Of a DNA stretch of 64,000 nucleotides, positions 1 to 64,000 are shown one piece after another (positions within the stretch are counted from its first letter, which is position 1; each line of letters starts with the position of its first letter). The position numbers and the translations under genes were made by a program. Source of the stretch: Cloacibacillus sp. An23. Its GTDB lineage: Bacteria > Synergistota > Synergistia > Synergistales > Synergistaceae. The stretch is taken from assembly GCF_002159945.1 (NCBI RefSeq), contig NZ_NFJQ01000008.1, positions 1 to 64,000 of the forward strand. The letters run 5' to 3'. Below the pieces are notes generated by a model that saw only the letters and a list, made by a program, of their open reading frames with translations, did no database searches and had not been told where the DNA came from.

Positions 1-414
1 AAAACCAACCAGTTCAACCTAACGGCGCGGAGATACACCGAAAGCGACATCCGCAGGATGAAAGAAGACGGCAGCCACAAAATCTGGATAGGCGAACTGG
101 AAGACAAATTCGGCAGCTATGGCAAGGTCATACTAGCGATAGTAAGGCTGGAACCGAAGGAACAGCGAGCGGTGATAGACACCTTCCTCATGAGCTGCAG
201 GGTCATGGGACGGAATGTGGAGACGGAGTTTCTTAAACATATAGAGCATGACCTTAAAGAAGAAGGCATTAAAGAAATCATAGGCGAGTATGTGGAAACG
301 GCTAAGAATAATGTCGTCAAAGATTTCTATTTACAGCGAATTGGATGGGAGACGACAAACGAGATTTCTGGCTCAATAGTGTCGTATACAAAAAAGATCA
401 AAACTCTAGTATAG
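1..414 (+). CDS. FkbH-like HAD protein, C-terminal fragment (truncated by window start)
   Basis: Open from base 1 in frame 1 with no start codon, so the gene begins outside the window. The first codons read KTNQFNLT followed by R-rich residues, a signature I associate with FkbH-type proteins, where a HAD domain is followed by a GNAT-like domain. The end contains a GNAT-like stretch (YGKVILAIVRL) and a helix ending in HIEHDLKE. FkbH proteins load a glyceryl unit from 1,3-bisphosphoglycerate onto an acyl carrier protein, or act as phosphatase-like tailoring enzymes in surface-glycan loci. The HAD catalytic half is not visible, so activity cannot be judged. The next gene follows within 30 bases. 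Family assignment is moderately firm; the specific role is inferred. Confidence 0.72.
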   Translation, partial: KTNQFNLTARRYTESDIRRMKEDGSHKIWIGELEDKFGSYGKVILAIVRLEPKEQRAVIDTFLMSCRVMGRNVETEFLKHIEHDLKEEGIKEIIGEYVETAKNNVVKDFYLQRIGWETTNEISGSIVSYTKKIKTLV

Positions 415-443
415 ATATTGGCGAAGGGAAATATTTTTGTGCT

Positions 444-1577
444 ATGCCTACTAAACTTTTGATGGTATCGACTGTAGCATCAACATTAAGTGCTTTTTTA
501 TTGCCGCACGTAAAATGTATGCAGCAGCAAGGGTGGATTGTGGACGGAGCTGCAAACGGCATTATTGGCAATGATAAATGCATCAGCACTTTTAACTCCG
601 TTTACGATATAAAATGGAGCCGTAATCCGTTTGATGTTTTCCGCATGATTGAAGCAATGGATAGAATCCGAAGCATCGTGGAGGATGGTGGGTATGACGT
701 TGTCCATGTCCATACTCCAATTGCTTCCGCAGTGACACGTTTTGCACTTAGGCATATGGTCAAGGCTAAACAGATAAAAATGATGTATACGGCTCACGGC
801 TTCCACTTCTACAAAGGAGCGCCGCTGCTGAACTGGCTTGTGTACTATCCGATAGAAAAATATTTGTCACGTTATACAGATGTGTTGGTTACTATAAACA
901 AAGAGGACTACGCTCGTGCCCAAAGAAAATTTTGTACTCCTGTTGTCTATTACATCCCAGGAATTGGTGTCGATATAGAGAAATTTAAACGATGTAAAGT
1001 CTCTAAGCATGATAAAAGAGTAGAACTAGGCATCCCGGATAATGCTTTTGTACTATTGTCAGTAGGAGAACTAGCTAATAGGAAAAACCAACGTGTTGTT
1101 ATTAGGGCACTTGGTAAAATCAATGACCCAACAATTTTCTATGTGATTGCAGGTAAAGGTCCTCTTGAAAATGAATACATGAGATTGGCAATGCAAAATG
1201 GTATTGCAGACAATGTCATGCTCTTAGGCCATAGGTTAGATATTGACGAGATATGTAAAGTTGCTGATGTTTTTGTACATCCAAGCGTAAGAGAAGGACT
1301 TGGCATTGCCCCTTTGGAGAGTATGGCTGTAGGACTTCCGCTAATATCGTCGTATGTCAATGGTATAAAGGACTATACACAAGATGGTGTTACAGGATGC
1401 TGTATAAGCAATCCGCTAGATGTTGAAGCAATGGTGGCAGCGATACTAACCATGCGGGATAATATCGAATTTCGGAAGCGATGTGCTTTGAATAATATAG
1501 AGATTGCAAAAAGCTTTGATATGAAGTTCTCATTAAAAGCTATGAGTAATATATATTGCAGGCAAGTAGCAAAATAG
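444..1577 (+). CDS. Glycosyltransferase family 4 (GT-B fold)
   Basis: A 377-residue glycosyltransferase that would transfer a sugar from a nucleotide-sugar to a growing lipid-linked glycan on the cytoplasmic side of the inner membrane. The N-terminal half has the acceptor-side pattern (VVHVHTPIAS, then TAHGFHFYKG). The C-terminal half has the donor-binding GT4 pattern, including the EX7E motif at about residues 284-292 (EGLGIAPLE). I start at ATG 444 (MPTKLLMVSTVAS). An in-frame ATG at 345 would add 33 residues unlike the family and would overlap the previous gene by 70 bases. Codon use is AT-rich, as in the following polysaccharide genes. Donor and acceptor cannot be deduced. Confident as GT4. 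Confidence 0.9.
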   Translation: MPTKLLMVSTVASTLSAFLLPHVKCMQQQGWIVDGAANGIIGNDKCISTFNSVYDIKWSRNPFDVFRMIEAMDRIRSIVEDGGYDVVHVHTPIASAVTRFALRHMVKAKQIKMMYTAHGFHFYKGAPLLNWLVYYPIEKYLSRYTDVLVTINKEDYARAQRKFCTPVVYYIPGIGVDIEKFKRCKVSKHDKRVELGIPDNAFVLLSVGELANRKNQRVVIRALGKINDPTIFYVIAGKGPLENEYMRLAMQNGIADNVMLLGHRLDIDEICKVADVFVHPSVREGLGIAPLESMAVGLPLISSYVNGIKDYTQDGVTGCCISNPLDVEAMVAAILTMRDNIEFRKRCALNNIEIAKSFDMKFSLKAMSNIYCRQVAK

Positions 1578-1651
1578 CGAATCTTATTTTATATAGGTTT
1601 ATCTATGAAGTGGTTAATCGATTTCGTAAAATGGTTGGAGGAAAAATTATT

Positions 1652-2386
1652 ATGATAACGCCGAAGCAAATCGCAGATATAACTATGACCCCGAAAAAAA
1701 GAAAAGACTCTAAAAATAATTATTTTGCGTTCTATATAGGCAGACCATTATCGTATATATTGACCATACCGTTTTTGTATACAAATATTGCGCCTAATAC
1801 TGTATCTGTACTTTCTGTAATTCCTAGTGTGGTTGGTTTTTTACTTATGGGATTAGGTGAAAATGTAGATACATTGCTACTAGGGTGGGTATGTTTTTTC
1901 TTGTGGAATCTATTGGACGGCGTAGATGGGAATATTGCACGGTATAAAAAACTATCTTCTCCAATCGGCAGTGTATATGATGCGATGGGAGGATATGCTG
2001 CAACAGTGCTTTCATTTTTTGCTTGGGGATGGGCTGCATCGCATAAAAATGGAATTATTGCTGATATTATTTTTATTCCACCGGAATTCTATATCGTAAT
2101 TGGCGCTTTGTCTGGAATTTTTACTTTGTTCCCTAGACTGATAATGCATCGTGCAATTACATCATTAAAAAATGAAAAAGCACTATCGGGGTTAATGGAC
2201 AAATCTGAGTATGGTATAGTTAAAACGATTGCGCTAAACATTACGTCAACATCAGGTTTTCTTCAGGTCTTTATGTTGGTTTCTATAATTTTCAACGCTA
2301 TGGATCTATTTACATTGAGTTATTGTGCAATCAATTTTTTGATTATGGCTGTTGCATTAAAAAATATACTGACTATGAAAGTTTGA
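1652..2386 (+). CDS. CDP-alcohol phosphotransferase-family membrane protein, atypical motif
   Basis: A 244-residue multi-pass membrane protein of the CDP-alcohol phosphotransferase superfamily, which moves a phospho-alcohol from a CDP-alcohol to an acceptor hydroxyl and releases CMP. The signature D-x2-DG-x2-AR-x8-G-x3-D-x3-D can be read at residues 89-114: D89, D92, G93, A96, R97, G106 and D110 are present, but position 114, normally the fourth aspartate, is glycine. The start at ATG 1652 is set by GGAGGA nine bases upstream; an earlier TTG at 1556 overlaps the glycosyltransferase. The next gene is an IspD/TarI-like cytidylyltransferase that could supply a CDP-polyol. Family is clear; activity is uncertain because of the motif change. 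Confidence 0.8.
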   Translation: MITPKQIADITMTPKKRKDSKNNYFAFYIGRPLSYILTIPFLYTNIAPNTVSVLSVIPSVVGFLLMGLGENVDTLLLGWVCFFLWNLLDGVDGNIARYKKLSSPIGSVYDAMGGYAATVLSFFAWGWAASHKNGIIADIIFIPPEFYIVIGALSGIFTLFPRLIMHRAITSLKNEKALSGLMDKSEYGIVKTIALNITSTSGFLQVFMLVSIIFNAMDLFTLSYCAINFLIMAVALKNILTMKV

Positions 2387-2399
2387 AAGGATATTCTCA

Positions 2400-3116
2400 A
2401 TGAATGTAGCTGTAATTATAGCGGGTGGATCCGGGCACCGTATGGGACAAGATATTCCCAAACAATTTATCAATGTTTATGATAAGCCAGTATTGATATA
2501 TACGCTGGAGGGATTTCAGCGTCATCCGTTAATTGACGTAATTGAAGTCGTTTGTCTTGACGGTTGGCACGGCGTATTATCAGCATATGCTAAACAATTT
2601 AATATTACAAAGCTTCAATGGATAGTCACTGGGGGAATAACAGGACAAGAGTCTATACGTAATGGGGTGTTTAATCTTGAGGACAAATGTGCCCCTGATG
2701 ACATCGTTATCATCCATGACGGCATTCGCCCTCTTGTCGATGATGCAGTTTTAACCGATGTGATTATGAAATGTCGTCAGTATGGAAACGCTGTTACTTC
2801 AATGCCATACAATGAGCAGATTTTTATAATTGACGATGAAGTATCCACAATTAAGTATATTCCGCGAGAAACACTTCGCCGCGTCTCAACCCCGCAGGCC
2901 TATAAATTTGGATTGCTTGACGCGAAATATCATGAAGCGTTTGAAAAACAGATTGGAATACACGGCTCATCATACACAAATACGATGATGGCCGATCTGG
3001 GCGAAAGGCTGTATTTCGCTTCCGGGTCTGATAAAAATATTAAACTTACAACAAAAGATGATTTAGAACTGTTCAAAGCATATCTGAAATCGGACAAAGA
3101 TAATTGGTTGAAGTAA
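2400..3116 (+). CDS. IspD/TarI-like cytidylyltransferase
   Basis: A 238-residue nucleotidyltransferase of the IspD family. It uses CTP to activate a sugar-alcohol phosphate, giving CDP-methylerythritol in IspD or CDP-ribitol in TarI/Bcs1. Visible motifs are the N-terminal AGGSGHRMG loop with PKQF, the HDGIRPLV motif near the middle and the C-terminal NIKLTTKDDL. Setting it between a CDP-alcohol phosphotransferase and an epimerase, in a polysaccharide locus, favours a surface-glycan CDP-polyol over isoprenoid synthesis; that is inference from context. The 13-base gap to the upstream stop and 16-base gap to the next start indicate one operon. Residues alone do not separate it from a true IspD. 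Confidence 0.85.
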   Translation: MNVAVIIAGGSGHRMGQDIPKQFINVYDKPVLIYTLEGFQRHPLIDVIEVVCLDGWHGVLSAYAKQFNITKLQWIVTGGITGQESIRNGVFNLEDKCAPDDIVIIHDGIRPLVDDAVLTDVIMKCRQYGNAVTSMPYNEQIFIIDDEVSTIKYIPRETLRRVSTPQAYKFGLLDAKYHEAFEKQIGIHGSSYTNTMMADLGERLYFASGSDKNIKLTTKDDLELFKAYLKSDKDNWLK

Positions 3117-3132
3117 AGAGGGATAGAGCGCA

Positions 3133-4182
3133 ATGAGCAACGAACTGTTTGAAGATGATATCAGATATGTGGCGGAGCTGGATTTACCATGGAATGAATT
3201 AACAGACAAAGCAGTCTTGATTACTGGCGCAAGCGGTTTGATAGGCAGTTTTCTTGTCAATGTGCTTATGTACAAAAATAGATTTGATAAATTAGATTGT
3301 AATATTTATGCAATCGGCAGAAATAAAGAAAGAGCTGATAAAACATTTTGTGAATATCAAGAGGACGAACGCTTCCAATTTATAGCCCACGATATCAATG
3401 TCCCTATGGGTGCTATAGATATAAAAGACGCTGATTACGTACTGCATTTAGCGAGTAATACGCACCCCATAGCTTATGCAGAAGATCCAATAGGTACAAT
3501 AACCGCTAACGTCATCGGCACGAATAATATGCTGGAATTTGCGGTGAATCATAACGCACGACGTTTGGTTTTTGCCTCTTCCAATGAAATCTACGGAGAA
3601 AATCGCGGAGACGCTGAATTCTTTGACGAGCGTTATTGCGGATATATAGACTGCAATACATTACGGGCCGGCTATCCCGAAAGTAAACGGTGTGGTGAGG
3701 CCTTATGTCAAGCATATATTAAACAAAAGGGACTTGACGCTGTAGTCGCAAGATTTACGCGTACATACGGCCCGACCATGCTAAGTTCTGATACAAAGGC
3801 AATAGCGCAATTCATAAAGAAAGCTGCTGCGCAAGAAAACATTGTATTAAAAAGCGATGGAAAACAGTTCTATTCCTATACATACGTAGCTGACGCGGTA
3901 TCAGGACTTCTTACCGTTATGCTGCGTGGGAAATGCGGTGAGGCATATAATATAGCCGATAAGAGAGGAGACATCAGGTTAAAAGACTTGGCGGAGATGA
4001 TAGCTGGCATTGCCGGTACGAATGTCGTCTTTGAACTGCCTGATGACAAAGAAAAGGCTGGCTATAGCACAGCGACGAAGGCTAGGTTGAACGGAGATAA
4101 GCTTAAAGCCCTTGGCTGGAATATGAGATATGACGTCTCTTCTGGCATGTGGAAGACTTTACGCTTTCTTATGATGAAATGA
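3133..4182 (+). CDS. NAD-dependent epimerase/dehydratase (extended SDR)
   Basis: A 349-residue extended short-chain dehydrogenase/reductase acting on nucleotide-sugars. The Rossmann GASGLIGS motif lies near residue 32, a catalytic-Ser region reads FASSNEIYGE, and the YxxxK pair is in YPESK. Length and layout resemble UDP-glucuronate decarboxylases and nucleotide-sugar epimerases. With the cytidylyltransferase upstream, the substrate could be a CDP-linked sugar, but the sequence does not show this. ATG 3133 follows an AGAGGGAT-type ribosome site at the end of the previous gene. Cytoplasmic. The enzyme class is firm; the substrate is unknown. Confidence 0.88.
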   Translation: MSNELFEDDIRYVAELDLPWNELTDKAVLITGASGLIGSFLVNVLMYKNRFDKLDCNIYAIGRNKERADKTFCEYQEDERFQFIAHDINVPMGAIDIKDADYVLHLASNTHPIAYAEDPIGTITANVIGTNNMLEFAVNHNARRLVFASSNEIYGENRGDAEFFDERYCGYIDCNTLRAGYPESKRCGEALCQAYIKQKGLDAVVARFTRTYGPTMLSSDTKAIAQFIKKAAAQENIVLKSDGKQFYSYTYVADAVSGLLTVMLRGKCGEAYNIADKRGDIRLKDLAEMIAGIAGTNVVFELPDDKEKAGYSTATKARLNGDKLKALGWNMRYDVSSGMWKTLRFLMMK

Positions 4183-4265
4183 CTTCAAGATATCGGCTTT
4201 ACCACATAAACATCAAGTAATAATAGGTAATGTTTTTTTGTGTGCGTTTTTATATTGGGAGAAAA

Positions 4266-6149
4266 ATGAGAGAAAACTTTTATCAAAAAATCTGGAATAA
4301 GATGGAAAAATTCCAATATGTCTCTTTTGATATATTTGACACCCTTATAAAGCGCAATGTTTCAACGCCAAGGGAAGTATTCAAACTTGTCGAAGAGAAA
4401 TATAACCTGCTAAATCCAACAAAGCCACGGATGGCTTTTTATAAGCAAAGAATTGAAGCTGAGCGGAAAGCCGTATATCTTAGCGACTGGGAAGAAGTTA
4501 CGTTTGACGCGATTTATGATCAAATGGAGATGAGCGAGGTAGAAAGAAAAACATTACAAGAACTGGAAATAGAAACTGAGTTACAGGTTTGTATACCTAA
4601 TTATCCCATACAGGAAATATATAAGCGATGCGTTGTCGGAGGCAAGACCATTGTTATCACTTCTGATATGTATTTGCCACAATGGGCAATCTGTAAAATA
4701 CTGACAAATTGTGGCTATGCTCATTATCATAGATTATATTTATCTTCAACAGTGGGCCTAAAAAAAATTACAGGGAATTTATTTAAATATGTTTTATCTG
4801 ACATGCAGATCGATAAAAGCGAGCTTGTACATATAGGAGATAGCAAAAGAGCTGATATTTTTGCATGCATGAAGAAAGGGATAAAGAGCATCTATCTTTC
4901 ACATACCGTAATCAATACAACGTTTATAAACCGTACAATGTTAGGTAACGCAAGCGAGCATTCTCCGTATATCTTCATAAATAATATGCTGTCCAAATAT
5001 CATAGTAGATCTAAGCTGTTTCTATGGGGATATGAAGCATTAGGGCCTTTATTGCTGGGGTTTTGCCACTGGATACACAGCAAAGTCCACGAACAAAATA
5101 TAGAACGGACGTTTTTTCTTGCTCGCGATATGTATCTTGTTGTACAAGTATACCAGCGACTGTACCCTGACGAGTCTGTCCAATATCTAGAAATTTCACG
5201 TAAAAGTTTGAGAAGAGCATATATATTGGAGAGCAATCAGATTCATTCTGTTTTTGACACTATGGGACGCAGAGAATATTCAATCGGCGCTGTATGTGAC
5301 GCCATAGGTTTGGAGACAGGGGGCGTTGTTGAGGGCTGTGCAGCGTTAGGCGTAAATATAGCAGCATCTGACGAATTTACCAATAAAAATACCATTGTTT
5401 ATGATGCGCTAAACTATGTAATTTTAGAGATGCTTAGGAAAGAAGGGGATTTATCCTTAGATTATCTGAAATCAATGGGGATGTCAGCAAACATAAAAAT
5501 GGCGATAGTCGACGTAGGTTGGCACGGCACGCTGCAAAATATGCTGGAAAAAATACTTAGAACGAAAGTGATGGGAATGTACTTTGGAAATACTAAAAGA
5601 GCATCATTTAGCAAGATGGATACTTGCGGTTATTGGTTTGACACAGACGACGAACGTCTTGTCCTTTCGCAGCTTTCTATGATGTACATTCTTGAAGTAA
5701 TGTTATTCCCTAAAATTGGAACGACATCTGGTTATGTATATGAAGAAAATCATATCATACCACTATACGCTAAATGTGAAATGGGCGATGGCTTTGAAAA
5801 GGTTGAAGAGTTCCAAATCGGGGCTATGCAGTTTATTGATGATTATATAAACAAGTCGCCTTACAAAAATCTGCCGTTCCTTAAAAACGATGCGGTTATG
5901 GCATATGAGAAATTAGCCTTTCAGCCTACGTTATACCAAGCTAAGATGTTATCTTCTTTGCCCTATGAAGATGGAGACATAAAGCCGTTAGCCTTGGAAA
6001 AAAATATATTTTATTATTTATTAAGGCCTCGCTCGCTGTTGAATGACTATAAGCAAGCAAGGTGGAAGCCCGGGTTTATTAAACAAGTGTTTCCATTCAT
6101 TAAAAATCCGCATCAGTTGGATCTGCTTGTAAAAAATAGAAAGAATTAA
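4266..6149 (+). CDS. HAD-superfamily protein with long C-terminal domain (COG5610-like)
   Basis: A 627-residue protein with an N-terminal HAD phosphatase-like domain. Motif I is DIFDT at residues 22-26, motif II is the Ser in VITSDMYLP, and motif III is GDSKRAD. The C-terminal two thirds (from about residue 260) is a second domain that I do not recognise by function. I associate this architecture with predicted HAD hydrolases (COG5610) in capsule and O-antigen loci. No membrane segments stand out. The start at ATG 4266 is preceded by GGGAGA; an in-frame ATG at 4230 is less likely. Hydrolysis of a phosphorylated glycan precursor is a plausible but unproven role. Confidence 0.72.
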   Translation: MRENFYQKIWNKMEKFQYVSFDIFDTLIKRNVSTPREVFKLVEEKYNLLNPTKPRMAFYKQRIEAERKAVYLSDWEEVTFDAIYDQMEMSEVERKTLQELEIETELQVCIPNYPIQEIYKRCVVGGKTIVITSDMYLPQWAICKILTNCGYAHYHRLYLSSTVGLKKITGNLFKYVLSDMQIDKSELVHIGDSKRADIFACMKKGIKSIYLSHTVINTTFINRTMLGNASEHSPYIFINNMLSKYHSRSKLFLWGYEALGPLLLGFCHWIHSKVHEQNIERTFFLARDMYLVVQVYQRLYPDESVQYLEISRKSLRRAYILESNQIHSVFDTMGRREYSIGAVCDAIGLETGGVVEGCAALGVNIAASDEFTNKNTIVYDALNYVILEMLRKEGDLSLDYLKSMGMSANIKMAIVDVGWHGTLQNMLEKILRTKVMGMYFGNTKRASFSKMDTCGYWFDTDDERLVLSQLSMMYILEVMLFPKIGTTSGYVYEENHIIPLYAKCEMGDGFEKVEEFQIGAMQFIDDYINKSPYKNLPFLKNDAVMAYEKLAFQPTLYQAKMLSSLPYEDGDIKPLALEKNIFYYLLRPRSLLNDYKQARWKPGFIKQVFPFIKNPHQLDLLVKNRKN

Positions 6150-6185
6150 AAATATACCCAAAGCAATTGCCGTTATAATGTAAAA

Positions 6186-7553
6186 ATGTATATTTTATTT
6201 ATTGTCTCTTTGTGTTTTATTTTTTATATATCATATATAGTTTTTGAAAAGGATATGTTCGCTCCGCCAGTGATGATGGTTCTTGTCTTTATGGCTTGTG
6301 CTTGCGTGCCCATGACAAGATACGAAGACTGGCGGCTTGCCGAGTATGGCGCCCAGTCGGTTTTGCTGTTGATCCTAGGAATAATATCTTTTTTATCAGG
6401 TAGCCTGCTTGCATATTGTATCTCACATTACAGATATAATAGTATCTTGTTAACACGAGCATCGGATATAAGAAAAAGAATTATTATAACATCTTGGGGA
6501 TTTGCGCTTATGTTTGGTCTTGGCCTAGTTGAGATATTTATGCTGGCAGATTACATAAGAGCTACGGTCGTCAGTATGAATTTCCCCCATTCGTCACTTG
6601 GATCAATGTTATTCTCATACAGAGTGATTGACGTTAATAATCTTATCCCGAAAGAATTCGCTATGCCGAGCTATTTACGTTTATTACGTTATAGCGTAGA
6701 AGTGTTTTCTGCTTTTGCAGTATACGTTTTGCTACATAATTTTATTTTACAGTGCTATAAAAAATCTGATATGTGGCTTGTTCTAATAATATTACTTTGG
6801 CCTGTAAATTCGCTGCTTGTATCGGCGCGTGGGCATATTCTGAACTTATTGGCTGAGATTGTATATCTCATTTTTTTCTTCTATGGTGTCAAATATGGCT
6901 TTAATTTTCGTATTGCGATTCATGTTATAAGCAAGGGAGTAAAATTACTATTCGTTTTTTTTATTCTTTTCTTTGTATTTGCTATATTTCAAGGTAGAAT
7001 TCATAGTGGCAACACGTTATTTAACAGTGCTACTGTCTACGCAGGTGGCGGGATTCGCGCTTTCGATCTTTTTGTGAAAGCACCGAAAGACAAAAATACC
7101 GGGATGCTCGGAAACGATGAGACACTGATGGGCATCGGCTCTTTTTTGAACATGCACCTTGGAATTGGGAAAAAACCACTGGGGCCTCTTGAATTTAGAA
7201 ATATCGCAGGCAAGAATCTCGGTAATATTTACACCGCATTTAGAAGGTATTATAGTGATTTTGGAACGTTTGGTATTGTGTTTTTCTCTGCAATATTGGG
7301 GTTTATTATGAATTATATGTATATGAAAAGTAAGAATGCGTGCATTAAGGGAAAAACTGTGTTTGAAGTCTTGCTCTTTTCATGGATGTCGAGGTTTATC
7401 TTTTATATGCCGATTGAGGAATATTTTTATGGCAGTACCATTACACTAAGCGGTATATATAAAATTGTCTTATTGTATATATTATATCGAATATTTTCTG
7501 AAAAGAAGATTTTTATAAATGGCAGGGGTTGCATATGCAGCAGACATCATTAA
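6186..7553 (+). CDS. Wzy-like O-antigen/oligosaccharide repeat-unit polymerase
   Basis: A 455-residue, very hydrophobic protein with roughly ten or more predicted membrane helices and a long loop in the second half (about residues 265-365, containing HSGNTLF and FLNMHLGIG). This is the usual architecture of Wzy polymerases, which join undecaprenyl-linked repeat units at the periplasmic face. It lies directly before a Wzx-like flippase, the classical partner, and overlaps its start. Wzy proteins diverge strongly, so the call rests on topology and position rather than on a motif. An O-antigen ligase-like function cannot be excluded. Confidence 0.72.
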   Translation: MYILFIVSLCFIFYISYIVFEKDMFAPPVMMVLVFMACACVPMTRYEDWRLAEYGAQSVLLLILGIISFLSGSLLAYCISHYRYNSILLTRASDIRKRIIITSWGFALMFGLGLVEIFMLADYIRATVVSMNFPHSSLGSMLFSYRVIDVNNLIPKEFAMPSYLRLLRYSVEVFSAFAVYVLLHNFILQCYKKSDMWLVLIILLWPVNSLLVSARGHILNLLAEIVYLIFFFYGVKYGFNFRIAIHVISKGVKLLFVFFILFFVFAIFQGRIHSGNTLFNSATVYAGGGIRAFDLFVKAPKDKNTGMLGNDETLMGIGSFLNMHLGIGKKPLGPLEFRNIAGKNLGNIYTAFRRYYSDFGTFGIVFFSAILGFIMNYMYMKSKNACIKGKTVFEVLLFSWMSRFIFYMPIEEYFYGSTITLSGIYKIVLLYILYRIFSEKKIFINGRGCICSRHH

Positions 7554-8980
7554 GAAAAAATGCAATCCTTAATATCGTCTATCGTTTATCTAGCATAGTT
7601 TTTCCATTGATTACATATCCCTATGTTTCACGTGTATTGACAACCGAGAACATGGGACGCATATCATTTTTTAGTTCTTTATCTAATTATATGCTATTGA
7701 TAGGTTCACTTGGCATATATACTTATGGTGTCCGTATTGTTGCACAAGCAAGAGATAGTCGACGTGATCTCTCAATCATTGTAAAGGAACTATTGATTCT
7801 CAACTCTGCAGTAACAGGTGTTACTCTTGCAGTTTTAATTTTTTTTGTAGTTTTTACGGAAAAATTTCAAAATAACATGTCTTTATTTGTCATAAGTTGT
7901 TTGCAGATTGCAATGGCACCTTTAGGCATCGAATGGCTATACGGAGGTCTTGAACAGTATGGATATATAGCGCGACGTGCTATTTCTCTAAAAATTGCTT
8001 CATTAATTTTAATTTTTATATTTGTTAAGGATAAAAACGATTATGTTATTTATGCTACAATCACGTGTATCGGGTATATTGCTAATTATCTATGTAATTT
8101 CATTCATTCAATGAAATTTATAGACTGGAACGTGAACACAAAGTGGCAATTTAAGCGTCATATAAACTCTGTCTTGGTACTTTTTGCATCAATGCTGGCA
8201 ATCAATGTTTATACCAACGTGAATATTATTATGCTTGGAATTATATGCGGAAATCGTGCAGTGGGGCTATATGATATAGCAAGTAAAGGACAATTGGTTT
8301 TGCTTTCCCTGATAAACTCAGTTAGCTCCGTATTATTTCCGCGCCTTTCATATTATTTGATGACTAATGATATTAAGTCATATAATGCTGTACTTAACGA
8401 ATCTGTATCTGTAATATTGAGCATCGCTATACCGATAGCAGCATTCTTTTCTTTAGAAGCAAGAAACATTATTTTAGTCTTGGGTGGAGAAGAATATCTT
8501 CCGGCAGCGAATTGTATGCGAATATTAGCGCCTATTTTGATAATCTCAGGATTTTCCAATATAACCGGCAACCAAATATTATTGCCGCATGGACATGATG
8601 GAGCATTTATGAAAGCTGTATCGGCAGGTGCATTGGTAGCAATTATGTTAAACTTGTTTTTTATGCCTAGATATTGTTTTCTTGGAGCGGCAATGGTTAC
8701 TTTATTTGCAGAGTTTGTTCAGATGTCTATACAATTTATCTATTCAAGAAAATATCTTAGGAACAACGTTGATTTAAGCGAAATAATAAAAATAATATAC
8801 TCAACATTTTTGTCCATCATACCTATATTTATTATGATGTTTTATTTTATCTATCATCCAATTATCAATTTAATAATACATTTTTGTATTTTTACAATAT
8901 TGTATATTTTATTTGCCTTCCGCTTTAAGATGATTATTATAAAAGAATTATATGCTCGTTTTTCGCATATGGTCAATTAA
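7535..8980 (+). CDS. Wzx-like polysaccharide flippase
   Basis: A 481-residue membrane protein of the MVF/MATE-like polysaccharide exporter family. It has about 12-14 hydrophobic segments and the typical N-terminus (SIVFPLITYPYVSRVL). It would flip undecaprenyl-PP-linked repeat units from the cytoplasm to the periplasm for the neighbouring polymerase. I choose ATG 7535, preceded by AGGGG at suitable spacing, over the TTG at 7529. The start lies inside the polymerase gene, suggesting translational coupling. It is the last intact gene of the polysaccharide block. Confidence 0.88.
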   Translation: MQQTSLRKNAILNIVYRLSSIVFPLITYPYVSRVLTTENMGRISFFSSLSNYMLLIGSLGIYTYGVRIVAQARDSRRDLSIIVKELLILNSAVTGVTLAVLIFFVVFTEKFQNNMSLFVISCLQIAMAPLGIEWLYGGLEQYGYIARRAISLKIASLILIFIFVKDKNDYVIYATITCIGYIANYLCNFIHSMKFIDWNVNTKWQFKRHINSVLVLFASMLAINVYTNVNIIMLGIICGNRAVGLYDIASKGQLVLLSLINSVSSVLFPRLSYYLMTNDIKSYNAVLNESVSVILSIAIPIAAFFSLEARNIILVLGGEEYLPAANCMRILAPILIISGFSNITGNQILLPHGHDGAFMKAVSAGALVAIMLNLFFMPRYCFLGAAMVTLFAEFVQMSIQFIYSRKYLRNNVDLSEIIKIIYSTFLSIIPIFIMMFYFIYHPIINLIIHFCIFTILYILFAFRFKMIIIKELYARFSHMVN

Positions 8981-9755
8981 CTTGAAAGGCAAAATACAAT
9001 GGGATCACATATCGAAGCCTTGCAATAATGCCTTATCAAGGAGGATCCTATAATGAACGACAAACTCATCGCCAAATGGCTGTGTCCGGCTCGTGTCAAC
9101 ACCCGTTCGCAAAAACATTTTCCTCCAGTACGATGCCCTGCATTTATACGGCTACTTGCTCCAGTATAGATTGATTGTATAGAACTGGGGCTGAAGTCGC
9201 CGTTTCTGTTTGCTGTCCACTCCTCCGAGTACTCTATCAGATGCATTGTGACTAGTCTCGTGTACGATCCCTCGGGTAATATCACTACGACGCTGCGCCT
9301 CCGGCGTATCTCCATGTTCAGCCGCCAAGCATGTTCGTAGACGATGTTTTTTCGTCTCTATAAGCGGAAAGGTGTAGTCGGAAGTGAATCTTCAAGCTCG
9401 TTTTCTAGGCAACTTATCGTTGGGGATATCTCTTCTTATATTTTACAACGAATCTGTCCGTCATTTTTCTTGCTTCCTATACGTCTGGCGCCAACCATAT
9501 TTTTTTGAGTTCCGCTTTACATAGAGCTTGGGCGAGTATCCATTGTACTGGAACACAGGTGATCCGTCTAATTCTGATTCTCTTCTATGCAAGCAAGGTC
9601 AGCAAATTGCTTTTGCGAACGGTATTGTGTTCTATCCGTTCTGCCCCTATGTCGCAACTGAAACTTTCTTCTTTGATTTACTCTCTCTTTACGCAGAAAA
9701 CGACATTTCCTATACTGTATTTGGCGTTTTGAATATAGTGCCGGGGAGAGCTGCC
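8981..9755. other. 775-base stretch without an intact gene; possible decayed coding DNA
   Basis: No long gene with sensible codon use is seen. A strong ribosome site (AAGGAGG, 9038-9044) precedes ATG 9053, but the frame closes after 38 codons. Protein-like segments appear in changing frames (near 9110-9160 and 9195-9330, and a hydrophobic segment near 9420-9730), interrupted by stops. This fits one or more frameshifted, decayed genes at the end of the polysaccharide block. I could not recognise a transposase or terminal inverted repeats. Low confidence. Confidence 0.35.
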
Positions 9756-10136
9756 ATGAGGGAAATTCTGGGATCTTATTTTAAATGGAAAATCGCCGTA
9801 TTCTTATTGATGTTTGCGATAGTCACCGTCGTTACGGCAGTCAATTTCTTCTATGGAGAGCGCAGCGCTCTGACCGTATTTCCGGCAGCATCCGAGACTA
9901 TAGATGTAAAATATCTACAGGTTTTTGAAGTGGTGGAGCCCGACATGGCTCTTGCCCGGGCGGGAAACGAACGCGACATCGTGTTTGACCGCGACGCGAT
10001 AGACGTGCTCCTTGTGGGCGAAGGGGCCAACTATTACGATAAGCAGAGAATCGACGTCCCCGATGGCAAAAAAGTTCGGCGTGTGGGGACGTACAAAAAA
10101 TACGGGAAAACCCTTCCGGCGGTTCGTATAGAATAG
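9756..10136 (+). CDS. Small membrane-anchored protein of unknown function
   Basis: A 126-residue protein with one N-terminal membrane segment (about residues 10-32, KIAVFLLMFAIVTVVTAV) and a soluble domain of about 90 residues, probably periplasmic. I do not recognise the family. ATG 9756 is chosen because GGGGAGAG precedes it and codon use becomes backbone-like there; an upstream in-frame TTG at 9528 would add 76 residues of dubious sequence. It lies 31 bases before the helicase gene and may be cotranscribed with it. Confidence 0.6.
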   Translation: MREILGSYFKWKIAVFLLMFAIVTVVTAVNFFYGERSALTVFPAASETIDVKYLQVFEVVEPDMALARAGNERDIVFDRDAIDVLLVGEGANYYDKQRIDVPDGKKVRRVGTYKKYGKTLPAVRIE

Positions 10137-10167
10137 CCGGAGATAATTTTTGTAAGGACGTGTTTCA

Positions 10168-12126
10168 ATGAGCGGCATTATAGATTCGTTAAACCCCAGA
10201 CAGCGCGAGGCTGTGACATACTGCGACGGGCCGCAGGTCGTGCTTGCGGGGGCGGGGAGCGGCAAGACGAAGGTGCTCACGACGAAGATAGCCTATCTTG
10301 TGAAGGAGGTGGGCGTGAGGCCGTGGCGCATTCTCGCGCTGACTTTTACGAACAAGGCGGCGCGCGAGATGAAGAGCCGCGCCGAGGCGATGTTTGACGG
10401 CGAGCTCGGCGGGCTTGAGATTTCTACGTTTCATTCCTATGGGCTGCGTTTTCTGCACCGTTATCACGATGCGCTTGAGAAGCTCGGCTATCCGTACCCG
10501 TTCGTGATTTTCGACCGAGGCGACGCGAAGTCGGTCGTCAAGCGCGCGATGAACGACCTGAACATCGACCCGAAGAAGCTGAGTATAGCCGAGGCGCTCG
10601 ACATGATATCGAAGGCCAAGACGAAGGCGAACCCAGTGTCGCGCGAGCCCAGTATTTCCGACCGCTGGCGCTCTCTTTACGACGCATACCAGAACGCGCT
10701 GAAAACGCAGGGGGCGCTTGATTTCGACGACCTGATGGTGCTGCCGCTGCATATCCTCGCGACCGACAAGGATGTGCTCGCGCACGAGCGCGAGCGGCTC
10801 GACTGGGTGCTCGTTGACGAGTATCAGGACGTGAATATGCCGCAGTATCTCCTGCTGCGCTGCCTCGTGGACGGCGGGCGCAAGATTATGGTCGTCGGCG
10901 ACCCGGACCAGTCCATTTACGGCTGGCGCGGCGCGGAGATGTCGATGATTTTGAATTTCGAGCGCGACTTCAAGGGCTCGAAACTGACGATACTCGATCA
11001 GAACTACCGTTCGACTGGAAACATTCTCGACGGGGCGAACGGCGTCATACGCAACAACGACGACCGTCACCCAAAGGATCTGTGGACGGCGTCGGAGCGC
11101 GGGTGCAAAATTCAGGTGAAGCGCTTATCAGATAATGAAGACGAAAATGAATGGATTGCGACATGTATAGAGAAATTGCACGATGAAGGTTATCGTTATG
11201 GAGAAATGGCAATACTTTATCGTATAAATGCTATGAGTGCTGTTATGGAAAACTCCCTTCTGCGGCACTCAATCCCTCATAAAATTATACGCGGAGTAGC
11301 TTTTTATGAACGTCCTGAGGTAAAAGATGCTATTTCAATGTTACGTCTTGCAGTTAATCCGCTTGATGGAATTTCACTTGCGCGTGTTGCCAAAATACCA
11401 GCACGAGGTCTTGGTGAATCGAGTATAGCAAAACTCCAAGATGCAATGTCGAAAATGATTCATGAAAGCGCTGAAGAACTTTGGCGTGAAGTTGAGAGGA
11501 CTGGTGCACGCCTTAAGAGTAAACCAGCGTTAGGTGCGAAGTCTCTGGCTTCAGATATGCTTGCTATTTTAGCAAATAAGAACAACACTGGTGATGCGAT
11601 ACGTGCAATATTGTACACAAATGGATATGAAAATTATTTGCATGATAAATATCATGATGACTGGGAAGAGCGTATCGAAAATGTCATGGAAATACTCTCT
11701 TTGATTACGCCTGAAAGTAATATTGTAGACGCATTGACAGAACTACCGTTGATGACAGACCAAGACTCTTCGGAAATGATTCAAGACTCTGTGAGTATGT
11801 TGACTCTGCATGCAGCTAAAGGACTTGAATATCCGGTTGTATTTATGGCTGGTATGGAAGAAGGAATTTTTCCAACTGCACGTGCTGTTGAAGGCGTTGG
11901 CGATATATCTGAAGAACGCCGCCTTTGTTATGTAGGCATGACACGAGCGAGGGAACGTTTATATATGAGTTGTGCAGCATCCCGTATGCTCTTTGGAGGC
12001 TGGCAGCATAATAGTATGTCTCGATTCTTAGGTGAAATTCCACAAGAGGTTAAAGAATTTACAGATGAAGCATGGGAGAAAAATAATGCCGACAATCGGT
12101 CTGACAGGCGACGTTGGCGCTGGTAA
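10168..12126 (+). CDS. UvrD/Rep/PcrA-type ATP-dependent DNA helicase
   Basis: A 652-residue superfamily 1A helicase that unwinds DNA 3' to 5' in repair or replication restart. All core motifs can be read: Q motif (LNPRQREAV), Walker A GAGSGKT at residues 28-34, motif Ia (LTFTNKAA), Walker B DEYQD from residue 217, motif III (GDPDQSIYGWRGA), motif IV (LDQNYRS), motif V (TLHAAKGLEYP) and motif VI (YVGMTRARERLY). It is closer in length to Rep than to full-length PcrA, with little after motif VI. Codon use changes sharply at about base 11120 (near residue 318), from GC-rich to AT-rich, and returns to GC-rich at coaE. The last 13 codons overlap coaE. The protein appears functional. Confidence 0.93.
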   Translation: MSGIIDSLNPRQREAVTYCDGPQVVLAGAGSGKTKVLTTKIAYLVKEVGVRPWRILALTFTNKAAREMKSRAEAMFDGELGGLEISTFHSYGLRFLHRYHDALEKLGYPYPFVIFDRGDAKSVVKRAMNDLNIDPKKLSIAEALDMISKAKTKANPVSREPSISDRWRSLYDAYQNALKTQGALDFDDLMVLPLHILATDKDVLAHERERLDWVLVDEYQDVNMPQYLLLRCLVDGGRKIMVVGDPDQSIYGWRGAEMSMILNFERDFKGSKLTILDQNYRSTGNILDGANGVIRNNDDRHPKDLWTASERGCKIQVKRLSDNEDENEWIATCIEKLHDEGYRYGEMAILYRINAMSAVMENSLLRHSIPHKIIRGVAFYERPEVKDAISMLRLAVNPLDGISLARVAKIPARGLGESSIAKLQDAMSKMIHESAEELWREVERTGARLKSKPALGAKSLASDMLAILANKNNTGDAIRAILYTNGYENYLHDKYHDDWEERIENVMEILSLITPESNIVDALTELPLMTDQDSSEMIQDSVSMLTLHAAKGLEYPVVFMAGMEEGIFPTARAVEGVGDISEERRLCYVGMTRARERLYMSCAASRMLFGGWQHNSMSRFLGEIPQEVKEFTDEAWEKNNADNRSDRRRWRW

Positions 12127-12667
12127 GAGTACGCTCTGCTCGGTCTGGCGCGAAATGGGCGCGAACGTCATAGACGCGGACACTGTCGCGCGCTCAATGT
12201 GGGACGTGCCCGAGGTGCGCGTCGAGGCCGAGAAGCGCTGGGGCGCTGGATTTTTCGACGAGCCGGACCACAGGACGCTCTGGGCTAAAATAGCTGCTAA
12301 AATATTCAACGACGCCGGAGAATATAAATTCGCCTCAGCGCTGATACATAAACGCACAGGCGAAGAACTGAAAAAACTGGCGCGCGAATCGAAAGGCTGG
12401 ACGATAGTCGAAATCCCTCTGCTCTACGAGGGCGGCCACGATGAGTGGCTCGATTACGTCGTCTACGCCGCCGCGCCCTTCGACAAGCGCGTCGCGCGCA
12501 ACGCGAAGCGCAACTGGGACGCCGGGGAGGTCGCGCGCCGCGAGGCGAAGCTGACGCCAAGCTATGAAAAGATGGCGAAGGCCGATTTCGTGCTCGTCAA
12601 CGACGGCACGGAGGAAGAATGGAAGCAAAAGGCGCGCGAACTCGGCGAAAAGCTGAAAAAGCTATAA
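12086..12667 (+). CDS. coaE: Dephospho-CoA kinase
   Basis: A 193-residue P-loop kinase for the last step of CoA synthesis: ATP-dependent phosphorylation of dephospho-CoA at the ribose 3'-OH. The N-terminal P-loop is GDVGAGKST, followed by VIDADTVAR, typical of CoaE. EIPLLYE and the lid region (RNWDAGEVARREAKL) are also present. ATG 12086 is preceded by GGGAGA and lies inside the 3' end of the helicase gene (41-base overlap in another frame), so the two are probably translated together. Backbone-like codon use resumes here. Length is normal for the family. Confidence 0.92.
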   Translation: MPTIGLTGDVGAGKSTLCSVWREMGANVIDADTVARSMWDVPEVRVEAEKRWGAGFFDEPDHRTLWAKIAAKIFNDAGEYKFASALIHKRTGEELKKLARESKGWTIVEIPLLYEGGHDEWLDYVVYAAAPFDKRVARNAKRNWDAGEVARREAKLTPSYEKMAKADFVLVNDGTEEEWKQKARELGEKLKKL

Positions 12668-12674
12668 GCGCGTC

Positions 12675-12977
12675 AAAAGAAGCGGAGGCGAAGAAATTTC
12701 CGCTCCCGATCGAAACCGCAGTCAGAAGCGTCAATTTCCGCTCGCGCAGTATTTCCCCGCCCGCTTCATGCTTTCGATGCGGGCGGCTTCGTTTTCATAA
12801 TCGCCTTCGCGGCGAACGTCTTTGTGTTTACGAAGTACGGAGTGAGGCTGGCGCGGCTCGTCGAAAGCAGGGGCGAAACGCGCTGCGGCTTTTGCGCTCT
12901 ATCTGACGGCGCTGATTGCCGCCGTATGGCTTTTCGGGTATTTCCAGGTTCTGCCTGAGCTTACAAAACTGGCCTGA
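12675..12977 (+). pseudogene. Frameshifted small membrane-protein gene
   Basis: Three protein-like segments follow each other in alternating frames. About 12680-12793 in one frame gives QFPLAQYFPARFMLSMRAA, about 12788-12870 in another gives FVFIIAFAANVFVF, and about 12885-12977 back in the first gives ALYLTALIAAVWLFGYF and ends at TGA. Joined, they would form a protein of roughly 100 residues with two membrane helices. Two compensating single-base changes, near 12790 and 12875, would explain the pattern; they could be real mutations or sequence errors. No start codon is certain. Confidence 0.38.
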
Positions 12978-12998
12978 CGTCGATTTAATGCTTGAAGC

Positions 12999-13045
12999 AA
13001 AAAATGCACGTCCCCACGCAAATCTCAGCGGGGCGCGCATTTTTT
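12999..13045. terminator. Bidirectional rho-independent terminator
   Basis: AAAAAATGC at 12999 pairs with GCATTTTTT ending at 13045, continued by a CCCC/GGGG pairing across a small bulge. The A-run and T-run allow termination in both directions: rightward after coaE and the broken gene, and leftward after the minus-strand gene ending at 13053. Confidence 0.75.
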
Positions 13046-13052
13046 ATAAATT

Positions 13053-13559
13053 TCAGCTTTCGTGCGCGACGCAGGCGACGTTGCCGTCAGCGTCGAAATA
13101 TATCACCATTAGCTCGTCTGTGATTTCTGGATTGAAATTCAAGTCCATTATGAACCCTTGCTCGCCCGTTTTCGCGTCTGCAATGCTTCCGAAGCGGTCG
13201 ACGCGGAGGTAGTCTGCCATCTCTGAAAACGACAGCGCCGTCGTGTCGTCCACTGGGAACAGCTTCGCCGTGTCCTCCGCCTCCAGCTCGTCGCGGTGAA
13301 ATTCCATGAAATAGGCGACGGTTGCGTAGTCTTCGCTCTCTTCGTCCGCGAGCGTCTCTTTCAGAAATTTCTTCGCCGCTGCCTCAAGCTCGTCCACGCG
13401 GTCGAGCATCAGGGCGGCTCTTTCCATCGCCGCTTCGTCCGCGGTCAACGTCTCTTCCACGTCGAACCAGAACGGCTGTCCCGCTTCGCCCTTGCCGAGG
13501 AAAATCTCTTCGCCGGGGGTGTACTCGATGTCAGGGTATTTTTCGCTGTTCAGCTTCAT
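13053..13559 (-). CDS. Hypothetical acidic protein
   Basis: A 168-residue, strongly acidic cytoplasmic protein without signal peptide or membrane segment. I do not recognise its family with confidence; the overall pattern resembles small stand-alone DUF proteins of the DUF2004 kind. The start (ATG, complement of 13557-13559) is set by AGGAG eight bases upstream; a GTG one codon earlier is possible. It lies 44 bases downstream of thiW on the same strand and before a terminator, so it is probably the last gene of the thiamine salvage operon, though its sequence gives no link to thiamine. Confidence 0.65.
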   Translation of the reverse strand: MKLNSEKYPDIEYTPGEEIFLGKGEAGQPFWFDVEETLTADEAAMERAALMLDRVDELEAAAKKFLKETLADEESEDYATVAYFMEFHRDELEAEDTAKLFPVDDTTALSFSEMADYLRVDRFGSIADAKTGEQGFIMDLNFNPEITDELMVIYFDADGNVACVAHES

Positions 13560-13603
13560 CACGGTTTCTCCTTTGCTTTATGGATTCCCAGCTACATCAT
13601 GCT

Positions 13604-14116
13604 TCAGAAGGTGCGCGTAACGTTCCGCCTCCTGTTGAGCGCCCAGACGAGGGCCGCGCCGATGACGGCTCCGGGGACGGAGCTTATCAGGAACGAACCG
13701 GAGAAGAAATAAAATCCGACGCTTTTGCCTATCGCGGGGCCGAGCAGCTTTGCGCCCACCCACGCGCCCACTATGCCAGTGCCGGCGGGCTCCGCGCAGG
13801 CGGCGGCTATCCTGTACTTTTCCGGTAGAGCGCGTGCCGCGAGGCCGACGAAGAGCGCGCCGAACATGCTGCCGGGGAAGGCGAAGAGGCTGCCCGTGCC
13901 GAGCAGGTTGCGGATGACGCTCGTCGTGAAGGCCGCGCCGACGGCCCACCACGGGCCGAGGACGATTCCGGCGAGGACGTTTATCGTGTGCTGGAACGGG
14001 AAGCATTTCGTCGGCCCCATCGGTATGGAGACGACGGATAGCACGACGCCAGCGGCCGCGAGCGCGCCCGCGAGCACGGCTTTTTTCAGAAGTATGTCGT
14101 TTTTGTCGTTTCTCAT
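13604..14116 (-). CDS. thiW: ThiW, thiazole-specific ECF transporter S component
   Basis: A 170-residue membrane protein with about five hydrophobic helices. The ThiW hallmark GPTKCFPFQHTINVLAG is followed by LGPWWAVGAAF, and a serine/arginine-rich loop precedes FAFPGSMFGAL. ThiW is the substrate-binding S component that works with a shared ECF energizing module to import hydroxyethylthiazole. No ECF ATPases or T component are in the window. It sits 17 bases after thiE in a riboswitch-controlled operon, consistent with thiazole uptake feeding ThiM. Confidence 0.88.
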   Translation of the reverse strand: MRNDKNDILLKKAVLAGALAAAGVVLSVVSIPMGPTKCFPFQHTINVLAGIVLGPWWAVGAAFTTSVIRNLLGTGSLFAFPGSMFGALFVGLAARALPEKYRIAAACAEPAGTGIVGAWVGAKLLGPAIGKSVGFYFFSGSFLISSVPGAVIGAALVWALNRRRNVTRTF

Positions 14117-14132
14117 TTTTTCGCTTCTTTAA

Positions 14133-14774
14133 TTAAAAATATTTGTTTATCTCGTTTATCAGAGCGCCGGCCGCGGCTTCGGGGTCTTCCGCGCGCATGA
14201 CCGCGCCGGAGAGCGATATGCCGCTCGCGCCGCAGCCCGCGAGCTCGCGGACGTTGGACAGCTCTATGCCGCCTATCGCGACCGAGGGGATGCTTATCGC
14301 GGAGAGCGTATTTTTGATTCCGTCGGGTCCTATGACGACGGCGTCGCCCTTCGTCGCCGTGCCGAAGGCCGCGCCGCAGCCTACGTAGTCCGCGCCGAGC
14401 CGCTCGGCCTCGCGCGCTAGCTCCGGAGTGCGCGCCGTGCCTCCGATTATGAAGTCCGGCCCCGCGATCGCGCGGGCCGCGTCCACGGGAAGGTCTTTCT
14501 GCCCGAGGTGTACTCCGTCGGCGTGGGCGGCGAGCGCTATGTCGAGCCTGTCGTTGACGACGAAAAGCGCGCCGCGCTCCGCGCAGAGCTTTTTCAGAGC
14601 GAGCGCCGTCCCGTAGGTTTCGCGCCCCGTCCAGCTCTTTACTCGAAGCTGCACGGCCGTAGCGCCTCCCGCGAGCGCGGCGCGCGTCTTTTCTATAACG
14701 GCCTCCGGCGCGTCGCCCTCTCCGCATATCACGTAAAGGCGAAGCTTTTCCGCGAGTTTTTTTCTATCGTACAT
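14133..14774 (-). CDS. thiE: Thiamine-phosphate synthase
   Basis: A 213-residue TIM-barrel enzyme that joins HMP-pyrophosphate with hydroxyethylthiazole phosphate to make thiamine phosphate. Characteristic segments are VQLRVK near the N-terminus, FVVNDRLDIALAAHADGVHLGQ in the middle and VAIGGIELSNV towards the end. It overlaps thiM by 11 bases, indicating translational coupling. Length is normal. Its two substrates come from ThiD and ThiM, encoded just upstream. Confidence 0.93.
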   Translation of the reverse strand: MYDRKKLAEKLRLYVICGEGDAPEAVIEKTRAALAGGATAVQLRVKSWTGRETYGTALALKKLCAERGALFVVNDRLDIALAAHADGVHLGQKDLPVDAARAIAGPDFIIGGTARTPELAREAERLGADYVGCGAAFGTATKGDAVVIGPDGIKNTLSAISIPSVAIGGIELSNVRELAGCGASGISLSGAVMRAEDPEAAAGALINEINKYF

Positions 14775-15510
14775 TTTTCTCTTCCTCCGAATGAAGCTCG
14801 GCGAGCCAATCCATGAAGGCCGTGCGGAACGAGTATGGGCCGGCCGAGGCGCTGTCCTTCTCGGCGAGCGCCGCGGCGCGCCGGAAGAGCTTCAGCGCGT
14901 GCAGCGAGGCTTCGAACGGAGCTTCGCGCGAGCAGAAGAGAGCCGTCGCGCTGCCGAGCGCGCATCCTATGCCGCTCGTCATGGCGAGCAGCTTCGAGCC
15001 GCCGCTTACCGTCTCGCTTTTTTCTCCGTCCGATATAAAATCGAGCTCGCCGGTGCAGTAGACCGCGGCTCGGTATTTTTTCGCGCACTCCGCGACTATC
15101 CCGGCCGCCCCAGCCTCGCCGCATTCGCTCGACACGCCGCGCGGGGCCGCGCCCTCGCCGCAGAGCGCCGCGATTTCGGAAAAATTCCCCTTTATGACGG
15201 AAAACTTTATTTCGGAGAGCAGCGCGTCCGCCGCCTCCGTGCGGAAGCGCGAGAAGCCGTAACCCACCGCGTCCATGACTATCGGACGTTCGTGCTCAGC
15301 CGCCGCGCGCGCCGCCGCGAGGTACAGCTCGCGCGCGCGGCCGGGCGGCGTGCCGATGTTTATCAGCAGGGCGTCGCAGGCCGCGGCGATTTCGGCCGCC
15401 TCTTCCGGCTGCGGCGACATTATCGAGACGCCGCCGAGCAGGGCCACGCAGTCCGCCTGGAGCTGCGCCGAGACGGTGTTCGTTATCTGATAGACCAGCG
15501 GCTTAGCCAT
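14764..15510 (-). CDS. thiM: Hydroxyethylthiazole kinase
   Basis: A 248-residue ribokinase-like enzyme that phosphorylates hydroxyethylthiazole taken up from outside or salvaged. The N-terminus reads VYQITNTVSAQ in place of the usual THxITN pattern. Substrate and ATP segments include VMDAVGYGFSRFR and KGNFSEIAAL, and the late glycine-rich motif TSGIGCALGSA carries the cysteine typical of ThiM. It overlaps thiD by eight bases and thiE by 11. Length is slightly short of the usual 260-270 residues. Confidence 0.88.
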   Translation of the reverse strand: MAKPLVYQITNTVSAQLQADCVALLGGVSIMSPQPEEAAEIAAACDALLINIGTPPGRARELYLAAARAAAEHERPIVMDAVGYGFSRFRTEAADALLSEIKFSVIKGNFSEIAALCGEGAAPRGVSSECGEAGAAGIVAECAKKYRAAVYCTGELDFISDGEKSETVSGGSKLLAMTSGIGCALGSATALFCSREAPFEASLHALKLFRRAAALAEKDSASAGPYSFRTAFMDWLAELHSEEEKNVR

Positions 15511-16333
15511 TGATTATTTCTATCCACGGCATAGTCACAGCGTGGCCGAGGCATCCCGCTCCGTGGCCGGCCGTCACGCCGTAATGCAGCCCGGCGCGCA
15601 GGTAAAGCCGCGCGCGGCGCACTGCCTCGGCGAGTCCGCAGCCGGCCACGAGCTCCGCCGCTATCGCGGAGCTAAGAGTGCAGCCCGTGCCGTGGTTCGC
15701 GGTCGTGTCGATGCGCTTGTCCTCGAATAGCGTCATCTTCCCGTCCGCGTATAGCACGTCGGTGATAGTCTCCGGCTCGCCTCCGAGATGCCCGCCTTTG
15801 ACGAGCACCGCGCCGCAGCCGAGCTTCGCTATCTGCGCCGCCGCATCCTTCATATCCTCGACGGTGCGCACGGCCGCGCCTGTCAGCTTCTCGGCTTCGG
15901 GCAGGTTCGGCGTCACAATCATAGCCATGGGGACGATTATGCTTTTCACCGCCTCCACAGCGTCCGCCTCGAGCAGAGAGTCTCCGCTCTGCGCGACCAT
16001 CACTGGATCGACTACTATCTTTTTTATGCCGAGTTCGGCGAGCCCTTCCGCCGCGGCGCTGATGTCCGCGCGATTGCCGAGCATCCCCGTCTTCACGGCG
16101 TCGAGCGGGAAGTCGCGCCCGACCGCGAGTATCTGCGCCTTCACAATCTCCGGCGGCACGGAGTGTATGCCGCTCACGCCGAGCGAATTCTGCACCGTCA
16201 CCGCAGTTATCGCCGACGTTCCGAATATCTTGAGCGCGGCGAAAGTTTTCAAATCCGCCTGTATGCCCGCGCCGCCGCCTGAATCGCTGCCGGCGACCGT
16301 CATCGCGACGCCTCTGTATATGCCCTGTCTCAA
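15503..16333 (-). CDS. thiD: Hydroxymethylpyrimidine/phosphomethylpyrimidine kinase
   Basis: A 276-residue ribokinase-family enzyme that phosphorylates HMP and then HMP-phosphate to give HMP-PP for ThiE. The N-terminal AGSDSGGGAGIQADLKTF and the anion-hole motif NHGTGCTLSSA are clear. It is the first gene of the operon, directly downstream (on the minus strand) of a TPP riboswitch and its terminator. The ribosome site AGGAGG lies just after the terminator T-run, so terminator choice decides expression. No thiC is in the window, so the operon looks like salvage rather than full synthesis. Confidence 0.94.
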   Translation of the reverse strand: MRQGIYRGVAMTVAGSDSGGGAGIQADLKTFAALKIFGTSAITAVTVQNSLGVSGIHSVPPEIVKAQILAVGRDFPLDAVKTGMLGNRADISAAAEGLAELGIKKIVVDPVMVAQSGDSLLEADAVEAVKSIIVPMAMIVTPNLPEAEKLTGAAVRTVEDMKDAAAQIAKLGCGAVLVKGGHLGGEPETITDVLYADGKMTLFEDKRIDTTANHGTGCTLSSAIAAELVAGCGLAEAVRRARLYLRAGLHYGVTAGHGAGCLGHAVTMPWIEIING

Positions 16334-16350
16334 ATCCGTTCCTCCTTATC

Positions 16351-16377
16351 AAAAAAGCCCCGCATCGTGCGCGGGGC
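16351..16377 (-). terminator. Riboswitch-controlled rho-independent terminator
   Basis: On the minus strand a seven-base stem GCCCCGC/GCGGGGC (16357-16377) is followed by six T residues (complement of 16351-16356), between the TPP riboswitch and thiD. This is the expected off-switch when TPP is bound. Confidence 0.85.
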
Positions 16378-16389
16378 GTAAAATCGTCA

Positions 16390-16480
16390 TACAAAGCCTC
16401 GCTTCCTACGCCGGCGTTGACCGGATCAGGTCTGGGGTCGAAGTAGCCTTCCTCTCAGCTTTGCGCTCCCCCGGAGAGCC
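16390..16480 (-). promoter_or_regulatory. TPP (THI-box) riboswitch
   Basis: Read on the minus strand, the segment contains the conserved THI-box blocks in order: GGGGGAGC, CTGAGAGG, then GACC, ACCTGATCCGG and GCCGGCGTAGGAAGC. These form the pyrimidine- and pyrophosphate-sensor arms of the TPP aptamer. A terminator and thiD follow immediately. TPP binding is expected to end transcription before thiD-thiM-thiE-thiW. Boundaries are approximate to within about ten bases. Confidence 0.93.
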
Positions 16481-16488
16481 TTCAATAA

Positions 16489-16517
16489 ATTATCTGCCCG
16501 CGCGGCGGCGCTGTCAA
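16489..16517 (-). promoter_or_regulatory. Promoter for the thiDMEW riboswitch transcript
   Basis: On the minus strand TTGACA (complement of 16512-16517) and GATAAT (complement of 16489-16494) are separated by 17 bases, close to the sigma-70 consensus. Transcription would start about seven bases downstream, just before the riboswitch. Confidence 0.7.
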
Positions 16518-16518
16518 C

Positions 16519-16547
16519 TTGACAAAGGCGGCGCGCGTTGCTACAAA
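16519..16547 (+). promoter_or_regulatory. Divergent promoter for the thiamine pyrophosphokinase gene
   Basis: TTGACA at 16519-16524 is followed, after 17 bases, by TACAAA at 16542-16547. Its -35 element is back to back with that of the thiD promoter, separated by one base, making a TGTCAA-C-TTGACA dyad. Confidence 0.55.
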
Positions 16548-16570
16548 CTTCACGGAAAGGCGGGCTTGCT

Positions 16571-17290
16571 GTGAAACGTATGGAACTTCCTGGAATTGCC
16601 ATAGAAAACGAAAATATCGCGGAGGGCGGCCTCTGCGTGATGGTCCTCGGCGGGCGCGCGCCGTCGCCTGAATTTCTCGCGCGCGCCGCGGAGTACGGCG
16701 AAGTGTGGGCCGTGGACAGGGGAGTAGAAGCCTGCCGCGCGGCGGGGATAGTCCCCGCGATGCTCGTCGGCGACCGAGACAGCGGAAGCGCGGAGGCGTG
16801 GCGCTGGGCCGAGGAGAACGGCGCGCCGGTGCGCGAGTATCAGAGCGACAAGGATCTGACGGATTTTCAGCTCGCTCTGAAAATATTTGTTGAATCGCAT
16901 AAAAATAACGGGAAAAAATTGTTTCTGACCGGCGCGCTCGGCGGGAGATTCGACCATTTATGGAGCCTCGTCATATCTTTTTTGAACCTCGCGCCGCGAG
17001 GCGTTCAGCTCTGCGCGGCCGACGACCACGAAGGGCTGCTCTTCCTTCACGGGCCGCAGAGCTATTCGCTCGAGTTTGCGAGGAAGCCGAAGGCCGTCTC
17101 GCTGCTCTCGTTTTCGCCGCGCTGCGAAGGCGTCTGCATATCGGGCGTGCGCTGGCCGCTTTCCTGCGCGGAACTTAGTTACGGCTTCCCCTACGCCGTG
17201 AGCAACCGCGTAGACGGGGACGGGCGCGTCGATGTCTCGTGCGGCTACGGCACGCTCGGCCTCTGCTGGACGTGGAACGACGCATTCTAG
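16571..17290 (+). CDS. thiN: Thiamine pyrophosphokinase
   Basis: A 239-residue enzyme that transfers pyrophosphate from ATP to thiamine to make TPP. The TPK pattern is visible: VMVLGGRAP near the start, AVDRGVEACRAAGI, the MLVGDRDSG metal/ATP loop, SDKDLTDFQLAL, and TGALGGRFDHLW. The C-terminal half forms the dimeric thiamine-binding domain and ends in a YGTLGLCW-like strand. GTG 16571 is chosen because GGAAAGG lies ten bases upstream; ATG 16580 is the alternative. It is divergent from the salvage operon and has no riboswitch of its own. Confidence 0.9.
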   Translation: MKRMELPGIAIENENIAEGGLCVMVLGGRAPSPEFLARAAEYGEVWAVDRGVEACRAAGIVPAMLVGDRDSGSAEAWRWAEENGAPVREYQSDKDLTDFQLALKIFVESHKNNGKKLFLTGALGGRFDHLWSLVISFLNLAPRGVQLCAADDHEGLLFLHGPQSYSLEFARKPKAVSLLSFSPRCEGVCISGVRWPLSCAELSYGFPYAVSNRVDGDGRVDVSCGYGTLGLCWTWNDAF

Positions 17291-17367
17291 CTCCGCCGCT
17301 TGGCGCGTGCCGCCCGCCGCTTAACATGATAGAATAGGCCGGTAATTGGATATAAGGATGTGAGTCG

Positions 17368-17985
17368 ATGTTAGGACACATTTTCTCGCCCGGCGGATTT
17401 GCGAACCTGCTGCTCAGCGTCCCCGCAGTGCTATGGGCGATAACTTTTCACGAATTCTGCCACGGCTTCGCCGCGAAGCTGCTCGGCGACCCGACCGCTG
17501 AGCGCGAGGGACGGCTCTCGCTCAACCCGCTCGACCATATCGACCCGATAGGCGCGCTCTGCCTTCTGCTCTTCCGCTTCGGCTGGGCGAAGCCCGTGCC
17601 GATAGACACGCGCTACTTCAAGCACCCGAAGCGCGACATAATAATCGTCAGTCTCGCGGGCGTCGTAGGCAACCTGCTGACGGCGTTCGTCTGCGCGAGG
17701 CTCGTGAACTTCTTCCCCGGCCTGTTCATGAGCTGGGGCGCGCAGCAGTTCATACTTCTGATGATATACATCAACCTCGGCCTCGCGGCCTTCAACATCA
17801 TCCCGATACCGCCGCTCGACGGCTCGCGCATACTCTACGTGCTGCTTCCGTACCAGTGCATGAAATACTACTACTGGCTCGAACGCTACGGCATGTTCGT
17901 CGTCGTCGGCCTGCTCGTGCTCGGCATATTCCCGTACATCATGTATCCGATAATGACCGTGCTGTTCCACATCGTCATGTTCTAG
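17368..17985 (+). CDS. Site-2 protease family zinc metalloprotease (M50), short form
   Basis: A 205-residue integral membrane protein with about five helices. The zinc motif HEFCH is near residue 30, followed by NPLDHIDPIG and, later, NIIPIPPLDGSRIL, which supplies the third metal ligand (Asp) in M50 proteases. It lacks the PDZ domains of RseP and belongs to the short rhomboid-sized S2P group whose substrates are mostly unknown. It lies ten bases before surE, so the two are probably cotranscribed. Confidence 0.88.
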   Translation: MLGHIFSPGGFANLLLSVPAVLWAITFHEFCHGFAAKLLGDPTAEREGRLSLNPLDHIDPIGALCLLLFRFGWAKPVPIDTRYFKHPKRDIIIVSLAGVVGNLLTAFVCARLVNFFPGLFMSWGAQQFILLMIYINLGLAAFNIIPIPPLDGSRILYVLLPYQCMKYYYWLERYGMFVVVGLLVLGIFPYIMYPIMTVLFHIVMF

Positions 17986-17995
17986 GAGGAAATCC

Positions 17996-18793
17996 GTGAA
18001 AAAGATACTTGTCACCAACGACGACGGCGTCTACGCCGAAGGCATACTTGAACTGGCGCGCGCCCTCTCGTCCGCCGGATACGAGACGCTAGTCTGCGCG
18101 CCCGACAGGGAGCGCAGCGCGTCGGGGCATTCCATGACGATGGACAGGCCGCTCCAGATCAAGCGCGCGGACGCGGCGCTGACAGGGGGGCTCGAGGCGT
18201 GGTGCTGCGACGGCACGCCGACCGACTCCGTGATAATGGCGCTCGAAGCGCTTAAATTTCCTGCCGATGTAGTGATTTCAGGCATAAACCGCGGGCCGAA
18301 CCTCGGCGACGACATCACCTACTCCGGCACGGCCTGCGCTGCGATGGAGGGCGTGATTGCGGGACTTCCGGCGATGGCGGTCTCGCTCGTCTGCGGCTCG
18401 CGCGACGCGGAGCTGCATTTCTCCACGGCCTCGCGCGCTGCGCTCGAAATACTCGAATGGACGCAAAAACACCCGATGGGCGAGGGCGTATTCTACAACG
18501 TCAACGTGCCGAACGTACCGCTCGAAGAGCTGCGCGGCGTAAAGCTCGCGCGCAAGGGCAAACGCCGCTATCATGACAAGATCACCGTGATAAAGACGCC
18601 GTTCGGCGGAGAAGCCTACTGGGTCGGCGGGCGCATCGTAGACGGCGATGACGAAGACACGGACGTGCGCGCCGTGTCGCGCGGCTTCGCCTCCGTCACG
18701 CCCGTGCATCTTGAAATGACGTCGTTCACGGAGCTCGAACGCATTTCGGCGCTCTCTATGGAGCGCGACGTGGACGCCGCGCTCGGCAGATAA
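17996..18793 (+). CDS. surE: 5'-nucleotidase SurE
   Basis: A 265-residue metal-dependent phosphatase acting on nucleoside 5'-monophosphates. The N-terminal ILVTNDDG motif carries the catalytic metal-binding Asp-Asp pair, with APDRERSASGHS, the ISGINRGPNLG loop and the TYSGTACAAMEG segment all present. Translation starts at GTG 17996 after GGAGGAAAT. Length is normal. It follows the M50 protease closely and precedes the argG control region. Confidence 0.93.
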   Translation: MKKILVTNDDGVYAEGILELARALSSAGYETLVCAPDRERSASGHSMTMDRPLQIKRADAALTGGLEAWCCDGTPTDSVIMALEALKFPADVVISGINRGPNLGDDITYSGTACAAMEGVIAGLPAMAVSLVCGSRDAELHFSTASRAALEILEWTQKHPMGEGVFYNVNVPNVPLEELRGVKLARKGKRRYHDKITVIKTPFGGEAYWVGGRIVDGDDEDTDVRAVSRGFASVTPVHLEMTSFTELERISALSMERDVDAALGR

Positions 18794-18844
18794 ACTGAAC
18801 GAAGCGCGCACCTTGGTTCAATTTGAACGCGGAGCCTTGCACTG

Positions 18845-18872
18845 TTGACAAATCCGCGCTATCTGTTAAAAT
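18845..18872 (+). promoter_or_regulatory. Promoter of the argG T-box transcript
   Basis: TTGACA (18845-18850) and TAAAAT (18867-18872) are separated by 16 bases. Transcription would begin near 18879, at the base of the T-box leader. Confidence 0.7.
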
Positions 18873-18879
18873 GCTTCGC

Positions 18880-19176
18880 AAGTTTTGATGAAGGAGGGGC
18901 GAAGGTGAGACTTAAATCTGTCGGACGAATAAGACGTATACGACGAATGTTCCGTCAAGAGCATACAGCTTTATGCGACGACGGGGACATGAATCGGGTC
19001 GTTCGGCGACAGAGATGAGGAGCCACCGGCTGAAAGCGCCTCTCGCAAAGAAGATCCAAATTCCGCACCCCAGAGCATAACCGAACGAAGCGGACATCTA
19101 ACGATGTCAACAAGGGTGGCACCGCGGGTAATTCAGCCCGTCCCTTTCCTGAACGGAAACGGGACGGGCTTTTTTA
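18880..19176 (+). promoter_or_regulatory. T-box leader upstream of argG, probable CGG (Arg) specifier
   Basis: The T-box sequence AAGGGTGGCACCGCGG is at 19112-19127, followed by a terminator stem AGCCCGTCCC (19135-19144)/GGGACGGGCT (19161-19170) and a T-run. The T-box would form the competing antiterminator with uncharged tRNA. Stem I can be drawn from CTGTCG near 18916 to CGACAG near 19012. Its 3' internal loop reads GAAT-CGG-G at 18991-18998, which by analogy with known leaders (GAA, one base, codon, purine) makes CGG at 18995-18997 the specifier. Arginine agrees with the regulated gene. Family firm, specifier inferred. Confidence 0.9.
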
Positions 19177-19217
19177 TGTTTTTAGAAAAAAGAAAAATTT
19201 CTAAGGAGGAAATTCAA

Positions 19218-20477
19218 ATGGCAGAAAGCAAAGGAAAAGTAATACTCGCTTACAGCGGAGGACTCGACACGTCGGTGGCTATTCCGTGGCTTCACGAACA
19301 GGGATACGAGGTCGTTACGCTCACGATGCACGTCGGGCAGCAGGCCGACAACCTCGAGGAGATAAAGCAGAAGGCGTACGTCGCCGGAGCTTCCAAGGCC
19401 TACGTCGTAGACCTGCGCGAGGCATTCATAGACACGTTCGTCTGGCCCGCGCTCAAGGCCAACGCGGTCTATCAGGGAGTTTACCCGCTCAACTCGGCGC
19501 TCTCGCGCCCGATGATAGCACAGGCTCTCATCTGGTGCGCCGAGAAGGAGGGCGCGGTCGCGGTCGCCCACGGCTGCACCGGCAAGGGACAGGACCAGGT
19601 CCGCATCGAAGTCGCCTGCAACGCGCTGAACCCCGACATCGAAGTTCTCGCGCCTGTCCGCGACTGGGGCTTCACGCGCGAGGAAGAGATGGACTACGCC
19701 GCGGCGCACAACGTCCCCGTGCCCACGACGAGGAAGAGCCCCTACAGCATCGACGACAACCTCTGGGGCCGCTCCATCGAGTGCGGAATACTCGAAGACC
19801 CGTGGAACGAGCCGCCGAAGGACGCCTATAAGCTCACCGTAGACCCGGTGGACGCGCCGGACGAAGAAGTGACCGTCGAGATAACCTTCGAGAACGGCGT
19901 CCCCGTCGCGATAAACGGCGAGAAAATGGGCGCGATAGAGCTCATCGACTACATGAACAAGACGGCGGGCAAGGCCGGATACGGCAGGATAGACATGATC
20001 GAAGACCGCCTCGTCGGCTTCAAGAGCCGCGAAGTCTACGAATGCCCCGGCGCGCTCGCGCTCATCGCCGCGCACAAGAAGCTCGAGACTCTGACGCTCT
20101 CCAAGGACGTGCTCAAGACGAAGCGCGAGCTCGAGGTCAAGTTCGGCGAGCTAACCTACGAGGGCTACTGGTTCTCGCCGCTCATGGAGGCGATACAGGC
20201 CTTCGTGGAAACGACGCAGAAGTCCGTCAGCGGCACCGTCCGCATGAAGCTCTACAAGGGCAACTGCATCATCGACGGCATGAAGTCCGACACCTCCGTC
20301 TACAGCAAGGCGCTTGCGACCTACTCCGCCGGAGACATCTTCGACCAGTCCGCCTCCGTCGGCTTCATCAAGATATGGGGAATGCCGATAAAGACCTGGC
20401 GCCAGGTCCACAAGGAGAAGAACATCAACCCGATAGACAAGCTCATGCTCGAAAAGGGCAAAGACGCGACGAAGTAA
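19218..20477 (+). CDS. argG: Argininosuccinate synthase
   Basis: A 419-residue enzyme that ligates citrulline and aspartate using ATP to give argininosuccinate. The N-terminal PP-loop AYSGGLDTSV is clear, and HGCTGKGQDQVR and KSPYSIDDNLWGRSIECG are typical ArgG segments. ATG 19218 follows AAGGAGGAAATTC; an earlier in-frame ATG at 19104 lies within the T-box sequence and is not the start. It stands alone after its T-box leader, with no argH nearby, and is followed by a strong stem-loop. Expression should rise when arginyl-tRNA is uncharged. Confidence 0.95.
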   Translation: MAESKGKVILAYSGGLDTSVAIPWLHEQGYEVVTLTMHVGQQADNLEEIKQKAYVAGASKAYVVDLREAFIDTFVWPALKANAVYQGVYPLNSALSRPMIAQALIWCAEKEGAVAVAHGCTGKGQDQVRIEVACNALNPDIEVLAPVRDWGFTREEEMDYAAAHNVPVPTTRKSPYSIDDNLWGRSIECGILEDPWNEPPKDAYKLTVDPVDAPDEEVTVEITFENGVPVAINGEKMGAIELIDYMNKTAGKAGYGRIDMIEDRLVGFKSREVYECPGALALIAAHKKLETLTLSKDVLKTKRELEVKFGELTYEGYWFSPLMEAIQAFVETTQKSVSGTVRMKLYKGNCIIDGMKSDTSVYSKALATYSAGDIFDQSASVGFIKIWGMPIKTWRQVHKEKNINPIDKLMLEKGKDATK

Positions 20478-20511
20478 AAAACGCGGCGCGTATGCCAGCG
20501 CCGCCGAGCGC

Positions 20512-20546
20512 AAGGGCGCGCCGGACGCAGACACCGGCGCGCCCTT
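20512..20546 (+). terminator. Strong inverted repeat after argG
   Basis: AAGGGCGCGCCGG (20512-20524) and CCGGCGCGCCCTT (20534-20546) form a perfect 13-base stem with a nine-base loop, followed by CGTTTA. The T-tract is short, so it may act as an imperfect terminator or an mRNA-end stabiliser. Confidence 0.6.
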
Positions 20547-20738
20547 CGTTTATACTTATCGGACGGCGCAGAAAAGACCGCCGCTTTCCGCAGCCTGTTT
20601 CCGGCTCCGGTCCCTCTGTGGCGCGGGGATCAGAGCTCCCTCGCCGCGCGGCTTCCGAGAAAAGCTTCGCTCGAGGAAGAAAGATGCGGCGCTTTTTTGC
20701 CGCCGGTCAAAACCATACGCTTTGTGGGAGGCGCGCGC

Positions 20739-21362
20739 GTGTATTCCGTTTCCGATTTGACGCTGCTGGAGGCTATTGGGGTCGTCAGCTTCGCTTTGAG
20801 CGGGGCCTATGCGGCTATTCAGAGAAAGATGGACGTTTTCGGCGTCCTGATACTGGCTTTTACCGCGGCGTGCGGCGGCGGGATACTGCGCGACGTCGTT
20901 ATGGACAGGGGAATCCCTGCGTTTTTCTCAAATTACCGCGCCGCGGCTCTCGTATGCGCCTCGGTCGCCGCAGTCGCGGTTTTTCCCGGCTTGTTCAGGA
21001 CGGGGCTGTTCGTGACGGCGCTGGACGCCGTCGGGCTGGCTTTCTTTTCCGTAGACGCCGGGCTGAAAGCGATGGCTCTCGACTACAGCCTCATGCAGTT
21101 TCTTTTCTCCGCCGTGATAACCGGCGTCGGAGGCGGAGTCCTGCGCGACGTGATGGCTCAGCGCGTGCCGGTGATATTCAGGAACGACATATACGCGACG
21201 GCGGCGATAGCGGGATGCCTCTTCATGTGGTACGTGAGGCGCGTCATAGGCATCGAATACGCCTCTCTCTGCGCGCTTGTCATAATCGCAGCCGTGCGCG
21301 TATCTACTGCATATTTCGGGGTAAATCTGCCCGTGATGAAGGTCTCGCCCCGGGAGAAATAG
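20739..21362 (+). CDS. UPF0126 / TRIC-like membrane protein
   Basis: A 207-residue membrane protein with about seven helices formed by two similar halves. Each half carries a glycine-rich GGGxLRDV motif (CGGGILRDVVMDRGIP and GVGGGVLRDVMAQRVP), the hallmark of the YicG/UPF0126 family related to trimeric intracellular cation channels. It probably conducts monovalent cations or small substrates in the inner membrane. GTG 20739 is chosen because GGGAG lies about seven bases upstream; a TTG at 20697 would add 14 residues. The 261 bases before it hold only the argG stem-loop. Confidence 0.85.
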   Translation: MYSVSDLTLLEAIGVVSFALSGAYAAIQRKMDVFGVLILAFTAACGGGILRDVVMDRGIPAFFSNYRAAALVCASVAAVAVFPGLFRTGLFVTALDAVGLAFFSVDAGLKAMALDYSLMQFLFSAVITGVGGGVLRDVMAQRVPVIFRNDIYATAAIAGCLFMWYVRRVIGIEYASLCALVIIAAVRVSTAYFGVNLPVMKVSPREK

Positions 21363-21385
21363 CGGCGCTGCGCGCCGTCCTCCGC

Positions 21386-22036
21386 TTACTGCGCCTTCAG
21401 CCCCTCCATCGAAAGTTTCAGGTGCTCCTGGATCAGAGTCGCGCATCTTTCCTCGTCGTGCGCCCGGAGCGCTTCGAGTATCGTTATGTGCTCCTCGAGG
21501 CTCGGGTTCGTGTCGAAGTCGAAGAATGATTCGAAGAAAATCATCTGCACGAAAATGCGCGATAGGACGTTCCTGATATATCCCGCGAGAGCGCCGTTGC
21601 CCGAAGATTCGGCGATTATTATGTGGAAGCTGTCGTTGACGCGCAGATAGGCCTCGAGGTCGCGCCTAATGAAAATCTCGCGCTCGGCGTCTATCTGCTC
21701 CTGAAGCATACAGAGCTGCAGCGGCGTGATGCGGCGCGCGGCCTTGCGTATCGCCATTATCTCAAGAGTCTCGCGCACCTCGTAGGTGTCTATTATCTCC
21801 TGCCGCGTAGGCGAGGCGAGGCAGGCCCCCCAGCCCGGCACTATCTGCACGAGCCCCTCGCTCTCGAGGCGGCGCAGCGCCTCGCGCACCGGCGTGCGGC
21901 TGACGTTCATCTCTTTGGCTATAGATATTTCCGGCAGGCGCTGCCCGCTCGCCAGCTCCTTGTCGAAGATTTTTTTCCTGAGCTGCTCGTACACGAATTC
22001 CGAAGCAGTGTGTCCCGCTCCAGCCTGTATCGACAT
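21386..22036 (-). CDS. GntR-family transcriptional regulator (FadR subfamily, FCD domain)
   Basis: A 216-residue regulator. The N-terminal winged helix-turn-helix (about residues 10-75) includes the recognition pattern ISIAKEMNVSRTPVREAL. The C-terminal all-helical FCD domain carries likely metal/effector ligands in VNDSFH and EEHITI. Such regulators sense small carboxylates or amino-acid derivatives. The start MSIQAG at 22036 is preceded by TAGGAGTG. It is divergent from the SDR/GcvP-like operon, and a TGTATACA dyad lies at that operon's promoter, so it probably controls those genes and perhaps itself. Effector unknown. Confidence 0.9.
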   Translation of the reverse strand: MSIQAGAGHTASEFVYEQLRKKIFDKELASGQRLPEISIAKEMNVSRTPVREALRRLESEGLVQIVPGWGACLASPTRQEIIDTYEVRETLEIMAIRKAARRITPLQLCMLQEQIDAEREIFIRRDLEAYLRVNDSFHIIIAESSGNGALAGYIRNVLSRIFVQMIFFESFFDFDTNPSLEEHITILEALRAHDEERCATLIQEHLKLSMEGLKAQ

Positions 22037-22365
22037 GGTAATCACTCCTATTGTATATCTCTTCGTATCACGGCAAAGTCCCGGCGGCTGAAAGCGCTCC
22101 GCGTCCGCGCGCCCGTGAAAAATTCCGTCCTTCATAACGCGGACGCGAACTCCGGCGCTTTCCGCGATGCCGCGCGCATTGCTGAGAATCTCATGGCGCG
22201 GCGCAAAACGCCGGCGTCCGCTGAAGAGCCGACCGCTGCCGGCGCTTTCCCACGCGCGTCCGGCGTCCCGCTCCCAGCCGCCGGCTTCGCGCAGTTTCCA
22301 CGGAGCGGGGCGCGCGCCGCCCGGAGCGCAAAACCCTCCGCGGCTTCGCCGGGCGCGCCGGAGTA

Positions 22366-22394
22366 TTGACTTTTAGCTTACCATATTATAAAGT
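22366..22394 (+). promoter_or_regulatory. Putative promoter of the SDR/GcvP-like operon
   Basis: TTGACT at 22366-22371 is followed 17 bases later by TAAAGT (22389-22394), with TATAAA also present at 22387. It lies in the 420-base intergenic region (22037-22456) between the GntR gene and the operon. The rest of that region is GC-rich and shows nothing I recognise. Confidence 0.5.
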
Positions 22395-22405
22395 ATTCGC
22401 AGGAT

Positions 22406-22425
22406 TTAGTGTATACAGTGCATAC
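22406..22425. promoter_or_regulatory. Candidate GntR operator
   Basis: The perfect dyad TGTATACA (22410-22417), followed by a second GCATAC-like half-site (to 22425), lies just downstream of the putative -10 element. FadR-type GntR regulators bind short A/T-centred palindromes, so this is the best candidate site for the divergent regulator. Inference only. Confidence 0.4.
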
Positions 22426-22456
22426 GGAAAAATTTAACAAGTTAGGAGAGATAGAC

Positions 22457-23239
22457 ATGCTGGATCTGAACAAGCTCTGCGGCATGAACGGCAAGACCGC
22501 GATAATCACCGGCGCCGCCTCCGGCATCGGAGCGGGCATCGCGCGTTTCTTCGCGGACGCCGGCGTCAGCGTCGTCATCGCCGACATCAACGAAGAGCTG
22601 GGCCGCAAGGTCGAGAAGGAGATAAACGACGCGGGCGGACACGCGGAGTTCATGCGCTGCGACGTGACGAAAGAGGCCGACTGCAAGGCCGTCGCCGACG
22701 CGGTTGCGGCGAAGTATCCGCGCATAGACATACTCGTGAACTGCGCGGGCGTCGCGCGCCGCCGCACGGTCGAGACGCTTGAGGAGAAAGACTGGGACCT
22801 CGCGATCAACGTTACGCTCAAGAGCGTCTTCCTTATGAGCAAGCACGTAGTGCCTTACATGAAGAAGGCCGGCGGCGGAAAGATAGTCAACATAGGCTCG
22901 GGCTGGGCGCTCAAAGGCGGCGACCACGCCGTCTCCTACTGCGCGGCGAAGGGCGGCGTCTGGAATATGACGCGCGCGATGGCGATAGACCACGGCCCCG
23001 ACAACATCAATGTGAACTGCGTCTGCCCGGGCGACATCGATACTCCGATGCTCAAGAGCGAGTGCGAGCAGCTCGGCGGCGTATATGACGACAAATATAA
23101 GGAAGAGTGCGCGCAGCGCCCGATGGCCCGCCTCGGCACGCCGCAGGACGTCGCTATGTGCGTTTTCTTCCTCTGCAGCGGAATGGCCCCGTGGGTCACT
23201 GGCTCGTCGCTCGTCGTGGACGGCGGCGGAATTGCGTAA
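22457..23239 (+). CDS. Short-chain dehydrogenase/reductase
   Basis: A 260-residue classical SDR, NAD(P)-dependent and cytoplasmic. The Rossmann motif TGAASGIG, the NCAGVA stretch, a catalytic Ser in IGSGWAL and the YxxxK pair in YCAAK are all visible. The substrate is not evident; 3-oxoacyl-ACP-reductase-like sequences often prove to be sugar-alcohol or hydroxy-acid dehydrogenases. ATG 22457 follows TTAGGAGAG. It is the first gene of an operon with two GcvP-like subunits and a COG3199 kinase, ten bases before the next start. Confidence 0.88.
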   Translation: MLDLNKLCGMNGKTAIITGAASGIGAGIARFFADAGVSVVIADINEELGRKVEKEINDAGGHAEFMRCDVTKEADCKAVADAVAAKYPRIDILVNCAGVARRRTVETLEEKDWDLAINVTLKSVFLMSKHVVPYMKKAGGGKIVNIGSGWALKGGDHAVSYCAAKGGVWNMTRAMAIDHGPDNINVNCVCPGDIDTPMLKSECEQLGGVYDDKYKEECAQRPMARLGTPQDVAMCVFFLCSGMAPWVTGSSLVVDGGGIA

Positions 23240-23248
23240 GGAGGCGCT

Positions 23249-24637
23249 ATGATGGCGAAGAAGATGTTCCCCTACATTCCGAACTCCGAGGAGAAGATCC
23301 AGCGCGAAATGCTGGATTTCATCGGAGTGAATTCCATTGAAGATTTGATTTCCGACATTCCCGAGGATATGCGTATGAACCACAAGATGGCGCTGCCGGA
23401 GCCGTACTGCGACGAGTCCGGCCTCGTGCGCCACGTCAACGGCATCCTCGCGAAGAACAAGACGGCGAAGGAGCTTATCTGCTTCCTCGGCGCGGGCTGC
23501 TACAACCGCTACGTCCCGGCTCTCGTGGATGAGGTGGTGAACCGCTCCGAGTTCCTCACCGCCTACGCGGGCGAGCCCTACGAGGACCACGGCCGCTTCC
23601 ATGCGATGTTCGAGTACCAGTCGATGATGGCCGAGCTGCTCGACATGGACGTCTGCAACGTGCCGAACTACGACGGCGCTCAGGCCGTAGGCACCGCGCT
23701 GCGCATGGCCTGCCGCATCACGCACAGGAACGAGGTCGTTGTGCCGAAGAACATCAACCCCGACACTCTGCGCGCGGTTCAGACCTACCTCCAGCCCGAC
23801 GTCAAGATAACCTTCACGGACTACAACCCGAAGACGGGCCGCATCTGCCTCGACTGCCTCAAGAAGAACCTGACGGAGAACGCAGCGGCGGTGCTCGTCA
23901 TGAATCCGAACTTCTTCGGCATCATCGAAGAGCGCGCGCAGGATATAGCGGACATGGCGCACGAGAAGGGCGCTCTGCTCGTCGCCTACGTCGAGCCGTC
24001 CACGCTCGGCCTGCTCACGCCTCCGTCGCAGTACGGCGCGGACATCGCCTGCGGCGACATCCAGGCTCTTGGCATGCACATGAACTACGGCGGCGGCGTC
24101 GCGGGCTTCATCGCGACGAAGGACGAGCCGCGATTCGTAGATGAATATCCGTCGCGCCTCTTCGGCATCGCGCCGACGAGCGAGGGCGAGTGGGGCTTCG
24201 GCGACGTCCTCTGGGAGCGCACCTCGTTCGCGAACCGCGACCACGCTAAGGAATTCGTCGGGACGCACGCGGCGCTCTGGGGCATCGCGGCCGGCGTCTA
24301 CCTCGCCTCGATGGGGCCGCAGGGCATGAAGGAGCTCGGCGAGGCCGTGCTCCAGCGCCAGGTCTGCCTCAAAAAGAACCTCGCCGGGCTCAAGGGCGTT
24401 TCGCTCGATAAATTCTCCGGCACGCCGTTCCAGGAGTTCGTCGTTGATTTCTCGGCGAGCGGAAAGACCGTGAAGGAGATAAACGCGGCGCTGCTCGAGC
24501 GCGGCATACTCGGCGGCTACGACCTCGGCGCGGCCTTCCCCGAGCTTGAGGGATGCGCGCTGCTCGCGGTCACGGAGCAGACTTCGGCCGACGACATAAA
24601 GGCGCTCGTCTCGGCCCTCGGCGAGATTCTGGCGTAA
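23249..24637 (+). CDS. gcvPA: Glycine dehydrogenase (decarboxylating) subunit 1-like protein
   Basis: A 462-residue protein matching the N-terminal half of glycine decarboxylase (P-protein). Typical segments are FLGAGCYNRYVPALV, EFLTAYAGEPYE, LLDMDVCNVPNYDGA, and LGMHMNYGGGVAGF. In two-subunit P-proteins this half pairs with GcvPB, encoded next, to decarboxylate glycine with PLP and load the aminomethyl group on lipoyl-GcvH. No gcvH or gcvT is nearby, so this may be a paralogue with another substrate. ATG 23249 and ATG 23252 are both possible starts after AAGGAGG. The name reflects the family, not proven function. Confidence 0.8.
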   Translation: MMAKKMFPYIPNSEEKIQREMLDFIGVNSIEDLISDIPEDMRMNHKMALPEPYCDESGLVRHVNGILAKNKTAKELICFLGAGCYNRYVPALVDEVVNRSEFLTAYAGEPYEDHGRFHAMFEYQSMMAELLDMDVCNVPNYDGAQAVGTALRMACRITHRNEVVVPKNINPDTLRAVQTYLQPDVKITFTDYNPKTGRICLDCLKKNLTENAAAVLVMNPNFFGIIEERAQDIADMAHEKGALLVAYVEPSTLGLLTPPSQYGADIACGDIQALGMHMNYGGGVAGFIATKDEPRFVDEYPSRLFGIAPTSEGEWGFGDVLWERTSFANRDHAKEFVGTHAALWGIAAGVYLASMGPQGMKELGEAVLQRQVCLKKNLAGLKGVSLDKFSGTPFQEFVVDFSASGKTVKEINAALLERGILGGYDLGAAFPELEGCALLAVTEQTSADDIKALVSALGEILA

Positions 24638-24650
24638 AGGAGGCCCGGCA

Positions 24651-26222
24651 ATGAACAATCTCGAAAGAATGAAGAAATTCCACCAGGCTAAGTGGAACGA
24701 ACCGATTATATACGAACTCAGCACCCCCGGCGAGCGCGCAGTGCTCGTCCCCGGCCCCTGCTGCGACTGCGTGAGCACCGACGAGGCGCTCGGAACGCTG
24801 CCCGCGGGCATGGTGCGCAAGGAGCGCGCCAACCTTCCCGAGATAGCGCAGCTCCAGCTCGTGCGCCACTACAACCACCTCTCGCAGGAAAATATCGGCG
24901 TGGACGGAAACATCGACATAGGCCAGGGGACCTGCACGATGAAGTACAACCCGAAGATAAACGACCGCCTCGCGGGACAGCCGAAGGTCGCTGACATGCA
25001 CCCGCTCCAGCCCGACGAGACGGCGCAGGGCATCCTCGAAGTATTCTACAAGACCGGCGAGCTCTTCAAGGAGATATCCGGCCTCGACGTATTCTCGATG
25101 CAGCCTGGCGGCGGCTCGCACGGCGTGCTCGCGCTCGCCTCGATAGTCCGCGCCTACTGGCGCGACAAGGGCGAGGAGGACAAGCGCGACGAAATAATCA
25201 CGACGCTCTTCTCGCATCCCGCCGACTGCGCCGTGCCAATCGTCAAGGGCTACAAGGTCACTATAATCCCGCCCGACGAGGAGGGCTATCCCGACATCGA
25301 GGCCTTCAAGGCGGCGCTCTCCGACCGCACCGCGGCGATATTCTTCACCAACCCCGAGGACACCGGAATATTCAACGTCCGCATAAAGGAATTCACGCGC
25401 CTCGCGCATGAGAAGGGCGCGCTCTGCTGCTACGACCAGGCCAACGCGAACGGCCTGCTCGGCATCACGCGCACCGCGGAAGCGAACTTCGACATGTCCT
25501 TCTTCAACCTCCACAAGACCTTCGGCGCGCCGCACGGCTGCGGCGGCCCCGCCACGGGAATGGTCGCGGCGAGGAAGGAGCTCCGCCCCTACCTGCCCGT
25601 GCCGCTCGTCGAGTACTCGCCCGAGAAGGGCTACTACCTCGACTTCGACCTTCCGAAATCCTGCGGAAAGATAAAATCCTTCTGGGGAGTCGCGCCGGTC
25701 GTCGTAAAGGCCTACTCGTGGATAATGGCGCTCGGCGCGGACGGCCTGCGCGAAGTCTCGCGCGTCGCGATACTCAACAACAACTACTGCATGAAGAAGA
25801 TTCTCGCGATACGCGGCGCTTCCATCAGCTTCCCGAACCACCCGTCGCGCATCGAGCAGGCGCGCTACAGCTGGCAGCAGCTTAAGGAAGAGACCGGCTT
25901 CGGCACGGCGGACGTGCAGCGCTGCTGCGCGGACTTCGGCACGCACTACTGGTCGAGCCACGAGCCGTTCGTAATCCCCGAGCCCTTCACGATAGAGCCG
26001 TCGGAATCATACTCGAAGCAGGACATCGACGACTACACGGCTGTGCTCGCGGAAATATCGCGCATGTGCTACGAAGAGCCCGAGGCCGTCAAGCACGCGC
26101 CCGTGAACAGCACCGTCCACCACATCGACCACGACTACTTCGACGACCCGGCTAAATACGCGATCACGTGGCGCGCCTACAACAAGAAATACACCGGCTA
26201 CTTCGAGCCTAAGAAAGGTTAA
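24651..26222 (+). CDS. gcvPB: Glycine dehydrogenase (decarboxylating) subunit 2-like protein
   Basis: A 523-residue PLP enzyme matching the C-terminal half of P-protein. The PLP lysine lies in NLHKTFGAPHGCGGPATG, and QGTCTMKYNP, SMQPGGGSHG and YDQANANG are typical. It is somewhat longer than the usual GcvPB, which is just under 500 residues. It follows gcvPA after 13 bases with its own AAAGGAGG site, so the two form a complex. The operon contains a dehydrogenase and a kinase instead of GcvT and GcvH, which leaves the physiological reaction open. Confidence 0.82.
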   Translation: MNNLERMKKFHQAKWNEPIIYELSTPGERAVLVPGPCCDCVSTDEALGTLPAGMVRKERANLPEIAQLQLVRHYNHLSQENIGVDGNIDIGQGTCTMKYNPKINDRLAGQPKVADMHPLQPDETAQGILEVFYKTGELFKEISGLDVFSMQPGGGSHGVLALASIVRAYWRDKGEEDKRDEIITTLFSHPADCAVPIVKGYKVTIIPPDEEGYPDIEAFKAALSDRTAAIFFTNPEDTGIFNVRIKEFTRLAHEKGALCCYDQANANGLLGITRTAEANFDMSFFNLHKTFGAPHGCGGPATGMVAARKELRPYLPVPLVEYSPEKGYYLDFDLPKSCGKIKSFWGVAPVVVKAYSWIMALGADGLREVSRVAILNNNYCMKKILAIRGASISFPNHPSRIEQARYSWQQLKEETGFGTADVQRCCADFGTHYWSSHEPFVIPEPFTIEPSESYSKQDIDDYTAVLAEISRMCYEEPEAVKHAPVNSTVHHIDHDYFDDPAKYAITWRAYNKKYTGYFEPKKG

Positions 26223-26226
26223 GTAA

Positions 26227-27342
26227 ATGAAGGCCGGCTTCATCGTCAACCCCGTCGCAGGAATGGGCGGTTCCGTCGCTCTCAAAGGCACGGACGGCGA
26301 AGAAACTCTGCGCCGCGCCATAGAGCTCGGCGCGCAGCCGCGCGCCTCGGAACGCGCGGAAACGGCGCTGCGCGAATTTGCGGACGCAGCGCGCGGAACG
26401 CTGTTCCTTACGCCGTCGGGGGCGATGGGGGCCGGCCTTCTTACAAAATACGGAATCGAGCACGAGACGCTCTTTGAGACCGAAGCGCGCACGACCGCGG
26501 AAGAGACGCGCCGCGCCGCGCGGATGATGCTCGAAGAGGGCGCGGAGCTGATAATCTTCGCCGGCGGAGACGGCACGGCGCGCGACGTATGCGCCGCCGT
26601 CGGAGACAAGATACCCGTCGTCGGCATCCCCGCGGGAGTCAAGATACACTCCGCCGTCTACGCCAAGCGTCCTATCGACGCGGGGCGGCTCATAAAGAAC
26701 TTTCTCGAAGGCCGCGTAAAGCGTTTCACCGAGGCCGAGGTCATGGACATAGACGAGGATGCCTTCCGCGAGGGGCGCGTCAGCGCGCGCCTCTACGGCT
26801 ACATGCGCGTGCCCGACGACGCCGAATATATGCAGGAGCGCAAATCCGGCGGCGGAGCCGGAAGCTCGGAGGAATCGGCGAACCTCGCGGCCTTCCTCGC
26901 CGGTTCGATGAAGCCCGGGACGCTTTACCTTATCGGCTCCGGCTCGACGACGATGAGATTAAAAGAGCGCCTCGGCATAAACGGGACGCTGCTCGGCGTC
27001 GACGCCGTGAAAGACGGCGCGCAGCTCGGGAAGGACCTCACTGCGGAGCAGATAAAAAACCTGCTCGCGCAGGAAAAACCGGAAGACCGCTCGCTCATAA
27101 TCACCGTGATAGGCGGTCAGGGACATATCTTCGGCCGCGGCAACCAGCAGCTCAGCCCCGATGTCATAAAAATGATCCCGCACGAAAACATCACAGTCGC
27201 CGCGACGCCGGGCAAAATGGCCGGTCTCTTCGGCAAGAGCCTCATAGCCGACACAGGAGACGCCGCGCTCGACGAGGAGCTCAAAGGCTACGTCCCGGTG
27301 GTGACGGGCCACAGCCGCCGCATGATGGTAAAAATTGAGTGA
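26227..27342 (+). CDS. ATP-NAD kinase-like protein (COG3199 / AcoX-like)
   Basis: A 371-residue protein of the NAD kinase/diacylglycerol kinase superfamily. The GGDGT motif is in FAGGDGTARDV, the N-terminus reads GFIVNPVAGMGG, and the later half carries LYLIGSGSTTM and VIGGQGHIFGRGNQ. COG3199/AcoX members accompany catabolic operons such as acetoin utilisation, but their substrate is unknown; NAD phosphorylation is one possibility. It starts five bases after gcvPB, so it is part of the same transcript, and it is the last backbone-like gene before an AT-rich block. Confidence 0.82.
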   Translation: MKAGFIVNPVAGMGGSVALKGTDGEETLRRAIELGAQPRASERAETALREFADAARGTLFLTPSGAMGAGLLTKYGIEHETLFETEARTTAEETRRAARMMLEEGAELIIFAGGDGTARDVCAAVGDKIPVVGIPAGVKIHSAVYAKRPIDAGRLIKNFLEGRVKRFTEAEVMDIDEDAFREGRVSARLYGYMRVPDDAEYMQERKSGGGAGSSEESANLAAFLAGSMKPGTLYLIGSGSTTMRLKERLGINGTLLGVDAVKDGAQLGKDLTAEQIKNLLAQEKPEDRSLIITVIGGQGHIFGRGNQQLSPDVIKMIPHENITVAATPGKMAGLFGKSLIADTGDAALDEELKGYVPVVTGHSRRMMVKIE

Positions 27343-27414
27343 ATGATGCAGAACCAACGGGAAAATATGTCTAACTATTGACGGTAAAAACCTACACCAA
27401 AGGAGTCAGACAGC

Positions 27415-28116
27415 ATGAAAGCGAATCCGAAGTATTTGTCATTTTATTATCAGGATATTGACGAATTGCCTGCGATAAAAATTGAGCCTGCTAAAACGGC
27501 TTTGCTTATAGTCGATATGCAAAAGCATTTTTTATCTAAAGACGGATATGATGCGGAGCTTTTTAAAAAAATGGGTGAATGGGATCGCTGGAAACATTAT
27601 TTTGATTATGTTGAGAATGTTACGATTCCTAATAATAAACGGCTCATTGAATGTTGCCGCAAAAACAGCATTGAAGTTACATACGGTAGGATAGCGTCTC
27701 TAAAAGCTAACGGAGCAGACAGGGCAAGAGTGCAGAGTACTATTGGGTGGAATAATATTTTAGTTCCGATTGATTCTGAGGGAGCCGCTATGATGGATGA
27801 ATTAGCTCCTGAAAAAGATGATATCGTAGTCAATAAAACAACTGACAGCGTCAGCCTTGGAACAAATTATTCTGAACTTATGCGAAATATGGGAATTGAC
27901 ACGATTATTGTTACTGGGGTCGTCACAGATCAGTGTGTGGCCGGAACCGTGAGAGTGCTTGCCGACCATAATTTTAAGGTAATTTGCGTTGAAGATTGCT
28001 GCGCCGCTCCAGATATGGAATTACACCACATGGAATTGAAGATTATGAACATCATTTATTGTAATGTGCTGTCTACTGACGAAACAATCGCTTTAATCGA
28101 AGGAAGAGCTAAATAA
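27415..28116 (+). CDS. Isochorismatase-family cysteine hydrolase
   Basis: A 233-residue hydrolase. The catalytic triad of the family is visible: Asp in LIVDMQKHF, Lys in VVNKTTDS, and Cys in TDQCVAGTVR. Relatives hydrolyse amides such as nicotinamide, N-carbamoylsarcosine, ureidoacrylate or biuret. The substrate here is not evident. Codon use is AT-rich, unlike the upstream gene, and the gene is followed after 31 bases by an amino-acid permease of the same composition. ATG 27415 follows AAAGGAG. Probably a transferred pair handling a nitrogenous substrate. Confidence 0.87.
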   Translation: MKANPKYLSFYYQDIDELPAIKIEPAKTALLIVDMQKHFLSKDGYDAELFKKMGEWDRWKHYFDYVENVTIPNNKRLIECCRKNSIEVTYGRIASLKANGADRARVQSTIGWNNILVPIDSEGAAMMDELAPEKDDIVVNKTTDSVSLGTNYSELMRNMGIDTIIVTGVVTDQCVAGTVRVLADHNFKVICVEDCCAAPDMELHHMELKIMNIIYCNVLSTDETIALIEGRAK

Positions 28117-28147
28117 TCTTAAACTGCACTAAGGGAGGGCATGGCCT

Positions 28148-29497
28148 ATGTCAAGCGCATTAAAAAAAGAGTTGACTCTCTCTCAAATTATAGCAATGGC
28201 CGCGGGCGGAATGATAGCTGCGTGGATGGTTGAAATACGGTATTGGTTTGAACTTACTGGGCCAAGCTCTTTGCTATGCCTTCTTGCCTGCGGTATTATA
28301 TTGTTGCCGTTGTGCTTGATATATACAGAAATGACGGCCATGCTCCCTTATGCTGGCGGTGAAAATATATGGGCTAGCAATGCATTTAATTGGGATTTTG
28401 GGTGGCTGGTCGGGTGGTGCATGTTTTTGCTCTACTTGTCCGCAATGCCGAACGTAACAATCGGCATCTCCACAATGGTATCTTATCTATACCCGTTGAA
28501 CTTTATAGAATTAAAAATCCTCGCCTGTGTGATATTATCCGTATGGTTTGTAATGGTCAATCTAGAAATAAAACATTTAGCAAAGGTTCAGGACATTATG
28601 TTCTGGGGGACTCTGGTTGTCTCACTTGTTACTTCTATGATTTTTGTATTTAGCGACGAGTGGAGATGGAGCAACATATCGCCTTGGTTTCCCAAAGGTG
28701 CGGCCGGATTCAGCGCTGGTCTAGGACTTTTAATGTTTAAGTTTATTGGCTTCGATTTGATTGCAGTATTAGTCGAAGAATCCAATTTTTCTAAGAAGAA
28801 AATAATCATAGGCTTTATCGGCAGTATATTATGCACGTTCCTTGTCTATGGACTTGCTATACTTGGAGTAGCCGGGATAGTTTCGCAGGAATGGATTGCA
28901 CAGACAGATATTGTTGACCCACGTGTAGCTGACATATTGGGCATGCATTGGCTGGCGTTGGTAATAGTCATTATGGGGGCAATTACGTGCATAACAACTC
29001 TGTCTGGGTTCTGGCTTGCTGCATCTAGGACTATGTTTGGAGCAGCTTTACAGAGACAGGTGCCCAAGAAGTTAGCTCTTCTTAATCGCTATGGACAGCC
29101 ATGGGTGGCCAATACATTGGTCTATATTTGTTCGTTATATTTCTGCATCATGGCACCTGAAGCGTGGATAAACTATATATTTACAATAACAGTCGGCGCT
29201 GCCGGTATAATATACCTATTTGTTTCACTGTCATTCCTTAAACTGCGCAGGATGAAGCCACATTGGGAACGCCCGTATCGTTGCCCTTACGGGTTATTTA
29301 TGGGACTAGAATCTATTTTGTTCTGTATATACTGTTTGTACCAGTGTGTTAAGGCTATGGATGCTGCAACATGGATAGCGCTTGGTGTGTATTTTGTAAT
29401 TGGCGGTATGTTGTATGCATATGCAAAGTATAAACAAAGTACGTCTCCAGAAGAATGGAAACCTTTGATCCAGTCTCCTGACAACGTTACACTGTAA
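28148..29497 (+). CDS. APC-superfamily amino acid permease
   Basis: A 449-residue membrane protein with about 12 helices. The first helix carries the broken-helix glycine pattern (IIAMAAGGMIAAW) typical of APC transporters, and the segment YTEMTAMLPYAGGENIW matches the family's conserved TM2 region. It would import an amino acid or amine across the inner membrane, by symport or exchange. With the isochorismatase-like hydrolase it forms an AT-rich two-gene unit. The substrate cannot be read from the sequence. Confidence 0.87.
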   Translation: MSSALKKELTLSQIIAMAAGGMIAAWMVEIRYWFELTGPSSLLCLLACGIILLPLCLIYTEMTAMLPYAGGENIWASNAFNWDFGWLVGWCMFLLYLSAMPNVTIGISTMVSYLYPLNFIELKILACVILSVWFVMVNLEIKHLAKVQDIMFWGTLVVSLVTSMIFVFSDEWRWSNISPWFPKGAAGFSAGLGLLMFKFIGFDLIAVLVEESNFSKKKIIIGFIGSILCTFLVYGLAILGVAGIVSQEWIAQTDIVDPRVADILGMHWLALVIVIMGAITCITTLSGFWLAASRTMFGAALQRQVPKKLALLNRYGQPWVANTLVYICSLYFCIMAPEAWINYIFTITVGAAGIIYLFVSLSFLKLRRMKPHWERPYRCPYGLFMGLESILFCIYCLYQCVKAMDAATWIALGVYFVIGGMLYAYAKYKQSTSPEEWKPLIQSPDNVTL

Positions 29498-29533
29498 TGG
29501 CTGTTGCATTTTTTGCATAAGCTGGCTGTTTCT

Positions 29534-29615
29534 ATGGATAAATATGCGAATATTCACATTTATCCATAACTATCTAAATATTAAGCGTATTTTTATGGAG
29601 AATAATATGCTTAAT
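29534..29615. repeat. Two inverted repeats between the permease and SDR genes
   Basis: ATGGATAAAT (29534-29543) pairs with ATTTATCCAT (29558-29567), a perfect ten-base arm with an internal GAATATTC dyad. ATTAAGC (29580-29586) pairs with GCTTAAT (29609-29615), extended by AT pairs. No clear T-run follows the first, so these may be operator sites or weak terminators between the AT-rich and GC-rich blocks. Confidence 0.45.
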
Positions 29616-29674
29616 ACTTGACTGATACTGGTTGCAAATATATTATTTTTTTAATTCTTAAGGAGATGATTTGC

Positions 29675-30427
29675 ATGGCTCATTACGACGAATTAAAAGG
29701 CAAAAGGGTGCTCATAACCGGGGCCGCCAGCGGCATCGGGCTGGCTACGGCGCAGGTGTTCGCCGCGCAGGGTTCGAAGGTCTTCGTAGTAGACTACAAC
29801 AAAAGCGCGGTCGAGAAGGTCATGGCGGAGAATCCCGCCTTCTCGGGGTACAGCCTCTGCGACGTCAGCAAAGAAGAAGACGTGAAGGCGGCCTTTGAAA
29901 AGATGGACGCGGAGCTCGGCGGCATCGACGTGCTCATATCCAACGCGGGCATCAGCATCCGCTCCGACTTCACCGACATCACCTACGAGCAGTGGAAGAA
30001 GGTCATCGACATCAACCTCAACGGCATGTTCCTCTGCGCCAAGGAGGCCGCGAAGCGCATGCTCGCGCAGAAGAGCGGCGTGATACTCATGACCGCATCG
30101 ACGAACGGCACCGAGGGACACCGCTGGTACACCGACTACAACGCATCGAAGGCCGGCGTCATCCTTCTCACGAAGAGCATGGCGCTTGAGCTCGCGCCGG
30201 TCGTGCGCGTCAACTGCGTCTGCCCGGGCTATGTGCTCACACCGATGCAGCGCGCCGAGTACACCGACGAGATGCTCGCGAAGGTCAACGAGGGCATCCC
30301 GATGAAGCGCCACGCAGAGCCCGAGGAGATCGGAAAGCTTTACGCCTTCCTCGCCTCCGACGACGCGGCCTACATCACTGGAGCCGACATCAGGATAGAC
30401 GGCGGAGAAACCGCGGGGCTTTACTAA
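29675..30427 (+). CDS. Short-chain dehydrogenase/reductase
   Basis: A 250-residue classical SDR with TGAASGIG near the N-terminus, SNAGIS, the catalytic Ser in MTASTNG and the YNASK active-site pair; the C-terminus ITGADIRIDGGET is typical. NAD(P)-dependent and cytoplasmic. ATG 29675 follows AAGGAGATG; the sequence upstream is AT-rich while the gene is GC-rich, so it belongs to the backbone. It begins a run with a YtcJ-like amidohydrolase and Na+/H+ antiporters. Substrate unknown. Confidence 0.87.
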   Translation: MAHYDELKGKRVLITGAASGIGLATAQVFAAQGSKVFVVDYNKSAVEKVMAENPAFSGYSLCDVSKEEDVKAAFEKMDAELGGIDVLISNAGISIRSDFTDITYEQWKKVIDINLNGMFLCAKEAAKRMLAQKSGVILMTASTNGTEGHRWYTDYNASKAGVILLTKSMALELAPVVRVNCVCPGYVLTPMQRAEYTDEMLAKVNEGIPMKRHAEPEEIGKLYAFLASDDAAYITGADIRIDGGETAGLY

Positions 30428-30441
30428 ATCCCCTTTCGCTT

Positions 30442-32052
30442 ATGCCGAGCGCGACAGAAAGGCTGGCTTCTGCTGTGGACAAGACATCTTACGTTGTAAA
30501 GGGAAAGATATGGACCGGCGACGGCTCTCTGCCGTACGCCGGATGGTTCCGCGTGCGGGACGGCGCCGTCACGGAGACAGGGCTCTCCGGCGATTTCGCG
30601 CCCGAGCCGGGCGAGGAAGTGCTGGACTTCGGCACGAACCTCGTTCTTCCGGGGTTCACCGACGCGCACATACATTTCACAGCTTTCGCGAAACGCAGGC
30701 TGTACCGCGATCTCTCGAACGTGCGTTCTCTTGAGGAGATGCTCGACGCGCTGCGCGAGGAGTGCGCGAAGGCCGGCAAGGGCAAATGGGTCAGGTGCAT
30801 CAACTACAACGAGAGCTGCTGGGAGAATCCCCGGCTCCCCGACATTCATATGCTCGACGAGGCCGCGCCCGACAATCCCGTGATACTGAGCCGCTACTGC
30901 GGCCACAACCACAACGTCAACACCGCCGGCTTTAAAAAGGCGGGACTTTACGATTCGGAGAGCGGCGACATCGTGCGCGGCGCCGACGGTACGCCCACGG
31001 GGCTGATAACCGAAGGCGGCGCGGGAACGATAATAGAGGCGGTCGCGGCGGAGTACGAAACGCCGGAAAAGCTGCGCGAACTCATACACGAGGCCTGTAT
31101 CGAACTCGTATCGCAGGGCATAACCGCCGTACACGCCAACGACGCTCCGTCCTACGCGCTCGGCGAAGACCTCGCCGCGATGCAGGACCTCGAGGCGCAG
31201 GGCCGCCTGCCGCTTCGCGTGCTCTGCTACCACGACAGGCTGCCGAACTATACGATAAAGAGCGGCTTCGGCAACGACATGATTTCATTCGCAGGGCTGA
31301 AGCTCTTCGCGGACGGCTGCCTCGGCGGGCACACCGCCGCCCTGAACGAGCCGTATTCTGACGCGCCGGAGACGCGCGGACTGCTCAACTGGACGGACGG
31401 CGAGATGTATTCGATGCTTGCGGAAGCGTGCCGCCGCGGAATACAGGTGCAGATACACGCGATAGGCGACACGGCGATAGAACAGGTCGTCGCAGCGATT
31501 GAAAAGGTCGTCGCGGAATACGGGCGTCCCGAGCTGCCGTTCCGCATCAATCACTGCATCGTGTGCCCGAAGTCCGTCGTCGAACGCATCGCCGCGAGCG
31601 GCTCGGCGGTCGATCTTCAGCCCGTTCAGGCGTACACCGACAGGCAGATGGCTCCGCTCCGCCTCGGCGCGCGCATGGAACATTCGTATTCATTCAGGAC
31701 GCTTCAGGATGCAGGGATACTTCTGACCGGCTCGAGCGACGCTCCGGTCGAGGACCCGAACCCGTGGATCTCTATATGGTGTGCCGTCTGCCGCTCGGAG
31801 GACGACGGCTCGCCGCTCGCCGGATTCAACCCCGACGAGAAACTCGACCTGGATTCCGCGCTGAAGCTGTACACCGTCAACCCGTGGAAGGCCGTGGGCC
31901 GCGGCGGAAGCTTCGGCAAAATCGCGCCGGGATACGCCGCGGACTTCACCGTCGTGGACGGCGACCCGACCGCAGGGCCAGAAGACGGCCTGCGCCGCGT
32001 GAAGAACATCGCCACCTTCGTCGGCGGGCGGTGCGTGTTTAAGAGAGACTGA
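30442..32052 (+). CDS. YtcJ-like metal-dependent amidohydrolase
   Basis: A 536-residue amidohydrolase-superfamily enzyme. The metal-binding HxH is in FTDAHIHFT, a metal-bridging Lys candidate in LKLFADGCLGGHTAAL, further His ligands in VQIHAIGDTAI and RINHCIV, and the final Asp in LTGSSDAPVEDPNPW. YtcJ-type enzymes hydrolyse C-N bonds of amides and formamides; the natural substrate is usually unknown. No signal peptide is seen. No good ribosome site precedes ATG 30442; GTG 30475 is an alternative. It is 14 bases after the SDR gene. Confidence 0.87.
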   Translation: MPSATERLASAVDKTSYVVKGKIWTGDGSLPYAGWFRVRDGAVTETGLSGDFAPEPGEEVLDFGTNLVLPGFTDAHIHFTAFAKRRLYRDLSNVRSLEEMLDALREECAKAGKGKWVRCINYNESCWENPRLPDIHMLDEAAPDNPVILSRYCGHNHNVNTAGFKKAGLYDSESGDIVRGADGTPTGLITEGGAGTIIEAVAAEYETPEKLRELIHEACIELVSQGITAVHANDAPSYALGEDLAAMQDLEAQGRLPLRVLCYHDRLPNYTIKSGFGNDMISFAGLKLFADGCLGGHTAALNEPYSDAPETRGLLNWTDGEMYSMLAEACRRGIQVQIHAIGDTAIEQVVAAIEKVVAEYGRPELPFRINHCIVCPKSVVERIAASGSAVDLQPVQAYTDRQMAPLRLGARMEHSYSFRTLQDAGILLTGSSDAPVEDPNPWISIWCAVCRSEDDGSPLAGFNPDEKLDLDSALKLYTVNPWKAVGRGGSFGKIAPGYAADFTVVDGDPTAGPEDGLRRVKNIATFVGGRCVFKRD

Positions 32053-32134
32053 GCGTATGCGGCCCGGCGCGTCGCCTCGCGCCGGGCCGCCTGAACTTTG
32101 CGGCTGGACGCAAAAATGGGGGGAAGATTCACAT

Positions 32135-33613
32135 ATGAGTAATAATATGCCGGAATACCGGCCACAGACGTGGGTATGCTTCACTATACTCGGATTTATG
32201 CTTTTCGCTATGTGCAGCGCCATCTTCATAACCGGGCTGCAGCTTCATATAACGATGCTCACCGCCATGGGCTTCTGTATACTGATGCTCGTCCTTACCG
32301 GCTGTCCTTATAAAAAGCTTGAGTTCGCAATCATATCCAGCGGAGAACTGACGATACCGACGGTGCTTATCCTCTATACGATAGGCGCGGTCATGGGGTC
32401 GTGGATCGCCAGCGGTACGGTCCCCATGATCATCTACTGGGGGCTTAAGCTCATCAACCCGAGCATATTCCTGTGCACGGCGTGCCTCGCATGCGTCATC
32501 ACCTCCCTCGCCACGGGAAGCTCGTGGTCCACGGTCGGGACCGTCGGCGTAGCGCTGATGGGCGTCGGGATGGGGCTCGGCGTCAATCCGGCGATGACCG
32601 CTGGAGCCGTGGTCTCCGGCGCCGCCTTCGGCGACAAGATGTCCCCGATGTCCGACACGACGAACGTGGCGCCGGCCGTCGCCGGAGCCGACCTCTTCGA
32701 CCATATCAGGGCGATGCTCTTCACCGGCGGCCCGGCGCTGGTGCTTGCGCTGATAGGCTTCCTGTTCCTCGGATTTTCGCACGGCGGCAGCGCCGACAGC
32801 GAGACTATAGCGACCATTCTGACGTCGCTCGATTCCATATTCAATCTTAATTTCACGACTCTGATTCCAGTCGTGCTCGTGATAGGGCTCGCCGTGCTGA
32901 AATTCCCGGCCATGCCGACGCTGCTTATTTCGGCGCTCGTCGCCGCGCTCCTCGCCATCGTCGTGCAGGGGCAGAGCATCTCGTCGATTATGACTATCAT
33001 GGAAAACGGCTTCGTTTCCAAGACCGGCAACGCCGCTATAGACACGCTGCTTTCGCGCGGCGGAATGTTCTCCATGCACTATACGGCGAGCCTTACCGTC
33101 ATCGTCATGGCCTTCGGCGGCATCCTTGAAAAGTGCGGAATTCTGGACAACGTGCTGAACAAGATGAAGGTCATGACGCGCACGGTGGGAACGATGGTCG
33201 CGACTACGGTGCTCGTCGAGATTCTGCTGAATCTGATCACCGCGAGCCAGTACATGACGCTCATTCTCGGCGGAAAGCTTATGATGCCCGCCTACAGGGA
33301 AAAGGATATGCTGCCTCAGTGCCTCTCGAGGACGCTCGAGGACTCCGGCACGGTAACGTCGCTCCTGATACCGTGGAACCTCTGCGGGGCCTTCGCGTCC
33401 GCGGCGGTCGGCGTCAATTCCTTCGAGTATCTGCCGTACGCTCTCTTCAACTGGATATGCCCGCTGATAGCGATCGTATGGGGCTTCACCGGCATGTTCC
33501 AGTGGAAAACGGGGCAGATACCCAGCAAGCGCACCTACCGCTCGATAGAGGACGAAGAGCGCGCGATGGTCGATGAGGCCCGCGAGCTCGGCGAAGAGGC
33601 CAACCTTAAGTAA
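32135..33613 (+). CDS. NhaC-family Na+/H+ antiporter (first copy)
   Basis: A 492-residue membrane protein with about 11-12 helices. Family segments include SLATGSSWSTVGTVGVAL, SGAAFGDKMSPMSDTTNVAP and LLIPWNLCGA, as in NhaC and the malate/lactate antiporter MleN. It exchanges Na+ for protons, or couples a substrate such as a carboxylate or amino acid to Na+. ATG 32135 follows a GGGGGGAAG site; an upstream start would add a non-membrane Pro-rich stretch. A second, diverged NhaC-type gene lies 0.9 kb downstream. Confidence 0.88.
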   Translation: MSNNMPEYRPQTWVCFTILGFMLFAMCSAIFITGLQLHITMLTAMGFCILMLVLTGCPYKKLEFAIISSGELTIPTVLILYTIGAVMGSWIASGTVPMIIYWGLKLINPSIFLCTACLACVITSLATGSSWSTVGTVGVALMGVGMGLGVNPAMTAGAVVSGAAFGDKMSPMSDTTNVAPAVAGADLFDHIRAMLFTGGPALVLALIGFLFLGFSHGGSADSETIATILTSLDSIFNLNFTTLIPVVLVIGLAVLKFPAMPTLLISALVAALLAIVVQGQSISSIMTIMENGFVSKTGNAAIDTLLSRGGMFSMHYTASLTVIVMAFGGILEKCGILDNVLNKMKVMTRTVGTMVATTVLVEILLNLITASQYMTLILGGKLMMPAYREKDMLPQCLSRTLEDSGTVTSLLIPWNLCGAFASAAVGVNSFEYLPYALFNWICPLIAIVWGFTGMFQWKTGQIPSKRTYRSIEDEERAMVDEARELGEEANLK

Positions 33614-33775
33614 ACGTATCATAAAACGCGGCGGCGCGGCCTTGAGAACAAGCTGCGCGCGCCGCGGCAAATAGCAAGATTCATCAGGCGCGAAGCATTC
33701 AGACGGCGGCAGTGGCACGGAAAATCCCGCGCCGCCGCGCCGTATCCGCAGAGCTATGAGATTGGGGAATCCGCA

Positions 33776-34384
33776 GTGTACTATTTCGTGCAGGGGCTGA
33801 CTCTAGGCCTCGCCTATGTCGCTCCGATAGGAGTTCAGAATCTGTTCGTGATCAACTCCGCGATGGCGCAGAGCCGCAGGCGCGCGCTGCTGACGGCGCT
33901 TATAGTGGTCTTCTTCGACGTTACTCTCGCGCTGTTCTGCTTCTTCGGCGTCGGAGCGCTGATACAGAGGTATGAATGGCTTCAAATGTGCGTCCTCGGC
34001 ATAGGCGGCCTCATAGTCATAAAAATCGGCGCCGGCCTGCTGCGCGAGAAGCCGCGCGAGCTGGGCTCGCCCGGCGAGGGCATGCCGCTGATGCGCACGG
34101 CCGCATCGGCCTGCGTCGTCACGTGGTTCAACCCGCAGGCGCTGATAGACGGCACGATGATGCTCGGCGCTTTCTACGTCACGCTGCCGCCGGAGCAGTC
34201 CGCGGCCTTCATCGGCGGCGTAGCCTGCGCCTCTGCCTTGTGGTTCACCGGGCTCTCGCTCGTCGTCTCGCTTTTCCGCGACAGGCTCGGAGCCCGCTTG
34301 CTGCGCGCCGTCAACATCGTGTGCGGCGTCGTGATAATTTTCTACGGAGCCAAGCTGCTGTACGGACTTACGCGCTTTTTCTAG
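33776..34384 (+). CDS. LysE-family amino acid exporter
   Basis: A 202-residue membrane protein with about six helices. The N-terminal GLAYVAPIGVQNLFVIN matches the LysE/ArgO exporter pattern with its conserved Gly-Pro/Gln-Asn region, and FNPQALIDG in the middle is also typical. It would export basic or other amino acids when they accumulate, as during growth on peptides. It starts at GTG 33776 and lies between two NhaC-type antiporters. Confidence 0.87.
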   Translation: MYYFVQGLTLGLAYVAPIGVQNLFVINSAMAQSRRRALLTALIVVFFDVTLALFCFFGVGALIQRYEWLQMCVLGIGGLIVIKIGAGLLREKPRELGSPGEGMPLMRTAASACVVTWFNPQALIDGTMMLGAFYVTLPPEQSAAFIGGVACASALWFTGLSLVVSLFRDRLGARLLRAVNIVCGVVIIFYGAKLLYGLTRFF

Positions 34385-34537
34385 GCGCGTTACGCGCCGC
34401 GTTATTCATGTCTAAAGGTGGTGGTGCCGGGCTATTCGGGAACGTTTCTTTCACCGCGCGGTATTCTGAGGGGGCCGGTCCGTCCGGGACCGGCGTAGAG
34501 GGGTTATTACGCTGCTGAAAGGGAGGATGCTGTTGTT

Positions 34538-36004
34538 ATGAAAGCCATTATGAAACTTACTCCGATCATCGTCATCGCCGGGCTTATGGTATCCGGTATG
34601 GATATACTGCTCGCCGCTCCTATTTCCTTTATGTACGCTTCGATCGTCGCAATGGCCGTCGATAAATTCAAGTTCGGCGACTGTATGAACGCGGCGCTTG
34701 AAAATCTCAAGCACTTCCTTATAGTCTTTTTGATTCTTGAAGTCGCCTACGCAGTCGCCGAATGCTTTATGGCGACCGGAGTAGCCGCCGCAGTCATCAA
34801 CATGTCGCTCGCGGCCGGACTCAGCGCGAAGACCGTCGCCGTGGTCGCCTTCGTGCTGACCTGCATCCTTTCCACGGCCACAGGGACGTCCTGGGGAACG
34901 TTCGCCGCGTGCGCGCCGATATTCCTCTGGCTCAACCACATCGTCGGCGGCGATATACTTCTCACCATCGGAGCAATAGCCGGCGGCTCCTGCTTCGGCG
35001 ACAACATTGGGCTTATCTCCGACACCACGATAGTCAGCTCCGGCATCCAGCAGGTCGAGGTCATAGACCGTGTGCGCCATCAGGGCGTATGGTCGGGACT
35101 TTGCCTCATCATCGGCGCGATCATATTCTATGTGGCTTCCATGGGCATGCCGGGGACTACGGCGCAGGCTTCGGAGGCTATTTCGCAGATTCCGCCCGTC
35201 GTCTGGCGCGCGCTGGCCGACGAACGCCCATCGGCAGTCACGCTGCTCAACCTCGTGCGTGAGGGCGTGCCGTATTACATGGTGATCCCGCTTATTCTTG
35301 TAATCGGCACCGCCATCAAAGGATACAGCACGCTTATCTGCATTGCGTGCGGAATAATCTCGTCGCTGATTCTGGGCCTCATCGCGGGTACGGTTGAAAG
35401 CCTCAGCTCCTTCCTCGACCTTGTCTACACGGGATTCTCCGACGCCGGCGGCTGGTCGATAGCGATGATGCTCTGGGTAGGAGCCTTCGGCGGCGTAATG
35501 CGCCTCATGAACGCATTCGACTCCGTCGCGGCGCTCATCGTCAAGACGGTGCGCAACGTGCGCCAGCTTATGTTCGCCAACAGCCTCATGTGCCTTATAG
35601 GCAACGCCGCGCTGTCGGACGAAATGGCGCAGATAGTCACCATCAGCCCGATAATCAAGGACATCACGGAAAAGAACGTAGTCGCGTCGAAGAAAGATAT
35701 GTACACGCTCGCGCTGCGCAACGCGACGTTTGCGGACGCGATGGGCGTCCTCGGCTCGCAGCTCATTCCGTGGCACTGCTATATGGGATTCTTCCTCGGC
35801 ATCAGCGCGTCGGTCTATCCTCTCGCCTCCGGCATCACGGCGGGCGGAGTGATCGCCCACAACTATTACGCGATGGTCGCCGTAGGCTCCATGCTTCTGC
35901 TGACGCTCACGGGCTGGGACCGCTTCATCCCGCTTTTCAAACTTCCGTCCGAGCCGCAGGTCTACCTCAAGAAAAACGCGGCGCAGTACGAAGGCGGAAA
36001 GTAA
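34538..36004 (+). CDS. NhaC-family antiporter (second copy)
   Basis: A 488-residue membrane protein of the same family as the gene at 32135 but only distantly similar. STATGTSWGTFAACAPIF, GGSCFGDNIGLISDTTIVSS and LGSQLIPWHCYMG are its family segments. Members include Na+/H+ and Na+/amino acid or malate/lactate antiporters. ATG 34538 lies some 12 bases after GGGAGG. It ends the SDR-amidohydrolase-transport run; the roughly 150 bases after it show no further gene before the pyr promoter. Confidence 0.85.
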   Translation: MKAIMKLTPIIVIAGLMVSGMDILLAAPISFMYASIVAMAVDKFKFGDCMNAALENLKHFLIVFLILEVAYAVAECFMATGVAAAVINMSLAAGLSAKTVAVVAFVLTCILSTATGTSWGTFAACAPIFLWLNHIVGGDILLTIGAIAGGSCFGDNIGLISDTTIVSSGIQQVEVIDRVRHQGVWSGLCLIIGAIIFYVASMGMPGTTAQASEAISQIPPVVWRALADERPSAVTLLNLVREGVPYYMVIPLILVIGTAIKGYSTLICIACGIISSLILGLIAGTVESLSSFLDLVYTGFSDAGGWSIAMMLWVGAFGGVMRLMNAFDSVAALIVKTVRNVRQLMFANSLMCLIGNAALSDEMAQIVTISPIIKDITEKNVVASKKDMYTLALRNATFADAMGVLGSQLIPWHCYMGFFLGISASVYPLASGITAGGVIAHNYYAMVAVGSMLLLTLTGWDRFIPLFKLPSEPQVYLKKNAAQYEGGK

Positions 36005-36154
36005 CGTCAAATCGTCGGTACACGCGAAACTTTACGGCGGCGCGGCGAATCCGTGCCGCCTTTCGCGTATTCATGAGCGGAACGCGCGGCGTACGGAGCG
36101 GCACGAAGTTTCACAAGACGCGGAAATTTCGTTGAAAATATATTTTGCAATCGC

Positions 36155-36183
36155 TTGCATAAAACTTCGGGATGAGCTATACT
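36155..36183 (+). promoter_or_regulatory. Promoter of the pyrR-pyrB-pyrC operon
   Basis: TTGCAT (36155-36160) and TATACT (36178-36183) are exactly 17 bases apart. The transcript would start near 36190 and carry a leader of about 160 bases before pyrR. Confidence 0.72.
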
Positions 36184-36215
36184 TCTTACAGCTGAATCAG
36201 AGGGAGGCGCGCACA

Positions 36216-36296
36216 ATGTTTCGACAGATTTCCGGTTTTTCGCATGAGCTCGGAGCGTGGGCCGCGTCGCCGTCTTTTCGTCCGTTTATCGCGTAA
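36216..36296 (+). CDS. Putative 26-residue pyr leader peptide
   Basis: ATG 36216 is preceded by GGGAGG at good spacing (36202-36207) and the frame closes at TAA 36294-36296, giving a 26-residue peptide beginning MFRQISGFSHEL. It ends about 25 bases before a run of seven T residues (36320-36326) and about 60 bases before pyrR. It occupies the place where enteric pyrBI operons have a leader peptide that couples translation to UTP-sensitive attenuation. The upstream AATCAGAGGGAGGC also loosely resembles a PyrR RNA site. Function is inferred. Confidence 0.45.
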   Translation: MFRQISGFSHELGAWAASPSFRPFIA

Positions 36297-36353
36297 GGCT
36301 GTCCGTCATGGCGGTCTTATTTTTTTGTCCGAATTTTTTAAGGAGGGGTTTTA

Positions 36354-36905
36354 ATGGCGGAACTCAGAGAGAAAGCGCAGCTTATGGATTCGCAGGACTT
36401 GAACCGCGTCATTCGCCGCATCGCCCACGAGATGGTGGAGCACAACAAGGGCACTGAAAACATGGTGCTCGTCGGCATCCACCGCCGCGGCGTCTATATC
36501 GCGCGCAGGCTCCAGAAGCTTATCGAAGAGGCCGAGGGGCAGAAGGTTCCGTGCGGCGAGCTCGACATAACGCTTTACCGCGACGACCTCACGGCGCTCG
36601 CCGAGCAGCCGATAATCCACAGCACGAGGATTCCTGTCGATATAGCGGGAAAGCACGTCTTCCTCGTCGACGACGTGCTCTTCACGGGGCGCACGGTGCG
36701 CGCGGCGCTCGAAGCCCTGGTCGATCTCGGACGGCCCCAGATAGTGCAGCTAGCGGTCATCATCGACCGCGGACACAGGGAGCTGCCGATCCACGCCGAC
36801 ATTTGCGGGAAGAAAGTGCCGACCTCTAAGAACGAGGTCATAGAAGTAAAAGTTTCTGAGCTTGACGGAAAGGACGAGGTGGTAATCTGTGAGCGCGACG
36901 CTTAA
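36354..36905 (+). CDS. pyrR: PyrR bifunctional pyr operon regulator / uracil phosphoribosyltransferase
   Basis: A 183-residue PRTase-fold protein. The PRPP motif is VFLVDDVLFTGRTVRAAL and the N-terminal VGIHRRGVYIARRL is typical of PyrR. In many bacteria it binds pyr leader RNA when UMP is high and causes attenuation; it also has uracil phosphoribosyltransferase activity. ATG 36354 follows AAGGAGGGG. It overlaps the start of pyrB by 17 bases, suggesting coupled translation. Confidence 0.93.
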   Translation: MAELREKAQLMDSQDLNRVIRRIAHEMVEHNKGTENMVLVGIHRRGVYIARRLQKLIEEAEGQKVPCGELDITLYRDDLTALAEQPIIHSTRIPVDIAGKHVFLVDDVLFTGRTVRAALEALVDLGRPQIVQLAVIIDRGHRELPIHADICGKKVPTSKNEVIEVKVSELDGKDEVVICERDA

Positions 36906-37845
36906 CGAAATCGGACAGATGACATGGCGCCATAGGAGCGTCATCGACGTAGACGACTGGACGCGCGAGGAATTTCTTTTCTTCCTCGACCAGTCGCGCC
37001 ACATGGAGAACGTTATGGACAGGCCGGTGAAGAAAGTCCCGGCGCTCCGCGGCAAGATGTGCGTGAACCTTTTCTTTGAGAACTCGACTCGCACGCGCGT
37101 TTCGTTCGAGCTCGCGGAGAAGATGCTCTCGGCCGACGTCGTAAACTGGTCGGTCTCCGGCTCTTCGACGGCCAAGGGCGAGACGATGCGCGACACGGCG
37201 TGGACTCTCGAAGCTATGGGCGCGGACATCGTAGTCATGCGCCACGGTGCGGTCGGCGCGGCTCAGTACCTCGCCTCGAAGCTCAAGCACGGCATCGTGC
37301 TCAACGCGGGCGACGGCACCCACGCGCACCCGACGCAGGCGCTTCTCGACGTCTACACGGCGTGGAAGCACTTCGGCAGCCTCGAAGGACGCAAAATAGC
37401 GCTCGTCGGCGACGTGCTGCACAGCCGCGTCGCGCGCAGCGACGTCATAGCCTTCAAGACTATGGGCTGCGAAGTCGTTCTTTCCGGCCCGCCGACCCTC
37501 ATGCCGCGCGAGGTCGAGTGCCTCGGCGTCACCTACGAGCGCGACGCGCGCAAGGCCGTCGAGGACGCTGACATGGTCTACCTGCTCCGCATCCAGCGCG
37601 AGCGCCAGCAGGACGGGTTGTTCCCGTCGGTCGACGAGTATCACCGCTGGTGGGGCGCGGACGAAGAACTCATGAAGCTCGCGAAGCCCGGCGCTCTCGC
37701 GATGCATCCCGGACCGATCAACCGCGGCGTCGAAATCGCCTCCGAGGTGGCGGACGGACATCAAAGCGTGATACTGGAGCAGGTTCGTTCGGGCGTCGCC
37801 ACGAGGATGGCGCTTCTCTATCTCTGCGGCGGAGGTGCGAGATAA
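36889..37845 (+). CDS. pyrB: Aspartate carbamoyltransferase catalytic subunit
   Basis: A 318-residue enzyme that carbamoylates aspartate in de novo pyrimidine synthesis. Carbamoyl-phosphate-binding FENSTRTRVSFE, HPTQALLDVYT, the LLRIQRERQ loop and HPGPINRGVEI are all present. It starts at GTG 36889 inside pyrR and its stop overlaps the pyrC start by one base (TAATG). No pyrI regulatory subunit is present, so control is probably at the RNA level through PyrR. Confidence 0.95.
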   Translation: MSATLNEIGQMTWRHRSVIDVDDWTREEFLFFLDQSRHMENVMDRPVKKVPALRGKMCVNLFFENSTRTRVSFELAEKMLSADVVNWSVSGSSTAKGETMRDTAWTLEAMGADIVVMRHGAVGAAQYLASKLKHGIVLNAGDGTHAHPTQALLDVYTAWKHFGSLEGRKIALVGDVLHSRVARSDVIAFKTMGCEVVLSGPPTLMPREVECLGVTYERDARKAVEDADMVYLLRIQRERQQDGLFPSVDEYHRWWGADEELMKLAKPGALAMHPGPINRGVEIASEVADGHQSVILEQVRSGVATRMALLYLCGGGAR

Positions 37846-39149
37846 TGGAAAAGCTTTTATTCAAGGGATTCAAGGTATTCGACGGCAAAGAGTTCATAAA
37901 AGACGACTGCGTTCTCGTCGAGGACGGCAAGATTGCGAAGATAGGCTCGGGCCTTGAATGCGCGGACGCCGAGGTTGTGGAAGGAAACGGACGGCTGCTC
38001 ACGCCGGGCTTCATCGATCTTCACGCTCACTTCCGCGATCCGGGGCTCGAGTGGAACGAAGACTTGAAAAGCGGCGCTATGGCGGGAGCCGCGGGCGGCT
38101 TCACGACGCTCGTCGCCATGCCGAACACGAAGCCCGCTGTCTCCGAGCCGGCGCTCGTCGAGTACGTGCTGAGCCACGGCGCGGCGGCGAAGGCCGCGCG
38201 CATACTGCCCGCAGGCTGCGTCAGCAAGAAGCGCGAGGGCAAGGAGATATGCGAGATGGAAAAAATGGCGGAGGCCGGAGCCGTGTTCTTCACCGACGAC
38301 GGTTCGCCGGTGGCCACGAGCCACCTGCTGCGCCTTGCGCTGCTCTACACCGGCAAGCGTCTGCCGCGCGTCATGGAGCACCCCGAGGAGATAAGCCTCT
38401 TCCAGGGCGGGCAGGTCCACGAGGGCCGCGTCAGCGCGATGTCCGGCCTCAAAGGCATCCCCGGCGCGTCTGAGGAGATCGACGTAGCGCGCGGCATAGC
38501 GCTCGTCCGCGACACCGGCTCGCGCATCCACTTCACACACATCTCATGCGCCGGCGCAGTTGAGCTTATCCGCAACGCGAAGCGCGCGGGGCTCGACGTC
38601 ACCTGCGACACGACCTTCCACCACCTCACGCTCAATGAGAACGCCGTCATCGGAAGCGGCTACAACTCGCGCTTCAAGGTCAATCCGCCGCTTCGCTCGG
38701 TCGAGGACCAGCGCGCGCTGTGGGAGGGGCTCGTGGACGGAACGATAGACGCGATAGTCACCGACCACGCTCCGTGGCACATGGACGAGAAGGACGAACC
38801 GTTCCAGGAGGCTCCCTTCGGCATCGCTTCGCTTGAGTGCGCCGCCGCGGTGCTGCTCGACTACCGCGCGAAGAACCGCCCCGAAGTGCCGCTCGAACTC
38901 ATCTTTACGAAGATGACCTCAGCGCCCGCCGCGCTGCTTCCCGAAAAGTGGCAGGGCCTCGGCGTGATAGCCGAGGGCGCGTGCGCCGACCTTACGGTGA
39001 TAGACGAGGCACGCACCCGCATAGTAGACTGCCAGACGTGGCACAGCAAGGCGCGCTGCTGCCCGTGGGAGGGGATAGCGCTCACGAGCTGGCCGGTCAT
39101 GACCTTCGTCGAGGGGCGCAAGATCTGGCAGGACGACGAAGAACTGTAA
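37845..39149 (+). CDS. pyrC: Dihydroorotase
   Basis: A 434-residue zinc amidohydrolase that cyclises carbamoylaspartate to dihydroorotate. The metal-binding HxH is in DLHAHFRDPG, and VTDHAPWHMDEK and SGLKGIPGASEEID are typical of the type I class. ATG 37845 overlaps the pyrB stop and is preceded by GGAGG. The pyr genes pyrD, pyrK and carAB are not in the window. Confidence 0.94.
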   Translation: MEKLLFKGFKVFDGKEFIKDDCVLVEDGKIAKIGSGLECADAEVVEGNGRLLTPGFIDLHAHFRDPGLEWNEDLKSGAMAGAAGGFTTLVAMPNTKPAVSEPALVEYVLSHGAAAKAARILPAGCVSKKREGKEICEMEKMAEAGAVFFTDDGSPVATSHLLRLALLYTGKRLPRVMEHPEEISLFQGGQVHEGRVSAMSGLKGIPGASEEIDVARGIALVRDTGSRIHFTHISCAGAVELIRNAKRAGLDVTCDTTFHHLTLNENAVIGSGYNSRFKVNPPLRSVEDQRALWEGLVDGTIDAIVTDHAPWHMDEKDEPFQEAPFGIASLECAAAVLLDYRAKNRPEVPLELIFTKMTSAPAALLPEKWQGLGVIAEGACADLTVIDEARTRIVDCQTWHSKARCCPWEGIALTSWPVMTFVEGRKIWQDDEEL

Positions 39150-39195
39150 GAAACCGCTAATTTTACCGCGCCGCCAAAATTGCGCGCGCGGCGGT

Positions 39196-39253
39196 TATAA
39201 TATAGTAAGAACGGATAGCACAACCTTGCGTTGTGCTATCTCCTTACGGAGGG
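39196..39253 (+). promoter_or_regulatory. Structured 5' region of pyrF-pyrE
   Basis: A -10-like TATAAT lies at 39196-39201, without a clear -35. It is followed by a perfect 11-base hairpin GATAGCACAAC (39214-39224)/GTTGTGCTATC (39230-39240) with a five-base loop. Directly after it CTCC (40-43 of this line, 39240-39243) can pair with GGAG (39248-39251), which is part of the pyrF ribosome site. The arrangement suggests RNA-level control of pyrF translation. Confidence 0.5.
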
Positions 39254-39260
39254 ATAATTT

Positions 39261-39968
39261 ATGGAAGAAAGACAGTGCGGGCTCATCCTCGCGCTCGACG
39301 TGCAAACGCCGGACGCGGCGCGCGAGTTCCTCGACAGACTGGACAAGGCGACGCGCTACGTGAAAATCGGGCCGCGCCTCTACGCGATGGGCGGCCTTCC
39401 GTTCGTTAAAGAAATCATAGCGAGAGGGTACGACGTGTTCCTCGACCTCAAGCTGCACGACATCCCGAACACCGTCGCCTCGGCGGTCGAGCCTCTTTCG
39501 GAAGCGGGGCTCTGGGCTCTCACGATACACACGTCGGGCGGTTATGAGATGATGGCGCGCAGCGTCGCGATGCGCGACAAGACCGGAAGCAAGATGAAGC
39601 TCTTCGGCATCACGGTGCTGACGAGCCTCGGCGGCGAGCTTTGGAGCGGCGTGCATCCCGGCTGCGATATGAACGGTGCGCTCATTGGCCGCGCCGAAAC
39701 CGCGGAGCGCGCCGGCCTCGACGGTATAGTCTGCTCGCCGCTCGACCTCGAGCTTCTTCAGGGACGCGCGAAAAGGCTGCTGCGCATCGTCCCGGGCATA
39801 AGAACGAAGAAAGTAAGCACGGAGGATCAGACGCGCGTAGCCACGGCGGCGGACGCCGCGAAGGCCGGCGCGTCGTACATAGTCGTCGGGCGTCCGATAC
39901 TCGAGGCCGCCGACCCGATTGCGGCGGCGAAGGATATATTGAAGACATTAGAGGAGGCTTCACGCTGA
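39261..39968 (+). CDS. pyrF: Orotidine 5'-phosphate decarboxylase
   Basis: A 235-residue TIM-barrel enzyme that decarboxylates OMP to UMP. The catalytic DxKxxD motif is in FLDLKLHDIPNTV, with ILALDV at the N-terminus and IVVGRPI for phosphate binding near the end. ATG 39261 follows GGAGGGATAA. Its stop overlaps the start of pyrE (TGATG), so the two are translated together. It is 111 bases after pyrC, with its own structured leader. Confidence 0.95.
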   Translation: MEERQCGLILALDVQTPDAAREFLDRLDKATRYVKIGPRLYAMGGLPFVKEIIARGYDVFLDLKLHDIPNTVASAVEPLSEAGLWALTIHTSGGYEMMARSVAMRDKTGSKMKLFGITVLTSLGGELWSGVHPGCDMNGALIGRAETAERAGLDGIVCSPLDLELLQGRAKRLLRIVPGIRTKKVSTEDQTRVATAADAAKAGASYIVVGRPILEAADPIAAAKDILKTLEEASR

Positions 39969-40567
39969 TGGCCTGTACCTGCGCGAACGAAGAAGTTTCA
40001 AAGAAAATTCTTGAAATGATGAAAGAAAGCGGAGCTCATCTTCAGGGGCATTTCAAGCTCACCTCTGGGCTGCACAGCGACAACTACATGCAGTGCGCTC
40101 TCATGCTGCGCTATCCGAAGTACGCCGCCTACGCCGGCGCGGAGCTCGCGAAGCTGCTCGAGCCGTACAGGCCGGACTTCATACTTTCGCCCGCGCTCGG
40201 CGGCCTTATTATAGGCCACGAAGTCGCGCGCGCGCTCGACGTGCCGTTCCTCTTCACCGAGCGCGTAGACGGAGACATGCGCCTCAAACGCTTCCCGCAC
40301 CCCGGAAAGCTGCGCTTCGCGCTCGTCGAGGACGTATGCACGACCGGCAAGTCGTCGCGCGAGTCCGCGCAGATACTCGTAGACGGAGGGGCGGAATGGG
40401 CCGGCTCCGGCTGCATTGTGGACCGCCGCGCGCCCGAGTGTCTGCCTGACTGGGATCTGAAGTCGCTGGTAAAGGTGCATTTCGCGACCTACAGGCCCGA
40501 GGAATGCCCGCTCTGCGCGGCGGGGCTTCCGCTCGTGAAGCCCGGCAGCCGCCCGGACGGAAAATAA
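39968..40567 (+). CDS. pyrE: Orotate phosphoribosyltransferase
   Basis: A 199-residue PRTase that makes OMP from orotate and PRPP. GHFKLTSGLHSDNYMQ at the N-terminus and the PRPP motif ALVEDVCTTGKSSRE are diagnostic. It resembles the longer archaeal-like PyrE form with a C-terminal CPLC cysteine pair (about residues 179-182). It is coupled to pyrF. The TroA-like gene follows after only three bases, so the transcript may continue into the LPS export genes. Confidence 0.93.
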   Translation: MACTCANEEVSKKILEMMKESGAHLQGHFKLTSGLHSDNYMQCALMLRYPKYAAYAGAELAKLLEPYRPDFILSPALGGLIIGHEVARALDVPFLFTERVDGDMRLKRFPHPGKLRFALVEDVCTTGKSSRESAQILVDGGAEWAGSGCIVDRRAPECLPDWDLKSLVKVHFATYRPEECPLCAAGLPLVKPGSRPDGK

Positions 40568-40570
40568 AGC

Positions 40571-41431
40571 ATGGCTAAAGCGGCGCGCTTTTTCGCCGCG
40601 AGTCTGACGCTGGCGCTCGCCGCGTTATTCGCGTTCGTCCCGTTTCTCTGCGCGGGACGGGCGATCGCGGCGCAGAAGCGCGTCAGGATAGCCGTAACGT
40701 CTCCGTGGCTTCTTGAAACCGCGTCGTTCATATGCGGCGACAGGGCCTCGGTGCGCGCTCTCGCCGTTCTCGAAGCCGACGGGCGCGAGCGGCTCGTCTC
40801 GCGCCCTGCGCGCGGCGAGGTCGTGATAGCCTTCGACGCGGCCGACGCATCGCGCCACAGGATAAGCGCGAAGAACTCAAACCTCGCGCTGCTCTTCGAC
40901 ATGGTGCAGGTTTCCGAGGAAAAGCTGCGCCGCGCCTTCTTCGACCCCGCGATGCTTCCGTTCATTGCGCAGGAGATAATGAAGGCCGTTTCAAAAATAG
41001 ACCCTGAGAGCTACGCCTATTACCAGAGGCGGCTCGCCGAGTTCCAATCGCGCATAGACAGCGCCGTCGGCGTCGGGCGGCACCTTTCGGCCGGCGGCGC
41101 CTCGAAGGCGCTCGACCTGACCGGCGCCGAGGGCGTATGGCTCCGCTCGTCGATAGAGGGAATAGTCCGCCCGCCTGACGGCGTATGGAACGGCTGGCTC
41201 TCGGGGGACGGCGCGGCTCTGAGCGCCGCGCTCGACGAGGCCGCGCGGCGCGGCTGGCTGCTGTTGCTCGACCCGTGGACGCCGGAGACGATACGCGCCG
41301 CCGCCGCGGCATACCCGAACCGTATGACTCTTCCGCCTCCGTCCGGAGACGGCGACATATTCGTATTCCTTCACGACATCCTGACCTCCGTCGCCGCGCG
41401 CCTCGGCGCGGAAAAGCCGTCTCAAAAGTAA
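40571..41431 (+). CDS. Exported TroA/ZnuA-like protein with degenerate metal site
   Basis: A 286-residue protein with an N-terminal signal peptide ending near AIAAQ (about residues 1-35). The middle part (DPAMLPFIAQEIMKAVSKIDPESYAYYQRRL) matches the backbone helix of cluster A-I (zinc/manganese) solute-binding proteins, and the C-terminal half resembles their second lobe. The usual histidine ligands (for example in a DPHxWLDP segment) are not seen, so metal binding is doubtful. No ABC permease or ATPase for metals is nearby; the next genes are lptA and lptB. A periplasmic role unrelated to metal uptake is possible. Family moderately sure, function unknown. Confidence 0.6.
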   Translation: MAKAARFFAASLTLALAALFAFVPFLCAGRAIAAQKRVRIAVTSPWLLETASFICGDRASVRALAVLEADGRERLVSRPARGEVVIAFDAADASRHRISAKNSNLALLFDMVQVSEEKLRRAFFDPAMLPFIAQEIMKAVSKIDPESYAYYQRRLAEFQSRIDSAVGVGRHLSAGGASKALDLTGAEGVWLRSSIEGIVRPPDGVWNGWLSGDGAALSAALDEAARRGWLLLLDPWTPETIRAAAAAYPNRMTLPPPSGDGDIFVFLHDILTSVAARLGAEKPSQK

Positions 41432-41516
41432 TGTGTAAATCGGAAAAATAATGTAGAATAGACGATACGGCGCGCACGGACGCGCGCCGCTATCTCTGTG
41501 GAAAAAGAGGTCTCCG

Positions 41517-42590
41517 ATGAAAATAAAACGAGTTTTAGCCGCGCTATGCGCAATATCAGCGCTCTGCTCAGCGTCGCTCCCGGCAATCGCCGCGCAGGCG
41601 CAGCAGGGCGGCGTGAAGAAGGTGGAGACGACGCTCTCCGCCGACAGCATCGACTACAACGTCAACACGGGCGACGCGCGCGCCTCCGGCAACGTCGTCA
41701 TAAAACGCGAGGGCGCGACGCTCTGGGGCGACGAGGCCGAAGGCAATACGAACGACGAAGTGATGACGCTGCGCGGCAACGTGCGCGGAGAATTCCCAGA
41801 ACAGGACGCGACGCTCAAATCGGAGAGCGCCACGTGGACCGGGGACAAATCCAAACGCACCGACGGCCTCGTTGAGGCATTCGGCAGCGTGCGGCTCACG
41901 CGCGGCGCGGAAGACTACCTCAACGCCGACTATGTGCGCTGGGAGCCTGGGACTGAAAACTACGCCGCGCGCGGCGGCGTGGACGGCCTGCTCGAAAAGA
42001 AAATCCTGAAAGCCGACGACGCGAGACGCAGCGGAAATAAATTCTGGGCCACGGGAGTGCGCCGTTACGAGGACCTGGTAGAAAAGTTCGCCGTCTCGGC
42101 GCGTACAGTCGAAGGCACCCTGGCGCCGGACCCGCAGACCGGACAGGACGCGCTCAAGGACATGGTGGCCGACCGTAACGTCGTGCTCGATTATGTGGAC
42201 CGCGAGGGGCTCAAGACGCGCGTGACCGGCGACAGGGCCGTCTATTCGAAGGCCCGCGGCACGATAGTCGTCTCGGGCAACACGAAGGCCGTCCGCAGCG
42301 ACGGCAAGACCGTCACAGCCGATACGATGGTCGTCCACGAGGACACGAGGGTGATCGAAGCCAAGGGCAATTCGCGCATAATCTTCGTAGTGGACGAGGA
42401 AGAGCAGCCGGCGGATCAGAAGAAGGACGGCGGAAAGAACGCGAAAAAGTCCGGAGCTCCCGCCAGGAGCGCCGAAAAGAGCCCCGAAACCGGCGGCACG
42501 CCCAAAGCCGAGAGCGGAGCCAAGCGCCCCTCATCAGGCTCGGAGAGCACTCTCAGTGACGACGAGACGCGCTGGGTGGAGGGCTGGTAG
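41517..42590 (+). CDS. lptA: LptA/OstA-like periplasmic LPS transport protein
   Basis: A 357-residue protein with a signal peptide (about residues 1-26, ending at AIAAQA) followed by repeated beta-jellyroll OstA/LptA strands, seen as alternating short motifs such as TLSADSIDYNV, GNVVIKREGATLWGDEA and RLTRGAEDYLNADYVRWE. LptA forms the periplasmic bridge carrying LPS from LptBFG to the outer membrane. It is much longer than E. coli LptA (185 residues) and ends in a Lys/Ser/Gly-rich low-complexity tail (from about residue 290). lptB follows after one base, which supports the role. Confidence 0.8.
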   Translation: MKIKRVLAALCAISALCSASLPAIAAQAQQGGVKKVETTLSADSIDYNVNTGDARASGNVVIKREGATLWGDEAEGNTNDEVMTLRGNVRGEFPEQDATLKSESATWTGDKSKRTDGLVEAFGSVRLTRGAEDYLNADYVRWEPGTENYAARGGVDGLLEKKILKADDARRSGNKFWATGVRRYEDLVEKFAVSARTVEGTLAPDPQTGQDALKDMVADRNVVLDYVDREGLKTRVTGDRAVYSKARGTIVVSGNTKAVRSDGKTVTADTMVVHEDTRVIEAKGNSRIIFVVDEEEQPADQKKDGGKNAKKSGAPARSAEKSPETGGTPKAESGAKRPSSGSESTLSDDETRWVEGW

Positions 42591-42591
42591 G

Positions 42592-43332
42592 ATGGCGCTC
42601 GAAACAGCCGCGACGACCCTGCGCGCGGAAAAGCTCATCAAAAGCTTCAGCGGGCGGCGCGTAGTCAACGAAGTCAGCGTAAAGATAGACAAGGGCGAGA
42701 TAGTCGGGCTGCTCGGGCCGAACGGCGCCGGCAAGAGCACGACATTTTACATGATAGTCGGGCGCATCATCCCGGATTCCGGCAGCGTATGGCTCGGCGC
42801 GCAGGAGCTTTCCGGCCTTCCGATGTACCGGCGCGCGCGCGCCGGGATAGGCTACCTGCCGCAGGAGGCCTCGGTGTTCCGCAGCCTCACCGTGCGCCAG
42901 AACCTCGACCTCGTGCTCGAGGAATCGGGCGTCCCGGCGGACGTGCGCGGCGAAAAGATATCCGCGCTGCTCGACGACTACGGATTAAAGCATCTTCAGG
43001 ACACGAAGGGCGTCTCGCTCTCCGGAGGCGAGCGCCGCCGCGTCGAGATAGCGCGCTGCCTCGCGCTCGAGCCGCATTTCATACTTCTCGACGAGCCGTT
43101 CAGCGGAATCGACCCGATAGCGGTCGCGGACCTTCAGTCGATAATCAGAGACCTCAAAGAGCGCGGCTACGGAATACTGCTCACCGACCACAACGTCCGC
43201 GAGACGCTTTCGATTACAGACCGCGCCTACCTCATATACGAAGGCAAGGTATTCCTCGAGGGCGAGCCGGAAGAAATCGCCGAAAACGTAAAGGCGCGCG
43301 AGCTCTATCTCGGAAAGGATTTCAGCTGGTAG
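42592..43332 (+). CDS. lptB: LPS export ABC transporter ATP-binding protein
   Basis: A 246-residue ABC ATPase. Walker A is GPNGAGKST, the signature is LSGGERRRVEIAR, Walker B is FILLDEPFSGIDP and the switch His is in LTDHNVRE. These match LptB closely (TDHNVRETL is a LptB hallmark). It powers LPS extraction with LptFG, which are not in the window. ATG 42592 lies one base after the lptA stop. A terminator follows. Confidence 0.93.
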   Translation: MALETAATTLRAEKLIKSFSGRRVVNEVSVKIDKGEIVGLLGPNGAGKSTTFYMIVGRIIPDSGSVWLGAQELSGLPMYRRARAGIGYLPQEASVFRSLTVRQNLDLVLEESGVPADVRGEKISALLDDYGLKHLQDTKGVSLSGGERRRVEIARCLALEPHFILLDEPFSGIDPIAVADLQSIIRDLKERGYGILLTDHNVRETLSITDRAYLIYEGKVFLEGEPEEIAENVKARELYLGKDFSW

Positions 43333-43400
43333 CCCCGGGCGGCGTTTTGCCTGCGCCGCCCGGCAGGCGCGCCGGCGCTTCCTTCCGGCGTTGAAACGTA

Positions 43401-43435
43401 AAAAACGGCGGCTCTTTCGGGCCGTTTTTATTTTT
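43401..43435 (+). terminator. Rho-independent terminator after lptB
   Basis: AAAAACGGC (43401-43409) pairs with GCCGTTTTT (43421-43429), followed by more T residues to 43435. A TATAAT at 43437-43442 directly after it may be the -10 element for murJ. Confidence 0.82.
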
Positions 43436-43461
43436 ATATAATATGGTGTGATTTTGACATT

Positions 43462-45336
43462 ATGCGCGACGATTCCATAAACGGCAACAAAACCGGCGAG
43501 GCGGCAAAAAATCACGCTTCACGCTTAAACGGGGGCAATGAAAGCGGCGGGGCGGTGAAAAATTACGCGCCGCGCTTAAACGGAAACAATGAAACCGGCG
43601 CGGCGGCGGTAAGTCACGCACAGCGCGTAACCGGCGGCAATGAAACCGGCGTGACGGCGGGCAATCGAGCGCCGCGCTCAGACGGAGGCAATGAAGCCGG
43701 CGAGGCGGCGAAAAATCACGCGCCGCGCTCAAACGAAAGCAATAAAACCGGCGAGGCTCCGAAAAACTGCGGAGAAAAAGCAAAACGCCCGGACGCGCTC
43801 TCGGGCATGGTCTTCCACGCCATGCGCATGATGGCCGGGACGCTCGTCAGCCGCGTGCTCGGCCTCGTGCGCGAGATGCTCACGGCCGCGCTCTTCGGCG
43901 CGACGCGGCAGCTCGACGCCTTTTTCGTAGCCTATACCCTCGCGAACCTATCGCGCCAGCTTCTCGCCGAGGGGGCTCTTTCAGCCTCGTTCGTCCCCGT
44001 CTTCTCGCGCACTCTCGCGGCGGACGGGCGCGACGACGCGAGACGCCTCGCCGACGAGGCTCTGACGATACTCATCTTCGGATGCAGCGCCGTCGTCGCG
44101 GCCGGAATTCTGCTTTCGCCCTTCCTCGTCGACATAATGGCCCCTGGCTTCGCGCCCGAGGAACGCGCAGTCGCGGTGACGCTGACGCGCATGATGTTCC
44201 CCTTCCTGATGCTAGTCTCCGTCGGCGCGCTCGCGATGGGCGTCCTGAACAGCCTCGGCAGCTTCTTCGTCCCGGCGATAGCGCCCGCGCTGAGCAACCT
44301 TGCATATATAATCTTTCTTCTCGCGACTATGCGCGAGCTGTCCGTATGGAACCTCGCCTTCGCCGTGCTGACCGGCGGAGCCTTCCACATGCTGCTCCAG
44401 GTCTACTGGTGCTCGCGGCTGAAGTTCACGCTGCGCCCGCGCAGGCCGGATTTTGCAGACCCGCAGCTCCGCGGCATGATGGCGCTCTTTCTGCCATACG
44501 CGGCCGGACTGTCGCTCAACCAGCTCAACCCCGTCATAAGCCGTATGCTCGGCTCCTTCCTCGACGGCGGCTCCATATCGGTGCTGACCTACGCCGACCG
44601 CGTGCTCCAGCTCCCGCTCGGCCTCTTCGTCATAGCAATCTCGCAGGCCGTCCTTCCCGTGCTCTCGCGGCAGGACCCGAACGACACGGCCTCCTTCTGC
44701 GACTTCGTGCGCGGAGCGATGCGCTTCAACCTCTTCGTCGTGCTTCCCGTAGCTGCGGGGCTCTGCATGGTGTCGCACGAGGTCGTCCACCTGCTCTTCT
44801 TCCGCGGCGCGTTTTCCGAATGGGCATGGCACGCGACCGGGACGGCTCTCTCGCTCTACGCGCTCGGCCTTCCGGGCATGGCCAGCAGCACCGTGATAAT
44901 GCGCGCCATCTACGCGCGCCGTATGCCGCGCGCCGCCGTGCTCGTGACCGGCGTGACTGTCGCAGTCAACCTCGCCGCCAGCGTCGTCCTGATGCGCTTC
45001 TTCGCATACGCGGGGCTCGCCGCGGCTTCGGCCTCGGCCTTCACTGCGGCGAGTATCTTCGCCGCGTGGAAGCTCTCACGAAACATAGGCGGACGGCTCC
45101 GCATCTTTGAGCTTTCGTGGCTCTGGCGCGTCCTGCTTCCGCTCGCCGCAATGTCCGCGGCTCTCGCCGTTTTTAAGAAATTCATGCCGTATCCCGACGC
45201 TTCGGCCCTTTCCGCGAGGCTGCTATGGCTCTTCGCCGCGACGGCCGGCGGAGGCGCGGTGTACGCCGCGGGCACGCTCGCTCTGCGCTGCCCCGAGTGG
45301 CGGTGGATATGCGGCGCGGTTAAAAAGCGCGGCTGA
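43462..45336 (+). CDS. murJ: MurJ lipid II flippase with extra repetitive N-terminus
   Basis: A 624-residue membrane protein. From residue 116 (MVFHAMRMMAGTLVSRVLG) onward it is a typical MurJ of about 14 helices, with VREMLTAALFG and the conserved Asp/Arg region near QLDAFFVAYTLAN. MurJ flips lipid II for peptidoglycan synthesis. Residues 6-107 consist of six 17-residue repeats of the type NGGNETGxAAKNHAPRL, hydrophilic and unlike any MurJ I know. ATG 43462 has no strong ribosome site; an internal ATG at 43807 would give a normal-length MurJ. The flippase is certain, the N-terminal extension is not. Confidence 0.9.
   Translation: MRDDSINGNKTGEAAKNHASRLNGGNESGGAVKNYAPRLNGNNETGAAAVSHAQRVTGGNETGVTAGNRAPRSDGGNEAGEAAKNHAPRSNESNKTGEAPKNCGEKAKRPDALSGMVFHAMRMMAGTLVSRVLGLVREMLTAALFGATRQLDAFFVAYTLANLSRQLLAEGALSASFVPVFSRTLAADGRDDARRLADEALTILIFGCSAVVAAGILLSPFLVDIMAPGFAPEERAVAVTLTRMMFPFLMLVSVGALAMGVLNSLGSFFVPAIAPALSNLAYIIFLLATMRELSVWNLAFAVLTGGAFHMLLQVYWCSRLKFTLRPRRPDFADPQLRGMMALFLPYAAGLSLNQLNPVISRMLGSFLDGGSISVLTYADRVLQLPLGLFVIAISQAVLPVLSRQDPNDTASFCDFVRGAMRFNLFVVLPVAAGLCMVSHEVVHLLFFRGAFSEWAWHATGTALSLYALGLPGMASSTVIMRAIYARRMPRAAVLVTGVTVAVNLAASVVLMRFFAYAGLAAASASAFTAASIFAAWKLSRNIGGRLRIFELSWLWRVLLPLAAMSAALAVFKKFMPYPDASALSARLLWLFAATAGGGAVYAAGTLALRCPEWRWICGAVKKRG
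43477..43782 (+). repeat. Six tandem 51-base repeats at the 5' end of murJ
   Basis: Six units of 51 bases (17 codons), diverged but clearly related; shared cores are GGCAATGAAACCGGCG and GCGCCGCGC. The frame is kept in every copy, so copy-number change would not disrupt the gene. On the opposite strand the same repeats give an Arg/Phe-rich frame that I take as a shadow. Confidence 0.85.
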
Positions 45337-45414
45337 CGGCCCCTTTCTGGTGTAAAATATTCTTGCGCGGCCTTTCGCCCGAAGCCGCGAAATCTTTGAT
45401 TGGGGGAAAAGGCC

Positions 45415-45966
45415 GTGAAAAATAAAATATTCTTCTTTGCAGCGGTCGCCGCGCTCTGCGTCCTGTTCGCCTCCGCCGCCTGCGCGCGCGAATGGGAGCC
45501 GGGACAGGTGGACGCGACTGAGCTCCTCGGCGCGCGCCAGACCGACGTATGGGTCGAGGGAGAGCGCTTCGGCGACATGGTGATAGGCTCGCGCGCGTCG
45601 CTTCAGATAATATACGTGGACAGCGACCTCGCCGCCGCCGTGAGCGCCGACTTCGCCATACAGGACTGGGCGAAGAAAATGGTGCAGTACTACGGGAGCG
45701 ACGGGACGCGCGGCAAGGCTCTCTTTATCGCGCACATAGAGACCTTCAAGCCGATGGAGGTGGCTCCGGAAAATATCTTCGTCGGCGGCTACCACCTGGC
45801 TAAGGGCGACGTGCTCTCGCCGAGCATGACGAACCCGTTCGGCGAGCTCGGTTCGGGCGAAAAAGGCTACTTCGCCTTCGTCGTCCCCGCATCCGAGCTG
45901 AAAGCCGGAAAAGAAATACCTGTAGGATATGGAGATGATTCCGTATTATGGAAAGTACCGAAATAA
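45415..45966 (+). CDS. Exported protein of unknown function
   Basis: A 183-residue protein with an N-terminal signal peptide (FFFAAVAALCVLFASAACA, cut near residue 21-23). The sequence before the single Cys is not a good lipobox, so it is probably periplasmic rather than a lipoprotein. The mature part has no motif I recognise. GTG 45415 follows GGGGGAAAAGG; a TTG at 45400 is less likely. Its end overlaps the zinc-ribbon gene by 19 bases, linking it to tsaD in one transcript. Confidence 0.7.
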   Translation: MKNKIFFFAAVAALCVLFASAACAREWEPGQVDATELLGARQTDVWVEGERFGDMVIGSRASLQIIYVDSDLAAAVSADFAIQDWAKKMVQYYGSDGTRGKALFIAHIETFKPMEVAPENIFVGGYHLAKGDVLSPSMTNPFGELGSGEKGYFAFVVPASELKAGKEIPVGYGDDSVLWKVPK

Positions 45967-46151
45967 AAGAAGCGCCACACACATATAAGTGCGTCGAGTG
46001 CGGCCTCGTCTTCGACAGCAAGACGCACGCCGAGAAATGCCCGAACTGCCGCTGCCGCGTGCTGATCCACGTGAAAGGCGAAAAACGGAGCGCCGGCTGC
46101 GGCTCATGCTCCGGCGGCAACTGTTCCTGCTGCGGAGGCTGCTCGCACTGA
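45948..46151 (+). CDS. Small zinc-ribbon protein with Cys-rich tail
   Basis: A 67-residue protein with two CxxC knuckles (C15/C18 and C31/C34, plus C36) forming a zinc ribbon like FmdB or rubredoxin-type domains. After a basic linker the tail (residues 51-67) holds six further cysteines and a final His. It overlaps the exported-protein gene by 19 bases and its stop overlaps the tsaD start by one base, so it is translated as part of this operon. Function unknown; metal binding is very likely from the cysteine pattern. Confidence 0.78.
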   Translation: MESTEIKEAPHTYKCVECGLVFDSKTHAEKCPNCRCRVLIHVKGEKRSAGCGSCSGGNCSCCGGCSH

Positions 46152-47197
46152 TGGGTGAAAAGCACGGCGGTTTTGTAACTCTCGGGATAGAGTCGAGCTG
46201 CGACGACACCGCGCTCGCAGTCACGGCGGACGGCAGCCGCGTCGTCGCGGACGCCATATCGAGCCAGATAGACTCGCACAGCGTCTACGGCGGCGTTGTG
46301 CCGGAGCTCGCCTCGCGTATGCACCAGGAGGCCATACTTCCGCTGCTCTGCAAAATTCTCGCCGAAGCCGGAATATCCTCGCCGCGCGACGAAATAGACC
46401 TCATAGCCGTGACGGCTGGGCCGGGGCTCATGGGCTCTCTGCTCGTCGGCGTGATGACGGCGAAGGCGCTCGCGCAGGGCTGGGGCGTGCCGCTCATAGG
46501 AGTGAACCACCTTGAAGGGCACATCTTCGCGAACGTCGCGCGTAAAGAAGGCGACGACCGCCCCGTGCCCGAGCCGCCCTTTGTATCGATGATAGTATCG
46601 GGCGGACACACCGAGGTCGTCCTCGTGCGGGCGTTCGGAGACTACGAGCTGCTCGGCTCCACGCGCGACGACGCCGCGGGCGAAGCCTACGACAAGGTGT
46701 CGAAAGTCCTCGGCCTCGGCTATCCCGGCGGCCCGGTGATCGACCGCCTCGCCGCCGGCGGAAACCCCGAAGCTTTCCGCCTTCCGCTGCCGCTCGCCGG
46801 AAGCAAAGAAATCGAATTCAGCTTCAGCGGCCTCAAGACAGCCGCGATAACCCTCATAGAAAAAGAAAAAGCCGAAGGCTGCGAGTTCCCGCTCGCCGAC
46901 GTCTGCGCGTCGTTCCAGCGCGCGGTGGTTGAAAGCCTTCTGTCCAAACTCAAACTCGCGGTAAAAAACACCGGGGTAAAGCGCGTTACTCTCTCCGGCG
47001 GCGTCGCCGCTAACTCCGCGCTGCGCGCCGCCCTCGCGGACTACGCGAAAGCGAAGGGCGTCGAGCTCTTCCTGCCGCCGCGCGCCATGTGCACCGACAA
47101 CGCCGCGATGATAGCCGCCGCCGGATACGCCTCCTACATGCGCGGAAACCGCTCGACCCTCGCGCTCTCGCCGAACCCGTCGTGGAGCGTGTGGTAA
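46151..47197 (+). CDS. tsaD: tRNA t6A threonylcarbamoyltransferase TsaD
   Basis: A 348-residue ASKHA-fold enzyme that transfers threonylcarbamoyl to A37 of ANN-decoding tRNAs, with TsaB and TsaE. SSCDDTALAV, the metal-binding NHLEGH, SGGHTEVVLV, the LSGGVAANSALR segment and MCTDNAAMIAAAG are all diagnostic. ATG 46151 overlaps the zinc-ribbon stop (TGATG). Length is normal. Confidence 0.95.
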   Translation: MGEKHGGFVTLGIESSCDDTALAVTADGSRVVADAISSQIDSHSVYGGVVPELASRMHQEAILPLLCKILAEAGISSPRDEIDLIAVTAGPGLMGSLLVGVMTAKALAQGWGVPLIGVNHLEGHIFANVARKEGDDRPVPEPPFVSMIVSGGHTEVVLVRAFGDYELLGSTRDDAAGEAYDKVSKVLGLGYPGGPVIDRLAAGGNPEAFRLPLPLAGSKEIEFSFSGLKTAAITLIEKEKAEGCEFPLADVCASFQRAVVESLLSKLKLAVKNTGVKRVTLSGGVAANSALRAALADYAKAKGVELFLPPRAMCTDNAAMIAAAGYASYMRGNRSTLALSPNPSWSVW

Positions 47198-47218
47198 ATA
47201 CACGAAAGGACGTTGGAC

Positions 47219-47950
47219 ATGCCCTCAAAAGAATGGCTCGAAAAATACGAAGCCGTAAAAGAAAAGCTCCGCTGCAAGAAAGATTTGGACGCCTACTTCA
47301 CCGAGAAGAAAATAGGGACGATGGACGTCGATACGCTCGAAATAGGCGCAGTCTCATTCCCGATCGGGGAGGTCATAGCCTGCGACCCCCTCGTGGAATT
47401 CGCCGACGCGCGCCCCTACATGCAGACGATACCGGCGGGAACATATCCCGTGACCGTCTGCGTCGTCCCGAGCGAAAAATACGGAAACCGCTACGCCTGC
47501 GTAAAAGTCGCCGTAAGCGACGCCAAGCCTGTGCGCTACGAGATGGGCCTGCAAGGCGACGAAGAACTTGACGAACTCGGCGACGACGAAATTTTCGGCT
47601 TCGGCGTCGACGCGGGGATGGGCTGCGTCGCCGACGTAAAAACTCGCGACGCTTTCTTTGAATACTGGAAAAAGCGCGAAGCGGAAGAAGAGGGTATTGA
47701 TTACTACGACGACCTCTTCTGCGACCTTCTCGAAGAAAACGCAAAAGCGTACCCGAAATACCAATGCAAGTACGGCGACTGGCTCAACTGGACGATTCCA
47801 TGGACGGGGCTGAACCTCCCGATATTCGCCTCCGGCTGGGGCGACGGCGTATATCCCGTCTACTTCGGCTATGACGCGGACGGCAAAGTCTGCGGCGTCT
47901 ACGTCCATTTCATAGACGTGGAAGAGGACTACAGCGACGACGGCGAATAG
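47219..47950 (+). CDS. DUF4241 domain protein
   Basis: A 243-residue cytoplasmic acidic protein. The segment SFPIGEVIACDPLV followed by IPAGTYPVTVCVV matches the DUF4241 pattern, and the Trp-rich C-terminal part (NLPIFASGWGDGVYPVYFGYD) is also typical. DUF4241 proteins include immunity-like and stand-alone proteins of unknown role; no toxin gene is next to it. ATG 47219 is chosen with AAAGGA eight bases upstream. It lies 21 bases after tsaD and ends before a bidirectional terminator. Confidence 0.78.
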   Translation: MPSKEWLEKYEAVKEKLRCKKDLDAYFTEKKIGTMDVDTLEIGAVSFPIGEVIACDPLVEFADARPYMQTIPAGTYPVTVCVVPSEKYGNRYACVKVAVSDAKPVRYEMGLQGDEELDELGDDEIFGFGVDAGMGCVADVKTRDAFFEYWKKREAEEEGIDYYDDLFCDLLEENAKAYPKYQCKYGDWLNWTIPWTGLNLPIFASGWGDGVYPVYFGYDADGKVCGVYVHFIDVEEDYSDDGE

Positions 47951-48000
47951 CGCCTAAGACAAAGCGCGCTCATGCGCGCAGATTTAACGTCAGTGAGTAA

Positions 48001-48041
48001 AAAAACAGCCCGAAGCCGGATGGCGGCCTCGGGCATATTTT
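48001..48041. terminator. Bidirectional terminator between DUF4241 gene and aminotransferase gene
   Basis: GCCCGAAGCC (48008-48017) pairs with GGCCTCGGGC (48025-48034) with one mismatch. It is flanked by an A-run on the left and a T-run on the right, so it serves both converging genes. Confidence 0.78.
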
Positions 48042-48061
48042 TGCAGATTGACGGTAAATTT

Positions 48062-49231
<1,170 letters not shown>

Positions 49232-49302
49232 TTTTATGTCCTCCTTCTCTTAAATGATAGGTTTTGCAGCGTTCGCGGTAAAAACGCGAAAATACTGATG
49301 CT

Positions 49303-49331
49303 ATAATAACACAGCCCGCCATTTGTAACAA
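49303..49331 (-). promoter_or_regulatory. Promoter for the aminotransferase gene
   Basis: On the minus strand TTGTTA (complement of 49326-49331) and TATTAT (complement of 49303-49308) are 17 bases apart. Confidence 0.55.
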
Positions 49332-49418
49332 TATTCCACTGAAAATAGTGCGGCGGAGAAGCGTAAATTTAAGCATTGGCGGTGGACTTTATGAAAAATA
49401 TTTACATAATTTCCTCAT

Positions 49419-49447
49419 TTGTGTGGATTTGAATGTCATGATAAAAT
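49419..49447 (+). promoter_or_regulatory. Promoter for hpf
   Basis: TTGTGT (49419-49424) and TAAAAT (49442-49447) are 17 bases apart, about 50 bases before the hpf start. Confidence 0.55.
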
Positions 49448-49496
49448 ATAGTCAGCTACAGGAAACACAAGCAGCATAACGAATGGAGGAGTGGCT

Positions 49497-50039
49497 ATGG
49501 AAGTACGTTTCTTTACACGCAATGTCGAACTCCCCGGAGACATTAAGGATTATATGGAGAAGAAGCTTCTCAAGATAGAAAAGTTCTTCGACCGTATCCT
49601 TGACACTCAGGTCGTGCTCAACTACAAGCGGGGCATGAACGTGGTCGAGATCACCGCGAACGTAAACGGCGTCATAATGCGAGGCGAGGACTACGCGCCC
49701 GATCTGCGCAAGGCCTTCGACAAGGCGCTGAAAAATATAGAACGCCAGGTGAAGAAGCACAAAAGCTACCTCACCGACAGGGCGCGCATGAAAGTCCAGG
49801 ACGTCTCCTTCGATATAGACCCGGAGATAATGACTGGCGCCGCCCCGGAGAAGGAAGAGCAGCACGAGATAGTCAAGAGAAAGAAATTCTCCGTAGACGT
49901 TATGACTCCGCTCGAGGCGACTATGCAGATGGATCTCCTCGGGCACTCCTTCTTCATCTTCAAGAACGACGAAACCGGCGAGATAAACGTGGTCTACCGC
50001 CGCGAAGAAGGCGGCTACGGACTGCTCGAGCCGAAATAG
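49497..50039 (+). CDS. hpf: Long-form ribosome hibernation-promoting factor
   Basis: A 180-residue protein with an N-terminal S30AE domain (about residues 1-105, starting EVRFFTRNVELPGDIKDYMEKK) and a C-terminal dimerisation domain (about 125-180, KKFSVDVMTPLEATMQMDLLGHSFFIF). Long HPF dimerises 70S ribosomes into 100S particles in stationary phase. ATG 49497 follows GGAGGA at good spacing; GTG 49491 is too close to it. It stands alone and is followed by a strong terminator. Confidence 0.94.
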   Translation: MEVRFFTRNVELPGDIKDYMEKKLLKIEKFFDRILDTQVVLNYKRGMNVVEITANVNGVIMRGEDYAPDLRKAFDKALKNIERQVKKHKSYLTDRARMKVQDVSFDIDPEIMTGAAPEKEEQHEIVKRKKFSVDVMTPLEATMQMDLLGHSFFIFKNDETGEINVVYRREEGGYGLLEPK

Positions 50040-50081
50040 GCGCATATTAGAAAACCATTCGCCGGGCCGCCCCGGCGCGAA

Positions 50082-50108
50082 AGCCCCTCCTTCGCGGAGG
50101 GGCTTTTT
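50082..50108 (+). terminator. Rho-independent terminator after hpf
   Basis: AGCCCCTCC (50082-50090) pairs perfectly with GGAGGGGCT (50096-50104), followed by a T-run. It marks the right edge of backbone-composition DNA; the next 12 kb is AT-rich. Confidence 0.88.
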
Positions 50109-50259
50109 CATGCGCAAAAAACATATAATTTATGTATATTTTGTATTGCAAAATAAGCGATATAATTTTAATTTTTTATAGCTATAAGCTATATTACATA
50201 TAGTTTTATGGCATGATTACTTGGAGGTTAGTGCGACAAACATCATTATGTAAATTACT

Positions 50260-51120
50260 TTAAGAACGTATGCGTTGCCTAAAATATCTTTTTAAGAATT
50301 CAAAAAATACCATGACTTCTTGTTTCTTAATACCATCGTCAGGCCAACTTATGAATATATTTCTTCTACAAATCGGATTAGTGATATTTAATAAATTAGC
50401 TTTATCTGATTGTATTTTCCCCCAAGTGATTTCTGGCCACAACGTTATGCCTAACCCGGCGCTTACCAGCTCTCTGATTGTATATGGGCTATCGCTCTCA
50501 AAAGCAATATTTGGAGAGTATCCACAAAGATTAAAAAAATGCATCGTGATGTCTCGCAATATGTGATTTTTTAGCATTACAAAGCTTTCATATCGCAAAT
50601 CTGCAAGATCGACGGCATTAGTTAATGCTAATGGTGATGACGCTGGGACTGCCAGCTTCAAATCCTCACTCATTACTAACGCGCTGTTGTTTAACATAAC
50701 ATTAGGTAATGTTGAGGATATACATAAATCATATTTTGCATTTTTATTCTGCAATAGTTGGAAATTTATCAATGGATACTCTTTCTTAAACTTAAGCAAA
50801 ATATCTGGAAGTAAAGAAGTCGCAGCAAGAACATTGAAAATAATCGTGGATTGACGTTTACCAGCTGCAATGCTCAATTCATTCGGTAAATTATTGAGCG
50901 TTGCAAGAACGCTCTTTAGACGTTCTTGCAACGCCTTTCCTGCGTTGTTTAGCTTTATGCGTTTGCCGTTGCGATCAAATAACTGCACTCCTAATTCTTG
51001 TTCCAATTGTATTATGGCTTTACTGACAGAAGGTTGAGAAACTAGCAGTTCGTCAGCTGCTTTGGAAAAATTTTCATATTTAGCGACTGTTAAAAAGTAG
51101 CGCAGTTGGAATAATTCCAT
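50260..51120 (-). CDS. LysR-family transcriptional regulator
   Basis: A 286-residue LysR-type regulator. The N-terminal helix-turn-helix (MELFQLRYFLTVAKYENFSKAADEL, then SQPSVSKAI) is complete, followed by a periplasmic-binding-protein-like effector domain. The start (complement of ATG at 51118-51120) is preceded by GAGGAGAACC; an upstream in-frame start at 51150 is less likely. It is divergent from the malonate decarboxylase operon and is the obvious candidate for its activator, with malonate or a relative as effector. The effector is inference. Confidence 0.9.
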   Translation of the reverse strand: MELFQLRYFLTVAKYENFSKAADELLVSQPSVSKAIIQLEQELGVQLFDRNGKRIKLNNAGKALQERLKSVLATLNNLPNELSIAAGKRQSTIIFNVLAATSLLPDILLKFKKEYPLINFQLLQNKNAKYDLCISSTLPNVMLNNSALVMSEDLKLAVPASSPLALTNAVDLADLRYESFVMLKNHILRDITMHFFNLCGYSPNIAFESDSPYTIRELVSAGLGITLWPEITWGKIQSDKANLLNITNPICRRNIFISWPDDGIKKQEVMVFFEFLKRYFRQRIRS

Positions 51121-51181
51121 CGGTATAGGTTCTCCTCTAATAACTTTCATCTATAAAACATATTCTTATTATATATTGGAC

Positions 51182-51218
51182 AATATTAACAAACAAGGAT
51201 AAATTTATTGTTAACATT
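51182..51218. promoter_or_regulatory. Candidate LysR operator between regulator and malonate operon
   Basis: AATATTAACAA (51182-51192) and TTGTTAACATT (51208-51218) form an inverted repeat with one mismatch, and a TTAACAA/TTGTTAA core is perfect. It is in the 172-base divergent region. A second dyad, CCTAATTAGG, lies near 51225-51234. Confidence 0.45.
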
Positions 51219-51292
51219 ATGGCGCCTAATTAGGTAAGAGATATCTACAATCTGCAGGTTGATTGATCTAAACTTAAAAGGAGGAAATTATA

Positions 51293-52480
51293 ATGAATTT
51301 AAAAGGTATGAGTTTCTTTGATAATCATACGCATCTTATCGATCCTACTTTGACATCTCTGACTAAAAAAAGTTTCATAATGCGCTTTATCCATGGCTAC
51401 CAGGATATGGAACCTTGGGATAAGGGCGTTGAGTCGGATTATACCTATGGACATGCCTCTGATTGGCAGGTAAGCAACATAGAAAATCTAGGTGTAGTGA
51501 AGCTGATTAGTCATTATCTTGCCGAGCGTTTTGATTGCGAAGAAACACCAGACGCTGTGATAGCCGCAAGGAATACATATATAGACGGCAGCGTTGAAAA
51601 ACTGAAAGAATACACAAAGAGTCTTTATAACGAAGAAGGCATTATCGGTACAGTCCTTGACAGCCACGATCCGTGGGGCGATATAAAAGACAAAGCTTTT
51701 CCGTGCCCTGTATACCGCCTATACAATTTTGAAGATGATTATTTTGAACTGCTTCCTACAGCAAGTTCTTTCAAAGCTCTGATGGAAAATGTCGAACAGA
51801 GGATTCGTAAGGCTATTTCTGATGGTTTCACGGCGCTAAAAGGGCACGTGGCAGAGAATTACACAATGGAAGTACGTGTGATTTCTGACAGTGAAGCTGA
51901 GAAGAAATTTGCTGCGGCACAAAAAGGCGAGGATAAAACGGCAGTGGAGGACGTTTTCTTTGCGATGTACAGACATGTCCTTCTGATTGCATCAGAGCTA
52001 AATGTCACAGTGCATATCCATGCCGGAACGACTGGTTTTAACCGTCCAAGCGCAGCATATGTGCCGCATCTTGATCCATTTCTTTTTGTTCCCTTTTATA
52101 CATCCGATCTCGCTTTGACTAAGACTAAAATTGTATTCCTGCACCAGGGATTCCCATATACACGTCATGCTGGGATGATGGCGTATTCGTTCCCGAATAT
52201 TTTTGTCGATACCAGCTGGGTTCTGCCATGGAACTCATATGCGTTCCGCACTAATATAGAGGATCTGCTCGGCGTGTGTCCGCATAAGAAAATCCTGTTT
52301 GGTACAGGACAGCATGGATTCCCCGAAATTGCATGGACAGCTGCAAAGGTGTCAAAAGCCTGGCTCGGCGAAATACTTGACGACTACATACGGCTTGGGC
52401 TTATGTCCGCAAACCAGGCTGAAAAAACGGCAAGGCAGCTTCTCTTTGAAAACGGTAAAGAGTTGTACCATATTCAATAA
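51293..52480 (+). CDS. Amidohydrolase-superfamily protein (Amidohydro_2-like)
   Basis: A 395-residue TIM-barrel metal hydrolase. The N-terminal metal motif is DNHTHLID (HxH), with HIHAG, FLHQGFPYTRH and the final acidic-containing strand FGTGQHGFPEIA. It resembles the amidohydrolase half of FluG and lactonase/decarboxylase-type Amidohydro_2 proteins. The substrate is unknown; lying first in a malonate operon, it could release malonate from an amide or ester, but that is speculation. ATG 51293 follows AAGGAGG. A terminator-like hairpin separates it from the transporter. Confidence 0.82.
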   Translation: MNLKGMSFFDNHTHLIDPTLTSLTKKSFIMRFIHGYQDMEPWDKGVESDYTYGHASDWQVSNIENLGVVKLISHYLAERFDCEETPDAVIAARNTYIDGSVEKLKEYTKSLYNEEGIIGTVLDSHDPWGDIKDKAFPCPVYRLYNFEDDYFELLPTASSFKALMENVEQRIRKAISDGFTALKGHVAENYTMEVRVISDSEAEKKFAAAQKGEDKTAVEDVFFAMYRHVLLIASELNVTVHIHAGTTGFNRPSAAYVPHLDPFLFVPFYTSDLALTKTKIVFLHQGFPYTRHAGMMAYSFPNIFVDTSWVLPWNSYAFRTNIEDLLGVCPHKKILFGTGQHGFPEIAWTAAKVSKAWLGEILDDYIRLGLMSANQAEKTARQLLFENGKELYHIQ

Positions 52481-52489
52481 GCATCATAT

Positions 52490-52531
52490 CTGAGGGCTGT
52501 ATTTTTCAGCCCTCAGCCTTTTCTCTTTTTT
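52490..52531 (+). terminator. Terminator-like hairpin between amidohydrolase and transporter genes
   Basis: CTGAGGGCTG (52490-52499) pairs perfectly with CAGCCCTCAG (52507-52516), followed by a T-rich tract to 52531. It could end a short transcript or act as a partial terminator that lowers downstream expression. Confidence 0.78.
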
Positions 52532-52566
52532 CCCCATTAAAATTTTGATATAAGGAGGGCTATTAG

Positions 52567-53958
52567 GTGATTACAGTTATAGTCCCAATATGCTTGCTGG
52601 TATTCTTGCTATTATGTAAAAAAGTACCTCTTGTTGGCGGAAAGATTTGGCCGTCATTGGGGGTGGCTTCTATTTGCGCTCTAGTTATGGGTGGAATTTA
52701 CAATCCTATTAAGTGGATAAGCGCATGGTTATACGGTATAGATACAATTGCATGGGTGCTCTTTCTTACGGTATTCGGAAGTATATATGCTCAAACTCAA
52801 ATTCAGCTGGGAACGATGGACACCGTCTTCAGCTGCTTTAAAGCTAAGTTTGGCGAACGCCCTCGTATATTGGTTTGCTGCATACTACTGACTCTGGTTA
52901 TTGCTGGCGCATTGCTGGGCGGAGGCACAGCATCTATCGCTATAGTCGGCGTACTTATGATACCTTCATTGGTCCAGCTGGGGCTTGATCCTACTAAGGT
53001 ATGTGCTACGTTGGTCATGGGCGGTGCGATTGGATCTCTAATGCCGCCTGTGAGTCAAGCGATATTTCTGTCTTCGTCGCTTATCCATACAGAGGTAGAC
53101 CTGGCGAACCAGTATTGCTATTTCACGGTGGGCAGTGCATTTATTGTCGAATGTATTTACGTTTCATTTTGCTTTATAGACAAGAATGCAAAAATCGTCG
53201 ACTATGATGAAAATGGAAATATTATTCCTCCGAGAAAAGTAAAAGATATTTTAATAGAGAGATGGTGGACGTTAATTCCGTTCTTATTCCTGCTGGTACT
53301 GGTGATACTGAGAACGGTTAAAATAATAGATATTGTGCCGCTTGTTTTTAATCAGATCTCTATTGGTGGAGTGCCGTTTATGACCGCTATCAGTAAGATC
53401 TTTTTTATCAAAGGATTCACTAATGTGACAAATTTGATACTTGTTCTTTCAACACTTGTGGCATATATATTCCCTATCGTTAGAAAGACGAAGTTCGAAT
53501 GTATAGTCGTTGGTGTTAAGAACTCCGTTTCAATGATGATAGTACTTTTCTTCTCTGCGCTTATGGTTGGAGCGTTTACGTATGGCGGGCAGATAGAGAT
53601 TGTAAAGGATTTCGCTATGGGCCTTGATCTCCACGTACTCAAATTCGGCGGTATGGCCGCGATGGTAATTATGGGTATGCTTACAGGTACGCAGTCTACT
53701 CCTAATAATGCGATATTCTCGTTCTTTGGGCCTGCGTTGCTACAGGCCGGCATTCTTCCTGGCAAAGCCGCTGCTGCTGGAGCGCAGTTTGCAGCCGCAG
53801 GACAAGGAATGCCGCCTGCAGATACATGTACTTTCTTTACGGCTGGACTGGTTGGCAGTGTACTGAATGCTGAAGTTAATCCCGTAAGATCTATGTTGCT
53901 TGCGACTCCTGTTTGGCTTTGGGTTGTCTTTACAGGTATGATTTTACTGTACGTGTAA
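52567..53958 (+). CDS. DctM/MatC-like membrane transporter (ion transporter superfamily)
   Basis: A 463-residue protein with about 12 helices. GGGTASIAIVGVLMIPSL and the related GTQSTPNNAIFSFFGPALL segment form the two repeated re-entrant motifs expected in the ion-transporter superfamily, which includes TRAP DctM subunits and MatC dicarboxylate carriers. No DctP binding protein or DctQ subunit accompanies it, so it probably works alone. The most likely cargo is malonate, given the operon. It starts at GTG 52567 after AGGAGGG. Confidence 0.75.
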   Translation: MITVIVPICLLVFLLLCKKVPLVGGKIWPSLGVASICALVMGGIYNPIKWISAWLYGIDTIAWVLFLTVFGSIYAQTQIQLGTMDTVFSCFKAKFGERPRILVCCILLTLVIAGALLGGGTASIAIVGVLMIPSLVQLGLDPTKVCATLVMGGAIGSLMPPVSQAIFLSSSLIHTEVDLANQYCYFTVGSAFIVECIYVSFCFIDKNAKIVDYDENGNIIPPRKVKDILIERWWTLIPFLFLLVLVILRTVKIIDIVPLVFNQISIGGVPFMTAISKIFFIKGFTNVTNLILVLSTLVAYIFPIVRKTKFECIVVGVKNSVSMMIVLFFSALMVGAFTYGGQIEIVKDFAMGLDLHVLKFGGMAAMVIMGMLTGTQSTPNNAIFSFFGPALLQAGILPGKAAAAGAQFAAAGQGMPPADTCTFFTAGLVGSVLNAEVNPVRSMLLATPVWLWVVFTGMILLYV

Positions 53959-54057
53959 TATGTAGCGTGTGGGGTCGGCGCGCGGCTTTTACTCATATCA
54001 TAAATGAGTTTAGCTGCGTGCCGCCGTTTACGGTGTCTTTATAGAGAGGAACAAAAT

Positions 54058-54192
54058 ATGAATATTATTCTGTATGCCACTTTTGCGTACGCCTTAACAG
54101 CGATTATATCAGTTGTAATGATTTCGGTTGTTGTGTTGTTAATAAAAATATTAATGAAGTTTCAATCTGCTGAGCAGACAGAAGGTGAGTAA
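54058..54192 (+). CDS. 44-residue single-pass membrane protein, possible Na+ pump gamma-like subunit
   Basis: A short protein with one membrane helix (about residues 5-32, ALTAIISVVMISVVVLLIKIL) and a charged tail (QSAEQTEGE). ATG 54058 has GAGAGGAAC upstream and its stop lies two bases before madB. Na+-pumping decarboxylases have a small membrane gamma subunit (OadG/MmdD) that anchors the soluble complex to the beta pump; this gene has the right place and topology, but it is much shorter and no family motif is visible. Confidence 0.6.
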   Translation: MNIILYATFAYALTAIISVVMISVVVLLIKILMKFQSAEQTEGE

Positions 54193-54194
54193 AG

Positions 54195-55409
54195 ATGATT
54201 AAAAGTGAAATTGTTTTAAACTTATTTCCTGGAATAGCCAGCTTTGCCTTTCAAGATTTAAACATAGCTGTTGCTCGTATAGTACTGATAGTTATGGGCT
54301 TTTTATTGGCTTATTATGGTTACAAAAGAAAACTTGAGCCGTTGATTATGGTTCCTATGGGAGTCGGACTTATTTGTATTAACGCCGGAGTATTGTTTCT
54401 AAAGGACGGCTCACTAGGCACATTGTTTGTTGCACCGCTTGTTGAAGATCCTTCTGCGCTTATTAACATCATGCAGGTTAATTTCCTTCAGCCGATTTAT
54501 AATTTTATGTTCAGCAACAGTCTCATAGCATGTTTAGTGTTTATGGGAATAGGCGCTATGAGTGAAATAAGTTTTATTATAATGAATCCATTTACAAGTA
54601 TTTTTATAGCTCTTTGCGCAGAGCTCGGTACGTTTGTTGCTCTTGTAATAGGCGTCTATTTAGGACTCACGCCTCAAGAAGCGGCCTCGGTGGCGATAAT
54701 AGGAGGAGCCGACGGGCCAATGGTGCTGTTTGGTTCATTGATGATGGCGCCTAAGCTCTTTGTGCCTATCTCTATAATTGCGTATCTCTATTTAAGCCTT
54801 ACTTATGCGGCTTATCCGTATCTTGTAAAAAAATTAGTTCCTACAAAATATAGGGGGATAGACTATATAGAAGAAATCCCGGAGATACAGCCAAAAACAA
54901 TTTTTATATTTTGTCTGGCAGCATGCGCGTTGTTATGCCTTTTGCTTCCGGTAGCAGCGCCTCTCATAATGTCCTTTTTTCTGGGATTAATTATCAAGGA
55001 GGCTAAAATAGAGCCTTATCTGGAACTTTTGGAAAATACGATTCTTTATCTTTCAACGTTGCTGTTGGGGCTTATGCTTGGAACGTTATGTGAAGCGTCT
55101 GTGCTTCTTGACCCTAAAGTCATTAAACTGCTGATAATAGGTGTCGCCGCCCTTTTATTCTCTGGGCTTGGAGGTATAGCCGGAGGCTGGATCATGTATG
55201 TAGTTAAAAAGAAAAACTTTAATCCTCTTATAGGTATTGCGGGAGTCTCATGTGTGCCAACTACAGCAAAAATAGCGCAGCATGTAGCTGAAGAAGAAAA
55301 TCCGTTTGCCGTCATCCTTCCCATTGCGATGGGGGCGAATATAGCCGGAGTCATTGTCTCTGCTATTGCAACTGGCATATATGTCTCAACTATAGGTCTT
55401 GTCCAGTAA
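54195..55409 (+). CDS. madB: Na+-translocating decarboxylase beta subunit (malonate type)
   Basis: A 404-residue membrane protein with about ten helices. IIGGADGPMVLFGSLMMAPKL carries the GGADGP motif with the ion-binding Asp of OadB/MmdB/GcdB/MadB proteins, and GVSCVPTTAKIAQHVAEEENP near the C-terminus is typical. It decarboxylates the carboxybiotin of MadF and uses the energy to export Na+. All surrounding genes are malonate decarboxylase genes, so I name it madB. It follows the 44-residue gene by two bases and overlaps the biotin ligase gene by one. Confidence 0.9.
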   Translation: MIKSEIVLNLFPGIASFAFQDLNIAVARIVLIVMGFLLAYYGYKRKLEPLIMVPMGVGLICINAGVLFLKDGSLGTLFVAPLVEDPSALINIMQVNFLQPIYNFMFSNSLIACLVFMGIGAMSEISFIIMNPFTSIFIALCAELGTFVALVIGVYLGLTPQEAASVAIIGGADGPMVLFGSLMMAPKLFVPISIIAYLYLSLTYAAYPYLVKKLVPTKYRGIDYIEEIPEIQPKTIFIFCLAACALLCLLLPVAAPLIMSFFLGLIIKEAKIEPYLELLENTILYLSTLLLGLMLGTLCEASVLLDPKVIKLLIIGVAALLFSGLGGIAGGWIMYVVKKKNFNPLIGIAGVSCVPTTAKIAQHVAEEENPFAVILPIAMGANIAGVIVSAIATGIYVSTIGLVQ

Positions 55410-56197
55410 TGCGTTTTAATCCTTTAGCTATAAAGTATGAAAAATATATAGATGAATATGAAGAAAGAGACGTTTTACACTTTCGCCGCGTAAGCTCTAC
55501 AAATATTGTCGCTAAAAATTTAGCGATAAATGGGAGCAAAGTTGCTGTTATTGCAGATTCGCAGTTTATGGGACGTGGAAGAATGTCTCGTCTTTGGGAA
55601 TCTGAAGTAGGTGGTTTGTATTTAACTCTGACTCAGAAAATAGATTTACAGGATCGCATAATTCCTATGATTAGTATGGCGGCCTCTATAGCGGCATTGC
55701 GATGTATATCCGATATCAGTGGCTTAGCGTGCAGAATTAAATGGCCGAATGATGTTTTGGTAAATAATAAAAAAATATGCGGGGTTCTATCAGAAGCTAT
55801 ATGGGGAGCTGATAAATTAGATTTTGTGCTTGTCGGATTCGGCTTAAACATTAATCAGAGTTTTGATTCGTTCTCGTCCGGCATAAAAAAACTTGCTACT
55901 TCTATTTATCTTGAAACAGAGAAAAGATTTCCAATCAAAGAAGTAGCGTTTTCATTGATACATAATATGAACCGAGAGATTAATGAAATATCCGTATATG
56001 GACCGTCTTGTATGGTCGGTAGATATCGGCGATATTGTGAAACGCTAGGAAAGAGAATATCTGTATTTGACGGCGATGATGAGATTTTTGAAGGTGAAGC
56101 GATAGCAATTAACGAAGACGGCGCTCTGGTTGTTAAAGATTCTGCCGGTAAGATAGAAACGTTTCTCTATGGAGAAGTAAGTAATAGGATGATATGA
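55409..56197 (+). CDS. Biotin-protein ligase, stand-alone
   Basis: A 262-residue BirA-type ligase. The biotinyl-AMP loop is GRGRMSR and the conserved KWPNDV lies near the middle; GFGLNINQS and the C-terminal SH3-like domain follow. There is no N-terminal helix-turn-helix, so it is not a repressor. It couples biotin to a carrier lysine. It lies inside the malonate operon (TAATG overlap with madB), so MadF is its evident target. It is probably a dedicated ligase beside a housekeeping one elsewhere. Confidence 0.88.
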   Translation: MRFNPLAIKYEKYIDEYEERDVLHFRRVSSTNIVAKNLAINGSKVAVIADSQFMGRGRMSRLWESEVGGLYLTLTQKIDLQDRIIPMISMAASIAALRCISDISGLACRIKWPNDVLVNNKKICGVLSEAIWGADKLDFVLVGFGLNINQSFDSFSSGIKKLATSIYLETEKRFPIKEVAFSLIHNMNREINEISVYGPSCMVGRYRRYCETLGKRISVFDGDDEIFEGEAIAINEDGALVVKDSAGKIETFLYGEVSNRMI

Positions 56198-56217
56198 GTT
56201 GAAAGGGTGTGTCAGTT

Positions 56218-57897
56218 ATGATCAGTGGCAGTCTTTCAGGTGTATGGGATAATATCAAACGAGATACAGCACGGCGTTTAAGTGCCGCATCTGCGTTAGT
56301 AACGGGACAAGGCTCAAAGATAGTATTATCAGATAATACAGTAAAATTGCTGGAAAGTGTGATTAAACCTTACGATATTGTAAACTTGGAAGGGAACAAC
56401 CAGAAACAAGCTGATTTTTTAGCTAGATGTCTTTGTAAAGTTGATCCATCGGTTGTACATGACCTCCATATGGTGCAATCAGTTATTGCATTGCCTGAAC
56501 ATATTGAAGTTTTTGAACGCGGCATTGCGCAAAAACTTGATTTTTCATTTTCAGGCCCACAAGCTGGAAAAGTCGCCGAGTTGATAAATAGCGGTAATAT
56601 TGAACTTGGAGCGATACATACATATCTTGAACTTTATGGACGGTATTTCGTCGACTTGACCCCTAGAGTGGCTTTGGTTGCAGCGGTGCAAGCCGATAGG
56701 GACGGTAATTTATATACCGGTTTTAGTACGGAGGATACCCCTGTTATTGTTGAAGCGACAAAATTTAAACAAGGGATAGTCATAGCACAGGTCAATCAAA
56801 TCGTAGACAAGTTGCCGAGGATTGATATTCCTGGGGATTGGGTTGATTTTATTGTACAGTCTCCGGAACCTTTTTATATAGAACCGCTCTTTACCAGAAA
56901 TCCGGCACTGATCACAGAAGCGCAAATATTGAGAGGAATGATGGCAATAAAAGGCATTTATGCGGAATATGCCGTTAAGACTCTTAACCATGGCATAGGC
57001 TTTGATACGGCTGCAATTGAGCTGTTACTGCCGACATATGCCGAATCTTTAGGGCTAAAGGGGAAAATTTGTACACATTTTGTATTGAATCCGCATCCGA
57101 CCTTAATCCCGGCCATCGAAACAGGATGGGTTCAGTCGGTCCATTGTTTTGGCGGAGAACTTGGTATGGAGGATTACGTTGCTGCCAGGTCAGATATATT
57201 CTTTAATGGTCCGGATGGTTCAATGCGTTCGAATCGAGCTTTTTCGCAAGTTGCCGGACATTATGCAACTGATATGTTTATCGGCGGGACTTTGCAAATA
57301 GATAAATGGGGCAACAGCAGCACTGCAACGGCAAAACGCGTGTCCGGATTTGGCGGGGCTCCTAATATGGGATGCGACCCCAAAGGTCGGCGGCATGCAA
57401 GTGAAGCATGGATGCAATGCGGCGCCGAGGATGTTGGTATTAGCAAAAATATTGGGCCGCTGCACAGAGGAAAAAAACTTGTCGTCCAGTTGGCCGAAAC
57501 ATTCAGAGAGAAGATGGCTTCTTGTTTTGTAAATGAACTGGACGCCGTTGCTCTATCACAAAATGCGCACCTTACGATTGAACCAATAATGATTTATGGG
57601 GACGATCTTACGCATATTGTTACAGAAGAAGGTATCGCGTACCTACATAAGTGCCACGATATAGAAGAACGCATGGCTGCTATCCGAGGCGTTGCGGGTT
57701 TTACGGATATCGGTTTGTCTGCCGATCCGGATGAAACTGCGAAGTTAAGGGAGCTTGGAGTTATAAAAACCCCCGAGGATTTGGGGATTAATATAACGCA
57801 GGCGAATAAGTCTATGCTTGCGGCCCAAAGTATCAGGGAGCTTGTTAAATGGTCTCACGGCTTGTATCAGCCGCCGAAGCAGTTTAGGACATGGTAG
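56218..57897 (+). CDS. madA: Malonate decarboxylase acetyl-S-ACP:malonate ACP transferase
   Basis: A 559-residue CoA-transferase-like alpha subunit (MadA/MdcA). It exchanges acetate for malonate on the ACP. EGNNQKQADFLARCL, HDLHMVQSV, the LGAIHTYLELYGRYFVDLTPRVA segment and HCFGGELGMEDYVAARSD are typical of this family. ATG 56218 is preferred because GAAAGGG ends ten bases upstream; GTG 56209 would be too close. It lies early in the catalytic part of the operon. Confidence 0.9.
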   Translation: MISGSLSGVWDNIKRDTARRLSAASALVTGQGSKIVLSDNTVKLLESVIKPYDIVNLEGNNQKQADFLARCLCKVDPSVVHDLHMVQSVIALPEHIEVFERGIAQKLDFSFSGPQAGKVAELINSGNIELGAIHTYLELYGRYFVDLTPRVALVAAVQADRDGNLYTGFSTEDTPVIVEATKFKQGIVIAQVNQIVDKLPRIDIPGDWVDFIVQSPEPFYIEPLFTRNPALITEAQILRGMMAIKGIYAEYAVKTLNHGIGFDTAAIELLLPTYAESLGLKGKICTHFVLNPHPTLIPAIETGWVQSVHCFGGELGMEDYVAARSDIFFNGPDGSMRSNRAFSQVAGHYATDMFIGGTLQIDKWGNSSTATAKRVSGFGGAPNMGCDPKGRRHASEAWMQCGAEDVGISKNIGPLHRGKKLVVQLAETFREKMASCFVNELDAVALSQNAHLTIEPIMIYGDDLTHIVTEEGIAYLHKCHDIEERMAAIRGVAGFTDIGLSADPDETAKLRELGVIKTPEDLGINITQANKSMLAAQSIRELVKWSHGLYQPPKQFRTW

Positions 57898-57915
57898 TTT
57901 AGGAGGATATTATTT

Positions 57916-58242
57916 ATGGCGCTGCAGACTTTGTATTACGAATTTAAAGTGGCTGACCCGAAAAGCATTCCTGCAGAGTGGGGCCATTATGGTGTAACTG
58001 GCTCCGGTGACCTTGAAGTATTGTTTGAACGACAGAATTTAAATGGAAGTGTTAAAGTAAAAGTAGTTACACCAGTAAAAGGATTTGAAAAAGTGTGGGA
58101 AAAGGTTTTGGAAAGATTTGTGAAAGAATTTAGCCTTGGAGATTTGTCTATAGAAATTAACGACGATAACGCTACGCCTGTAGTTGTTTATATGCGTTTA
58201 AGACAAGGGCTGGTAGAGACAGGCTTCCTCAAAGGAGAGTAA
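57916..58242 (+). CDS. madE: Malonate decarboxylase acyl carrier protein
   Basis: A 108-residue ACP of the MadE/MdcC family, unrelated in sequence to fatty-acid ACPs. The prosthetic group 2'-(5''-phosphoribosyl)-3'-dephospho-CoA is attached to the serine of GVTGSGDLEV (Ser30). ATG 57916 follows TAGGAGGA. Its neighbour madA loads it and madC-madD decarboxylate it. Confidence 0.9.
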   Translation: MALQTLYYEFKVADPKSIPAEWGHYGVTGSGDLEVLFERQNLNGSVKVKVVTPVKGFEKVWEKVLERFVKEFSLGDLSIEINDDNATPVVVYMRLRQGLVETGFLKGE

Positions 58243-58247
58243 TTTAT

Positions 58248-59195
58248 ATGCGCGATTGGAATAAAATCAGTGCTAGGAAATTTTCTGAAATTCATGCCAG
58301 GGAACGTGCGATAGGCCTTGTTGACAAAGATACTTTTACAGAGTTCTTAGGACCAAGAAAAAAATTTTCAAGTCCACACTTACCTTTGCTCGGCGTCGCC
58401 GTAGAATTTGATGACGGCCTTGTCTCTGGAATGGGGCTTATTGATAAACATCCTGTTTTTGTTAATTCGATGGAGGGGAAATTTATCGGAGGTTCTATAG
58501 GAGAAGTAGGCGGAGCAAAGCTCGTAATGTCACTCAGATTAGCCTTGGAAACATATAATATGATTCCAGAAGAAGAGCTTGAAAGCCGCCGCCCTCTTGT
58601 GGTTATTTCATTTGAAACCGGTGGAGTGAGGCTTCATGAGGCTAACGCTGGGTTGTTGGCTCATGCGGAAGTTATAGATGCTATTCAGGATTTAAGACAT
58701 AAAGTTCCTGTTATTGCTGTAATTGGAAGCAAAGTAGGGTGTTTTGGCGGAATGGGGTTTGTAGCGGCAGCTACAGATGTAGTTGTGATGAGTGATGTCG
58801 GTCGTTTAGGTTTGACTGGTCCAGAAGTTATAGAGCAGGAAGTAGGAAAAGAAGAATTTGACGCTTCCGATAAATCTCTTGTATATCGTACTACAGGCGG
58901 AAAACATAAATATATCGTTAGGGACTGCAACTACTTAGTTCCAGATAAAACGGCCGCTTTCAGAGACATTATCAATCAGCTTTCGCGTTGCTCAATGGAA
59001 GATATAGAGAAAATGCGTAGAATAGGTTCGATGTATCTGGTAAATAAGCAGCTTGCTTTTATAAATGAAGTTTTAGAAAGAGATATACGTGATTCTAGAG
59101 ATCTTTGGAGAGCTTATGGCAATTCTGATATTGACGCGTTGATAGATTCTGATGTAGAGGAATTTCTTACATTGGTACAGCGCAGACCTTTGTAA
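58248..59195 (+). CDS. madC: Malonate decarboxylase carboxyltransferase beta subunit
   Basis: A 315-residue crotonase-fold carboxyltransferase subunit (MadC/MdcD family). SGMGLIDKHPVFVNSMEGKF and VISFETGGVRLHEANAG match the family. With MadD it moves the carboxyl group from malonyl-ACP to biotin on MadF. ATG 58248 follows AAGGAGAG. It is followed by madD after 15 bases, as in other malonate decarboxylase operons. Confidence 0.9.
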   Translation: MRDWNKISARKFSEIHARERAIGLVDKDTFTEFLGPRKKFSSPHLPLLGVAVEFDDGLVSGMGLIDKHPVFVNSMEGKFIGGSIGEVGGAKLVMSLRLALETYNMIPEEELESRRPLVVISFETGGVRLHEANAGLLAHAEVIDAIQDLRHKVPVIAVIGSKVGCFGGMGFVAAATDVVVMSDVGRLGLTGPEVIEQEVGKEEFDASDKSLVYRTTGGKHKYIVRDCNYLVPDKTAAFRDIINQLSRCSMEDIEKMRRIGSMYLVNKQLAFINEVLERDIRDSRDLWRAYGNSDIDALIDSDVEEFLTLVQRRPL

Positions 59196-59210
59196 TTGGG
59201 AGGAAAAGCA

Positions 59211-60101
59211 ATGGAAGACTCTAACATCACTATGATTGGCCAGGTCCGCGAAGTTTTGAATATGCTGATTGATAAAGATACTTTTGTGGAAAATAGCGTA
59301 TGCGGTCATAACTTTGCTGCGGATTTTGGATGTGGCGCTATAGTAGGGACAGGAGAAATTAACGGGAACGTTTCAACAATAATCGCCAACGATACAGACG
59401 CTTATAATGAGAAGTTCCCTGTCGTTTTTGCTGGTATCATTGGTTTGGAAGAAGCGTACAAAATGGCTCAAGCTGTATATATAACAATGGAAGCTGATCG
59501 TACAAAAGATATAGGACAGAAAAGGCCGATTGTATTAATCGTTGATACGCCGGGTAATGCCCCAGGCAAGATAGAAGAAATTATCGGAATGAATAAAGCG
59601 ACGGGAGCATATCAGCTTGCCCTTGCAGAGGCTCGCGGAATGGGACATCCTATAATTGCAGTTGTCATTGGGCGGGCCATAAGTGGAGCTTTTCTATGCC
59701 ATGGATTACAGGCTGATCATATTCTTGCATTGTCTAAGGACTTCGGCACAATAATTCACGTAATGCCATTGACCAGTATCGCAAGGATAACAAAAATGGA
59801 CATAGAAGAGTTGGAAAAAATGTCAGTAGATAATCCAGTGTTTGCGTCAGGCGTAGATTTCTTCTACAAATTAGGCGGAATAGACGAGATTATCTACACA
59901 CTAACCGACATGAAGCGATGCGTTGCTGATCATATAGAGAAGATTCGCATTCTAAAAGCAGAACACAAATTACAAGAATTAGGTCCTAAGGGGCGGGGTT
60001 TGTCTGGTCTTAAGCGGAACGGACGTAATTCTCGTGCGAAAGCGATGGATGAAATGAAGAAAGAGTATTCGTGCGTCATCCGTCATTATTTAAGCGTTTA
60101 A
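59211..60101 (+). CDS. madD: Malonate decarboxylase carboxyltransferase gamma subunit
   Basis: A 296-residue partner subunit (MadD/MdcE family) with the carboxyltransferase fold. VPLTSIARIT-like and IGRAISGAFLCHGLQAD segments and the VDTPGNAPGKIEEI stretch are typical. ATG 59211 is chosen because GGGAGGA precedes it; a TTG at 59196 is upstream in frame. The C-terminus is basic and somewhat long. Forms a heterodimer with MadC. Confidence 0.88.
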   Translation: MEDSNITMIGQVREVLNMLIDKDTFVENSVCGHNFAADFGCGAIVGTGEINGNVSTIIANDTDAYNEKFPVVFAGIIGLEEAYKMAQAVYITMEADRTKDIGQKRPIVLIVDTPGNAPGKIEEIIGMNKATGAYQLALAEARGMGHPIIAVVIGRAISGAFLCHGLQADHILALSKDFGTIIHVMPLTSIARITKMDIEELEKMSVDNPVFASGVDFFYKLGGIDEIIYTLTDMKRCVADHIEKIRILKAEHKLQELGPKGRGLSGLKRNGRNSRAKAMDEMKKEYSCVIRHYLSV

Positions 60102-60114
60102 ATTTGTTTAAGTA

Positions 60115-61173
60115 ATGGAACAGTTTGAACTTTTTGACAATAGCCCTACTATTGAAGAGCTGCCGCATCAACCCTTATCAGCAAGAGGATTATGCGGCCC
60201 TACAGTAGCCCATAAAATCGAAGAGCTGCATACACCTTGTAACATCGCTTTTACAACATTTTCAACTGGCAGCAGCGCATTGCAGAATGTAATAGGCGTA
60301 ACCTACCAGGAACTTAATGCGCGAATCGAAGCGTCTATAAACGCTTTAGATATCATAGGGCTGCGTGAAGGGGATAATTTACTTGTAACATATCCTCCGT
60401 TAGTCAACGTTTTTCCTGTTGAAGCTCTTCAGCGCAGAGGCATCCACTTGCTCTATCTCAATCGCTCGAGTCGTATGTCTTTGATTGAATCCATGTTAAA
60501 TGTACAGCCGTCTGCGATACTGGGAGAAGGTGCGTTCATATACGCATCGATGCGAGACGCAGAAAAGCTCGGTTTCCCCAATTTATTTAATCGAACAACG
60601 CGAATAATAACGGCTGGCACTCCTTTGAATCTGGATATGCATGAAGCGGCGCAAGAGAGGCGGATGGAAGTCCATGATTTGTATGGATGTCAGGAGTTCG
60701 GCTGGATAGCATGCGATGGAATTCCATTAAGGAACGATTTATCGTTCATGCCTGCTGAAAAAGAGTGGCATGAAGTTATTGTCGGAGGGCTTCCGACTGG
60801 TGACTGCTTGATTCTGTCTAATTCGGGACATATGTGTAATCGCAAGGGACGGCTAATAACTTATAGGCTTAAACGCAGCGTTAACGACATTGATATAGTT
60901 ATTCGCGCGTCTAAATTTAAATCTGAAGAAACGGTCAGGCGCATTGCTAAAAGTATTTTAAGGCTAAAGGGGAAACACGTGTATGTAAGCCCATCTGTCA
61001 GGCTGGGTGCTGATTGCACGGTACTGGAATTAAAGGGCTCACAGTATAATAAAAATACTATACCGAGTTTTTGTATTGACAATGCGATAAAAACAGAGCT
61101 TTTCGATTCTTTGGCAGAGGCTCAGTGCCTATATCAGAATGACCATAGGCATAATGAGGTCTGGAGTAAGTAA
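60115..61173 (+). CDS. madH: PaaK-like adenylate-forming enzyme, probable acetate:SH-ACP ligase
   Basis: A 352-residue protein that resembles a shortened, diverged adenylate-forming (phenylacetate-CoA ligase-like) enzyme. FSTGSSALQNVIGVTYQEL stands where the usual Ser/Thr/Gly-rich AMP-binding loop is, and DLYGCQEFGWIACDG resembles the YG-x-(S/T)E motif. In Malonomonas rubra the MadH ligase re-acetylates deacetylated ACP; position between madD and madG makes that the best guess. The symbol reflects this role, not a sequence proof. The start has only a weak ribosome site. It follows madD by 13 bases and abuts madG. Confidence 0.58.
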   Translation: MEQFELFDNSPTIEELPHQPLSARGLCGPTVAHKIEELHTPCNIAFTTFSTGSSALQNVIGVTYQELNARIEASINALDIIGLREGDNLLVTYPPLVNVFPVEALQRRGIHLLYLNRSSRMSLIESMLNVQPSAILGEGAFIYASMRDAEKLGFPNLFNRTTRIITAGTPLNLDMHEAAQERRMEVHDLYGCQEFGWIACDGIPLRNDLSFMPAEKEWHEVIVGGLPTGDCLILSNSGHMCNRKGRLITYRLKRSVNDIDIVIRASKFKSEETVRRIAKSILRLKGKHVYVSPSVRLGADCTVLELKGSQYNKNTIPSFCIDNAIKTELFDSLAEAQCLYQNDHRHNEVWSK

Positions 61174-61905
61174 ATGAAATTATATAAACGGCACGATATG
61201 CTGGACATCTCTTTTGAAGGGAGGGCTAGGATATTTTTTGATTTGATGGCGAAGGCGGAAAGCATTTCTATGGATGTCTTAAAAGCGACTATACTCGCAA
61301 GATATCATAACGGATATGTGCCAGGCATCGTAAGACGCGGGGATATAAGTGCTTATGGTGAAGTAAATGTCGGTTTTGTATATCCATGGAGAGTGTCCGA
61401 TAGTCGTTTACGTATAGCGAATATTGTATATCCCAATGAGATTCTCGGTGTGATTTCTCCTTATATTTTGCCGTATTGTGAATATCAGGTAGAAAGTCGC
61501 TGTATGGCAGCGCTAAAGGATGTGTCGCTTTTATTAGAAGCTCAAAAGGGGCACATTGGTGTTATTGGCTCTGCTGCGCTGGAAATCGTCACGGGATATT
61601 GCTATACAGACGGCAATTCAGATTTGGATCTTATTATACAGGGACAGACTTTGTGTGACCTTACAGAAACGTATACTGTTTTGGCGCAAATAGGTCAGAA
61701 ACATAGGGTAAAAATTGATGCTGAAGTCCAGTTAAGAAATGGATATGGAATCAAAGCGGATGAGCTGTTTATTGGAAGCCAGACATTATTAGGCAAAAGC
61801 TTATGTGACGTTCGGCTGTTCAATAGAGAAAACATTATAGAAACTCTAAATTCACAGGAGGAATTTACATGGAAATTAAGTCAAGAGTCCCAGGAAAAGT
61901 CGTAA
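61174..61905 (+). CDS. madG: Malonate decarboxylase holo-ACP synthase (phosphoribosyl-dephospho-CoA transferase)
   Basis: A 243-residue nucleotidyltransferase-fold enzyme of the MdcG/MadG family. The catalytic pattern IGSAALEIVTGYCYTDGNSDLDLI carries the Gly-Ser and Asp-x-Asp residues of this fold. It attaches the triphosphoribosyl-dephospho-CoA-derived group to Ser30 of the ACP. ATG 61174 directly follows the previous stop. The partner enzyme that makes the precursor (MdcB/CitG type) is not in the window. It overlaps madF by 37 bases. Confidence 0.86.
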   Translation: MKLYKRHDMLDISFEGRARIFFDLMAKAESISMDVLKATILARYHNGYVPGIVRRGDISAYGEVNVGFVYPWRVSDSRLRIANIVYPNEILGVISPYILPYCEYQVESRCMAALKDVSLLLEAQKGHIGVIGSAALEIVTGYCYTDGNSDLDLIIQGQTLCDLTETYTVLAQIGQKHRVKIDAEVQLRNGYGIKADELFIGSQTLLGKSLCDVRLFNRENIIETLNSQEEFTWKLSQESQEKS

Positions 61906-62078
61906 GGTACGAAAAACAGGTTGGGGATACCGTAAAGGTGAAAGATGTAATAGTTGTTATGGAGGCTATGAAAATGAAACAATTAGTCCCTTCACCGATT
62001 GATGGCGTGTTGAAAGAAATTAAGGTCAATCCCGGAGAACGTGTGTCTGCCGGAAAAGTATTAGCAATCGTTGAATAA
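61869..62078 (+). CDS. madF: Biotin carrier protein of malonate decarboxylase
   Basis: A 69-residue minimal biotinyl domain. The biotinylated lysine is K35 in VMEAMKMKQ. It shuttles CO2 from the MadC/MadD carboxyltransferase to the MadB pump. Unlike biotin subunits of oxaloacetate decarboxylase it is a free small protein. ATG 61869 follows CAGGAGGA and lies within the end of madG. It is the last gene of the operon, followed by a terminator. Confidence 0.92.
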   Translation: MEIKSRVPGKVVRYEKQVGDTVKVKDVIVVMEAMKMKQLVPSPIDGVLKEIKVNPGERVSAGKVLAIVE

Positions 62079-62169
62079 ACATTTATTGTATATTATGTAG
62101 AAAATTTCAATATAATATTGCTATGTTATTTCTTAATAGCGAACGCTAATTTTTAGCATGGCGATTTGT

Positions 62170-62199
62170 AGAGAGCTTTTATGTAAAGCTCTCTTTTTT
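62170..62199 (+). terminator. Rho-independent terminator of the malonate operon
   Basis: AGAGAGCTTT (62170-62179) pairs perfectly with AAAGCTCTCT (62185-62194), followed by a T-run to 62199. Confidence 0.9.
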
Positions 62200-62325
62200 A
62201 TAAAAAAAGAGAGTAAATTTACCATATAATGCTTAAATTTCCATTGGCGTGGCTATATAATGTAAATAGTTGCCGTTAAGGTAAGCAAGGCTACATTTTT
62301 AGAAATTAAATGGTATTGGTTTATT

Positions 62326-63372
62326 ATGATAAATATATTTCTGACATTTTGCGCGGGGGGTGCCGCCGCGCTGCTGTTTTTCAAGATGAAGGTCCCCGGC
62401 GGGATGCTTATAGGCGCGGTCTGCGGCACTGTCGCTCTTTCGCTTGCCACGGGGCGCGCGGAGATGCCCTTCGCGGCTAAGTTCGTCGCGCAGGTTTCGG
62501 CAGGGGCCTTCATCGGGTGCTCCGTGAGCGTTCGCGACATCATGGCGCTGAAGCGTATGCGCGCGCCCGCCGCCGTAGTGATTTTGTCCTTCCTCGCGCT
62601 CGATATGATCCTCGGCCTCGCGCTCTACTCCTTCACCTCGCTCGACGCGATAACGGCGCTGCTCAGCGCCGTCCCCGGCGGCATGAGCGACGTGCCGCTG
62701 ATAGCCTTCGACATGCACGCGGACGTGGCCGAAGTCGTCGTGCTTCAGTTCGTGCGGCTCTGTATGGGAATAGGCTTTTTCCCGGCGTGGATAGCGTGGA
62801 TGTATTCGAGGAAGCGCGGCGGAGCGGCTGAGGCCGCGGCAGAGCCCGATGCGCAGCCGGAGGAAAAGGCCACGCTCACGCCGCTGTCCGTAGCGGCGGC
62901 GTTTTTTACGGCGGCGGCCTGCGGCTTCGCGGGGCTGAAGCTCCATGTCCCGGCAGGGGCGTTGGTGTTTTCTATCGCGGGAACGCTCGCGCTGAAGCTG
63001 CTCGGTATTCCAGCCGCTCTGCCGAAGCGGTTCAAGCGTTTCGCGCAGGTGCTCTCCGGCACCTATATCGGATGCTCGATCGGCGCGGAGGCGCTGCGTG
63101 ACATTCCGCAGCTTGTCGTCCCTGCCGTTATCATCGTCGCGGCGTATATGCTGAACGCCTACGCCGCCGGCAATCTGCTTTGCAAGAAATTCGGGATACC
63201 CTTCAAGGAGGCGATGCTGATGGTGCCCCCAGCCGGAGCGAGCGATATGGCGCTCATCTCGGCTGACATAGGCGTTCACAGCCCGTCGCTGGTCGTCATG
63301 CAGATATTCAGGATGCTAATGGCGGCTTCCGTTTTTCCGCAGATTTGCTATCAGATAACCAAGCTGTTTTGA
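62326..63372 (+). CDS. AbrB-family membrane protein (PF05145-like)
   Basis: A 348-residue membrane protein with about ten helices formed by two similar halves: one holds VPGGMLIGAV and SAGAFIGCSVSVRD, the other VPAGALVFSIAG and SGTYIGCSIGAE. This duplicated pattern is that of the AbrB/ammonia-monooxygenase-like putative transporter family, often linked to small organic acids or aromatic substrates. The function is unknown. It has backbone-like GC-rich codon use, so it marks the end of the AT-rich malonate block. Confidence 0.8.
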   Translation: MINIFLTFCAGGAAALLFFKMKVPGGMLIGAVCGTVALSLATGRAEMPFAAKFVAQVSAGAFIGCSVSVRDIMALKRMRAPAAVVILSFLALDMILGLALYSFTSLDAITALLSAVPGGMSDVPLIAFDMHADVAEVVVLQFVRLCMGIGFFPAWIAWMYSRKRGGAAEAAAEPDAQPEEKATLTPLSVAAAFFTAAACGFAGLKLHVPAGALVFSIAGTLALKLLGIPAALPKRFKRFAQVLSGTYIGCSIGAEALRDIPQLVVPAVIIVAAYMLNAYAAGNLLCKKFGIPFKEAMLMVPPAGASDMALISADIGVHSPSLVVMQIFRMLMAASVFPQICYQITKLF

Positions 63373-63390
63373 TTCGCGCCTCGGCGCTAT

Positions 63391-63975
63391 TCAGCGGGGC
63401 ACCAGCACGGTCAGCGGCGTCTTGTGCAGCCCGTCGGCCTTTATCGCGATTACGTCGAAGGGGACGGGGCATTTTCTTTCGTGGGGGAAGGTAAATGTCA
63501 GCCGCTTCGCGTCTTCGCGGCCGTCGTACGACGCCGAGGCCAGGAAGGCCTTCGCCATGCCGTTTTTAGGGAAGTCCGTGCCGGAGGCGGTTTTTTTCAG
63601 CGCGAACTCTGCTTTCTGCGGGCTGCGCGAGTTCCAGTTGGTCTCGGCGCGGGCGAGCACGGAGAAGCCGTCGCCCTCAGGCGAGAGCGTCACAGAGACG
63701 ACGTTGTGCCCCGGCATCTTCATGTGGTCTATGACGAAGACGGTCTCGCCGTTCTCGCGGATGTAGGCCGCGAGCGGCGGCTCGTCGAGCGCCACGCATG
63801 CCGCGAAAGCGGCGCTCACGGCGAGCGCCTCGCACTGCGCGAGCTCGCGCCGCTCGTATTCTCCTTTAGTGACTATGCGCCAGCCTATGAATACGAACGA
63901 GGCCAGCACTCCGGCGAATATCAGGTATTTTGCGATTTTCTGGGCTATTTCAGACGCGCGTTCTCTCATGCGCAT
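63391..63975 (-). CDS. Membrane-anchored hypothetical protein
   Basis: A 194-residue protein with one N-terminal membrane segment (about residues 15-36, YLIFAGVLASFVFIGW) and a mainly beta-rich extracytoplasmic domain. I do not recognise the family. ATG (complement of 63973-63975) has no strong ribosome site, and a TATAAT-like element lies close upstream, so its start is uncertain. It converges on the AbrB-family gene, with 18 bases between the ends. Confidence 0.6.
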   Translation of the reverse strand: MRMRERASEIAQKIAKYLIFAGVLASFVFIGWRIVTKGEYERRELAQCEALAVSAAFAACVALDEPPLAAYIRENGETVFVIDHMKMPGHNVVSVTLSPEGDGFSVLARAETNWNSRSPQKAEFALKKTASGTDFPKNGMAKAFLASASYDGREDAKRLTFTFPHERKCPVPFDVIAIKADGLHKTPLTVLVPR

Positions 63976-64000
63976 ATTATACAGTATTTAATGGCCGGAT

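Follow-up and report, generated by a model that had tools for sequence, protein, structure and literature searches.

A uvrD/pcrA-type helicase gene of Cloacibacillus sp. An23 with a sharply bounded AT-rich 3' half, probably acquired by in-frame recombination

In this study we describe a DNA-repair helicase gene of Cloacibacillus sp. An23, a gut-type member of the Synergistaceae, that changes abruptly, about half way along its frame, in base composition and in divergence from its nearest relative. It is very probable that a tract of about 1 kb was replaced in frame through recombination, the partner being an AT-rich relative not yet sampled, and this accounts best for what we found. The window, by which we mean the whole stretch of DNA analysed, comprises 64,000 nt (GCF_002159945.1, NZ_NFJQ01000008.1, positions 1-64,000, forward strand) and opens a contig of 192 kb; the genome amounts to 2.9 Mb in 31 contigs. 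The relatives used for comparison were Synergistaceae, with G001 as the sole congener among the genomes compared.

Results

The gene (10168-12126, plus strand) encodes a PcrA/UvrD-type SF1A DNA helicase of 652 amino acids in a single intact frame, with an N-terminal UvrD-helicase domain (Pfam, 1.6e-77) and a C-terminal UvrD_C domain (8.9e-64). It shares both domains with the PcrA, UvrD and Rep helicases and is similar over its full length to its closest solved structure, PcrA (1pjr). In contrast to these enzymes it scores below every NCBIfam equivalog cut-off (637.3 bits against 911.2 for the top model, TIGR01073 pcrA), and several family-invariant residues are replaced in its C-terminal half (C half). 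Downstream lies the GC-rich, host-type coaE gene for dephospho-CoA kinase (12086-12667, plus strand; Pfam CoaE, 2.3e-28), with 87% amino acid identity to G001. The order uvrD-coaE is common to G001, G015, G020, G021, G026, G004 and G002.

The earlier note had described GC-rich codons up to about 11120, AT-rich codons after it and a return to GC-rich DNA at coaE, and segmentation of the third codon positions bears this out. GC3 is 0.80 in codons 1-319 and 0.29 from codon 320 (11125), where the change point lies; a three-segment fit places the return to GC-rich DNA at 12088, approximately at the coaE start. The gain in log-likelihood at the change point is about 87 (86.8-87.2), while the maximum over 300 codon shuffles was 8.2. 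The two halves of the An23 helicase differ by 0.52 in GC3, compared with at most 0.12 in the 59 relative rows (the row at 0.12 being a partial one, and L033 a duplicate of L004); the highest gain across these rows, GC-rich or AT-rich alike, was 6.2. In a scan of 659 ORFs of at least 120 aa on 807,669 bases (the window and 40 further stretches) the helicase showed the strongest GC3 switch, with 86.8 against 40.4 for the runner-up. Judged by eye, the switches at 40.4 and 37.6 look like mis-called N-termini and the one at 33.0 belongs to an apparent intein of a phage Mu F-like (minor head) protein (L173:6679-8436; G000 contig C2, ~206.7-208.4 kb). Codon 256 of this protein marks a fall of GC3 from 0.84 to 0.53 and the beginning of an intein-like insert, which starts with a cysteine, ends in a VAHNC motif and is followed by the resumed phage protein. 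The insert has weak NCBIfam matches to models of intein-bearing proteins, and its motifs, read by eye, are presumably those of an intein.

The remaining low-GC stretches of the window switch composition at gene borders. Positions 1-9000 (GC 0.31-0.43) contain a polysaccharide flippase-like gene (7529-8980, Pfam Polysacc_synt) and are likely a surface-glycan island adjoining uvrD. At 27400-29500 a low-GC insert of two genes, isochorismatase-like and amino acid permease, lies in GC-rich backbone, and at 50260-61905 a low-GC block with genes for a LysR regulator, the sodium-pump oxaloacetate decarboxylase beta subunit and a carboxyltransferase is probably an acquired decarboxylase cluster.

The divergence from G001 changes at nearly the same places as the composition. 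Nucleotide identity is 0.852 before the tract, 0.645 inside and 0.858 after it, with edges at 11104-11129 (5') and 12086-12108 (3'), given as ranges of two log-likelihood units. On this basis, together with the GC3 segmentation and a test of codon sharing, we delimit a host-type 5' part (10168-11115, plus strand, about codons 1-315; 90% amino acid identity to G001), which covers domain 1 and the start of domain 2A, and an AT-rich tract with a GC3 of about 0.28 that has probably been replaced (11115-12097, plus strand). By the domain borders of UvrD, the join falls within domain 2A. Synonymous saturation is confined to the tract (pS 0.94); the 5' half and coaE have dS values to G001 of 0.68 and 0.55, respectively. 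The tract's pN is 0.183 despite the saturated pS, and therefore purifying selection acted on its lineage. The share of common residues that are also encoded by identical codons differed between the N-terminal half (N half) and the C half (p<1e-3) in 10 of the 16 pairs that include the An23 gene, all of them drops, and in none of the 120 pairs without it. Sharing with the AT-rich row L021 instead rose, from 0.30 to 0.46 (p 2.2e-3), in line with what an AT-rich codon usage of the C half would produce. A maximum chi-square test against G001 placed the break at codon 326, and none of 2000 permutations gave a value as large (17 of the 60 rows were used for this and for the codon-sharing test). Sharp change of divergence and composition within a gene, by which mosaic genes are recognised, is therefore found here in both respects.

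Trees of the two halves did not show a clean topological conflict. In trees of 19 rows both halves grouped with G001 (support 98/98 for N and 99/99 for C), and trees of 43 of the 60 rows, from which distant and partial rows were dropped, likewise gave G001 as nearest. What differs is the length of the An23 terminal branch, which grows about eightfold from the N tree (0.036) to the C tree (0.31), while that of G001 is 0.081 and 0.099. In AU tests, for which the groups were picked after a first tree, keeping the An23 gene out of the clade of the next five rows was rejected for both halves (p 0.0071 for N and 0.0185 for C); keeping it out of eight rows was rejected for C (0.0135) and not for N (0.203). 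When the very long AT-rich row L028 was added, neither L004 nor L028 was securely placed as partner of the An23 gene: in the C tree L028 stood beside it without support (89/71) in a trio with L004 (98/97), and in the N tree the branch joining the An23 gene and L004 fell to 77/0. A shared nearest relative had been named in advance as evidence against replacement, and taken to the letter this is the outcome. Topological conflict is usual for mosaic genes and is not required where the donor is unsampled. Since both half-trees share their nearest relative, the donor would be a sister-type lineage that shows up as a longer branch and not as a conflicting topology.

No sequence nearer to the tract than the congener was found in 52 genomes of the family, nor in 185 Synergistota genomes, whether searched by protein (G001, 72% aa) or by DNA (G001, 67% nt over the best stretch). 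Matches in plasmids and phages were all below 60% identity (best about 39% among the matches listed), and IMG/VR gave no match. An identified donor would confirm a mosaic gene and is not required for one. The family member G002 (row L028) was considered as donor kin and rejected, its C half being only 50% identical and equally far from the An23 gene and G001 (both 0.497), with a very long branch that makes its placement unsafe. G002 has a reduced, AT-rich genome of 1.5 Mb that scores as complete, with a uvrD GC3 of about 0.32 and a uvrD branch of 0.9-2.1; lineages that are fast and AT-rich, as the donor is supposed to be, therefore exist in Synergistaceae.

The earlier note had also stated that the helicase motifs continue in frame across the join, and this agrees with our alignment: the frame is uninterrupted, and motifs V and VI look intact by eye. 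The C half alters five of 74 family-invariant columns (L356M, R358A, E366R, Y371H and N543S) and the N half none of 106, and none of the 12 relatives listed alters more than two in a half. The invariant columns were taken from 21 family rows after the near-duplicates L006, L011, L017 and L020 and the partial L029 had been dropped. Judged from its sequence, the chimeric helicase is likely active; with five invariant columns broken, full activity is not assured.

The 3' edge of the tract falls in an overlap of 41 nt between uvrD and coaE (12086-12126, plus strand), which ORF coordinates, the alignment to G001 and the tails of 14 relatives delimit. The overlap encodes in two frames the CoaE P-loop and a UvrD tail of the RRWRW type, and its DNA is nearly fixed over much of the family, including some low-GC members. 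The last 17 nt of uvrD sense codons (12107-12123, plus strand) are identical in nine of 23 family rows, among them the AT-rich L015 and L021, and have one mismatch in ten. With relatives standing in for the donor, the 3' edge did not stand out when six AT-rich rows were used (16th to 20th percentile), because several of these rows lack the patch. When the test was repeated with L015 and L021 alone, a choice made post hoc after the others had been seen to lack it, the patch ranked first for conservation among all windows of the gene, at 17, 24 and 30 nt alike (eight GC-rich by two AT-rich rows; mean identity 0.985). The 5' edge, at the 33rd to 83rd percentile of conservation depending on window size, does not lie in a conserved patch. 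It is plausible from these alignments that the 17-nt patch is a candidate homology anchor for the 3' crossover.

Discussion

The earlier note had proposed that a low-GC relative supplied its homologous piece in place of the 3' half, and this is the best reading of these data as regards the two sharp edges against G001 and the collapse of codon sharing in pairs with the An23 gene only; the expected difference in nearest relatives did not appear, and no donor was found in the 185 genomes of the phylum. We infer that a resident GC-rich uvrD/pcrA gene was exchanged, from about codon 315 to the coaE start, in register for its homologous counterpart from a Synergistaceae lineage that is AT-rich and evolves faster, and that would lie outside the genomes compared and branch beside the genus of An23. 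Incoming DNA would have paired with the chromosome, and the 3' exchange may have taken place in or adjoining the short overlap of uvrD and coaE, where reading in two frames keeps the DNA constant. For the 5' exchange we propose a less homologous joint, in less conserved DNA within domain 2A. Domain 1 of the product, with the P-loop and DEYQD, would then be of host origin, and most of domain 2, with motifs V and VI, domain 2B and the tail, would come from the donor. As both halves share G001 as nearest relative and the G001 branch is no longer than expected in the C tree, the donor would have split from G001 at about the time An23 did. It would then quickly have become AT-rich and fast-evolving, which counts against replacement. 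The failure to find a donor in the genomes searched, the five broken invariant columns and the position of the 5' edge outside any conserved patch weigh on the same side.

Two other explanations deserve consideration, both of them improbable. The first is an assembly or binning chimera, with the contig taking in reads of an AT-rich relative sampled alongside. The locus is indeed known from a draft assembly of 31 contigs. However, the tract sits 11 kb inside the 192 kb contig with host sequence in conserved gene order on both flanks, two exact joins that keep register and frame would be needed, and no second, host-type C half was found in this genome, whose assembly is 99% complete and 1.3% contaminated; the C half is present in a single copy. 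We regard the second, in-place divergence of the 3' half through a local AT-biased mutation burst or relaxed selection and without a donor, as having an equally small chance. The grouping of the C half with G001, whose own branch is of normal length, and the five changed invariant residues would be in keeping with it. Against it stand the sharpness of both edges, the synonymous saturation over 1 kb directly beside DNA with a dS of 0.55-0.68, and the intact frame and motifs. The changes, moreover, fall on both strands (C>T 23/34, G>A 16/29) and include transversions, similar to those of the AT-rich G023 (L015), and therefore do not form the pattern of a one-strand deaminase, which we reject. 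We know of no process of local in-place divergence of such a kind.

An ordinary codon-usage or domain-linked composition difference of the helicase family can be put aside: protein-level conservation is somewhat lower in the C half in nearly all pairs, but the 59 relative rows, whatever their GC, lack such a switch. A reading of the tract as an inserted element (for example an intein) or as a fused second gene deserves just as little credence: the apparent intein shows that another GC switch in An23 resembles one, but the uvrD tract is colinear with its homologues across all 652 residues and has no added length.

Replacement by recombination has counterparts elsewhere. In E. coli and Shigella, within-gene breakpoints were reported in 678 of 5282 gene sets (12.8%; PMC3212841). 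The likeness to within-gene lateral transfer as treated there, that is intragenic homologous recombination, lies in a breakpoint in a core gene and a replacement in frame; that study, however, stays within one species group, whereas the An23 tract differs from the congener by about 35% and has a very different GC content. Homology-facilitated illegitimate recombination (PMC6382021) might fit the two edges with its conserved anchor and poorly matched joint. In contrast to it, both joints in An23 keep register and length. An illegitimate joint need not keep either. Within-gene transfer is well known, and the An23 uvrD gene adds a new example to it that is unusually sharp and distant; we found no earlier report of such a gene or event in Synergistaceae in the open-access papers searched.

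In conclusion, the gene represents a probable natural domain swap of unusual clarity within a core helicase of DNA repair; its edges are placed to within about 25 nt, and its divergence is far beyond that at which homologous exchange is usually efficient. As a tentative idea, which we consider rather unlikely as a whole, the dual-coded overlap, frozen across GC-rich and AT-rich Synergistaceae, might have served as a composition-proof anchor that enabled half a helicase to be donated across a nucleotide divergence of about one third, giving a working chimera between lineages. If this were true, recombination between lineages far apart in GC content would have predictable points of entry in short dual-coded patches.

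Follow-up and report, generated by a model that had tools for sequence, protein, structure and literature searches.

A 64,000-nucleotide stretch of DNA (the window) corresponding to contig C8 of a 2.9-Mb, 31-contig Synergistaceae genome was analyzed, and it was found that positions 50260 to 62078 carry a LysR gene and, divergent from it, a compact operon of 12 genes lying collinearly on the plus strand. The host is a gut-type anaerobe. The gene for the LysR-type regulator (50260..51150, minus strand; PF00126 and PF03466) is followed by those for an Amidohydro_2 protein with a uronate-isomerase-like fold (51293..52480; PF04909), a DctM/NhaC-like membrane carrier (52567..53958), a 44-residue single-span membrane protein (54058..54192), the carboxybiotin decarboxylase/Na+ pump MadB (54195..55409), a biotin-protein ligase (55409..56197), the acetyl-ACP:malonate ACP transferase MadA (56209..57897), the acyl carrier protein MadE (57916..58242), the carboxyltransferase subunits MadC (58248..59195) and MadD (59196..60101), a MadH-like AMP-forming ligase (60115..61173), a homologue of the phosphoribosyl-dephospho-CoA transferase (holo-ACP synthase) MdcG (61174..61905), and the 69-residue biotin carrier protein MadF (61869..62078). 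The MadF gene overlaps that of the MdcG homologue by 37 bases. The preliminary description had let the unit start at position 51293, but the unit begins with the LysR gene, which has the same AT-rich composition. A LysR orthologue of 71% identity adjoins the mad operon of Synergistes sp. G034 (locus L017), and the same gene order was found in loci of Synergistes, Pelosinus, Flavonifractor, Adlercreutzia, Rhodobacter capsulatus, and Klebsiella.

The genes were assigned with the NCBIfam equivalog cut-offs and the Pfam cut-offs. MadA (TIGR01110, 940 bits against a cut-off of 789), MadE (TIGR03130, 106 against 84), MadC (TIGR03133, 338 against 278), and MadD (TIGR03134, 274 against 237) all exceed them, as does the biotin ligase (TIGR00121, 153 against 83; also BPL_LplA_LipB and BPL_C). 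The MdcG homologue falls 0.2 bit short of TIGR03135 (99.5 against 99.7) and lies above the cut-off of PF10620. MadE carries the serine S30 in a GSGDLEV motif, and MadF matches Biotin_lipoyl (PF00364) with an EAMKM motif including K35 and is 86% identical to its counterpart in L017. Thus, MadA, MadE, MadC, MadD, MadF, MadB, and the MdcG homologue occur together, as had been proposed, while a MadH-type ligase (60115..61173) had been omitted from the earlier gene list. AMP-binding is matched by eight of ten homologues of this protein, that is, the ligase is a divergent one. Its structural model is nearest to PaaK-type adenylate-forming ligases, with global TM-scores so low (0.47-0.49) that the comparison speaks to the fold class only. 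It carries an invariant HDLYGCQEFGW sequence, and the gene at its position in the R. capsulatus mad cluster is annotated as an AMP-binding protein. It is probably an acetate:ACP-SH ligase.

Among the operon ORFs, profile searches gave no match for the malonyl-CoA:ACP transacylase MdcH, and no MdcB gene lies within the operon. One CitG/MdcB homologue of the genome is encoded outside it, at C4:76163-76972; its scores miss the two equivalog cut-offs (218 against 282 and 214 against 272). Since CitG homologues are widespread in Synergistota (155 of 188 genomes), an operon-specific role of this gene was rejected, and with its low scores it may serve another enzyme. The same commonness suggests that the acquired operon may have drawn its prosthetic-group precursor from a CitG-type gene already present in the host. 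The operon had been called complete-looking; this holds for the parts of the reaction cycle, all of which are in the window, but not for MdcB.

MadB scores 629 bits for TIGR03136, where the cut-off is 597. A tree of 25 MadB and related beta-subunit sequences, including the three other beta subunits of the same genome, splits with 100/100 support into a malonate type, which contains the window MadB, and an OAD/MmdB type, which contains the other three. In the alignment with 6iva and the tree sequences, D173 and S352 of MadB align with Asp203 and Ser382 of StOAD; replacement of these residues abolished Na+ binding in StOAD, according to a passage of PMC7274780. Shortly after the Na+-ligand serine, the malonate clade has a lysine and the other clade an arginine (VPTTAK and VPMAAR, respectively, in most rows). 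This grouping apart from the oxaloacetate and methylmalonyl-CoA pumps supports the assignment of MadB as a malonate-type Na+ pump. The preliminary description had named MadB phylogeny as a check and a grouping of MadB and MadF with the latter pumps, along with no use of malonate, as the result that would speak against it; MadB stands apart from the OAD-type pumps and keeps both Na+ ligands, contrary to that result.

The small ORF before madB has one membrane span and its own ribosome-binding-like sequence. The loci read were those of 12 related MadB genes from three phyla, that of the window, and two annotated records from Pseudomonadota, together covering Synergistota, Bacillota, Actinomycetota, and Pseudomonadota. 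In every one of them, an ORF of 38-46 codons precedes madB, adjoining or overlapping it in most. The tiny membrane protein had been listed earlier as an accessory; it is present, but its occurrence in every related locus read makes it a core component. The ORF is missing from the gene lists of both annotated records, of which the one for the plasmid is known to be incomplete. A purine-rich, ribosome-binding-like stretch lies 5′ of the start in the loci listed. It was revealed that a 4.7-kb contig (L026) encodes the small ORF with MmdA, MadB, and MadF and without MadA, MadE, MadC, and MadD. As this locus keeps the small ORF beside MadB despite the MmdA gene, the small protein appears to go with MadB.

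After its span, the small protein continues into a charged tail that is in many cases basic; the tail is therefore predicted to lie in the cytoplasm, a topology like that of the OAD gamma subunit. In a passage of PMC7274780, residues 2-43 of OAD gamma are described as one helix on the beta subunit with a cytoplasmic tail, and the delta subunits of MCD and GCD as homologous to OAD gamma; for the malonate pump, that passage names none. OAD_gamma (PF04277) matched none of 12 members of the small-protein family at E values up to 10, and the OAD-type pumps of Synergistaceae, as seen at L071 in the window's genome, use a PF04277 partner instead. The likeness to gamma would thus lie at most in position and topology. 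The small protein is probably a gamma-like subunit of MadB that lacks the carboxyltransferase-binding tail.

The carrier had been described as DctM/MatC-like. Neither it nor its homologues match MatC, which was therefore rejected; the DctM part stands weakly for the protein itself (19.8 bits against a cut-off of 23.8), and all six homologues match DctM, two of them also Na_H_antiporter. A gene 79% identical occupies the same place in L017. MadLM is absent from the operon, in line with the earlier view that the carrier stands in its place; PF03818 was unmatched in the genome, in a search that was likewise matchless in control genomes. MadLM is present in Pelosinus, R. capsulatus, and Klebsiella and apparently also in Adlercreutzia. 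The carrier is one of a small DctM/NhaC-like family and probably takes up malonate in place of MadLM, a substrate guessed from its position. The biotin ligase had also been considered unusual, but it recurs between madB and madA in Pelosinus and R. capsulatus. A second, chromosomal biotin ligase gene of the window's genome lies at C11:44433-45152.

The amidohydrolase, also reported before, is related to PDB 2qpx (phmmer E value of 1e-9). Its structural model (pLDDT 82) has 2qpx as the best Foldseek match, followed by uronate isomerases, and a simple amidase was rejected on account of this fold. At the site of FASDAS in 2qpx stands a conserved GTGQH, which is present in all eight relatives. Full-length relatives were found in exactly the eight of 188 Synergistota genomes that have an over-cut-off MadA; because six of the eight belong to one genus, this co-occurrence counts as three genera of 63. 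In the six-genome genus, as well as on a second G034 contig, the amidohydrolase gene adjoins those of TctA-type carriers. The enzyme may supply the pathway with malonate or a precursor of it and offers a lead towards where the malonate comes from. What is genuinely unusual in the operon is the DctM-like carrier replacing MadLM and this uronate-isomerase-like amidohydrolase.

The island is AT-rich, as had been noted: its GC3 values are 0.29-0.42 (about 0.37; 0.33 for the LysR gene) against 0.74-0.81 (about 0.78) in the immediate flanks. No mad operon was found at the same site in the congener G001 or in G009 and G015. G001 has a LysR gene and an M20-peptidase operon between the same neighbors, G009 and G015 have nothing there, and G027 has other AT-rich genes. 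In G034, the mad operon matches the composition of its host (GC3 of about 0.59) and adjoins, in the opposite orientation, an orthologue of the window's 194-residue gene. Among plasmid records, MadB was found in only two and the DctM-like carrier in none, and phages gave none. The tRNA and Rfam scans of the window returned nothing, so that no tRNA target or riboswitch was seen, and no long flanking repeats were found at the island borders. Composition and synteny support a horizontal origin, as had been suspected, since the GC3 contrast is joined by absence from a congener; the gene set would be a recent arrival. Given the G034 operon and the empty or differently filled sites in relatives, this position looks variable and seems to have taken up mad genes separately in two lineages. 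This would place malonate energy conservation in Synergistaceae as mobile cargo. None of the papers searched links Synergistes with malonate decarboxylase.

Is the enzyme really a malonate decarboxylase of the biotin-dependent kind? The MadB/MadF module might use another acyl substrate such as methylmalonyl-CoA, the mad genes being mis-assigned by homology. At L026, a MadB over the malonate cut-off (617 bits) indeed lies beside an MmdA-type carboxyltransferase, so MadB alone is no proof of malonate. However, the malonate-specific MadA, MadE, MadC, and MadD of the window all score above their equivalog cut-offs and its operon has no MmdA-type gene, which makes such a mis-assignment very improbable. 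It is hardly credible, moreover, that a biotin-independent, Mdc-type decarboxylase merely lies beside an unrelated pump subunit. It is true that NCBIfam calls the models matched by MadC and MadD "biotin-independent"; the label arises because a single model is used for the two systems. Against this arrangement, operons of different phyla include a biotin carrier and the malonate-type MadB in one conserved gene order. In the window, a biotin ligase is added, a MadH-like ligase is present, and MdcH was not seen. The locus is thus best read as a Na+-pumping, biotin- and ACP-dependent malonate decarboxylase of the Malonomonas rubra type with the full cycle proposed below (probability about 0.9), as the preliminary description had suggested; the equivalog matches, the 100/100 clade, and both Na+ ligands all point this way. 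The operon is a real and probably functional member of that known system.

The small ORF and the origin of the island were weighed in the same manner. The main rival to a subunit is that the ORF serves just as a leader peptide or for translational coupling, for it is short, and its end often coincides with or runs past the start of madB. I consider this unlikely. Over 13 sequences, M1, Y6, Y11, T14, I17, and V26 are invariant, five of these six positions marking conservation of amino acids through the membrane span, and codon differences are most frequent at the third position (789, 530, and 1225 at positions 1, 2, and 3). In Adlercreutzia, the ORF ends 70-72 bases ahead of madB. With dN/dS values of 0 (L018/L020) and 0.23 (L021/L025) for close pairs outside Synergistaceae, there are signs of purifying selection. 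I therefore lean towards the reading that malonate-type Na+ pumps generally have an unrecognized single-span component of 38-46 residues encoded directly before madB, which would belong to MadB and not to malonate chemistry. If so, MadB, the small protein, and MadF would form an exchangeable pump module, and an overlooked small subunit would exist in a primary Na+ pump family; it is the part beside MadB that a specialist would not expect. As for the island, the operon might be ancestral in Synergistaceae and look foreign only through drift in composition. In favor of this, the G034 operon lies beside the same 194-residue gene orthologue and its proteins are 47-86% identical to those of the window for most genes (41% for the biotin ligase). 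The GC3 step at the immediate flanks, the reversed orientation relative to that gene in G034, the absence of the operon from the site in the congener G001 and in G009 and G015, and a MadB above the cut-off in just two of 61 genomes searched make ancestry quite improbable, and acquisition remains the preferred reading.

The biotin-independent enzymes form malonyl-ACP through MdcA, which acts on acetyl-ACP and malonate, and decarboxylate it through MdcD/E (PMC5534430). In M. rubra, as far as a passage of PMC7274780 describes it, the carboxyl group passes from an ACP stage to biotin; carboxybiotin is then decarboxylated by MadB, with concomitant Na+ movement. By analogy with the M. rubra and the Klebsiella/Pseudomonas systems, malonate would be imported by the DctM-like carrier. 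The thiol of MadE would be charged once with acetate by MadH, and MadA would exchange this acetate for malonate. MadC and MadD would then transfer the carboxyl group from malonyl-MadE to the biotin on MadF, regenerating acetyl-MadE, and MadB would decarboxylate carboxy-MadF and export Na+. The operon's biotin ligase would biotinylate MadF, while the MdcG homologue would load the prosthetic group of MadE from a precursor supplied by the CitG/MdcB homologue encoded elsewhere. The 44-residue protein may bind MadB as a gamma-like helper helix, and LysR may control expression.

The Mdc systems of Klebsiella and Pseudomonas share homologues of MadA, MadE, MadC, MadD, and MdcG with the window but have no biotin carrier and no membrane pump, and they use MdcH activation instead of MadH (PMC5534430). 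The oxaloacetate, methylmalonyl-CoA, and glutaconyl-CoA pumps have a homologous beta subunit, in which Asp and Ser serve as Na+ ligands, and likewise a small partner with one membrane span. In contrast, their carboxyltransferase acts on a free acid or a CoA ester without ACP, and their partner is PF04277 OAD_gamma, which the 44-residue protein does not match. The R. capsulatus plasmid pRCB133 and Klebsiella pneumoniae CP125156 share the order madB-(biotin ligase in R. capsulatus)-mdcA-mdcC-beta-gamma-AMP-binding-mdcG-biotin carrier and, as in the window, a small ORF before madB. They differ in that MdcB or CitG is encoded immediately upstream and MadLM downstream, in carrying HutP, and in lacking the amidohydrolase and the DctM-like carrier. 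Compared with M. rubra, the window has the DctM-like carrier instead of MadLM, a biotin ligase between MadB and MadA, and an additional amidohydrolase and LysR, and its operon has no MdcB. The label MadG, given to the MdcG homologue in the preliminary description, probably departs from the published M. rubra naming. On the other hand, MadA, MadE, MadC, MadD, a MadH-like ligase, the MdcG homologue, MadF, and MadB of the M. rubra mad system are all represented in the window, and the core B-A-E-C-D-H-K-F of the M. rubra cluster, whose published order is madYZGBAECDHKFLMN, agrees with it.

A pump of mixed type was found in a Clostridiales Family XIII contig (L026:1120-4346), where an MmdA-type carboxyltransferase gene lies together with those for the small membrane protein, a MadB of the malonate type, and MadF. 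The MadB scores 617 bits as the malonate type, above the cut-off. This is a hybrid decarboxylase pump.

A further gene cluster was found in a Synergistaceae genome (L059:198-14594 on contig C141 of G005). Encoded together there are a PreA-like dihydropyrimidine dehydrogenase, a molybdenum hydroxylase of three subunits, an Amidohydro_3 enzyme, and an amidase, along with MmdA, a MadA-like transferase, a biotin carrier, OAD_gamma, and an OAD-type beta subunit. The cluster reads as a route in which pyrimidine is broken down oxidatively to malonate, with a CoA-type Na+ pump coupled to it. No match to CitG was found in genome G005, which agrees with an ACP-free route. In the Synergistota genus g55, a full-score MadA adjoins genes for a DctM carrier, gamma-glutamyltranspeptidase, and DUF6305 (L063:6191-17922, L101, L102, L108, and L110), and TctA/TctC and a relative of the window's amidohydrolase are encoded nearby. 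None of MadB, C, D, E, and F was found in the parts of these loci that were read. The g55 MadA may act as a malonate CoA-transferase.

The 194-aa gene that neighbours the mad island of the window borders a variable gap, which ends at a GNAT gene on the other side (L068:10135-14301 in G027; equivalent sites in G034, G009, and G015); a ClC channel gene adjoins the 194-aa gene. Across these genomes, some Synergistaceae have nothing in the gap and others have differing AT-rich cargo. The gap is likely an insertion hotspot. Positions 1-10000 and 27000-30000 of the window, with 33-45% G+C against 60% in the rest, are possibly further acquired islands.

HutP is the antiterminator of histidine utilisation. 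In Bacillota, Actinomycetota, and Pseudomonadota, HutP-family genes lie inside or adjoin mad clusters (L018:8978-9673, L019:12097-12585, L025:4149-4694, where the assignment reflects sequence likeness only, L112:7988-8404, and L113:18533-18964), and none was found within the mad operon of the window. The genes after madLM in Rhodobacter capsulatus encode an ECF transporter that includes BioY (L112:18121-21200), and thus biotin uptake seems to be linked with the mad cluster in this species.
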